DNA from: a bacterium
GTDB lineage: Bacteria > Armatimonadota > Chthonomonadetes > Chthonomonadales > CAJBBX01
Reading direction: 5' to 3'
DNA length: 33,914 nucleotides
NCBI GenBank assembly: GCA_021811565.1
Contig: JAJZOL010000026.1
Coordinates: 1-33,914 of the forward strand
Shown: positions 1-33,914 of the stretch, one piece after another
Position numbering within the stretch: position 1 is the stretch's first letter
How the letters are laid out: each line of letters begins with the position of its first letter
Translations under genes and position numbers: made by a program
The notes under the pieces: generated by a model
What the model saw: only the letters and a program-made list of their open reading frames with translations
What the model was told of the DNA's origin: nothing
Databases searched by the model: none

Positions 1-39
1 ATCGTGGCGATGATGCAAATGATTCAATGGAGGGTATCC

Positions 40-3000
40 ATGTTTTTGAATATGTCTCAGTGTAATCGCGGAAGGTGTCAAAACGCGATTCATCTTGTTA
101 TAGCCTTCTTAGGAGCATGCGTCTTGCTGCATGTTTTCACGGCGTATGCACGGAATTTATCCAGCCGCAACTGGGGCGATATAACTGCGCCGACATACGG
201 CATGATCCAAAAAGGTCTCTTCCACGGCGCGGAGCTTTTCGCGGGGCCGAACCAGTTCGACGGGAACTATTTTCACGGCGTTTTGCCCGATGGCAAGATC
301 GTTAAGCCTGCCGGGATCACCGTTCAAGTAGGCATGAATCCACTCGGAGTCGCATTGACTCCCGACGGCAAGTATCTCGTCACGAGCAATGACGATGAGA
401 GGGGGTTTGGATATCCGCCGCACTCCTCGTCCGTGGTCATGCCGAGCCTCATTAACCCGGTCAATGAGGGGTACTATTCGCTAAGCGTTATTCGCACCTC
501 CGATATGCATGTTATATCGCAAATAAACACCGATGGGCGATACTTTATCGGCTTGCAGATCACTGGCGGCGGTCCCTATACGATTTGGGCGTCAGGGGGA
601 GGGGATAACGATGTCAAAATCTACGATCTTTCCACAACAGGGGAAATCATCAAGTTGCATTCCGCGATACCGATAAAGCCAATTCTTCCCGAGAACAAGG
701 GGTACGTTTCCCATTACACCCCCGCAGCCACTTTCGGAGAGAGGGGGGCAAACGGATATCCGCCTCCCGTCCCAAGCGGATTCTCAAGGCCTTCCGTCAA
801 CGGAGATGGTTCCATCCGCAACCCCGGCGGAGCGGCTATCACCTTTCCCGCTGGCATAGCTCTCGGCGACAACGGCAAATACCTTTACGTGGCGTGTGAC
901 GGGGATAACAGTATCGCGGTCATCGATACGAAAACTAGAACGGTTGTGGCTCGAAAGCCTGCCGGTTACTTTCCTTACGGCGTGTGCGTGAGCGAGAGCG
1001 GCAAATACGTTGCGGTTTCCAACTGGGGGGTTACAGCGTACCGATTCAAGAATCCCCAATACGATACTAACGGGGATTTAAACGGATTGAAGCCAACTCC
1101 AGGCAATAAACCGGATGGCTTTTACGTGCCGATCACAAATGCCAAAGGGAAATTTCCTAAAACATCCTCGGTTTCGATTTATCGCACCCCCTCGGGCGCA
1201 GGTAAACTCATTCAACCAACTGGCGCTGTATATCTGGGGCGTCCATTGGATAGCGAAAAAATAGTCGGCGGGACTCATCCTTCGGCGATGGCTTTGGTGG
1301 GAAAACCTGGGAATGAGATATTGTATGTTTTGCGCACCAATGATGACAGCATCGCTCTCGTGAGAATGAGGGACGGGAAACGGATAGGATCGTTTAACCT
1401 CTCCCCGTTAAGTGGAAGATTCCACTCCTCCAGACCCATTTACGGGGCTTATCCCAATGCAATCGTGGAGTCACCGGATCATAAACGCGTCTACATTGCG
1501 GAAGCTGGAATAAACGCTGTGGCGGTGCTGAATACTGTGAATCCGGAACGCCCCCGATTGGTGAGTTATATCCCGGCGGGTTGGTATCCCACCGCTTTGG
1601 CGATAAGCAAAAACGGCAAGAATCTCTATATTGTGAACGCGAAGGGGATCGGGGAGGACCGTAACCACATCGAGGATAATCCCACCGCCACGGGGATGAT
1701 GTCATTCTCCGATAGCAACTATATCTTTGGCACGGCGCAGAAAGTGGATTTATCTCGAATTAAGCCGTCCGGAGATACGGCGCTGAACCTTAGTTACAGA
1801 GTTCATCCGAGGACGAATCAAAAAATCGTTCCCATAGGCTCTTATCCTTCGAAAGTGATCACTCATGTATTTTTTATCATGCAGGAGAATAAGACTTTCG
1901 ATTCCATGCTCGGCAACCAGAAACACTTTGGTCCCTACGCCAGCACCACCTTCAACAACCCTTTCGGGGAGCGATTCCGAAAAGGGTGGGGGGACAATGC
2001 AAATGGATCGCCTTTTGCGGATCCCCAATACACTCCGGTGGTGCTCAACACTCAGCGACTTGCTGACGCCTTTTCAACCGCCGTTAATTACTACTCCGAT
2101 TCCGAGGAGAGCGATGCGGGGCATCAGTTCTGCGCATCCGGAACCGCCTCCGATTACTCGGAAAAGACGTTGCTGGTGAAGTCCGGGCGAGGGTTGTTGG
2201 TGAATAAGAACTTCGAGCCGGAGGATTATCCTGAATCGGGTTATATCTTCAATAACGCCGCCAGAAGCGGGGTTTCATTCAAAGATTACGGTGACATGAT
2301 TCGAATCGAGGGGACCGATACAGGTTCCAGCACGCCGACACGCATAAATGACCCCTTAAGCGGCAATGCCGGAGCTCCAAGTCTTAACGCGGAGGGAGGC
2401 GTTGCGCAGCCTTTGGAGGATGCGGGAGATGTCACCACCCCAACGCGGGGACTGGGCCAATCCTATTTCCTCGCGCTGCCGGGTTTGGCTGTCCTTGGCG
2501 GAAGGAATCGTAATGGCGAGTTTAGATTGGATCGGAATTATCCCGGTTATAACTTCAATATTTCCGATCAAAGAAGAGCGTTGGAGTTTATACGCGATTT
2601 CCGTCGAATGGAGAAGAGCGGAACCACACCGCAGTTCCTTTACATCTATCTGCCCGACGACCATACGGGAGGGGTGAGCGCACCCAATAGATCGAATGTC
2701 TTCACAAAGTCACCGATGCAACAGGTGGCGGATGGAGACGTGGCTTTGGGCATGGTGGTGCAAGCGATTATGAAAAGCCCGCTTTACTACAATCCTAAAA
2801 CAGGGAAGGGGAGTGCGATATTCATCACCTACGATGACGCTCAAGCGACCTTGGATCATATCCACCAGCATCGCACACCTCTGATTCTTGTGAGTCCTTA
2901 TGCGAAGCCGGGCTATCTTGCCAAGGAGCACTACAGCACCGCATCCATAGTGAAGACGGAGGAGTTGCTACTTGGCATGCAGCCGAATAACCTCGGGGAT

Positions 3001-3315
3001 CTTTTCTCCACCGATTTACGGGATATGTTTCAGGATAGATACAACCACATCACCGTGAGCGATATCGCTTTTACTCGGCGTATCTCCTATAAGCCATCCA
3101 AGGAAGGCGAAAAAATTTGGCGGCTTGCCTCCAAGTTGGATTGTGCGGAGCCGGATCAGGATAGCGAGAGGCTGGGGCGTTTGGCGCGCCTTTCCATAAT
3201 GGCGGATCGGCTTCATTACAGGCAGAACGGCCCCAAGCGGGTAAGCTCTCGGGAGTACGTGTCGGAGCAGAAGGATTTGTATCAAATCGCACTGCAAGTG
3301 GTGAATAGCGATTAG
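40..3315 (+). CDS. Secreted YVTN beta-propeller / phosphoesterase fusion protein
   Basis: Probably an exported phosphoesterase whose N-terminal half is a YncE/YVTN-like beta-propeller; the substrate is unknown. The ORF track begins at a GTG at 4, but GGAGGG five bases before the ATG at 40 makes that the better start, giving 1091 aa. A basic N-terminus and hydrophobic stretch (IHLVIAFLGACVLLHVF) look like a signal peptide or anchor. Propeller repeats are visible as DGKYLVTSND, NGKYLYVACDGDNSIAVID and NGKNLYIVN over about residues 80-560. From about residue 610 the C-terminal half matches the PF04185 phosphoesterase/phospholipase C-like family: QENKTFD metal-site motif, SDAGHQF, LPDDHTGG and YDDAQATLDHIHQHR. 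It is convergent with the acyltransferase gene and has no visible operon partner. The domain call is firm and the cellular role is unknown. Confidence 0.85.
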   Translation: MFLNMSQCNRGRCQNAIHLVIAFLGACVLLHVFTAYARNLSSRNWGDITAPTYGMIQKGLFHGAELFAGPNQFDGNYFHGVLPDGKIVKPAGITVQVGMNPLGVALTPDGKYLVTSNDDERGFGYPPHSSSVVMPSLINPVNEGYYSLSVIRTSDMHVISQINTDGRYFIGLQITGGGPYTIWASGGGDNDVKIYDLSTTGEIIKLHSAIPIKPILPENKGYVSHYTPAATFGERGANGYPPPVPSGFSRPSVNGDGSIRNPGGAAITFPAGIALGDNGKYLYVACDGDNSIAVIDTKTRTVVARKPAGYFPYGVCVSESGKYVAVSNWGVTAYRFKNPQYDTNGDLNGLKPTPGNKPDGFYVPITNAKGKFPKTSSVSIYRTPSGAGKLIQPTGAVYLGRPLDSEKIVGGTHPSAMALVGKPGNEILYVLRTNDDSIALVRMRDGKRIGSFNLSPLSGRFHSSRPIYGAYPNAIVESPDHKRVYIAEAGINAVAVLNTVNPERPRLVSYIPAGWYPTALAISKNGKNLYIVNAKGIGEDRNHIEDNPTATGMMSFSDSNYIFGTAQKVDLSRIKPSGDTALNLSYRVHPRTNQKIVPIGSYPSKVITHVFFIMQENKTFDSMLGNQKHFGPYASTTFNNPFGERFRKGWGDNANGSPFADPQYTPVVLNTQRLADAFSTAVNYYSDSEESDAGHQFCASGTASDYSEKTLLVKSGRGLLVNKNFEPEDYPESGYIFNNAARSGVSFKDYGDMIRIEGTDTGSSTPTRINDPLSGNAGAPSLNAEGGVAQPLEDAGDVTTPTRGLGQSYFLALPGLAVLGGRNRNGEFRLDRNYPGYNFNISDQRRALEFIRDFRRMEKSGTTPQFLYIYLPDDHTGGVSAPNRSNVFTKSPMQQVADGDVALGMVVQAIMKSPLYYNPKTGKGSAIFITYDDAQATLDHIHQHRTPLILVSPYAKPGYLAKEHYSTASIVKTEELLLGMQPNNLGDLFSTDLRDMFQDRYNHITVSDIAFTRRISYKPSKEGEKIWRLASKLDCAEPDQDSERLGRLARLSIMADRLHYRQNGPKRVSSREYVSEQKDLYQIALQVVNSD

Positions 3316-3323
3316 TTAGCGTA

Positions 3324-3337
3324 AGAGGCGAGCCTCT
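3324..3337. terminator. Short hairpin between convergent genes
   Basis: AGAGGC-GA-GCCTCT, a six-base inverted repeat in the 42-bp gap between the two converging stop codons. There is no T-run on either side, so it is at best a weak bidirectional terminator. Confidence 0.3.
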
Positions 3338-3357
3338 GCGGTATTGGCGTAAAACCT

Positions 3358-4041
3358 CTAATCAGCGGGGAGGATCCCAACCATCCTCTCCGCTTCCTCC
3401 TCGGCTTGATTGATCGCCTCTTCGATTTTCAGTGCAATCTCCTGTTTTTGCTCATCCGTCATATTCGGGGGAACGAATATCGGTTCGCCTAACACCATAG
3501 CCCCTTTTGCGAAGAACTTCGGAATCAGATACTTATCCCATGATTTCAAAAGCTTGCGAGGATTGGCGGAGAATCCAAGGGGGATAACGGGGCATCCGCA
3601 TCTCTCCGCCAGAAAGATCGTGCCTTCCTGAACCTTGTGAGAGGGACCGCGAGGACCGTCCGGCGCATAGGAGAGAATCCCTCCCTCCCGCACCTTTTTC
3701 GCCATTTGCAGCACCGCCTTCACTCCTCCTCTGCCCGTGGAACCGCGAATGGTGTGAAATCCGAAGAGCTTGAAGATACGATTTTGGATATCGCCGTCAC
3801 GAGAGAGGGAAATCAAAGCCCAGTAACCTCTGTTTCGGAAATAGTTCGCCGGAACCATCGTTCTTCCGTGCCAGGTGATGAGGATTGCCCCTTTGCCATC
3901 TTTCTCGAATTCACGCATAATGTCTGCGTTTTTGGTCTGCAAGCGCACGGTGAGGGAAATCATCCTGGCAATGAACCAGAGTAACGCTCCGATCAGATCG
4001 CCCCGAAAGCTTTGTTGTCGCTGCTCTTTATCCTTGGACAT
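3358..4041 (-). CDS. DUF374-type lysophospholipid acyltransferase family protein
   Basis: A 227-aa inner-membrane acyltransferase-like protein of the DUF374 branch of the LPLAT superfamily. A hydrophobic N-terminal segment (LIGALLWFIARMISLTV, about residues 16-32) would anchor it. The active-site block is WHGR (residues 57-60), followed by RGSTGRGG (about 99-106) and APDGPRGP (about 126-133), the family's acceptor/acyl-site motifs. The classical HX4D is replaced by the WHGR form usual in DUF374. The gene begins 10 bp after the stop of the MsbA-type exporter and is surely co-transcribed with it. Because lipid A export and lipid A genes are adjacent, a role as a late acyltransferase for lipid A (in place of LpxL/LpxM) is a reasonable inference, but no substrate can be read from the sequence. 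Confidence 0.82.
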   Translation of the reverse strand: MSKDKEQRQQSFRGDLIGALLWFIARMISLTVRLQTKNADIMREFEKDGKGAILITWHGRTMVPANYFRNRGYWALISLSRDGDIQNRIFKLFGFHTIRGSTGRGGVKAVLQMAKKVREGGILSYAPDGPRGPSHKVQEGTIFLAERCGCPVIPLGFSANPRKLLKSWDKYLIPKFFAKGAMVLGEPIFVPPNMTDEQKQEIALKIEEAINQAEEEAERMVGILPAD

Positions 4042-4051
4042 AGCAATACGG

Positions 4052-5947
4052 TTATTCCACTATTTCAGCGCGAAACTGCCTTTCGTATAGTACGCTGTAC
4101 AGACCGCCCTGTTTCATCAGTTCCGCATGGGTGCCGCTTTCGATGATTCTTCCCGCCTCCATCACAAGGATTCGATTGGCGTTCAGAATGGTGGAAAGTC
4201 GGTGCGCGATAATGATCGTGGTTCGGTCTTTCATCAGCTTGTCAAGAGCCTCCTGCACCAAAGCTTCCGAAGAGGCGTCCAAGGAACTGGTGGCTTCATC
4301 CAAGATGAGTAATCTGGGATTCATGAGGATCGCTCTGGCGATGGCGATCCGTTGACGCTCTCCGCCTGACAACCTCACACCGCGATCTCCGACAATCGTG
4401 TTGAATTTTTCAGGCAATCCGTCGATAAAATAGGCGTTTGCCGCATACGCCGCATTCATCACTTCTTCGTCCGTCGCGTCTCGTTTGCCATAAGCGATAT
4501 TATCTCGCAGGGTTCCTGCGAATAGCCATGTCTCCTGCGGTACGATTCCAATTTGCCGACGCAGGGATTCAAGCTTAACATCCCGCACATCCACACCGTC
4601 TATAAGCACTTGCCCTTTTTGAATATCGTAAAATCTGGGAATGAGATCGGCTATGGTGCTTTTTCCTGCACCACTTAACCCCACGATTGCAACGATTTCA
4701 CCGGGTTTCACTTCGAAATTAATATGGTGGAGCACCAGTGGACCATCGCCATAGGAGAAACTAACGTCCCTGAACTCCACATGTCCTTTGATACAGGGCA
4801 TGATGACGGCGTTTTCTTTTTCCTCCACATCACTCTTTTGATCTAAAATCTCGTGAAAGATTCGCGCAGCCGCTGCGAGAGATTGGTGCCGGGTCACATT
4901 GATATTTCCCACGTCGCTCACGGACCGGGCTATGTTTTGCAAAAGGAATACGAACATCATCAACCCGCCTGCATTCATGTTGCTGATCGGTTTCAAGTGC
5001 TCGTTTATCAATTTCGCATTGTACGCCGCCTCGTTGCCGCCAAGGAAAAGTACGAAGGCAATGCCGAATGATCCCAAAAATTCTATTATGGGGCGGAGTT
5101 GGGCACTCTTTTTCACCCCTTTGATAACGGTGTCAAAAGTTTTTTCATTCTCTTCGCTAAAACGATTGATCTCCACCGCCTCGGTGGCGAAGGATTTGAT
5201 AATTCGCACCCCGGATACGGTCTCCTGAGTGATGTTCGTCATATCCGCCAATTTGATCTGTACGAGATCGGAGATGCGGCGTATTCGCCGTCCGATCTTC
5301 ATTACCACGAACCCCATCAGAGGCACCAATATGATCGCCGCAAATGTGAGCCGCCAGCTTGTGGAGAAAAGCAGCACGAAGCTGATGATAATCGTGGTTG
5401 GGGCTGTGATGAAATCCTTGAGGGTCATTGTCGCATTTTGGATAACCGGAACATCGTTGGAGAGCGTGGACATAATGGCTCCGGTACGCTTCTGATTGAA
5501 GAAGGAGAGCGAGAGAGAATGGAGATGAGTGAAAATATCCTCGCGCAGCTTAGTCGTCACTCTCTGCGCAACGAGCGAGAGGAAATATGTTTGACCATAC
5601 CCCAAAATGCCCTTGATGATGAACACAAACACCACGACAATGCATATGAAATTGAGTCGCCCCACGCTGCCGTTAATAAGGGCGTTTACGGAGAGTTTGA
5701 TTCCCACCGCGATAAGTGCCGTAATGCCGCTCGTACCCGCCGCGCAAATCAACCCAATGATGATGGTGGCGGTGTGGGGTTTCAAATACTCCAGCAGGCG
5801 ACGTTGTATCCGTGCGGTGTCCACATCGTTTTGGTCTTTGTTTTTACTCATAATTTTTGAAAGGATTGCAATATATCTGTTTTGTAGTGCGCGTATCATT
5901 TTTTTGAACGTCATTAGCCCGTTATAGTATTCTTTTACGGGAAGCAT
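4052..5947 (-). CDS. msbA: MsbA-type ABC exporter (fused permease/ATPase)
   Basis: A 631-aa half-transporter, expected to work as a homodimer in the inner membrane, probably flipping lipid A-core. The N-terminal part has the six-helix exporter domain (for example TATIIIGLICAAGTSGITALI and LTFAAIILVPLMGFVVM). The C-terminal ATPase has Walker A GLSGAGKST near residue 422, signature LSGGERQ near 525, Walker B LLILDEATSSLD near 545, and the H-loop IIIAHRLS. The annotated start (ATG at 5947) has only a weak ribosome site; ATGs at 5914 and 5848 (MSKNKDQ...) are alternatives. The lipid A role is inferred from the lpx genes immediately upstream and the acyltransferase immediately downstream; the domain family alone would also fit a multidrug exporter. 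Confidence 0.85.
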   Translation of the reverse strand: MLPVKEYYNGLMTFKKMIRALQNRYIAILSKIMSKNKDQNDVDTARIQRRLLEYLKPHTATIIIGLICAAGTSGITALIAVGIKLSVNALINGSVGRLNFICIVVVFVFIIKGILGYGQTYFLSLVAQRVTTKLREDIFTHLHSLSLSFFNQKRTGAIMSTLSNDVPVIQNATMTLKDFITAPTTIIISFVLLFSTSWRLTFAAIILVPLMGFVVMKIGRRIRRISDLVQIKLADMTNITQETVSGVRIIKSFATEAVEINRFSEENEKTFDTVIKGVKKSAQLRPIIEFLGSFGIAFVLFLGGNEAAYNAKLINEHLKPISNMNAGGLMMFVFLLQNIARSVSDVGNINVTRHQSLAAAARIFHEILDQKSDVEEKENAVIMPCIKGHVEFRDVSFSYGDGPLVLHHINFEVKPGEIVAIVGLSGAGKSTIADLIPRFYDIQKGQVLIDGVDVRDVKLESLRRQIGIVPQETWLFAGTLRDNIAYGKRDATDEEVMNAAYAANAYFIDGLPEKFNTIVGDRGVRLSGGERQRIAIARAILMNPRLLILDEATSSLDASSEALVQEALDKLMKDRTTIIIAHRLSTILNANRILVMEAGRIIESGTHAELMKQGGLYSVLYERQFRAEIVE

Positions 5948-6023
5948 CCATACTCAATTTCCATCCTTAGCTGTTGTTTACTTCATATTTCCGCCGCCGC
6001 GTGCCGAAAATCGCAACCGTTAT

Positions 6024-6049
6024 AATGGATGTGGCTACTATCACTTTCC
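6024..6049. repeat. Diverged copy of GTGGCTANTATC repeat core
   Basis: GTGGCTACTATCACTTTCC at 6031-6049 resembles the core of the repeat copies at 6086 and 22006. It is the most diverged of the three and has no obvious flanking stem, so membership of the family is tentative. Confidence 0.4.
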
Positions 6050-6067
6050 AAAGATAAGCCAATGTGC

Positions 6068-6141
6068 GCAAATATTTCTGTAAAAGTGGCTAATATCGCT
6101 CATTTTAGGCTGATACAGGAACTGTGCAATTCCATGTTCCT
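6068..6141. repeat. Structured repeat element, copy in msbA leader
   Basis: GTGGCTAATATCGCTCATTT (6086-6105) matches the element at 22006 in 17 of 20 bases. Like that copy it sits inside an inverted repeat: TTTCTGTA (6075-6082) can pair with TACAGGAA (6114-6121, one G-U). The sequence also shares the tail TGCAATT..CC with the other copy. A second hairpin, AGGAAC (6117-6122) with GTTCCT (6136-6141), overlaps its right side. It lies in the untranslated leader of the msbA operon, in the same relative orientation as the copy upstream of lipA. Confidence 0.5.
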
Positions 6142-6144
6142 ATT

Positions 6145-6174
6145 ATTATATAGCAAACGGGGGTGATATGTCTT
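6145..6174 (-). promoter_or_regulatory. Probable promoter of the msbA operon
   Basis: Read on the minus strand: AAGACA, an 18-base spacer, then a perfect TATAAT. It lies in the 245-bp gap after lpxB and would give a leader of about 190 bases before the msbA ATG. The -10 is strong and the -35 is weak. Confidence 0.42.
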
Positions 6175-6192
6175 TTTACCGGTTGCTTTTCC

Positions 6193-7485
6193 CTAACCGT
6201 TCATCAGTTCCATGGCAATTTGCGCGGTCCTCTCGCTAGCACCGACCTCACCCAGCATCTCTTTGATATGCGACAGTTCGTTTCGTATGGCTTGACGTGT
6301 GTCGGGCTCCTTCAAATAAGAGAGAATATGAGAGGCGATTGTCTCGGGTGTCGCTTCGTTCTGAATGTATTCCGGAACCACTCGTTTTTGAGCGATGATA
6401 TTCGGCATTCCAATGTGTTCGGGATTGATGTGTCTAATCCGTCTTTCGAACTCCATCAGGCGCGAGCCTCGGTAGATTATCACCATCGGGGTGCGCAATA
6501 TCGCGGCTTCCAATGTGGCGGTTCCCGAACATATCATCAAGGCGTCGGAGTGAGCCATGACATTCCATGTTTGATCCCTCGTAATGATAAAGGATGGGGA
6601 TCCGCTGCACTTATGAATGGGGGCTTTCCCTATGTTCACCATCTCCTTGATATTTTTTCCGCGCAAGGTGAACCCCTCGGGAGTGGTGATGATTCTTTCG
6701 CGTTGTCTGTTTTCACGCTGGTTTCGCTTCGCAGGCGCGGAGTTTCTGTTCATATGCGCTTCCACCAGTTTCTCGATTCTCTTCGCGGCTATGTCGGATG
6801 CAGCGGCGAACACGAATTGCGGAGACATGATTGATTGGGTGATTATCTCCGCCGCTTCGAGCATCACCGGAGTGTTGTATTGCACCTCGAATGGTCTGCT
6901 GCCTGGAAGCAATCCAATAATGGGACGATCGGAGGCAAGCCCGAACTTCTTGCAGAACTGATCACGTGATAAAGAAGCTCGCACGATTTCGACTAAAGGA
7001 TGCCCGACATATTCCACATTCGCGCCTAACCCCTTTAGACGTTCCGCGGACCATGGGAATGGAGTGGCAATCTTATCGGTGATGCCCGCTAACTCCGCCC
7101 CTTTGGTGCCTGTGCGTCTCCACGAACCGGGCGGGAAATAATAGAGGATATGAAACCCCTTCGGTTTGCACCATTTCGCCACGCGAACATTAAATGCGCC
7201 AAAATCTATCAGGATGATCACTTCCGGCTTGCGGCGGTTAATTTCGCCGAGAATATGGGGGTAGATGGAATATCTTATCTTCGGATAGACCTTCAAGGTT
7301 TCCACCACCCCAATCGCGGACCACAGACTGCTGTCGTAGAGTATCTCTACGCCGGCTTTCGCCATGTTGGCTCCGCCGATTCCCCATAGGGGGATTTCAG
7401 GTCGCAAGGCGTGTATGGCGTTCGCCAATGCGCCGCCAGACATATCTCCGGATATCTCGCCTGATATGATCGCTATTCCTGACAC
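6193..7485 (-). CDS. lpxB: Lipid-A-disaccharide synthase
   Basis: Joins UDP-2,3-diacylglucosamine and lipid X to make the lipid A disaccharide; a peripheral inner-membrane GT-B glycosyltransferase (GT19). Family blocks are present: IISGEISGDMSGG at the N-terminus, GIGG, LIDFGAFN, YYFPPGSW, FPWSAERL, YVGHPL, LLPGSRPFEV and the donor-site CSGTATLEAA. The ORF track begins at a TTG (7512) with no ribosome site. The GTG at 7485 has GAGG five bases upstream and aligns with the usual LpxB N-terminus, so I use it (430 aa). This is longer than the usual roughly 380 aa because of a polar, Arg/Asn/Lys-rich insertion of about 55 residues before the CSGTATLE block. The gene is last in the lpx run, after lpxA. 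Confidence 0.93.
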   Translation of the reverse strand: MSGIAIISGEISGDMSGGALANAIHALRPEIPLWGIGGANMAKAGVEILYDSSLWSAIGVVETLKVYPKIRYSIYPHILGEINRRKPEVIILIDFGAFNVRVAKWCKPKGFHILYYFPPGSWRRTGTKGAELAGITDKIATPFPWSAERLKGLGANVEYVGHPLVEIVRASLSRDQFCKKFGLASDRPIIGLLPGSRPFEVQYNTPVMLEAAEIITQSIMSPQFVFAAASDIAAKRIEKLVEAHMNRNSAPAKRNQRENRQRERIITTPEGFTLRGKNIKEMVNIGKAPIHKCSGSPSFIITRDQTWNVMAHSDALMICSGTATLEAAILRTPMVIIYRGSRLMEFERRIRHINPEHIGMPNIIAQKRVVPEYIQNEATPETIASHILSYLKEPDTRQAIRNELSHIKEMLGEVGASERTAQIAMELMNG

Positions 7486-7550
7486 TTCACCCTCGTCAAT
7501 TGGTGACGCCAAATCAAAGTTCAGCGCACCGATACATTCATTTCATTGGA

Positions 7551-8351
7551 TCAATAGCGCGGATTATCGTTCCCTCGTCCTGCGTAGCCGCCCATCGTGC
7601 CCCTCATGAAATTGAGGAGATACTCCAGCTCATCGCATTTCTCCACCTCTTCCTCAATTCTTTCCATCGCTTGAGATAGGTTCAAGTTGGATCGATACAA
7701 CAGCTTATACGCCTGCCGGAGTATGGCGCGAACATTCGGCGGAGCGCCGCTGCGCCGCAGCCCGATCTTGTTTAACTCCAACACGCGGGCGGGGGTGCCG
7801 TCAGCCAACATGTACGGGGGCACATCCTGATTGATCTTCGCCATTCCGCCGATCATCGCGAGCTTTCCGATTCGGCAGAACTGATGAATGCCCGCCGCTC
7901 CGCCAAACACCGTGTTATCCTCTACCGTCACATGTCCGCTTAACCCAACGTAACTCGAAATGGTGTTACCATTGCCGATCTCGCAGTTGTGCCCAACATG
8001 GGCGTAAGCCATAAACATGTTGTCACTCCCAATACGTGTGGCGCCGCCTTCGCCCACCGCACGATGCAATGTGCAGCATTCTCGGATGATATTGTGATCC
8101 CCGATGATCACGAAACTTCGCTCTCCGTGGTACTTATGATCCTGAGGGGGGCCGCCTATCACCGCATTCGGCCATATCTGACAATGTCTGCCAATACGCG
8201 TTCCGCTATGAAGGATAACGCTCGCTTCCAGCCGTGTTCCTTCACCTATCTGAACATCGTCTTCTATGATACAATATGGTCCAACTGTAATATTATCCGC
8301 CAGATACGCTCCGGTGTGAATGATGGCGGTTGGGTGGATGTTTTTCGCCAT
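7551..8351 (-). CDS. lpxA: Acyl-ACP--UDP-N-acetylglucosamine O-acyltransferase
   Basis: First step of lipid A synthesis: transfers a 3-hydroxyacyl chain from ACP to O-3 of UDP-GlcNAc in the cytoplasm. The 266-aa length matches the family (262 in E. coli). Hexapeptide repeats of a left-handed beta-helix run from about residue 5 to 185. The likely catalytic histidine is H121 in VGHNCEIG, the position of E. coli His125, and the GIHQFCRIG block is intact. A helical C-terminal domain (NVRAILRQAYKLLYRS...) follows, as expected. The start lies three bases beyond the fabZ stop, indicating tight coupling. Confidence 0.96.
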   Translation of the reverse strand: MAKNIHPTAIIHTGAYLADNITVGPYCIIEDDVQIGEGTRLEASVILHSGTRIGRHCQIWPNAVIGGPPQDHKYHGERSFVIIGDHNIIRECCTLHRAVGEGGATRIGSDNMFMAYAHVGHNCEIGNGNTISSYVGLSGHVTVEDNTVFGGAAGIHQFCRIGKLAMIGGMAKINQDVPPYMLADGTPARVLELNKIGLRRSGAPPNVRAILRQAYKLLYRSNLNLSQAMERIEEEVEKCDELEYLLNFMRGTMGGYAGRGNDNPRY

Positions 8352-8354
8352 TCC

Positions 8355-8828
8355 CTACTCCTTCACAGACTCCTTGCCTAACGTCGGCATCTCTGTTTGA
8401 CGACGGTCCAACAATCCAAACGTGATTTCGCATTGAACGGCAATCTCATCATCCACCTTGCTAGTGAGTTTAACCTTCCCAAATGGCTTGCGAAAGTATT
8501 TTAACTCCGCCTCGGTGATTAGAGTATCCCCCGGAACCACAGGGCGACGAAAACGCACGTTCTCCATTGCGGCAAGAACCGGCAGTTTGTCTCCGTATTC
8601 GCTTAGGGATAACATAAGCACGCCGCCAACCTGCGCCATAGCCTCAATGATGAGCACGCCCGGCATCATAGCCTGTCCGGGGAAATGCCCGTTGAAAAAA
8701 TCCTCGTTGATCGTGACATTTTTCAACCCAACTGATCTTTTACCCGGCTCCAACTCCAAGATACGGTCCACCAGAAGCATCGGGAACCGGTGAGGGAGCA
8801 GAGTGCGGATCTGTTCGATATCAAGCAT
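8355..8828 (-). CDS. fabZ: 3-hydroxyacyl-[ACP] dehydratase FabZ
   Basis: Dehydrates beta-hydroxyacyl-ACP in fatty acid elongation, competing with LpxA and LpxD for the same hydroxyacyl-ACP pool. The hot-dog fold motif NGHFPGQAMMPGVLIIEAMAQ contains the catalytic His48 and Glu62. The ORF track starts at 8864, but AAGGAG six bases before the ATG at 8828 decides the start, giving 157 aa, close to the usual 150. It lies between lpxC and lpxA; in some lineages lpxC and fabZ are fused, but here they are separate genes 35 bp apart. Confidence 0.96.
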   Translation of the reverse strand: MLDIEQIRTLLPHRFPMLLVDRILELEPGKRSVGLKNVTINEDFFNGHFPGQAMMPGVLIIEAMAQVGGVLMLSLSEYGDKLPVLAAMENVRFRRPVVPGDTLITEAELKYFRKPFGKVKLTSKVDDEIAVQCEITFGLLDRRQTEMPTLGKESVKE

Positions 8829-8863
8829 GAAGGTCTCCTTTATCGTGTTGGATATAATATCCA

Positions 8864-9694
8864 TTAGTTTTGCTTGTCATTCTTAATTATCTCTTCAAAC
8901 ATCGCTTTTAAAAACTTTGTGTTGCCGTAATGACTCGGCTTATACGCTGTGATGGATGTGGCGATCAATGTGTTGCCTAGACTGAAATCACCAATCATAT
9001 CCAATAATTTATGTCTGCAACATTCCGAGGGCAATAGTTCAGATGACGAGTAATGGTCGGGATATACGACCAGAGTGTTTCCAAAATTGCCGCCTAATCC
9101 CAATCCCGCCGCATGCAAAGCCTCCACCTCTTCAATGAAGCCGAAGGTTCTGGCGGGTGCGATCTCCTTGACGTAATCCGTGGTACCATGTAAATAATCC
9201 GATATTTGCATCCCGATTAGAGGGTGCGGAAAGTCAATAATGCATGTTAATCGCATCCCATCGGTAGGAATGGCGCAATATACTGAATCATTATATTTAC
9301 GTGCGATAGGTTCGTGCAATGTGCGTGTGGGAATGACATTCCCCGATGCCCGGAGCAACGGCTTTAACGCTTTCACCCATTCCGCCGCCCCTCCGTCAAG
9401 GATAGGCATCTCGCTCCCGTCCATATGGATATCCGCATTGCGCACGTTTAACGCGAACAGTGCCGATAGTAGATGCTCGACCATATCGATTCGAACGTCA
9501 ACCACTCCCAAGGATGTGCAACGTCGCGCATCCACGACGAAGTCAACCGAAGCGGGAATAATCCTATCTTTTACAAGGAACCGGATCCCCGCGTTCTCAT
9601 CACCCGGGGTTATTAGAACCGCGTTCTCCTTGCCGGAATGAATGCCGATACCGGATATCCTTGTCGTCCCTGTTAATTCCATGCAAAACGGCAT
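8864..9694 (-). CDS. lpxC: UDP-3-O-acyl-N-acetylglucosamine deacetylase
   Basis: Zinc enzyme for the committed step of lipid A synthesis. Counting from the chosen start, the zinc ligands are H74 (MVEHLLSAL), H228 and D232 (CRHKLLDMIGDFSLG); HMDGSEMPILDG and GIGIHSG are also family blocks. The track begins at a TTG (9724) inside lpxD; the ATG at 9694, five bases after the lpxD stop, is more likely, giving 276 aa. Another ATG 12 bases further in is possible. There is no C-terminal FabZ fusion. The lpxD-lpxC junction suggests translational coupling. Confidence 0.95.
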   Translation of the reverse strand: MPFCMELTGTTRISGIGIHSGKENAVLITPGDENAGIRFLVKDRIIPASVDFVVDARRCTSLGVVDVRIDMVEHLLSALFALNVRNADIHMDGSEMPILDGGAAEWVKALKPLLRASGNVIPTRTLHEPIARKYNDSVYCAIPTDGMRLTCIIDFPHPLIGMQISDYLHGTTDYVKEIAPARTFGFIEEVEALHAAGLGLGGNFGNTLVVYPDHYSSSELLPSECCRHKLLDMIGDFSLGNTLIATSITAYKPSHYGNTKFLKAMFEEIIKNDKQN

Positions 9695-9698
9695 GCGT

Positions 9699-10778
9699 TT
9701 ACGCTTCTCCCTGTTGGTTCTCAATCCGTTGTTGCAATTCCGATATCTGCTTTTCCAACGACTTGACGCGTTTTAGAAGCTCCGGCAAATTTTCATAAGC
9801 CGCTTCCTGGCGTAAACGTTGCCGATGAGGACGCGCAGGGTAACCGGAAACCACCGATTGAGGCGGAATGTTGCCGAATACGCCGGCTTGCGCCATTACG
9901 ACGGCTCCGTCACCTATTTGAATATGGTCTTTTAAACCGGTCTGTCCGCCGAGAATTACCCCTTGCCCCAACTGCACGCTTCCCGCAAGCCCTGTTTGAG
10001 CGACGATTATGCAATTCGGTCCGATCTTGCAATTATGACCCACCTGCACCAAATTATCGATCTTCGTGCCGTTTCCAACCACAGTCATTCCGGTTTTCGC
10101 TCGGTCCACGGTCGTATTGCATCCGATCTCCACGTCGTCCCCAATGGTCACTCCGCCAATTTGCGGGATTTTTCGATGCTTGTCATCAATAAACATGTAT
10201 CCGAAACCATCGGCGCCTATCACCGCACCGCTATGCAATATCACACGTTTGCCAATGTGAATTCCATGATAAACGGTGACATTGGGATAAAACATGCAAC
10301 CCTCGTTTATTGTACTGCCATAACCGATGAAACAGTTCGCCATGATAACGGAGCCGGATTTTATCACCACATCGTCCTCAATCACCACGTTCGGACCGAT
10401 ACTGACGTCAATGTCAATTCGGGCGGTGGGGGATATCAAAGCGGATGGATGAACCCCAGCCGGGTTGCGAGGGGTGTCCGCGAAAAGCTCGATTATTGAA
10501 ATGAATGCTCTGCGAGGAGACGTCACCCGAATCATAGCTTTGTCCGTATCGGGTGTATTCAACGGCGCCACAATTGCCGATGCGTTCGAATTAATCGCCT
10601 GCCTTAAAAATCGATCGTTCTCCGCAAATACGATGTCACCCTCTACGGCATCCTCCACATCCGAGACGCCTGTGATAAGGCTGTCGTCGCTGCCGGATAT
10701 TTCGCCCGATATTATGCGGGCGATCTCCGAAAGGCGATAATGGCGAGGTTCCGATTTGATACTTTCCTTTGAATTCAT
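9699..10778 (-). CDS. lpxD: UDP-3-O-(3-hydroxyacyl)glucosamine N-acyltransferase
   Basis: Third step of lipid A synthesis: adds the amide-linked hydroxyacyl chain. The 359-aa protein has the expected N-terminal uridine-binding region (about residues 10-105), a long hexapeptide-repeat beta-helix (about 110-315) with VQVGHNCKIGPN carrying the presumed catalytic histidine near residue 248, and a C-terminal helix (LLKRVKSLEKQISELQQRIE) that would form a coiled coil in the trimer. GYPARPHR near the end is typical. It lies 106 bp after the second Skp-like gene. The ribosome site is weak. Confidence 0.95.
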   Translation of the reverse strand: MNSKESIKSEPRHYRLSEIARIISGEISGSDDSLITGVSDVEDAVEGDIVFAENDRFLRQAINSNASAIVAPLNTPDTDKAMIRVTSPRRAFISIIELFADTPRNPAGVHPSALISPTARIDIDVSIGPNVVIEDDVVIKSGSVIMANCFIGYGSTINEGCMFYPNVTVYHGIHIGKRVILHSGAVIGADGFGYMFIDDKHRKIPQIGGVTIGDDVEIGCNTTVDRAKTGMTVVGNGTKIDNLVQVGHNCKIGPNCIIVAQTGLAGSVQLGQGVILGGQTGLKDHIQIGDGAVVMAQAGVFGNIPPQSVVSGYPARPHRQRLRQEAAYENLPELLKRVKSLEKQISELQQRIENQQGEA

Positions 10779-10884
10779 TGATTGTCACTTTCGTGAGGTA
10801 ACCGCATAGACAAGTTATGGGGTTACCATCACTCTTCTCACGATTGATGAAACGCATCACATCGTATTTGGCAATCGCCTCTTC

Positions 10885-12114
10885 TTAACGTTTCATCATG
10901 GGTTGAAATTCCCGCGTCAATAGTTGTTGGAAAAGCTTGGTTTCGTCCGTCTCTCCTGGCCTCCACTGATAGCTCACCGTCCAGTTGCGTTTTAAAGCGA
11001 TCTGACTTATTCTCCCCATGATATCGGAACGAATGGATTGAAGCAGTCGGTTCCGCTGAGCCTTTATCGCGTCCATTTCATTTCGCACCGTATTGGCATA
11101 TTGCTGAGAAGGCGCGGAACGAAATGTCGGTAATTTGGGAAGTGGGAAATGGGCTTTCATTTCCGGAATGGATGTCTCATTTCGCTCGGATTGACCATTT
11201 CCGGATAGGGTGTTTAGGTTATCCTGGATATCCTGCTTGTAGCGGTTTAGCCGGCTATCGGTTTCCGTTCGCAATTTCACTTCGCGTTGCATGACGCTCT
11301 TATTCATATTTTTGTAAACCTGATCCTTGTAAAGCTGTAATGTGTGAGCGTATTTCGCCTCAATGTCAGCCATTTTGGCATTCATCTCCTTCACAAGCGC
11401 GGCGATATTCTGGTTTGCGTCGGCAAGTTGAATTCGCGCGTTGTCCTGGAGAGGGCCTGTATATGTCCGAATATAGCTCTCATAACCGATCGCCCGAAGC
11501 TGATAAACTCTGATTTTCGATTCATAGGACTGCATTACCAAGGCTGAGTCTTGGTTTTGGAGTGCGTTCAGTTTATTCATTTCCATGGCGATTTCGCCAA
11601 GAGCCTTTTGGTTTTCCGTTTTGCGCCATTGGTCAAGGATTCGGTTGTTTTGCATGTTGATCCTATTACGCATACTCTCAATTCGATTGAACGCAGGCTG
11701 AAGCACATCACTTTTTATCGGGTTTTTATTGCTCGGGTTAATCTCGTCTTTCAGAGGCTGAGAAGGTGCGTACCTCTCAGTTATCCGCAGGGATTTCATT
11801 CCCAACGGGTTTCGGAAAGAGGGTGGCGTTGCTAAAATACGATCCATTTGAAAGATATTCGTCCAAGATGGATGAAGGGTGATCAGACGATGGATATCCA
11901 CGAAAACCACTTTCGTGGCTGGCTTCTCGGTGTGTTTGCCGCAACCTCCCCCGGCAATAACCAAGCAACATACGAAAGCGGTTAAAGCTCCGGAAAGGAG
12001 ACGGCGTTTTGCATCTTTGGCTTCGCATGACGAGTTCAAAGAGAACAATATACTGTTCCGGGGATTTCGATCGCTTCTTGGGGTGTCGTCGCCAAGCGTA
12101 TGCGAGTATCCCAT
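10885..12114 (-). CDS. Large Skp/OmpH-like periplasmic or lipid-anchored protein
   Basis: A 409-aa protein that I read as a diverged, enlarged relative of the Skp/OmpH chaperone encoded just upstream. After a charged N-terminus there is a hydrophobic segment (LLSGALTAFVCCLVIAGGGC, about residues 39-58) whose Cys could be a lipoprotein site, although GGGC is a poor lipobox. Next comes KVVFVDIHRLITLHP, which resembles the Skp opening 'VDxxRI', and then about 250 residues of Gln/Asn/Lys/Arg-rich predicted coiled coil (NRINMQNNRILDQWRK..., ALVKEMNAKMADIEAKYAHTLQ). The tail (RSDIMGRISQIALKRNWTVSY) mimics the Skp end 'IAKEKGYTVV'. GAGGG six bases upstream supports the ATG. The position between ompH and lpxD supports an envelope role. 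The exact family is not certain. Confidence 0.6.
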   Translation of the reverse strand: MGYSHTLGDDTPRSDRNPRNSILFSLNSSCEAKDAKRRLLSGALTAFVCCLVIAGGGCGKHTEKPATKVVFVDIHRLITLHPSWTNIFQMDRILATPPSFRNPLGMKSLRITERYAPSQPLKDEINPSNKNPIKSDVLQPAFNRIESMRNRINMQNNRILDQWRKTENQKALGEIAMEMNKLNALQNQDSALVMQSYESKIRVYQLRAIGYESYIRTYTGPLQDNARIQLADANQNIAALVKEMNAKMADIEAKYAHTLQLYKDQVYKNMNKSVMQREVKLRTETDSRLNRYKQDIQDNLNTLSGNGQSERNETSIPEMKAHFPLPKLPTFRSAPSQQYANTVRNEMDAIKAQRNRLLQSIRSDIMGRISQIALKRNWTVSYQWRPGETDETKLFQQLLTREFQPMMKR

Positions 12115-12153
12115 CTTTTACCCTCTCGCTCGATTCTTTCGGTATCACACGGA

Positions 12154-12187
12154 ACCGCATCGGGAAAAACAATCATCCCGATGCGGT
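12154..12187. other. Strong intercistronic hairpin
   Basis: ACCGCATCGGGA and TCCCGATGCGGT form a perfect 12-bp stem around a 10-base loop, 40 bases upstream of the second Skp-like gene. On the minus strand it is not followed by a T-run, so it is not a standard terminator. It may be an attenuator or an RNA-stability/processing element. Confidence 0.6.
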
Positions 12188-12223
12188 GTGCATGAACATT
12201 AAGCCATATAAACCCTTATCGCC

Positions 12224-12237
12224 CAATCAATTGATTG
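12224..12237. promoter_or_regulatory. Perfect 14-bp palindrome
   Basis: CAATCAATTGATTG reads the same on both strands. It lies in the 173-bp gap between the two Skp-like genes, upstream of the 12-bp hairpin. It could be an operator for a local promoter; no convincing -35/-10 pair was found around it. Confidence 0.35.
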
Positions 12238-12287
12238 TATTCAATCTCACCCGTATTACGTTGCATTTTCGGGCGAAACCCTTCGAA

Positions 12288-12938
12288 CTATTTGTTGAGA
12301 ATAGCCAGCACCTGGTCAGTAATATCCACTCCCGAATAGAGCACCACTTGATTGTTGAAGACGATGGTTATCCCTTTGTCCTTTGCAACCTGAGCGACCG
12401 CAGCGCGAATATTCTTCACCAGCAAATCAGAGTTCTGATTATCGAAATTCGTGAGATCAGCCTTCATCTGATCCTGCATGCTGTTGTACTGATCCGACGC
12501 CTTGGCTATCGCCGCCTCGAGCGTGGCGAGTTGGGCTTTATCCGCGTCGGTTAGTTCGCTCTCCTTCTTCTGTCTCAGCGCTACCAACTGATTGTTTAGT
12601 TGCTGAGCCTTGTCCATCAGCTGCTTCAGCGTCGCCTTATCCGCATCGGTTTGATTAGGACCTTTTTCCTCAATCGCGTCGATTTGCTTTTGTTCGTCTT
12701 CGGTGAGAAGAGGCATGTTCTGTCTGCGAGCCAGCCTGCCTTGCCATTTGGCTTGGAGTTGCTGGAATTGCGTTTCCAAAACAGCCTTCAATTTGTAATT
12801 ATCATTTATCTTCTGGACATCCACCGTGGCGAATGTGATCTGCTTCTCGCTCGCTCCTGAAGCCCGCAAGGCAAAGGCGAGGCATACAACCATTGTGGAC
12901 AAAACCAGCACTCTCCACCATGTTGGTGACTGGGACAT
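12288..12938 (-). CDS. skp: Skp/OmpH family periplasmic chaperone
   Basis: A 216-aa exported protein of the OmpH (PF03938) family, which holds unfolded outer-membrane proteins for the BAM complex. A signal peptide is clear (VLVLSTMVVCLAFALRASGASE). The mature part opens with FATVDVQKINDNYKLKAVLETQFQQLQ, has a long helical tentacle region rich in Gln/Lys/Glu/Ala, and ends with the typical beta segment VAKDKGITIVFNNQVVLYSGVDITDQVL. GGAG seven bases before the ATG supports the start. It lies 62 bp after bamA, the usual neighbour. It is slightly longer than E. coli Skp (161 aa). Confidence 0.92.
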   Translation of the reverse strand: MSQSPTWWRVLVLSTMVVCLAFALRASGASEKQITFATVDVQKINDNYKLKAVLETQFQQLQAKWQGRLARRQNMPLLTEDEQKQIDAIEEKGPNQTDADKATLKQLMDKAQQLNNQLVALRQKKESELTDADKAQLATLEAAIAKASDQYNSMQDQMKADLTNFDNQNSDLLVKNIRAAVAQVAKDKGITIVFNNQVVLYSGVDITDQVLAILNK

Positions 12939-13000
12939 TTTAAACTCCTCTCAAATCTTTTCGATACACATTATAGCATTGAGTCGCGGATTTCAACAAG

Positions 13001-15106
13001 TTAGAACACCTGACCAATACTGAAGTGAGTTCTGGCTCCTTCGCGACCGAAACCTTCGTCTATGCGTATCGGTCCGATGGGTGTGATGACGCGCAAACCA
13101 AAACCAACTCCGAGAGACGGGCTGAAACCCGCATGCTGGGTGAAACCCGAAAAACTCACATTTTCGTAATTTCCCCCCCACGCATCTCCAACGTCCGTGA
13201 AGAGAACGCCGGTCAGGCTTTTTTCAATTGGCTGTCGAAATTCGACCGATCCAAGAAACATATTTCTGCCCCAGAACCGATCCTCCTGATACCCTCTCAG
13301 GCTTTCCGCGCCACCCACGAAGAACTGTTCTGAAAACGGCATTCGACCTGTGGATGTCCCGAGTAAAAATCTGAAAGCGAATACTTGGCGCAATTGGTTG
13401 GGGTTGGTTCTCCTGCCTTGCAACGAGATGAATCTCCGAAGGTCGATAATCAACTTTGTGTAATTCATTGGACCATACACTCCGTTTGGAGTGGCGCCGT
13501 TCAGCAGTGTGATGGGTCTCATGTCGGCGTGCCCAACGTCAATCTCCACGGTCTCATATCCGCCAGCGGCAGGATTTTGAATGAAATCCCGGGTGTCGTG
13601 GGATACCCGACCGGTCACGACCGCGATAGGCCCGTTCTGCAAAATGGACGCATCGTTTGCATCAAGGTCCAAGGCGGGTACGCTCACGTTGTCGTAACGA
13701 ACACCCAAATATCCCCGCATCGTGGAATTCAAAGGTCTGCCTAAGGTGATTTGTCCTCCCACGTGGGTTTCATAATAATCCGTGCTCGTACCAGCCAGGT
13801 TTGAACTGGTCAAACTTCCGATGGAGGTTCCAAAACGGTAAACGGCTTTGTCATATAAATCCACGGACAAGGAGGTATGTTTTTTATCCAACCAGGGTTG
13901 AGTGAATCCCAACTCATAACTGTTCTGGTTAGCGATACCGCCGGTTTGAGCGCGAAGATTGACTTGTTCGCCGGTTCCAAGGAAGTTTGTGTCTCCTACA
14001 TCCGCAAAATAGATGAGTTGTTGCTGACTGCTGTAACCAAGACCTAATGCCAAGGAACCCGTATGCTTCTCCTGAATGTTCAAAGTGATTTCCACGCTTC
14101 CCGGAGCGGGGTAGGCGAAAGCCGGCTCCACGCTGTCGAAAAGACCTGTGTTGTAGATCGCAGTAAGATCCTTGCGCAGTTGAAGCACGTTGTAGTATGA
14201 TCCCTGCTTTAACTGCATCTCTCGTAACACAACCCAGGGGCGGGTCTTCTTCAATCCGTGAATGGTTATCTTGGTGACTTTACCCACGATAATAGGGATA
14301 TCCAGAATACCGTTCGTGATTCCCAGTCCGTCAGGGTTCACAACAGCTTGGTATCCTTTTTTCTCGTAGGCTTGCTGAATGGCCTCTACGTCACTGCGCA
14401 ATGTGTTGATGTTAAGGACTTGGCCCTCCTGGGTCTTCATCAACGCTTTGATGGTTGCGGCGGGTATTGGTCCCGTGCCTGTCAAATTGATTCCTTGCAC
14501 CATGTCGTTTTCATCAACGGTGATGGTTACATCAGCTTCGTTGCCAACGACATTTGCCGTGATAACGACCCCTTGAGCGGGGTTATCCGGATGATGCGAA
14601 CCAAAGTTACCTGTTTGAAGTAACCGTTGCTGGGCGTCGTTTATGCTTTGTTGCGTCAGCGGCTGCCCAACGCTCAAGCCGCTCGCAAGAATGATTGCGC
14701 TACTGTTTATGTTCTTATTGCCTACCACCGTGATAGACTTGATGATAGGGTTCAAAGGCGCCAATGGCGTTGTGGGCGCAGTTGGTGTCCCGGGCGTGAC
14801 TGAAGGTGTTGCAGGGGTGGTATTTGGCGTGGCAGGCTCCGTCGGTTTTGTTGGCGCAGTAGGGGAGGTGGACGGTTTGACTGGCGCCGTAGGAGAGGTG
14901 GATGGTTTGCCTGGTTTCGGGGTAGGAGTTGGCGGGGTGACGGGATTGGTGGTCGGGCTCGTCGGTTTGGTCGGCGTGGCGGGACTTGACGGTTGGGATG
15001 TTGGCTTTGTCTGCTGGGCGTAAGCCTGTTGCATGGGAAGACCCAGCATGCAAAACAGCATCATGGATAGGATTGTAGTTACGACCTTATAGTCTTGAAT
15101 TTTCAC
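13001..15106 (-). CDS. bamA: Outer-membrane protein assembly factor BamA (Omp85)
   Basis: Central beta-barrel that inserts outer-membrane proteins. It has a GTG start with GGGAG about eight bases upstream. The signal peptide (residues 1-30) ends at QQAYA. A Pro/Thr-rich linker of nearly 90 residues follows (33-120). Three POTRA-like modules then follow at about 121-197, 201-275 and 276-347 (IIKSITVVGNKNINSSAI..., MVQGINLTGTG..., VTKITIHGLKKTRPWVVLREM). The C-terminal barrel (348-701) has GGAESLRGYQEDRFWG, the conserved lid-loop region with RGY, and ends in Phe (FSIGQVF), the usual BAM signal. Proteobacterial BamA has five POTRAs and no such linker, so this version is short at the periplasmic end. 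It lies between the sigma-factor gene and skp. Confidence 0.95.
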   Translation of the reverse strand: MKIQDYKVVTTILSMMLFCMLGLPMQQAYAQQTKPTSQPSSPATPTKPTSPTTNPVTPPTPTPKPGKPSTSPTAPVKPSTSPTAPTKPTEPATPNTTPATPSVTPGTPTAPTTPLAPLNPIIKSITVVGNKNINSSAIILASGLSVGQPLTQQSINDAQQRLLQTGNFGSHHPDNPAQGVVITANVVGNEADVTITVDENDMVQGINLTGTGPIPAATIKALMKTQEGQVLNINTLRSDVEAIQQAYEKKGYQAVVNPDGLGITNGILDIPIIVGKVTKITIHGLKKTRPWVVLREMQLKQGSYYNVLQLRKDLTAIYNTGLFDSVEPAFAYPAPGSVEITLNIQEKHTGSLALGLGYSSQQQLIYFADVGDTNFLGTGEQVNLRAQTGGIANQNSYELGFTQPWLDKKHTSLSVDLYDKAVYRFGTSIGSLTSSNLAGTSTDYYETHVGGQITLGRPLNSTMRGYLGVRYDNVSVPALDLDANDASILQNGPIAVVTGRVSHDTRDFIQNPAAGGYETVEIDVGHADMRPITLLNGATPNGVYGPMNYTKLIIDLRRFISLQGRRTNPNQLRQVFAFRFLLGTSTGRMPFSEQFFVGGAESLRGYQEDRFWGRNMFLGSVEFRQPIEKSLTGVLFTDVGDAWGGNYENVSFSGFTQHAGFSPSLGVGFGLRVITPIGPIRIDEGFGREGARTHFSIGQVF
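14855..14914. repeat. Two 30-bp tandem units in the bamA linker
   Basis: Two imperfect 30-base units encode the repeated decapeptide SPTAPVKPST / SPTAPTKPTE-like segment of the BamA Pro/Thr linker. The flanking linker is lower-order PT/PTxP repeat, suggesting growth by slippage. Confidence 0.7.
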
Positions 15107-15149
15107 TAGGACACTCCCTTGCGAGTGAGTTCTCTATCATCGACGTACC

Positions 15150-15818
15150 TTATTGGTCTTTGTAATAAGGCTCGAGTTTGCGCCTGAGCATAGCCCGAGC
15201 ACGGGAAAGGCGCGTCTTTACATTTTCAATTGTGAGGTGGGTCACTTCAACGATTTCATTGTAGGACAACCCTTCCACCTCGCGTAAAATCACAACTTCA
15301 CGATACTCCGCGGGAAGGGAGTTCACCGCCGCGAGGATCTGCTGCTTGAGTTCCTTTTCCTCCGCGATGACATGGGGCGCCTTGGAAATATCGGGGATCT
15401 CCTTGGAAGAGAAACCCTCATCATCGCTCCATTCATCCGGTTGGTCCAAAGACTCCAACTTGATCGTATGTATTCTGCTTCGTTGTCGCAGGCGGTTGCG
15501 GCATTGATTGATAGCAATCTGATATAGCCATGTGTATACTTTGGACTCGCCTCGAAACTCATTGAAATGACGATAGGCGTTGATAAAGGTGTCTTGCGTT
15601 AAATCCGCCGCCTCATCGTAATCCCCTATTATCCGATAGATCACATTGAATATTTTCTTTTCATATGTGGCCACCAGCGAATCAAAAGTGGTGTGGCTAT
15701 CTTTGCCGCCCGACGTTTGATCCCTCATCGGCCGGTCCTCATCGCGTTGATCCTCCGAAGTGAGTTCGTTCGTCATTAGTAGGACATAACTTTTTCCACT
15801 GATGTTTAGCGTGTTCAC
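15150..15818 (-). CDS. ECF (sigma-70 family) RNA polymerase sigma factor
   Basis: A 222-aa group IV sigma factor of the RpoE/SigW type. Region 2 is clear: DYDEAADLTQDTFINAYRHFNEFRGESKVYTWLYQIAINQCRNRLR. Region 4 has the helix-turn-helix LPAEYREVVILREVEGLSYNEIVEVTHLTIENVKTRLSRAR. The linker between them is acidic. The start is either a GTG at 15818, 13 bases after the tamB stop, or the ATG at 15776 (MTNELTS); neither has a strong ribosome site. No anti-sigma or zinc-finger gene is next to it; the downstream gene is bamA. Its place within an envelope-assembly operon suggests that it responds to or controls envelope stress, which is an inference. ECF sigma factors commonly autoregulate. Confidence 0.93.
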   Translation of the reverse strand: MNTLNISGKSYVLLMTNELTSEDQRDEDRPMRDQTSGGKDSHTTFDSLVATYEKKIFNVIYRIIGDYDEAADLTQDTFINAYRHFNEFRGESKVYTWLYQIAINQCRNRLRQRSRIHTIKLESLDQPDEWSDDEGFSSKEIPDISKAPHVIAEEKELKQQILAAVNSLPAEYREVVILREVEGLSYNEIVEVTHLTIENVKTRLSRARAMLRRKLEPYYKDQ

Positions 15819-15831
15819 CGCTGGTTATATC

Positions 15832-18800
15832 CTAAAACTTAAAGACTCCCTCAAGAAGGTACGCGTTCGTTCGTTGATCATCCACCGACCAGGAAAATTG
15901 CAAATTATCCCGAATCCGATAGCTAGTCTTTAACTCCCAGGAGATGTTCCCTGAGTAACTTGTGGAGTTCGTACCGGTGAAAAGTCGCCAATAGCTGATG
16001 TAAAATGGTCCGAACAATTTGCGTGAAACATGGAAGGAAAATGCGTCCATGTTATTGTATTCCACCGAGATATCCTCCAACCCCAACGCTTTCCTTAATC
16101 CCATTTTTTCCAATAAACTGGGCAGATAACTATTGGAGAGAATGTCGGATAACTGTTGCCCCAGAATGCGTCCGACATCCGGATTTCTGCTGAATAACTG
16201 CTCGATGGAATTCTGACCGCCTAATAATCCCGTTATCCTCTCCTGCAATCCTTGCGGTCCTGGCGCGAGGTCCGCTGGGTCCGAACTAAACCTGAGTATC
16301 AGTCCGGATCCTGGACGTGTGTTGGATACCAACTGATTGGAAGTGGCGATAGTCAATGGGGCTCCCATATTGATGGGACCGCTAGCATCAACCGTGATAG
16401 TATACCTTTTATAAGACCCATTCACGGAAGTAGCCATCAAATGAGTATTCGCCACAAGGTTGATATTGATGCCGAGAGATGGATTTGCATAGTCTCCCAT
16501 CGCGTAGGTCGGGAACCGCAAATCCACAACACCTCCCCGTTGAATCACAAAGCGCGCCGTCGGGAACACCAATGTTCCTCGGTCAATTGTCACATGTCCG
16601 CTGAAATTCGGACGTTCCAGCGTGCCTGTCAGCATCATTGGATAGGCGGGCTCCGTGTGCACGACGGCGGATAACTGAGCGGAACTGATAGTGACGGCTT
16701 TTCCAAGTGTGATGCCCAAATGAAACACGGGTGAGAATGGCATCTCGCTCGGGGTTTTTGACGTAGCCACGATCTGCGGCATCTTGAACTCCGCTTGATT
16801 CACATGTATGTCGCCATTGATATTCGGTTTGAACAGGGTGCCGGTAATGGTGAAATTCGCGGCGGTGTCGCCTGTGACCAAGCTGCCGGAATGCAATATC
16901 GGCAAGGGTGTCTCCGCCACTACGAGGCGGGGAATGGAAATGGTCAATCCTTTTGAGTTGGCTACACCTTCATGTAATGGAATATCCCCCGACATCGTGA
17001 TCGGTTGGCTGGCTAAAAGCGTTTTCCCTGTTCCCAAATCGAAAACCTTCGTGTCGGCGCTGAAATGGTCTACGCGCAGCGAACTCCCGTCGAAACTGAA
17101 CAATGAGTTCAAATCCGTCAGCGCCGTGGACATGCCGCTTAACTGTATCTTATCCGTTGGCGACTGGGTGATTTGGAGCTGTCCGTGAATGTCCGGTTTC
17201 TTCAACGTGCCCGCCCAGTCGAAGGATGCATCAAGGTTTCCTTCCAGGACGGCGTTGGAATTCGGAAGGAAAGCGGTGAGAATGCTCAAACTCTGATTTT
17301 TTATCCTCACACTCATGTCCAGCTTTGGATCAGGAGGAATGAAAGGTGATTTCCATGAAAACTGAATGGACCCCTTGGCGGAAGCGAGGTATTCCGGCGC
17401 CGGGCGCTTCGGGTTTGAGTTTTGCCCTTTGAGTGTGATGCGTATATCGTCCGCGTTGATGCTGCCCTCTTGTAGGGTCGCTTTGGAAATGGAAATGTGG
17501 TCCACTTGAAACTCTTTGCCCGTGGCGATCTGCGGGTCTTTCCATAGAAGATGAGAGAGTTCACTGGATAGAGTCAATTTCGGTTGACTGGGATTCCCGC
17601 TTGCTTGTAAATAGATCAGATCCGCAGTTCCGGACAGGCCGCTCAGCACGGATGTGTTCGGGAACCAGCGACCCAATAACTGCAATGGAAGATTGTTAAT
17701 GCTGATATCCCCGTCGATACTTTTTGCGAAAACCATCTTTCCTTGAGCGGATATCGACGATTCCCCAGCCTGCAACTCGGCGTCGTTAAGCGCAAGGGAT
17801 CCAGGGGTGTACGTACCGGAACCCTTGAAAACGGAGATAGGTTGATTCTCCACGATTATCTGGTTGCCGTTCCATTGGAATGCGATATCAGGATGATGAT
17901 CCGTATCGGTCAGATGAGCTTGCATGGAGATATCCCCTTGCAGCGGGTTCGATAATCTGTTTAACCAATATACCAACGGGGAGTTAGGCTGACTCACGGC
18001 ATAAGGGCTGTTGACTACAAGATGACGGATCAGTTCGAACGGTATGGAATTGGCGACCAAATCCCCCTTGAAAGAGGATTTGTTAACATTGTATTCAAAA
18101 TTATCCACTTGCATCAGCGTCTTGTTGGAATTCAAGCTCTTGAGGGCTATGGCGTTGGATGTGATCTCGGTATCGTCAAAGAGTATCTTCGCAACAATAT
18201 CGCCTGGTTGTTCATCGTTAATTGTGAGTCCGGTTGTGCTTGCGTCGACTTCCCCTTGCATCCCTTTAACCGTACCGGAAACGATATTCCCCTCAAGTTT
18301 GAGTGTCCCGTTCGCCTTTCCGCTCATCACGATGTAATCCTTCATCCAAGGTTGAAAAAGCGACAGGTCAAATTGATTTAACTTGGAATTGATGATGAAG
18401 TGATTGGCTGAATCCATGCTCGCCTGAGCGTCGATGGAGGAAGATCCGATACCTGCGTGAAAAGCGGGCACGGTCAAACTTGCGCCGTTTGGAGATAATT
18501 GGTAATTCAAGGATAACGAGAGATTGTCGAATGTGAAATCGGCAAGGGTGGCATCCTTCACTATGATAACGGGCATGCTCACGTCTGGTTGAGAATAGGT
18601 GCCGGTCACCTGAAATGAGCCCTCGCTTGCGCCGCTCATCTGCCAATTTTTTCCCGCCATCTCTGCAATATCCTGTAACTCAAGCCGTTGGAAATCCCCG
18701 TTGAGATTAAGAGTCGCCTTTGAGGATAACGGATTAGTGATTACTCCTGTGATCGAGGCGATCGCAGGGAATCTCCACGCCGTGCCGTTGATAATTTTCA

Positions 18801-20826
18801 ACTCCTCCTTGCTCGCTTCGAAATCGGTCGTGAACAGATCCATCTGCACGTTATTATAGGCGAGGGAGTAGATATTGACTGTTCCGTTTAATTGGGGATC
18901 ATCCCATGTCCCCTGTATGCGAACGCCATTCAAAAACGCCTCTCCCCCAAGATTTGCTATTTTCAACGAGTTGAGAGGCGATTTGCCGTCACTTGCCTCA
19001 ACCTTCACGCCATTCTCATATTCTTGAATGAGAGATTTGATATTTATATGGTTCGCACTCGCACTCAAATCCAATATGTGAGTTTTCAGATCCACCGAAC
19101 CGAATGCGTCTATCTTTCCGTCGTTACCGCCTACATCAAGTTCGTCCACGTAAAAAATATGCCTGAAGGAGCGAAACTCCCCCTCGAAACTGTGAAGATC
19201 GTACTGATTCACGTGCAGATTGTTCGCTTGCACGTTAGCTCGAAGGCGCGGGTATTTAGAGAGGGAGTTGCCGATGAGGGCGAAGTCCGCGTTTCCGCTT
19301 CCTTGGAGTTGGACCTGGGATATGGGTAAACTCGCGAGATCCAAGTTTCGACAACTGGCGTTAACTCTATAATCAAATCCTTTGGGTTTGATAAACGCAA
19401 TCCCATTTAATACGCACGAACCCCCGAAGCATGTTCCTTTAAGCGTGACATCCAAATGGCGTTTAAACAGGTGGGCTGAAAACCGAGAGTTCGTGGCGCG
19501 ATGTCCCTGCCATGTAAGATAAGGGACTTTTGCTGACACCATGATATCAGGGTTCCGGGGGGTGCCTGCGACGACAAAATGCAACGCGCTCAATCCTATA
19601 TCGGCGTATTGATCCTTTCCTAAGGGAATGCGTCCTTGCAACGACGTATAACCTTCGGCTCCGATGATCAACGAATGCATCGGTCCGCTCAGGTTCAATT
19701 TGAAAGACCCCTTCGCTCTTGCCGTCTGCAAGGATTTGAAAGCTCCGCCTATATTAAAATCCTTGGCAAGGGAGGCGTAATTCACCGCGCTGGAGGATAT
19801 CGATCCGTGAAACTCAGGGTTTGTGAAATCCATCAAATCCCCATTCAGGTTAACGGGCATGCCTGCGAAATACGCCGAGGCGTTGCGGATATGCAGCCAG
19901 TTGTTCGCCACCTGTGTCTCTCCTGATATTCCCGTGATGCTCCGATGCATGCGACTTACGTACACATCCCCGTTCCGTATCGCGATGTCGCCTTGGATAT
20001 CAAAAGGGATCCATCCTTTCATGTTGGGAGTGCGCACAATCGAGACACTTCCCGTGGCGGTCCCATTTTGGATGTCATAACCCAATGGGAGAAATCTGTT
20101 CGCCATTATTGGGAGCGAGACATGATCGGCTTGTATATTCAACCCCAAACGTTTTATCGGAGAGAGGTAAGATCCCGATACGTGAATCGCGCCAGCCTGA
20201 CCTGAGACCACCGCGCCCGAGACATCCCAATACACTCCTCCGTCAGTGGGGAAATAAAACGCTCCGTTGATGTTTTTTACGCGAACTATGTCGGTTTGTG
20301 ACTTGCGTTGTCGATTGTGAGGGAGGGTGGCGTCCACATAGGTCAGTCTGCCATTTTGGATGTCTATCTGCGAAAAGCTCGGACGTGATTTTCGGTTTGA
20401 TTTCTTTTTGAACAGGCTTAGGAAATTCCATTTGCCAGGCTGAAGTCGTTGGATTTTCACATCGGGGTCATATACGTGAATGGTCCAGATACGGGGGATC
20501 ACCAAACTCTTTTCAAGAAAAAATCTGCGCCAATCAAAATCAAAGCTCACTCGCCGCGCCTGCACCATTGTTCCGCTTTGACGGATTGTTTTGCCTTCGG
20601 CTATTTGGATATGATCGATCACGACATCGCCGTTTCGGGTCGTGATTTTGCCGATACGCACCTCATGCCCGAGGTATTGAGTGGCTTCCGACGCAAGGAT
20701 TCCGCCTATATGGGTTTCAGCAATTGTGAGGAATCGTAGAATCACATCTCCGCTTATTATAACTAAGCAAAGAAAAGGTGCGACCGAGATCGTCAAAACG
20801 AAAATTCGGTGGATGATACGAGACAT
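15832..20826 (-). CDS. tamB: TamB-like translocation and assembly module protein (DUF490)
   Basis: A 1664-aa AsmA/TamB-superfamily protein, expected to be anchored in the inner membrane and to span the periplasm as a beta-taco bridge. A single N-terminal hydrophobic segment (IFVLTISVAPFLCLVIISGDVILRF) is followed by an AsmA-like start and about 1200 residues of repetitive beta-rich sequence (recurring GSVDLKTHILDLSA, GNPSQPKLTLS, GTLFKPNINGDIHVN-type strands). The C-terminal 370 or so residues match the TamB/DUF490 domain (GHVTIDRGTLVFPTARFVIQRGGVVDLRFP; SVEYNNMDAFSFHVSRKLFGPFYISY; final WSVDDQRTNAYLLEGVFKF). It is longer than E. coli TamB (1259 aa). The partner Omp85 is presumably the BamA encoded two genes downstream, since no TamA is seen. 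It starts 35 bp after lipA. Confidence 0.9.
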   Translation of the reverse strand: MSRIIHRIFVLTISVAPFLCLVIISGDVILRFLTIAETHIGGILASEATQYLGHEVRIGKITTRNGDVVIDHIQIAEGKTIRQSGTMVQARRVSFDFDWRRFFLEKSLVIPRIWTIHVYDPDVKIQRLQPGKWNFLSLFKKKSNRKSRPSFSQIDIQNGRLTYVDATLPHNRQRKSQTDIVRVKNINGAFYFPTDGGVYWDVSGAVVSGQAGAIHVSGSYLSPIKRLGLNIQADHVSLPIMANRFLPLGYDIQNGTATGSVSIVRTPNMKGWIPFDIQGDIAIRNGDVYVSRMHRSITGISGETQVANNWLHIRNASAYFAGMPVNLNGDLMDFTNPEFHGSISSSAVNYASLAKDFNIGGAFKSLQTARAKGSFKLNLSGPMHSLIIGAEGYTSLQGRIPLGKDQYADIGLSALHFVVAGTPRNPDIMVSAKVPYLTWQGHRATNSRFSAHLFKRHLDVTLKGTCFGGSCVLNGIAFIKPKGFDYRVNASCRNLDLASLPISQVQLQGSGNADFALIGNSLSKYPRLRANVQANNLHVNQYDLHSFEGEFRSFRHIFYVDELDVGGNDGKIDAFGSVDLKTHILDLSASANHINIKSLIQEYENGVKVEASDGKSPLNSLKIANLGGEAFLNGVRIQGTWDDPQLNGTVNIYSLAYNNVQMDLFTTDFEASKEELKIINGTAWRFPAIASITGVITNPLSSKATLNLNGDFQRLELQDIAEMAGKNWQMSGASEGSFQVTGTYSQPDVSMPVIIVKDATLADFTFDNLSLSLNYQLSPNGASLTVPAFHAGIGSSSIDAQASMDSANHFIINSKLNQFDLSLFQPWMKDYIVMSGKANGTLKLEGNIVSGTVKGMQGEVDASTTGLTINDEQPGDIVAKILFDDTEITSNAIALKSLNSNKTLMQVDNFEYNVNKSSFKGDLVANSIPFELIRHLVVNSPYAVSQPNSPLVYWLNRLSNPLQGDISMQAHLTDTDHHPDIAFQWNGNQIIVENQPISVFKGSGTYTPGSLALNDAELQAGESSISAQGKMVFAKSIDGDISINNLPLQLLGRWFPNTSVLSGLSGTADLIYLQASGNPSQPKLTLSSELSHLLWKDPQIATGKEFQVDHISISKATLQEGSINADDIRITLKGQNSNPKRPAPEYLASAKGSIQFSWKSPFIPPDPKLDMSVRIKNQSLSILTAFLPNSNAVLEGNLDASFDWAGTLKKPDIHGQLQITQSPTDKIQLSGMSTALTDLNSLFSFDGSSLRVDHFSADTKVFDLGTGKTLLASQPITMSGDIPLHEGVANSKGLTISIPRLVVAETPLPILHSGSLVTGDTAANFTITGTLFKPNINGDIHVNQAEFKMPQIVATSKTPSEMPFSPVFHLGITLGKAVTISSAQLSAVVHTEPAYPMMLTGTLERPNFSGHVTIDRGTLVFPTARFVIQRGGVVDLRFPTYAMGDYANPSLGININLVANTHLMATSVNGSYKRYTITVDASGPINMGAPLTIATSNQLVSNTRPGSGLILRFSSDPADLAPGPQGLQERITGLLGGQNSIEQLFSRNPDVGRILGQQLSDILSNSYLPSLLEKMGLRKALGLEDISVEYNNMDAFSFHVSRKLFGPFYISYWRLFTGTNSTSYSGNISWELKTSYRIRDNLQFSWSVDDQRTNAYLLEGVFKF

Positions 20827-20861
20827 GATTACCAGTCGATCAATCCGATAGTAGGGATGAG

Positions 20862-21767
20862 TTATGCGCTTACCGCGTTTGGCAACTCATCGGAATCCCC
20901 CAGTCGTTCCTTCATTATTTGACGAGAGAAGGCGATTGCGTTGTAGCTGCTTCTTACGAAAGGTCCGGAAGCCACGAATAAAAATCCCAATTTCATCCCT
21001 TCCGCCTCCAATTCGGCGAAATAGGTCGGGTCAGCGTATTCCAGCACGGGCAGATGATGCGTGGTGGGGCGGATGTATTGCCCTATGGTCAAGGCGTCCA
21101 CGTTATGCTCCCTCAAGTCCGATAGCGCGTCCATTATCTCCTGATGTGTTTCGCCTAATCCAAGCATGATGCCGGATTTCGTGTAGATCGAATCGTCCAT
21201 CATTTTCACGGTTTTCAAAGTCTGAAGAGAGCGACGGTATTTGGCTTGGGGGCGAACGGACGGGGATAGTCGTTCAACCGTTTCAATATTATGATTGAAT
21301 ATATCGGGATGCGCCTCCACAACCGTTTGGATGCACTCCTCCTTGCCTTTGAAATCCGGGGTGAGGACCTCAATGATGGCGCGAGGCAATTTCGCCCTGA
21401 TGGCGCGAATGGTGGCCGCGAAATGCGCGGCTCCGTCATCCTGCAAATCATCGCGGGCGACCGAGGTCACCACGACATGCTTCAACCCCATTTCAGCGGC
21501 GATATCCGCCACCCGGGAGGGTTCCTCTTCGTCGGGCGCGAACGGTTTGCCCGTTTTTATGGCGCAAAAGCCGCAATTTCGGGTGCATATGTCTCCGAGG
21601 ATCATGAACGTAGCCGTCTTGCGCGACCAGCACTCTCCTAAATTGGGGCACTTGGCGCTTTCGCACACGGTGTGCAAGTGCGCGTGTCTCATCATCCCCT
21701 CAACCTCTCGCACTGATTCGGGGCGAGTGGTTCGTTTTGTCAGCCATGAAGGCAAACTTCGATTCAA
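20862..21767 (-). CDS. lipA: Lipoyl synthase
   Basis: Radical SAM enzyme that inserts two sulfurs into protein-bound octanoyl groups. The auxiliary cluster cysteines are C35, C40 and C46 (CESAKCPNLGEC) and the SAM cluster cysteines are C61, C65 and C68 (CTRNCGFC). The C-terminal RSSYNA motif, whose serine ligates the auxiliary cluster, is intact. The 301-aa length is normal. It uses a TTG start with AAGGGTGAT about ten bases upstream; the next Met is too far into the fold. It is the first gene of the long minus-strand run, behind a recognisable promoter. No lipB or other lipoate gene is adjacent, which makes its linkage to outer-membrane genes unusual. Confidence 0.96.
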   Translation of the reverse strand: MNRSLPSWLTKRTTRPESVREVEGMMRHAHLHTVCESAKCPNLGECWSRKTATFMILGDICTRNCGFCAIKTGKPFAPDEEEPSRVADIAAEMGLKHVVVTSVARDDLQDDGAAHFAATIRAIRAKLPRAIIEVLTPDFKGKEECIQTVVEAHPDIFNHNIETVERLSPSVRPQAKYRRSLQTLKTVKMMDDSIYTKSGIMLGLGETHQEIMDALSDLREHNVDALTIGQYIRPTTHHLPVLEYADPTYFAELEAEGMKLGFLFVASGPFVRSSYNAIAFSRQIMKERLGDSDELPNAVSA

Positions 21768-21794
21768 AGCGGATCACCCTTATTTCTTATTGAC

Positions 21795-21814
21795 GTAAAC
21801 TTTTTTAAGTTTAC
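21795..21814. promoter_or_regulatory. Perfect palindrome over the lipA -10 (candidate operator)
   Basis: GTAAACTT-TTTT-AAGTTTAC: eight-base arms with a four-base spacer, overlapping the -10 and presumed start of transcription of the lipA promoter. The position fits a repressor operator. A short hairpin in the 5' end of the mRNA is the alternative. Confidence 0.5.
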
Positions 21815-21836
21815 CGGATTTCCCCCTTCCGGTCAA
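21808..21836 (-). promoter_or_regulatory. Probable promoter of the lipA-tamB-bamA-lpx run
   Basis: On the minus strand: TTGACC, 17-base spacer, TAAACT, about 40 bases upstream of the lipA TTG. A 6-bp inverted repeat (ACCGGA/TCCGGT) fills the spacer. This is the best sigma-70-type promoter found for the whole block. Confidence 0.6.
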
Positions 21837-21981
21837 GTTTATAGGGGTGATGAGCTTATCAAACGCGAATGCATGCCCTAAGAGCCCAACGTCGTTATCC
21901 TCGCTCGCATCGGTGCAAACGGTTATCGCTCATGGAAACAGTCAATCCTGTTTGATTATCTCGTATATGGCATTTCAACGG

Positions 21982-22068
21982 AGGTAAATGCAAAATTCAG
22001 GAAATGTGGCTATTATCGATCATTTCACTTTCGGTGAAATACTTGGAAATCGAATTTTGCAATTACCT
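21982..22068. repeat. Structured repeat element, copy upstream of lipA
   Basis: An 87-base element closed by a 17-position stem with one mismatch: AGGTAAATGCAAAATTC (21982-21998) against GAATTTTGCAATTACCT (22052-22068). Inside it is a second perfect hairpin, ATTTCAC-TTTCG-GTGAAAT (22022-22040). The core GTGGCTATTATCGATCATTT (22006-22025) recurs at 6086 upstream of msbA, and TATCGCTCAT of the msbA copy recurs at 21924. It lies in the 523-bp divergent gap, about 170 bp upstream of the lipA promoter. Confidence 0.6.
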
Positions 22069-22290
22069 GAACAATTAGATTTTTAGGACTCCTTCCAATG
22101 GTTACGGGTATAATCATTTGGGTATGATAATCTGTTGGCGTAACCGCAAAAAGTTTGGTTGCGGAGGCTCCAATTTCCCTCATATCCGCATAAATTGAGA
22201 ACCAATCAAATCCTCCGCCTCGCCTGCCCGCGCGACTGAGACAGACATAGGACAGACCCGGCGGCGGGAGGAAATCGAGGAGAATCTTTA
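22069..22290 (+). promoter_or_regulatory. Promoter/leader region of the acyl-CoA synthetase gene
   Basis: Contains a perfect TATAAT at 22109-22114 and a TATGAT at 22123-22128, neither with a convincing -35. The leader has inverted repeats: CCGCAA...TTGCGG (around 22145-22165), and GCGGAGG (near 22160) that could pair with CCTCCGC (near 22212). AGGAG precedes the ATG at 22291 by seven to eight bases. No known riboswitch was recognised. Confidence 0.35.
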
Positions 22291-25035
22291 ATGGACAAAC
22301 CGTACAAACCTAACGCCGAGCGACCTAACGGTATTTTTCATCTCCGCAGTCACCCCTTGGATGTCTTCTTCAAGCCGGAGAGCGTTGCCGTTATTGGCGC
22401 GACGGAGAACCCGGGAAGCGTGGGCAGAACTCTGCTTTGGAACCTTATCAGCACCCCGTTCGGGGGAACCGTATATCCCGTAAATCCCAAACGCGCAAGC
22501 GTCCTCGGTATCAAGGCGTATCCCAGCATCGCAGAAGTGCCCGAAGTGGTGGATTTGGCGGTGGTGATAACACCAGCCAAAACCGTTCCGGGCGTCATTC
22601 GAGAGTGCGTGCAGGCTGGCGTCAAAGGGGCGATCGTTATTTCCGCTGGCTTCAAGGAGCTTGGACCTCAAGGAGCAGCGCTAGAACAGCAGGTGCTGGA
22701 AGAGGCGCGCAAGGGGAACATGCGCATTGTGGGTCCGAACTGCCTCGGGGTGATGTGCCCCGTATCCGGGGTGAACGCCACTTTCGCACCGGCTATGGCA
22801 CTCACCGGCAACGTGGGCTTTATCAGCCAGAGCGGCGCCCTCTGCACCTCCGTTTTAGACTGGAGCCTGAGCGCACAGGTCGGATTCAGCGCTTTCGTAT
22901 CCGTAGGCTCCATGGCGGATGTGGGGTGGGGCGACCTCATTAACTATCTGGGTGATGACCCGCGCACTTCCAGCATCGTGATCTACATGGAGAGCATCGG
23001 AGACGCCCGCTCCTTCCTATCCGCTGCGAGAGAGGTGGCGCTGACCAAGCCGATCATCGTGATCAAAGCCGGAAGAACCGCCGCTGCGGCGAAGGCGGCC
23101 GCTTCCCATACCGGCTCGATGACCGGTTCCGACGCCGTGCTCGAAGCCGCCTTCCGCAGGTGTGGCGTGCTTCGAGTGAACGAGATATCCGATCTGTTCA
23201 ACATGGCGACCATTCTCGCCCGTCAACCGCGGCCTAAGGGACCCAAGCTTACGGTAATCACCAACGCAGGCGGCCCCGGGGTTCTCGCAACGGACGAACT
23301 GATCACATCGGGCGGCGAACTGGCTCCCATCACCGAGGAAACCATCAACAAGCTGAACGAGTTTCTGCCCGGTCCTTGGAGCCACGGCAACCCCATCGAC
23401 GTTTTGGGAGACGCCTTGCCGGATCGTTATGCGAAGTCCGTGGAGATCGCCGCCAACGATCCCAACACCGACGGTCTGCTTGTAATCCTTACGCCGCAGT
23501 CCATGACCGACGCCACCGGCACGGCGGAGCAGCTCCGCCCGTTCTCCCATCTGCCGAACAAACCGATCCTGGCGAGCTGGATCGGTGGCCCGCTTGTCGC
23601 ACACGGCGCCGAGATCCTCACTCGTCAAGGCATCCCCAATTTCGCCTATCCGGACGCAGCCGCGCGCGCTTTCAACTACATGTGGAAATACAGCTACAAT
23701 CTGAACGGATTGTATCAAACGCCGGAAAGCAACGAAATCGCCGGGGAGGGGGCTCCGGATCGGGATGAAGCCGCCAAGATCATCGAGAGGACGAGGAAGG
23801 ATGGACGCACGATCCTCACGGAGTTTGAATCCAAGGAGCTGCTGGCGTCTTACGGCATTCCAATCGTGAAAACGATCGTTGCAACCGACGAGGACGCCGC
23901 GATAAAGGCGGCGGAGGAGATCGGATACCCTGTAGTGCTGAAACTCTTCTCCGAGACGATCACGCACAAAACCGATGTCGGCGGCGTGAAGCTGAATCTG
24001 CTGGACGAGGACGGCGTTAAACGGGCGTTCAACGCAATTAAGACGAGCGTAACCGAAAAAGCCGGCGCCGAGCATTTTCAAGGGGTTACGGTTCAGAAGA
24101 TGGTCAAGCTCGAAGGGTATGAAATCATCCTCGGCGCCAGTGTCGATCCGCAATTCGGCCCCGTGCTGCTATTCGGCTCCGGCGGGCAGTTGGTGGAGGT
24201 GTACAAGGACAGCTCCTTGTCGCTGCCTCCGCTCAACACAACGCTCGCCCGGAGGATGATGGAGCAAACGAAGATATACAAGGCTCTGCAGGGGGTTCGC
24301 GGACGCAAGCCTTGCGACTTGGACCTGCTGGATCAGATACTGGTTCGCTTCAGCCAGTTGGTGGTCGAACAGAGATGGATCAAGGAGATCGACATCAACC
24401 CGATCCTTGCATCCGCTGACGCCATCATCGCACTGGACGCCCGCGTGGTGGTGTATGACAAGGACACACCCGAGGAGAAGCTTCCCAAGCTCGCTATCAG
24501 ACCCTATCCCATTCAGTACATCAAGGATTGGACCATGCCTGACGGCGCGGTTGCGACCATCCGACCGATTCGCGCATCCGACGAGCCGTTGCTGGTGAAA
24601 TTCCATGAAAACCTTTCTGAAACCACCGTTTACAAGCGCTACCTTCATGTGATAAAGCTGAGCCAGCGTGTGGCGCATGAAAGACTGACGCGAATCTGCT
24701 TCAACGATTACGATCGCGAGATCGCGTTGGTCGCCGATTATCGCCACCATGAAACGGGCGAGCATATGGTTCTCGGCGTGGCTCGCATGAGCAAAATACA
24801 CGGCACCGAGGATGCGGAATTCTCCATCGTGGTGGAGGACGAGTATCAATGCTGCGGAATGGGGACGGAGATGCTGAGCAGACTCATTCAAATCGCCAAG
24901 GATGAAAAGATTCAACGCCTGACCGCAACGATCCTCATGGATAATCTGCCAATGCAGAAGGTGTGCAAGAAACTCGGCTTTACGATAGAGCATTCTCCTG
25001 GCGAGGAGACCGTAAGCGCATTCCTTAATCTCTGA
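22291..25035 (+). CDS. ADP-forming acyl-CoA synthetase fused to GNAT acetyltransferase (Pat/PatZ-like)
   Basis: A 914-aa protein with the domain order CoA-binding (about 25-155), two ligase CoA-binding modules (about 160-470), ATP-grasp (about 500-715) and a C-terminal GNAT (about 735-912). The synthetase part converts an acyl-CoA plus ADP and phosphate to acid, CoA and ATP, or the reverse. The fusion resembles the protein lysine acetyltransferases Pat/PatZ that acetylate acetyl-CoA synthetase. The phosphohistidine motif ASHTGS (H273) and the second histidine motif HKTDVGGV (H559) are both intact, so unlike the degenerate E. coli/Salmonella Pat synthetase domain this one may be catalytic. The GNAT acetyl-CoA loop is [15 protein letters not shown] supports the start. 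The gene stands alone and ends at a strong terminator. Confidence 0.9.
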
Positions 25036-25101
25036 AGGCTCGCAATACCATTCAAGGAGACAAGGAAAACAGCTTAGTCCCATGTTTTGGGATTATTTAA
25101 C

Positions 25102-25137
25102 CGCCTCTTCGATATGACTTCGGAGAGGCGATTTTTT
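25102..25137 (+). terminator. Rho-independent terminator
   Basis: CGCCTCTTCG and CGGAGAGGCG form a 10-bp stem (one G-U) with a nine-base loop, followed by ATTTTTT. It lies 66 bases after the synthetase stop. Confidence 0.85.
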
Positions 25138-25420
25138 ATGCGTGCGGATGATAGAATCGTCCGTAAGCGGTGATTACGATCATTCGAAAAAAGCGTATAA
25201 TATTGATACCGAGGCGATTGCTAAATTCGGAATGCGAGAGGAATAACGCCTTTCGGATATTCGAGGACAACTCTGAAACGCGCAACTCGTAAAACCTGAG
25301 ATCACTTTGATTACGGGCATCGGAAAAGTTGGATGGTTTTGCGAGGGATACACCGGAGAAGCTGGAACCGGAAAATGAGTTGCGAAGCGCTTGAGGTTGC
25401 GGTAAAGCGGAGGGGGAGCG
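25138..25420. other. Intergenic region upstream of the TPR gene
   Basis: No gene was recognised in these 283 bases. A perfect TATAAT at 25196-25201 could be the -10 of a promoter for the TPR/zinc-ribbon gene, but the -35 is poor. The two minus-strand ORFs in the track here look random. Confidence 0.3.
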
Positions 25421-25975
25421 TTGAAGAGACACACTGACAAGGATATGGCGGAGATTATCGCGCAATCTCGTCATTTGTTACAGCGAAATCTGTTTTGGGA
25501 GGTCACGGAGCTTCTTACGGGGTATGGTGCGCAACACGATCTTTCCGGCGAAGCTTTGAACATCCTTGGGGTTGCTTGGTCATTGTTGGAGGAGTACGCA
25601 AAGGCGAGGGACGCTTTTGAGCGCGCCATCGGTAAAAGTCCCAAGGTGGTGGAATTCCACTATAACTACGCCATGCTCCTACGACGCATGGGGCTTTTCG
25701 AGGAGGCGATGGAGGAGATTAACACCGTCCTTTACCTCAACCCGCAGCACCCCCCTTCCCTGAAGCTTCAAAAGTTGCTGCAAATGCATCTGCAGGATAA
25801 GAGCATGCACACCATCACCGAGTTTAGACCTGTAAAACGGGATGCGGAACCATCCTCGGCATGGTACGGGCTTGTCTGTCAGTTTTGCGGCGCCAACAAC
25901 GCCAACAACGCGCGGGTCTGCACCAATTGCGGCAGTGTGCTTAACGACGCGCCCCCGATCATTCCGGTGGAGTGA
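25421..25975 (+). CDS. TPR protein with C-terminal zinc ribbon
   Basis: A 184-aa cytoplasmic protein with no signal peptide. Two to three tetratricopeptide-like helical pairs span about residues 10-125 (ALNILGVAWSLLEEYAKARDAFERAI; FHYNYAMLLRRMGLFEEAMEEINTVLYLNP). After a linker, a zinc-ribbon CQFCGANNANNARVCTNCG (CX2C-X10-CX2C) lies near the C-terminus. The TTG start at 25421 has GGAGGG about seven bases upstream; the ATG at 25445 is an alternative. It is convergent with the next gene with only four bases between stops. Probably a protein-protein adaptor; no specific function can be assigned. Confidence 0.75.
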   Translation: MKRHTDKDMAEIIAQSRHLLQRNLFWEVTELLTGYGAQHDLSGEALNILGVAWSLLEEYAKARDAFERAIGKSPKVVEFHYNYAMLLRRMGLFEEAMEEINTVLYLNPQHPPSLKLQKLLQMHLQDKSMHTITEFRPVKRDAEPSSAWYGLVCQFCGANNANNARVCTNCGSVLNDAPPIIPVE

Positions 25976-25979
25976 ACGG

Positions 25980-27722
25980 TTATCTCACCGTGACAGGCGT
26001 TATCCCCGGCGTGGATATCAATGCATGACGATCCTTGTTCCCATTCCACACGATCTCCGTCGACGCAAGCCCTTGACTGTCCGTTTTCAAGGGGTTGGAG
26101 GCGATCTCTCCGCCGGGGGCAACGATGGTGACCGTTTGATTGGGAATGGGGTTGCCGAAACGATCCCTCACCCTGACGGCGAGGTAGTTACGATCCGGAG
26201 GGTTGTTCGGCTCCTTTTCAAACGATCCTGTGAGCAATGCGGGCGGTCCTGCGGTGATGACAAGGGGGTAATGGATCAGGCTCGATTGAGTTAGCGCATC
26301 GATCTCTTCGGTTCCGGCAGCGGTGGTTTGCACGTTTCCGTTTTGATCCACGAACAGTTTCCCGTCTGGAGAACCCCATACGACCGATTCCTTGTCCGCA
26401 GCGGACAGAGCGCTTGGCAACTGAAGCGCAAGCGGTTGACCCGCATGGAGGGTTGTCACCGGCATGGTGACAACCTGTCTCGCAGGTTGAGGAGTAGCGG
26501 AGAGCACCATCAGCGCCTCCGCAACGCGGCGCGGATTCCCGTCGGAGGGTGAGTTGACATACATGCCGCCCACAGTCATCTCCGTGGAACCGCCGCCATC
26601 CAGGTTCATCGCCTGCACCGCTCCCAGCGACACCATGATGTTGCCCATATCGGTTAGCGTGACGCCTTTGCTTAGTGATTGCCTTCCATCCACAGTCACG
26701 AGCAGGACGTTGCCGTTCTTCGTCACTCCGATCGCCGTGCGGGGGGCTCGGTCATTGGCAAAGGAAGGATCGGTGAAATGCTCCGTCTGCCAATCCACTT
26801 TCACCGCTCCGTTTTGCACCAGAATGGGACCGCCGCTAAAAGCCTGCTGAACGCTTTTCCAAATACCGGAGTCATCGTGAGCGGAGTGGAACGCCGATCT
26901 GGAAGCGTAAACCCCTCTCGGCAGTCCGGCGAGAGACGGGGTGGGGTAGGCGTTGAAACGTATCTTCACAAAGTCGCCCGCTTTCACATGCGCCTGCAGC
27001 CATTGCGCTCCCGTGCCGCTCGCCGCGAGCATCGCCGTGTTCGGCGCGATGGGAGCCATTTCGGACCCCGGGATGGGAGTTCCTGCGATGGCTGTGATGG
27101 AGGCGCCAAGAGCCATCGTTCCGGTGATATTGCTTAGTGTGACAATTGTCGCCTTGTTGCTGACATGGGCCATGGAGGAGTAGATTGGAGTGAGAAGGGC
27201 GATTTGATTCGAGCCCAATGGGCGGTTGATCTCATCCAGGAAACGGTCGGAGCCGTCCGCGGCATCGAACTCCGCTTGCGTGACGACCATCCCCATGCGC
27301 AGGGAGTTATCCGCAGTGATGCCGAATGCGGTGCGCCAAGGGAGCGAGTCGCATATCAGCTGACCGTTCTGAATCGTAAGTCCGACGGGAAATCCTGGTT
27401 CCTCGAAATAATCGCCGTTTACCGCCGCGATCGCGTTCTGATCCTTGGCGAAATCCCCGATCGTCTCCTTGGGTGTCAGCGGGGAGGCGGGGAGGAAGGT
27501 TCCGTGCGCGATGAACGGCTCCAAACGTATCCCCGCCTGCTTCATGTCGATCTTCAGGGAGTTGATGACCAAGGGATCCCCGCCGGATGATCTGATTGTC
27601 TGGCTGTACAGCACACCGGGAGCGATCGTGCAGAACGTTTGAGAGTCGGCGCGGCTTTTTTGCAAGGGGAGAAAAAACAAGATCAGTGCGACGAATGCGA
27701 AAACACGATTTTTGTACGGCAT
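25980..27722 (-). CDS. Secreted phosphodiester glycosidase (NAGPA-like) with Ig-like tail
   Basis: A 580-aa exported protein. The track start (27830) is too early: GGAAGGAAG precedes the ATG at 27722, which opens a good signal peptide (VFAFVALILFFLPLQKSRADS). The central region matches the NAGPA/phosphodiester glycosidase family (PF09992): AVNGDYFEEPGFPVGLTIQNG, RTAIGVTKNGNVLLVTVDGR and MNLDGGGSTEMTVGG. Such proteins remove or process sugar-phosphodiester groups on surface polysaccharides. The C-terminal 85 residues (VRVRDRFGNPIPNQTVTIVAPGG..., TDSQGLASTEIVWN) look like a bacterial Ig-like (invasin/Big_1) domain. Transcription is probably from the promoter at 27841-27870. The substrate is unknown. 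Confidence 0.85.
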   Translation of the reverse strand: MPYKNRVFAFVALILFFLPLQKSRADSQTFCTIAPGVLYSQTIRSSGGDPLVINSLKIDMKQAGIRLEPFIAHGTFLPASPLTPKETIGDFAKDQNAIAAVNGDYFEEPGFPVGLTIQNGQLICDSLPWRTAFGITADNSLRMGMVVTQAEFDAADGSDRFLDEINRPLGSNQIALLTPIYSSMAHVSNKATIVTLSNITGTMALGASITAIAGTPIPGSEMAPIAPNTAMLAASGTGAQWLQAHVKAGDFVKIRFNAYPTPSLAGLPRGVYASRSAFHSAHDDSGIWKSVQQAFSGGPILVQNGAVKVDWQTEHFTDPSFANDRAPRTAIGVTKNGNVLLVTVDGRQSLSKGVTLTDMGNIMVSLGAVQAMNLDGGGSTEMTVGGMYVNSPSDGNPRRVAEALMVLSATPQPARQVVTMPVTTLHAGQPLALQLPSALSAADKESVVWGSPDGKLFVDQNGNVQTTAAGTEEIDALTQSSLIHYPLVITAGPPALLTGSFEKEPNNPPDRNYLAVRVRDRFGNPIPNQTVTIVAPGGEIASNPLKTDSQGLASTEIVWNGNKDRHALISTPGITPVTVR

Positions 27723-27840
27723 GGACTTCCTTCCGGGCAAAGCGTTGTACTCCTGAGGATTGCGGCTTGCCTCCCGTCCTGGATTCATTCCGGAGAAACT
27801 CCCGACGGGTGGGATGCATCGTCTGCGCAATCACCTCTTC

Positions 27841-27870
27841 AGTATATTCCCTTTCATCATCAGGGGTCAA
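27841..27870 (-). promoter_or_regulatory. Promoter of the phosphodiester glycosidase gene
   Basis: On the minus strand: TTGACC, 18-base spacer, TATACT, giving a leader of about 110 bases to the ATG at 27722. Both hexamers are close to the sigma-70 consensus. Confidence 0.6.
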
Positions 27871-27956
27871 ATGGAAATCAAGCGTCATACGAGATATTCC
27901 GATTCGATGTACGCAAAACGCCCGGAACATCCAACCGGACAACGGCAGCGCGGATT

Positions 27957-28949
27957 TCAGAGGATCGTTCCATCCTCCCAATCCCTTAGCGTGGCGCTAA
28001 TCAAATCATCCATCTCCCGATCCCACATGGGAAACGTTTTCTCGGTGTTCAGCATATCGCACAGGCACATGAGATCCAGCAGCGATGCTATCCTCCGCCA
28101 CCCTTCGGGCAGTTGACCGCCGGAAGAGGCGAACCCCTCGATGAAACGCTCTTCGAAGCGATCCGGCAAAAGCCGCTTGTAACGGAGCATATGCCCGACG
28201 TCCAGCAGGCAGGTTCCGGAATGCGCGAACTCCCAATCCAGAACGGCGGTAACGTGCGCCTCGCCGTCCTCTTCCTTTACGAGGATATTCCCCAAGCCGA
28301 AATCAGCGTGCACCAACTCGGTGGATTCCCTGACCGTCTCCAGTAGGGGCGTATTTTCCTCGTACAGTTTCCATATTCGGCGCACCCGCTCCTCGCCGAG
28401 CTTTTCCCCAGCCACGCCATGAAAGAGCGCCTGCGCCAAGTGCGTCAGATAGCCGTCGATGACATCGGTGAAGGGATAGATAAACAGAATATCGGTCGTG
28501 AAAAAGCCCGCCTGTTGAAACTTGTATTTTGAGATGTCCGCCAGAACCCCGCCGATTTCGAAAGCCAGCGGTTCGGTATTCTCGGGGGCGCCTGTAAGGT
28601 AATCCCCAAGCGGAACGCCCTCCGCATAGGAGAGTATCGAGAAGGGCGGGAATCCCTGCGGGGAGCTCTCAAAACTGGCGTAATGCATCGCCGGCATGGG
28701 GATGGAGTTGCGCAGCATGTGATACAGTTGCCACTCCAACGCGCACGCCAAGGGATCTCGTACGTACAGACGCAGAACCAGAGGCTTGACGGCGCCTTTG
28801 AAACGCAGGAGGTAGTTGGTGTTGCATTTTCCCGAGGGGATCAGTTCGCAGGCTGCCAGATCGCCTGATAGGTGTACGGAGCGAAGAATCCGCTCTATTT
28901 GAGGAAAATCCAAAGAGTACGCCTCCGTTCTTCGCTCCAGATGATCCAT
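27957..28949 (-). CDS. APH-family phosphotransferase (aminoglycoside/choline kinase-like)
   Basis: A 330-aa kinase-fold protein of the phosphotransferase enzyme family (PF01636). The N-lobe has YLLRFKGAVKPLVLRLYVRD. The catalytic loop VHADFGLGNILV (HxDxxxxN, near residue 215) and the metal-binding VLDWEFAHSGTCLLDVGHML are intact, so it should be active. The substrate could be an aminoglycoside, a sugar, choline or another small metabolite; the sequence does not decide. GAGG about six bases before the ATG supports the start. An extended -10 promoter lies just upstream. The downstream glycosidase gene has its own promoter, so a shared operon is not required. Confidence 0.85.
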   Translation of the reverse strand: MDHLERRTEAYSLDFPQIERILRSVHLSGDLAACELIPSGKCNTNYLLRFKGAVKPLVLRLYVRDPLACALEWQLYHMLRNSIPMPAMHYASFESSPQGFPPFSILSYAEGVPLGDYLTGAPENTEPLAFEIGGVLADISKYKFQQAGFFTTDILFIYPFTDVIDGYLTHLAQALFHGVAGEKLGEERVRRIWKLYEENTPLLETVRESTELVHADFGLGNILVKEEDGEAHVTAVLDWEFAHSGTCLLDVGHMLRYKRLLPDRFEERFIEGFASSGGQLPEGWRRIASLLDLMCLCDMLNTEKTFPMWDREMDDLISATLRDWEDGTIL

Positions 28950-28984
28950 TCATCGCCTCGGCAAGCAAAATATACATATGATTG

Positions 28985-28993
28985 ATTATACCA
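28985..28993 (-). promoter_or_regulatory. Extended -10 promoter of the APH-family gene
   Basis: On the minus strand TGGTATAAT, an extended -10 with a perfect hexamer about 36 bases upstream of the ATG. There is no good -35, as is common for extended -10 promoters. Confidence 0.5.
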
Positions 28994-29157
28994 AAAATAG
29001 GTGAAATATCGCACTGTCGCGGAAAGGGCGCAGGCGGACGGGCGATAACGGCATCGACATGACCAGACCGCGAAACCGAAGTCTCCAGGCTGCGAGACGC
29101 ATTGAGGAGAAATCGTTTTTTCTCCCATCCCTCCAAAAGCGGTGGCGATTGCTTATC

Positions 29158-29174
29158 TGGTATGATTTATCATA
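29158..29174 (+). promoter_or_regulatory. Extended -10 promoter with overlapping palindrome, hsdM
   Basis: TGGTATGAT is an extended -10 about 57 bases before the hsdM ATG. TATGAT-TT-ATCATA (29161-29174) is a perfect palindrome overlapping it, as expected for an operator of a methylase-linked controller, though no C-protein gene is in the window. The rest of the 273-bp gap holds only a small GGAGAAA/TTTCTCC hairpin near 29106-29125. Confidence 0.42.
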
Positions 29175-29222
29175 TTATTGACGATATCGCAGCTTGGTCG
29201 GAATTATCGGAAGAGGGCGTGA

Positions 29223-30797
29223 ATGGCAAAGGAAAATAACAACGGGGCGAATCTGGGTTTTGAGGCGAATCTCTGGCGCGCGGCGGATGCGTTGCGCTCC
29301 AACATGGATGCGGCGGAGTATAAGCACGTCGTGCTCGGACTGATCTTTCTGAAATATATCTCGGACGCATTCGAGGAGCAATACGCCAAACTTGACGCGG
29401 ATCGAGAACAGGGGGCTGACCCCGAGGATCCGGACGAGTATCGCGCAATCAATATCTTCTGGGTTCCCCGGGAGGCGCGATGGTCGAAGCTGATGGAGAA
29501 TGCGAGGCAGCCCTCCATCGGTAAAATCGTCGACGAAGCCATGCTCTCCATAGAGCGTGACAACCCCTCGCTCAAGGGCGTCCTCCCGAAGGACTACGCT
29601 CATCCGCGCCTCGACAAGCAGCGTCTCGGCCAACTCATCGACCTCGTCGCAAACATCGGTCTCGGCGACAGGGATAATCGCTCAAAGGATATTCTCGGCA
29701 GGGTGTACGAGTATTTCCTCTCGCAGTTCGCCAGTGCGGAGGGCAAAAAGGGCGGTCAGTTTTACACTCCTCGCTGCATCGTCCGCGTTCTGGTTGAAAT
29801 GCTCGCTCCTTACAAGGGGAGGGTATACGACCCCTGCTGCGGCTCCGGCGGGATGTTCGTGCAATCGGAGAAGTTCGTGGAGGCGCACGGCGGACGGATC
29901 GACAACATCAGCATCTACGGTCAGGAATCCAATCACACCACTTGGCGTCTGGCAAAGATGAACCTCGCCATTCGCGGCATCGACGGTAACCTCGGAGCGG
30001 AGCACGCCGACAGCTTCCATCGCGATCTTCACTCTGACCTTAAGGCGGATTACGTCCTTGCAAATCCCCCCTTCAACGATTCGGATTGGCGCGGGGATAC
30101 ATTGCGGGAGGATCAACGTTGGAAATACGGCATACCGCCCGCGTCGAACGCCAACTTCGCCTGGGTCCAGCATTTCATCCATCACCTCGCTCCCACCGGT
30201 TTCGCCGGATTCGTGCTCGCCAACGGTTCGATGTCTTCCAACCAGTCCGGCGAGGGCGAAATACGCAGGAACATCATCGAGGCGGATCTGGTGGACTGCA
30301 TGGTGGCGATGCCCGGGCAGCTTTTCTACTCCACGCAAATACCCGTCTGCCTCTGGTTCATCGCCCGCGATAAGAGGAACCACCGCTGCCGCGACCGGTG
30401 CCGCGAGACACTCTTCATAGACGCGCGGAAAATGGGCTCGATGATTGACCGCGTCCACCGCGAACTTACCGACGAGGATATCCGCAAAATCGCCGACACC
30501 TACCACGCTTGGCGCGGCGATTTGGAGGAGGCGTTTTCCGATTCGAGCCGTAGATACGAGAACATCCCCGGGTTCTGCAAATCGGCGACGCTGGAGGAGA
30601 TTCGAAGCCACAACCATATCCTCACGCCCGGACGTTACGTGGGCGCGGAGGAGGCGGAGGACGATGGGGAGCCGTTCGATGAGAAGATGAAGCGGCTCGT
30701 GGCGCAATTGCGCGGGCAGATGGCCGAAGCCGAGAAACTCGATGCCGAGATTGCGATGAACTTGAAAGATATTGGATTTTGGGAATCGGAGACATGA
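29223..30797 (+). CDS. hsdM: Type I restriction-modification methyltransferase subunit
   Basis: A 524-aa N6-adenine methyltransferase subunit that needs an HsdS partner to recognise DNA. The N-terminal HsdM_N domain is clear ([43 protein letters not shown]). Motif [12 protein letters not shown], lies near residue 203 and the catalytic motif IV, NPPF, near residue 281 ([14 protein letters not shown]). [16 protein letters not shown] is the conserved block before motif I. The length is normal and the gene looks intact. Its stop overlaps the next start as ATGA, so the truncated AlbA_2 gene was originally the next cistron. No intact hsdS or hsdR is in the window; hsdR may lie past the right end. 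Confidence 0.95.
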
Positions 30798-31117
30798 CAA
30801 ACGAAAGGCTTCAAGAAATCATTGCAGTCGGCGAGTCGCTAGATGTTGACTTCAAGGGCGAGGAGCGTAAAACTCTATCCTATGACGATCTGGCGGAGGT
30901 GGTTGTCTGTTTGGCGAACCGATCCTCCGTTTCACCGACATGGTTGTTGTGCGTGGCGTTATATGACCGCCTAGTCCGCCAAGGTACAAAATGGGCTCCT
31001 CTTATGCATGGAGGCATTAAAATAAGACCGTGCACAAATCACAAATGCTCGCATGCAAAGAATATTTCGTTTTTGCGGTCCGCTACGGCAAAACATCAGT
31101 ATATGCAGCGGTTATGA
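30794..31117 (+). pseudogene. Truncated AlbA_2-type (Schlafen-like) ATP-binding gene
   Basis: Starts with an ATGA overlap on hsdM. The first 40 or so residues ([43 protein letters not shown]) match the N-terminus of the AlbA_2/divergent-AAA_4 proteins often found between hsdM and hsdS. In that family the next residues should be a Gly-rich LLIGVxDDG strand, but here the frame continues as RSSVSPTWLLCVALYDRLVRQ... with no family similarity and stops at 107 aa, against a normal length of 400 or more. The break is at about base 30920. I read it as a gene cut by a deletion or replacement; a functional short ORF is unlikely. Confidence 0.7.
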
Positions 31118-31429
31118 GGAGCAGCGCCCATCTGGGGGGTATTCGACCACTGGCTCACGTAGCTTGCACATGGCTAAGACGTATCGGTATACGTGAACCA
31201 AGCGAGGCATGCGGCATGGCGGTGAGGTTCTTAAATTATGGGATCCGGCGCAAGTTGCATTGGTTAATAAGCGTTAATGGACTGAAAATGTACGTATATT
31301 TTTTTTGCTGCGTATATATTTTAGGTGGATTCAGTAAAGATGGGTGAGGCTTTCATCAGAATTCCAAAGCTTCCGGAGGATGGCAGGCAAAAGAGCTATT
31401 AGTAATGCCTATGCTCTATAATAGGAGAC
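30920..31429. other. Degenerate, structured, apparently non-coding segment
   Basis: About 500 bases with no credible gene. It contains a long-range inverted repeat (ATGGGC+TCCTC at 30991-31001 against GAGGA...GCCCAT at 31116-31131, plus TGCAT/ATGCA inside), a small ACGTAT-CGGT-ATACGT hairpin (31179-31194) and T-rich tracts near 31290-31320. It may be a remnant of a mobile element or a structured RNA. No transposase, reverse transcriptase or terminal duplication was found. Confidence 0.4.
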
Positions 31430-31528
31430 GAGCGGAGAATTGTAGAAGATAAATTACATGCTATTCATGCATTGCATGATTATTTCAGAATATTAAAGAA
31501 TGTTTTTCTTGCTCATAAGGAGTTTTAA
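31430..31528 (+). pseudogene. Possible 3' remnant of hsdS
   Basis: One frame ends as ERRIVEDKLHAIHALHDYFRILKNVFLAHKEF and then a stop, resembling the 'EQRRIVExLDALxAxVD' helix at the end of HsdS specificity subunits. Stop codons lie just upstream in the same frame, so only the tail survives. The stop is one base before the ATG of the 274-aa gene and the ribosome site of that gene lies inside the remnant, suggesting the pair was once coupled to hsdS. The similarity is short and the call is tentative. Confidence 0.38.
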
Positions 31529-31529
31529 A

Positions 31530-32354
31530 ATGAGCCAAATCAGAGTGCGTGAAGTACTACAAATTCATATTGATCCGCCAAGCGGGAACGCCAAACTTTC
31601 TGAGCTAAAGGTATTGGCTGATCAAGTTCAGCGTACTCTTGATGCCGTGGCGCGTAATCTTGCAAAAGATCCGAAAGCGAAAGTGGATGCGGATATAAGT
31701 GGGGCTACCATTGGAAGTTTGCATTTGGTGCTTCAACCAGCCTTAGCTGATTCTTTTGCTGTCAACCCGGACCAAATATGCCGGACATTGATTGAGGACA
31801 TCAATAATGTGGAGCATCAACGTTATCGACCGGATATGACTCTCGCACTACTGCAACAATATAAGGCGCTTGTCAATATGTTCCGTAATTCCCATATCCA
31901 GGTTCAATTAAGTCATGGCATTGATGACGTCACCATTGATGATGATTTCAGGAGCATGTTTCGGGCATCCACGAAGGAGAGAATAGCGAATAAAGTGGAT
32001 ATTATCGGCAGAATCGAAGCGCTGAATATCCACTCCACTCCTTATGAAATGAAATTATTCCCAACAACGCCAGATACCGATTATATACTGTGTCGTTTCG
32101 AGGATGAAATGCTTGAGAAAATCACTGATTTATTCAAGCACAAATCCATGGTTCGCGTAACAGGTACGGGATATTATGCACCTATTGGCATCAATCCTTC
32201 GAGGCTTGTTCTGACATCCGCCCCCGTCCCGCTAGTTTTTGATTTGGATCAATTGCGTCTCTATGCGAGGAATGTCAATCTTGTACCTGCAGGGATGAGC
32301 GCCTCTGATTTTTTGGCGGCAAATCGGAAGGCGGCGGGTCTTGAAGAAGATTAA
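31530..32354 (+). CDS. Unrecognised 274-aa protein, putative partner (antitoxin?) of the PIN protein
   Basis: I do not recognise this family. The track begins at 31500, but AAGGAG seven bases before the ATG at 31530 decides the start. There is no signal peptide or membrane segment. The N-terminal 120 residues mix a predicted beta-hairpin (REVLQIHIDPPSG; GATIGSLHLVLQPA) with helices (LKVLADQVQRTLDAVARNLAK). A linker (HGIDDVTIDDDF) is followed by a compact C-terminal domain at about 150-255 (KVDIIGRIEALNIHSTPYEMKLFP..., CRFEDEMLEKITDLF, VRVTGTGYY) that reads like a small beta-barrel such as an OB fold. The C-terminus (ASDFLAANRKAAGLEED) is polar. The gene overlaps the PIN gene by 14 bases. An antitoxin or targeting role is inferred from that overlap only. 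Confidence 0.75.
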   Translation: MSQIRVREVLQIHIDPPSGNAKLSELKVLADQVQRTLDAVARNLAKDPKAKVDADISGATIGSLHLVLQPALADSFAVNPDQICRTLIEDINNVEHQRYRPDMTLALLQQYKALVNMFRNSHIQVQLSHGIDDVTIDDDFRSMFRASTKERIANKVDIIGRIEALNIHSTPYEMKLFPTTPDTDYILCRFEDEMLEKITDLFKHKSMVRVTGTGYYAPIGINPSRLVLTSAPVPLVFDLDQLRLYARNVNLVPAGMSASDFLAANRKAAGLEED

Positions 32355-32808
32355 AACCATTTACTGGGATGCAAACTGCCATATCGCGCTTTTAAATAAG
32401 GAAGCCACGACGGAACCTCAATATTTAGCCGCATTGGAGGAAACGTATGAGGATATGCTTTTTGGCAAAGTGCATATCCTGACCTGTACTCTCATTCTTG
32501 CTGAAGTGTTCCAAGAAGAACAACACCGAAATATCTGCGAAAAGCTCATAGGTTGTCCTCACTATTCGATGATTGAAACGGTGAGCAGTATATATGCTCT
32601 GGCCGGGGAATTAAGATTAAAATGTGCTAAGGTAAATCAAAAATTGAAAACTCCCGATGCTATTCACATAGCGTCGGGTTCCCTTGCGAAGGCGGATGAA
32701 ATATGGACCACCGATGAACAGCTTATTAACAAAGGAAAAGCCGAACTGCTTGTGGATACTCCGATTGTATACCCTTATATTCAAGAACCGCGGCTTGTTT
32801 TCGAGTAA
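32341..32808 (+). CDS. PIN-domain ribonuclease, VapC-like putative toxin
   Basis: A 155-aa PIN-fold protein with the four acidic metal-site positions in order: D10 (IYWDANCHIALL), E55 (LILAEVF), D106 (TPDAIHIASG) and D125 (IWTTDEQL). It should cleave RNA with Mg or Mn ions, as VapC toxins do. The start is a TTG at 32341 inside the end of the 274-aa gene in another frame, so its translation probably depends on that gene. The usual VapB antitoxins are under 100 aa; none is present, and the only coupled partner is the 274-aa protein. The frame and length are intact. Confidence 0.85.
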   Translation: MKKIKTIYWDANCHIALLNKEATTEPQYLAALEETYEDMLFGKVHILTCTLILAEVFQEEQHRNICEKLIGCPHYSMIETVSSIYALAGELRLKCAKVNQKLKTPDAIHIASGSLAKADEIWTTDEQLINKGKAELLVDTPIVYPYIQEPRLVFE

Positions 32809-33066
32809 TTTAAATTTTATTTAATTCTATGTAAAAATGCGAAGTGAATAATGCTCATGAATATCATCGAAAGTAATAGTGTTACATATGAATATGGGAT
32901 TTATATCAGCAAAATATTATATCAGATAGTATGATCGTGATTTTCTCTGAAGCATATAGATATTTATAAATATCGTGAAAAGTAAGGGAAATAGCATCAA
33001 TGAGTTGGGTAAGTAAAACAAGCTGGTTTCCGTTAATCTCCCATGAGAACCCGGAGGATTTGGGAT
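32809..33066. promoter_or_regulatory. AT-rich gap before the DUF1016 gene
   Basis: No gene was recognised in these 258 AT-rich bases. GATATTTATAAATATC at 32959-32974 is a perfect 16-bp palindrome and could be an operator. TATGAT at 32930-32935 is a possible -10 without a good -35. GGAGGA at 33053-33058 is the ribosome site of the next gene. Confidence 0.4.
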
Positions 33067-33914
33067 ATGGAGAGTGAAAATTCGAAGACGGATAATTCGC
33101 GCAAAGCTTTTGGTCGAAAGCGTGAGGGAGTTTCCTTTCCTGCTCCGCCATTTCGTGCGGGTATGCCTGAAGGCTATGCCGCCACGCTGAACGAGATCAA
33201 GCGGCGGATTCGGACGGAGCGGCTTCGTGTAGTCCTTTCCGCCAATGCGGCCATGATACTGATGTATTGGGAAATCGGCAGGATGATCCTGGATCGGCAG
33301 GAAGATCAAGGATGGGGCGCCAAGGTTATTGATCGTTTATCCTTGGATCTGCGCGAAGCGTTCCCTGAGATGCATGGGTTGTCCTCCCGCAATCTCAAGT
33401 ACATGCGCACTTTCGCTGAAGCCTGGCCGGATCATGAAATTGTGCAACGTGTCATTGCACAAATGCCGTGGCGTCAGAACATCGCTCTTCTCGAAAAGCT
33501 CGATGATGCACCAACTCGACTGTGGTATGCGCGACAGACAATTGAAAATGGATGGTCGCAGCCCGTCCTCTGCATGCAAATCGAGAGTCGCGCACACCTC
33601 CGGCAAGGCAAAACCGTCAACAACTTTGCTTTGACCCTGCCACCAGCCGATTCAGATATCGCGGGACAGATTTTCAAGGATCCGTACCTTTTCGATTTTC
33701 TCGGAACCGCCGATCCAAGGCGAGAGGCGGAAATCGAAAAGGCTCTGGTGGATCACATCCAGAGGTTTCTGCTCGAGCTGGGGGCGGGGTTCGCTTTCGT
33801 CGGGCGGCAGGTGCATCTGCAGTTCTCCAGCTCCGACTACTATCTTGACCTGCTCTTTTACCATCTCAAATTGCGTTGCTTTGTGGTCGTGGAACTCAAA
33901 GCCGTGCCCTTCCA
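33067..33914 (+). CDS. DUF1016/YhcG-family PDDEXK nuclease, partial at right edge
   Basis: An open frame from ATG 33067 (GGAGGA eight bases upstream) to the window end with no stop, so it is absent from the ORF track. After a polar N-terminus of about 40 residues, the DUF1016 helical domain begins (YAATLNEIKRRIRTERLRVVLSANAAMILMYWEIGRMI), then SSRNLKYMRTFAEAWP and MPWRQNIALLEKLDD...RLWYARQTIENGWS. The nuclease domain follows: LGAGFAFVGRQVHLQFSSSDYYLDLLFYHLKLRCFVVVELK, with the PDDEXK Asp and ExK in place. The family is commonly found in type I restriction-modification loci next to hsdS and hsdR. About 280 residues are visible; roughly 60-80 are probably missing. Confidence 0.9.
   Translation, partial: MESENSKTDNSRKAFGRKREGVSFPAPPFRAGMPEGYAATLNEIKRRIRTERLRVVLSANAAMILMYWEIGRMILDRQEDQGWGAKVIDRLSLDLREAFPEMHGLSSRNLKYMRTFAEAWPDHEIVQRVIAQMPWRQNIALLEKLDDAPTRLWYARQTIENGWSQPVLCMQIESRAHLRQGKTVNNFALTLPPADSDIAGQIFKDPYLFDFLGTADPRREAEIEKALVDHIQRFLLELGAGFAFVGRQVHLQFSSSDYYLDLLFYHLKLRCFVVVELKAVPF

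Follow-up and report, generated by a model that had tools for sequence, protein, structure and literature searches.

We propose that Armatimonadota possess a split envelope-stress system, in which an ECF sigma factor encoded in the bam operon would be held in check by a distantly encoded anti-sigma factor that reads outer-membrane barrel assembly, and we put the probability of this reading at roughly two in three. The proposal concerns the ECF sigma gene of the window (the whole stretch of DNA analysed, 33,914 nucleotides, from an Armatimonadota genome of the order Chthonomonadales) and a gene for a zf-HC2 protein elsewhere in the same genome. Membrane anti-sigma factors with a zf-HC2 domain are a known kind. 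What appears to be new, judged from sequence, is a sigma gene that a whole phylum keeps in its bam operon, together with a candidate anti-sigma factor encoded at a second locus beside a barrel gene and carrying a barrel-like tail. Our search, which covered open-access full text, found no account of a sigma factor in a bam operon or of envelope stress in Armatimonadota.

The sigma gene and its place in the operon

The open reading frame at 15150-15818 on the minus strand encodes an ECF sigma factor, with Pfam matches to Sigma70_r2 (61.8 bits, residues 48-115) and Sigma70_r4_2 (61.9 bits, residues 159-211), both above cut-off, and to nothing else. As in other ECF (group IV) proteins, sigma2 and sigma4 are its sole promoter-binding domains and are joined by a short linker. 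Its best curated matches are RpoE (TIGR02939) at 139.1 bits, below the cut-off of 236.15, and related models; the solved structures closest to it are those of AlgU/sigmaH (6in7) and E. coli sigmaE (1or7). The first-pass annotation had placed an ECF sigma gene between tamB and bamA, and the Pfam domains of the gene and of both neighbours bear this out:

20862..21767, minus strand: lipA, first gene of the conserved run (TIGR00510, 386 bits; conserved order)
15832..20826, minus strand: tamB homologue, upstream neighbour of the sigma gene (PF04357, 72.6 bits)
15150..15728, minus strand: ECF sigma gene, probable coding part, from a conserved ATG with GAGG upstream; the open frame reaches a GTG at 15818
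13001..15106, minus strand: bamA homologue, downstream neighbour of the sigma gene (Omp85, 146.5 bits; three POTRA domains)
12288..12938, minus strand: gene for a skp/ompH-like periplasmic chaperone (PF03938, 54.1 bits)
3358..12114, minus strand: downstream envelope genes in conserved order, namely a 409-aa ORF, lpxD, lpxC, fabZ, lpxA, lpxB, msbA and the gene for a DUF374 protein

Read along the minus strand, the order is thus lipA, tamB, ECF sigma, bamA, skp, 409-aa ORF, lpxD, lpxC, fabZ, lpxA, lpxB, msbA, DUF374. The bamA product has a signal peptide, a Pro-rich linker, POTRA domains, an Omp85 barrel and a C-terminal Phe. Between skp and lpxD, the 409-aa ORF (10885-12114) recurs at the same place in several relatives with weak conservation (20-24% identity), and it gave no convincing Pfam match. 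Neither of the gaps flanking the sigma gene holds an anti-sigma gene, and none is found elsewhere in the window operon.

The start of the sigma gene bears on how tightly it is packed. A gap of 13 bases after tamB, as first described, is obtained by counting from the first GTG of the open frame at 15818, but the true start is much more likely the ATG at 15728 (residue 31), which widens the gap to 103 bases. We favour this ATG because the sequence upstream of it is common to several genera and because homology of the window sigma to other genera sets in at residues 23-43 of the open frame. At this position an (A/G)AGGACCxGCC-ATG type sequence is common to family members (L003, L004 and L005, with a similar one in L010), and in several genera the sequence before the ATG is of the GAGGACCGGCC type. 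The gap of 43 bases to bamA was correctly given, bamA starting at a GTG with AAGGGAG upstream. Gap lengths make it plausible that the sigma gene is co-transcribed with the tamB-bamA operon.

The arrangement is found well beyond the window. Its absence from close relatives had been named at the outset as one observation that would count against it; instead, sigma and bamA are adjacent in 30/30 of the nearest loci, and tamB is also seen in 29 of these 30. The fuller order lipA-tamB-sigma-bamA-skp-lpxD... is found again in other families, and in the phylum at large 23 of 30 sampled Armatimonadota genomes have the sigma gene immediately ahead of bamA. The seven without it are all five genomes of family f15 and both of family f5; in three of those f15 genomes and in both f5 genomes the frame upstream of bamA ends in a TamB-like tail, so that bamA apparently follows tamB directly. 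A match to the window sigma was found in 41/41 genomes searched, the best match resembling a paralogue in G032 (39% identity) and in the incomplete G014. Since the order is conserved across the phylum, the arrangement in the window is not due to chance, and judged by gene order the tamB-sigma-bamA arrangement is ancient. A co-encoded anti-sigma gene is a classical ECF trait that is no longer required (PMC8103513); none adjoins the sigma gene in any locus, either among the 30 nearest or in the phylum sample.

A distal zf-HC2 protein and its predicted barrel neighbour

The first-pass annotation had described the sigma gene as having no anti-sigma gene, which holds for the operon, and had suggested a search for candidates elsewhere in the genome, which yielded one strong candidate. 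Its statement that sigma activity is under an unknown control can therefore be replaced by a specific hypothesis. The window's genome has eight zf-HC2 matches, seven of which adjoin ECF genes. The eighth, which we call the orphan, does not, and lies on contig C170 of the window's genome (G000), directly upstream of the gene for a 1135-aa protein:

G000:C170:6068-7087, minus strand: orphan zf-HC2 protein, 339 aa, with a zf-HC2 domain and one membrane span
L107:2625-6032 (G000:C170), minus strand: predicted outer-membrane barrel, 1135 aa, with a signal peptide, beta-strand-like repeats and a C-terminal Phe

The orphan domain scores 33.5 bits against PF13490 (cut-off 22.2). The family carries the H-x3-C-x2-C pattern, its H, C and C being invariant in a nine-sequence alignment (A2), and the cysteines that serve as zinc ligands are lost in the f3 proteins. 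An N-terminal domain is followed by one hydrophobic segment and some 200 variable periplasmic residues, the layout of a single-span class I membrane anti-sigma factor. Full-length relatives occur across the window's own family (f1) and in its sister family f2, with more distant ones elsewhere, and in most families examined the zf-HC2 gene precedes the barrel gene. The retrieved flanks of the orphan loci in f1-f3 and f8 contain no ECF gene.

The 1135-aa protein has no Pfam match. Its N-terminal motif is NGTxAGYxLSHGxVVPxTxRV...DYxxDxxSG, and a profile of the barrel detects the protein in 155 of 201 Armatimonadota genomes searched, which suggests an undescribed, phylum-wide protein family.

The C-terminal tails of the orphan proteins resemble the C-termini of the neighbouring barrels. 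Phe is the final residue in 40 of 45 orphans and Tyr in one, with deviating tails mainly in f43 and f44, whereas none of the 12 ECF-linked zf-HC2 anti-sigma factors examined ends in Phe. Tails such as LDFIKTRF, VSLIKTRF, VDLLKSNF and ISLVKTTF can be set beside barrel C-termini such as VEFKTRF, IDFKTRF, LEYKTRF and NVEYKSTF. In E. coli, exposed C-termini of OMPs activate DegS (PMC8103513); given this precedent and the likeness of the tails, we infer that the orphan protein reads barrel assembly through its tail.

Several further genes were observed around zf-HC2 loci. In the window's genome, a gene that by eye resembles Pup ligase/Dop (PafA family) lies just upstream of the distal zf-HC2 gene (L107:7308-8828). 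Some f20 genomes (L296:1831-2957 in G091, L382, L384) have a second, self-contained and divergent ECF/zf-HC2 pair beside the distal pair, followed in L296 by a predicted secreted protein that by eye resembles RseB. We did not take this divergent ECF factor as the partner of the distal zf-HC2 protein, as it has a zf-HC2 gene of its own.

Promoter motifs at the two loci

In f2 and f3, sister families within the same taxonomic order, all 18 loci carry GTAAC-N16-CGT[CT] in the gap between tamB and the sigma gene, usually in the form TGTAACA-N15-CGTCCTA. Canonical ECF-type promoters have AAC in the -35 and CGT in the -10 element (PMC8103513), and both are present in 18/18 of these loci. Related sites precede the sigma gene in f24, f16, f28, f10, f11 and f44. 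In f1, to which the window belongs, we found no convincing promoter of this type before the sigma gene, and other f1 genera likewise gave none. The window offers one candidate:

15779..15809, minus strand: weak candidate ECF promoter CTAAACATCAGTGGAAAAAGTTATGTCCTAC (CTAAACA...ATGTCCTAC), with a spacing one base longer than in relatives

The same candidate occurs in a second species of the genus and is not significant on its own. A GAAC...GTC match at the tamB end in f1 was set aside as probably reflecting coding constraint. Autoregulation of the sigma gene, part of the circuit suggested by the first-pass annotation, is thus well supported by promoter motifs in the sister families, but in the window the only candidate is weak and off-spacing; the circuit idea was partly right. 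The matching promoters that the annotation had also proposed to look for upstream of lipA, skp and msbA were not found in the window, and no convincing promoter of the same type lies within the window operon as a whole (lipA, tamB, sigma, bamA, skp, lpx, msbA).

The zf-HC2-barrel pair is preceded by TG[TC][AT]AC-N16-[TC]GT[CT], identical in architecture and spacing to the sigma promoter of the sister families. The strict motif stands before 30 of 45 pair loci against an expectation of 0.16% per locus, figures for motif classes that were picked after inspection and for loci that are related to one another. The window's genome carries it as TGCAACATTTTCCTCTCCACGTTGTC, at C170:7126-7151. A matrix trained solely on sigma promoters gave low shuffle p-values for most regions upstream of orphan zf-HC2 genes, the best site before most orphans being mostly of the TGYAACA-N15-TGTC form, and scored poorly before all six ECF-linked zf-HC2 genes; at a few f1 and f3 orphan loci the top matrix site was a neighbouring site. 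Both promoters can be located in G015, where the sigma gene (2638645-2639205) has its promoter at 2639426-2639451 and the zf-HC2-barrel pair has one at 2896902-2896927. Because the sigma gene of the window's family has no clear promoter of this type, the shared-motif argument rests on the sister families. In f20, f34, f35, f36 and f8 the motif is found on the zf-HC2 side only, and in the window's genome an ECF factor with its own anti-sigma factor (L194) shows a comparable TGTAAC...CGTC site with a spacing of 17.

Presence and absence of the two genes also link them. In f15 the best ECF match is at paralogue level in 12/12 genomes, bamA has no preceding ECF gene in 5/5 checked genomes, and the barrel gene is kept without an adjoining zf-HC2 gene in 12/12; as this is one lineage, the co-absence amounts essentially to one event. 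Two exceptions were seen: G114 (f16) has the sigma gene and no zf-HC2 gene beside the barrel gene, and in G085 (f20) no zf-HC2 gene was seen beside the barrel gene.

Genome-wide, the strict motif occurs in 0-4 copies per genome, near the reversed-pattern control and with no excess beyond the sigma gene's own promoter, and for this reason we claim no large regulon. Intergenic TGTAAC-N16-CGTC matches in single genomes precede genes for a BamB-like propeller (L172), an HtrA protease (L140), a periplasmic FKBP (L131), a Spy/CpxP-like protein (L181), a LolA-like secreted protein (L163) and other predicted secreted proteins; these possible regulon members are not shared between genomes. We rejected HtrA as a target common to all genomes, since a matching site is present only in G013 and other relatives have none or related TGAAAC forms.

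Proposed mechanism, competing explanations and known systems

Taken together, we infer that the bam-operon sigma factor and the orphan zf-HC2 protein form a pair with a sensing role. The sigma factor would be an RpoE/AlgU-related ECF protein acting as the outer-membrane-assembly stress sigma of Armatimonadota. Because its gene is carried in the tamB-bamA-skp-lpx operon, an arrangement that is observed, its amount would follow that of the assembly machinery if the genes are co-transcribed as we expect. Its activity would be held by the distally encoded anti-sigma factor, with its zf-HC2/class I domain, one span, long variable periplasmic segment and C-terminal Phe motif. The motif observed before the zf-HC2-barrel pair would provide negative feedback, provided that it is this sigma factor that reads it, and in many lineages the sigma gene also appears to have a promoter of its own of the same type. 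Because the tail resembles outer-membrane barrel C-termini, the input is most likely the state of barrel assembly. The tail might stay bound at BamA as long as assembly proceeds normally or, alternatively, serve as a recognition site for a PDZ-type periplasmic protease once assembly fails, and loss of the anti-sigma factor would release the sigma factor. Going further, and more tentatively, the anti-sigma factor could be a tethered mimic of a barrel substrate, with an inner-membrane anchor, a flexible periplasmic tether and, at its C-terminus, a barrel signal able to dock in BamA or in a PDZ protease. Occupancy of the barrel machinery, read directly and in cis, would then set the activity of the bam-operon sigma factor, as a phylum-wide alternative to the RseA/DegS logic.

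A different arrangement, which we consider unlikely, is that the sigma factor works with no anti-sigma factor at all, its dose being controlled by its own transcription in the outer-membrane operon, and that the distal zf-HC2 protein serves another ECF factor. The phylum sample, in which the sigma gene nowhere adjoins an anti-sigma gene, and the lack of a clear autopromoter in f1 fit such dose control, as does the presence in the window's genome of at least five further ECF genes that have no zf-HC2 gene next to them, one of which the orphan could serve. It accounts poorly, however, for the absence of both genes in f15, for a promoter architecture that matches at exactly the same spacing, and for the near universality and conservation of both genes in the phylum. 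The pair could also be a mere target of this or another ECF factor, the zf-HC2 protein being a structural or trafficking partner of the barrel and not an anti-sigma factor. Its gene is tightly linked to the barrel gene, its zinc ligands are lost in f3, and a barrel-like tail could aid barrel assembly. We nevertheless hold this to be improbable, since the zf-HC2 score together with one span gives the layout of a membrane anti-sigma factor, class I anti-sigma domains are defined by their helix arrangement (PMC7406223), and the barrel persists without the zf-HC2 protein exactly where the sigma factor is missing.

That the sigma gene is an incidental passenger of a conserved operon, with a regulon unrelated to the envelope, strikes us as very improbable. 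Such a passenger would explain why the strict motif shows no genome-wide excess beyond the sigma promoter and why no matching promoter precedes lipA, skp or msbA in the window, but not why the gene has been kept between tamB and bamA across most families of the phylum; the scattered motif matches before genes for envelope and secreted proteins also speak against it, though they do not recur between genomes.

The split system that we favour resembles the E. coli sigmaE-RseA/RseB-DegS/RseP system (ECF02) in having an RpoE-related ECF factor, a membrane anti-sigma factor and the barrel C-terminus as a likely cue. The two differ in that the Armatimonadota sigma gene sits in the bam/lpx operon, with tamB and bamA as neighbours and no adjacent rseA; the putative anti-sigma factor is encoded elsewhere, with a barrel gene, and no RseB is found beside either gene; and the OMP-like C-terminus is on the candidate anti-sigma factor itself. 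The promoters differ as well, TGTAACA/CGTC in Armatimonadota against GAACTT/TCTGA for sigmaE. With its sigma factor below the RpoE cut-off, no adjacent rseA and a different promoter, the Armatimonadota system would appear to work like sigmaE-RseA without being a member of it. Canonical ECF and zf-HC2 pairs of the same genomes likewise consist of a sigma factor with sigma2 and sigma4 only and a zf-HC2 protein with one span, but their genes are adjacent, several have GGGAACT- or TGGAAC-type promoters, and the C-terminal Phe is lacking in all 12. In the FecI-FecR-FecA system the anti-sigma gene also stands next to that of an outer-membrane barrel; there, however, the sigma gene is a neighbour too and the barrel protein is a TonB-dependent receptor, whereas the Armatimonadota barrel has no Pfam match and the sigma gene lies in the bam operon. 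The contact of TamB with BamA in Borreliella, which is without TamA (PMC11361582), offers a further likeness, namely a protein anchored in the inner membrane whose C-terminal part extends to BamA, and tamB and bamA are neighbours here; TamB, however, is an assembly factor and not a regulator, and the contact between anti-sigma factor and BamA is our proposal.

If our reading is true, envelope stress would be handled throughout the phylum by a system whose sigma factor is encoded in the assembly operon and whose anti-sigma factor is encoded at a second locus. It would pose a testable question, whether an anti-sigma factor can carry the OMP signal itself instead of depending on a protease that senses free peptides. 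Separately, in several genomes (G003:C46, G012:C167, G020:C113 and others) a different ECF/zf-HC2 pair is followed, a few kb downstream, by a gene for an HtrA-type protease, which suggests that these genomes may have a second RpoE-like system.

Follow-up and report, generated by a model that had tools for sequence, protein, structure and literature searches.

Two overlapping genes, denoted A and B, that lie downstream of a type I restriction-modification (R-M) methyltransferase gene in the window (the whole 33,914-nucleotide stretch of DNA analyzed here) almost certainly form a real, conserved two-gene module. The reading of this module that we favor, with a probability of roughly 0.6, is that of a toxin-antitoxin (TA) pair of a type II-like organization, with a new, large antitoxin that contains a predicted OB fold. 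A-B is a module in its own right that, in one clade, strongly tends to sit inside restriction operons.

Gene A (31530..32354, forward strand, as are all features described below) encodes a 274-aa antitoxin-like protein of an undescribed family; the open reading frame (ORF) starts with ATG at 31530, is preceded by AAGGAG (31517..31522), a probable ribosome-binding site, and ends with a stop codon at 32352-32354. Gene B (32341..32808) encodes a 155-aa PIN-domain RNase-like protein and starts with TTG at 32341, so that the two genes share 14 nt (32341..32354), an arrangement suggestive of translational coupling; the equivalent overlaps span 8-17 nt in most loci of the family. The probable ribosome-binding site of B, GGAAGG (32326..32331), is located within A. 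The unusual start codon is supported by the conservation of the same TTG in another genome (G017), in which A is 55% identical and AGGAGG occupies the equivalent place ahead of the TTG. About 50 nt upstream of A, there is a 15-bp palindrome, TCATGCATTGCATGA (31465..31479), that consists of a perfect 7-bp inverted repeat, TCATGCA-T-TGCATGA; no counterpart was found upstream of the relatives of A, and for this reason the palindrome is considered only a candidate operator.

The B protein from the window matches the Pfam PIN profile with an E-value of 0.0015, short of the Pfam cut-off; the divergent relatives of B exceed this cut-off. The acidic residues D10, E55, D106 and D125 are invariant in B and its closest relatives, and an alignment of 16 B proteins shows the first three of the acidic PIN positions conserved throughout, with the fourth being D in 13, E in 2 and N in 1. 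The AlphaFold2 model of B has a pLDDT of 44.5. Both the coordinates and the conservation thus agree with the claim, made in a sequence-only reading of this DNA, that a PIN gene with an intact acidic tetrad starts on a TTG inside the 3' end of a 274-aa gene. That reading could name no family for the larger protein, and this still holds: gene A has no family match in Pfam, NCBIfam or PHROGs, and 12 relatives of A (13 members including A from the window) match no Pfam family either.

Upstream of the pair, the window contains hsdM, the methyltransferase gene of a type I R-M system (29223..30797; Pfam N6_Mtase, E-value 1.4e-111, and HsdM_N). Between hsdM and A lies a truncated SLFN_AlbA_2 gene (30794..31117) that was recognized by alignment to the gene of a sister species (G001): approximately the first 57 codons align, and beyond that, the alignment is lost. 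The gene of the sister species is longer and yields a full domain match (Pfam E-value 2.2e-15). Downstream of the pair is a DUF1016 (YhcG) nuclease gene (33067..33914; Pfam DUF1016_N, 8.6e-42, and YhcG_C, 2.1e-33; PADLOC PDC-S02) that is cut by the contig end. Because the contig stops at 33914, hsdS and hsdR are not seen in the window; in the sister species, these two genes come after DUF1016. The placement of the pair in type I R-M surroundings beside DUF1016, as originally proposed, is therefore borne out.

Profile searches were run across about 290 Armatimonadota genomes. With the A profiles, relatives of A were identified in 22 of 397 genomes, all of them Armatimonadota, with a patchy spread; one profile scan of genome contigs yielded four loci, again from Armatimonadota only. 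We read 7-14 kb of the neighborhood for most of the A loci, and shorter segments at a few contig ends. Among the 21 loci with a readable downstream gene, A is directly followed by a PIN gene in 20, namely, a member of the B family in 19 loci and a PIN of another subfamily in one (G038; Pfam PIN, 1.9e-9); the single remaining locus (G220) has a HicA-like gene instead. The reverse search, with B, identified 15 places in 14 genomes, each of these (15/15) behind an A gene. The outcome that would have spoken against a module, with homologs of the two genes rarely neighboring each other, was thus not seen. The pairwise distance matrices of A and B are correlated (Mantel r 0.81, a value not reached in any of 10,000 permutations), as would follow for any jointly inherited pair. 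The two genes also decay together: in the sister species, the equivalent site between hsdM/AlbA_2 and DUF1016 retains only fragments of the two genes, from the A 3' end and the B 5' end, and in G017, there is a stop codon inside A, and B is truncated. Such decay and damage are the habits of a dispensable module.

Two-way co-occurrence, conserved overlap, correlated divergence, exchange of the partner (see below) and joint decay identify A-B as a genetic unit. As far as the genetic unit is concerned, this substantiates the proposal of a TA-like pair: A-B is an adjacent, co-inherited two-gene operon, as type II TA systems are. PIN genes are common, so that an A gene might be next to one by chance, but this explanation can be practically dismissed given the adjacency in both search directions, the correlated divergence and the conserved overlap.

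An AlphaFold2 run on A together with five related sequences produced a model with a mean pLDDT of 80.7. In this model, an N-terminal alpha/beta domain (residues 1-150; 31530..31979, delineated from the predicted secondary structure) is followed by a domain with the strand order b-b-b-a-b-b (residues ~151-228; 31980..32213, delineated from AlphaFold2, Foldseek and conserved columns) and, after this barrel, two C-terminal helices. The conserved motifs of the barrel domain are GxxE..NIH, VxCxF and G..Y.PxG..P. When A was compared with the PDB using Foldseek, the matches were mainly OB folds (SsbA, RPA14/32, Stn1, lysyl-tRNA synthetase), which makes an OB fold the probable identity of the barrel; the probabilities of these matches are mostly near 1, with E-values of only 0.003-0.02 and about 100 residues covered. 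The whole-length Foldseek matches are uncharacterized phage proteins with poor rmsd, and the sequence comparison of A with solved structures returned nothing credible. OB folds usually bind nucleic acids, and protein binding occurs as well. The original description of A as a helical N-terminal part joined to a small C-terminal beta-barrel comes close to the model, in which the barrel is predicted to be an OB fold and the N-terminal part is an alpha/beta mix; the suggestion that the barrel could bind nucleic acid is supported in outline by the predicted fold.

What chiefly speaks for A as an antitoxin is the exchange of its partner between RNase toxins. In G220, the A-like protein shows relatedness to the A family (hhalign E-value 2.8e-7, with the OB fold among the 133 columns aligned). 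The plasmid, phage and viral collections contain no A homolog except for one distant match on a cyanobacterial plasmid, found with the G220 protein. This match, on the Geminocystis plasmid pGM3709_06 (L082), is 31% identical to the G220 protein and is unannotated because the gene spans the start of the circular record. In both G220 and the Geminocystis plasmid, a HicA-like gene comes directly after the A-like gene; the one in G220 matches Pfam HicA with an E-value of 2.4e-4, under the Pfam cut-off, and the one in Geminocystis was called by its resemblance to the G220 gene. Antitoxins are known to swap RNase toxin partners, and judging from these sequences, the presence of a HicA-like gene in place of the PIN gene suggests such toxin swapping.

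A further locus (L084, in G270) was considered as a third partner combination and rejected because its VapC-looking gene contains a stop codon and, also when this codon is read as X, fails to match Pfam PIN. Upstream of this gene, the same locus (1540-2357) encodes a stand-alone OB-like protein that matches PDC-M32A with an E-value of 1e-6 in the genome and could be a minimal form of an A-type antitoxin.

We define an A locus as R-M-linked when a methyltransferase gene (PF01555 or PF02384) is located within about 3 kb of A. Under this definition, 7 of the 22 loci are R-M-linked (G000, that is, the window, G008, G016, which is decayed, G038, G177, G194 and G197), compared to 0.43 expected from the genome-wide methyltransferase density (P ~9e-8 with the loci treated as independent, a value that exaggerates the significance, given the relatedness of some loci). 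In two genomes (G194 and G008), the pair is part of a type III operon with the gene order mod-A-B-res, in which all junctions overlap or are separated by no more than 8 nt, and in G038, it is part of a type I operon with the order hsdR-hsdS-A-PIN-hsdM. In the tree of A, one clade includes R-M-linked loci in 5 of its 8 members; as for the remaining three, G198 is cut off by the end of its contig, the G017 pair carries damage, and in G004, A is present but B departs from the PIN profile. Most of the pairs in the other clade (clade II) have no R-M gene nearby.

This distribution bears on the suggestion, made at the outset, that the pair is a guard that acts when R-M is lost or inhibited. The association that underlies this suggestion greatly exceeds the chance expectation, with three genomes having A-B inserted among the genes of a type I or type III operon, but a guard of restriction cannot be the general role of A-B because about two thirds of the loci are not beside restriction methyltransferase genes. 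Where the pair is embedded, a role as a restriction guard appears possible, although we consider it less likely than not. PrrC is a single protein with an ATPase part. It provides the precedent for an RNase guard inside a restriction operon, in that case of type I (PMC12707154). A-B resembles the PrrC-EcoprrI system in that an RNase gene is embedded within the R-M locus (G008, G194 and G038, with the pair in the window beside hsdM), and differs from it in that A-B also occurs outside R-M loci, the linked ones being the minority given above.

Among the known TA systems, the likeness to VapBC is apparent in the antitoxin-like gene that comes first, the overlapping PIN gene that comes second, the acidic tetrad, with B having the conserved acidic residues of the VapBC PIN toxins, and the patchy, decaying distribution. 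The difference lies in A, which is three to four times larger than VapB and contains none of the RHH, AbrB, PHD, Xre or MerR domains in the Pfam searches of the 13 members, unlike the small DNA-binding antitoxins of the VapB type. The likeness to HicAB is limited to the A-like genes of G220 and Geminocystis that precede a HicA-like RNase gene; the usual partner in the A family is a PIN protein, and A is not HicB. Large partners of PIN proteins have been described, among them the COG2856 Zn-peptidase/Xre fusions in the survey by Makarova 2009, and none of the PIN partners taken from that survey resembles A (PMC2701414). In the validated defense system DS-5, a PIN protein is combined with a DUF5830/AcrIF4-like protein, both proteins are needed, and the system is not TA-like (PMC13092281). 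The COG2856/Xre-PIN pairs and DS-5 thus share with A-B a PIN protein with a large partner, but these partners are unrelated to A in domain content. As the reported lack of TA behavior in the PIN pair of DS-5 illustrates, adjacency alone is no proof of neutralization.

The nearest described relative is PDC-M32 of PADLOC, a phage-defense candidate that consists of the proteins M32A and M32B and is mentioned without a mechanism (PMC12429752). The similarity is weak: several members of the A family match the PDC-M32A model over part of its length, in the central and OB part of the proteins, with E-values of 7e-5 (L057), 0.002 (L056) and 0.021 (window), and PDC-M32A is about 375 aa in length compared to the 274 aa of A. 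No match to PDC-M32B was detected among three PIN and two HicA-like partners (E≤5) or in B from the window (E≤1). We do not take A and PDC-M32 as one family, given the weak match; some of the genome-level matches are false, for example, that at L086, which is to a stomatin-like protein. Membership in DUF6575, a domain present in a tested phage-defense system of E. coli (PMC9519451), was rejected: a phage DUF6575 protein matches the A model in Foldseek with an E-value of 2.7e-9 but a TM-score of only 0.44 and 10 Å rmsd, and there is no sequence match to Pfam PF20215 in A or in the host genome. PD-T4-10, a proven TA defense pair of E. coli with overlapping genes, was also considered, and no link to A was found. 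Judged against the open-access literature, the A-B family looks like an undescribed one.

The alternative that deserves the most attention, although we give it a distinctly minor share of the probability, is that A is not an antitoxin but the sensor or activator of a two-protein phage-defense system, in which the OB fold would detect phage nucleic acid or the state of the restriction enzyme and switch on the PIN RNase; within restriction operons, such a system would be a guard similar to PrrC/EcoprrI. The strong enrichment of A-B beside type I and type III restriction operons and its intercalation in these operons are compatible with this possibility, as are the suitability of the OB fold for nucleic acid sensing and the weak similarity of A-family members to the defense candidate PDC-M32A. 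DS-5, with a PIN protein and a partner that are both required outside a TA context (PMC13092281), and PrrC (PMC12707154) offer precedents. Nevertheless, about two thirds of the loci have no nearby restriction methyltransferase, and the overlap in which the non-nuclease gene comes first, along with the exchange of PIN for a HicA-like protein, is more typical of antitoxins. The mod-A-B-res operons (G008, G194), with junctions that overlap or nearly touch, and the hsdS-A-PIN-hsdM arrangement (G038) might, alternatively, indicate that A and B are specialized auxiliary subunits of the restriction enzyme that function, for instance, in RNA or DNA processing within a type III or type I complex; this is improbable considering that a pair of identical architecture stands alone in most clade-II genomes and that two different restriction types accompany A-B. 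The combination of PIN and OB folds is seen in RNA-processing enzymes, and A and B could, in principle, have a housekeeping role in RNA processing, with A as the OB-fold RNA binder and B as the PIN endoribonuclease. We consider this quite improbable in view of the patchy presence, in 22 of 397 genomes, the decayed or damaged state in G001 and G017, the partner exchange and the defense-gene surroundings.

Under the favored TA reading, B would be a PIN RNase toxin, and A would be translated first, from an mRNA common to both genes, and kept in excess by the overlapping translation. A might bind B via its N-terminal domain and the C-terminal helices, and the ligand of its OB fold may be promoter DNA or RNA, or a single strand derived from phage or from DNA damage. 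Loss, degradation or sequestration of A would release B, which would then cut RNA and stop growth. The pair would move as a separate unit and would have entered type III and type I restriction operons on repeated occasions; there, it would penalize cells that lose the operon, or bring an infected cell to arrest when restriction fails. A broader and more speculative extension, doubtful as it stands, is that A represents an undescribed superfamily of OB-fold antitoxins that swap RNase toxins (PIN, HicA-like) and, in one clade, have become a built-in suicide component of type III and type I operons, with nucleic acid that is set free by the action or the failure of restriction serving as the signal detected by the OB fold.

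If the TA reading is correct, A would define a new class of large OB-fold antitoxins, from a phylum in which TA systems are little studied, and the embedded loci would be natural examples of type III and type I restriction operons with an inbuilt RNase toxin pair. The mod-A-B-res arrangement, a simple, clonable operon, would then make the idea of restriction backed by programmed arrest testable.

Several individual loci show additional features. In the sister species (L065 in G001, ~6.5-7.2 kb), the region that separates AlbA_2 from DUF1016 contains, in addition to the A and B fragments, a 29-aa piece that resembles the start of an MqsA/YgiT-type zinc-finger antitoxin, with no Pfam match at such a length. 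In G177 (L060, 7651-8099), B lacks an in-frame start, and an ATG is present one frame off, pointing either to a 1-nt frameshift in this gene or to an error of the assembly. In G017 (L064, 4260-5153), the damaged A-B pair is immediately preceded by a HicB-like/HicA pair and a small nucleotidyltransferase gene, which together constitute a cluster of TA genes.
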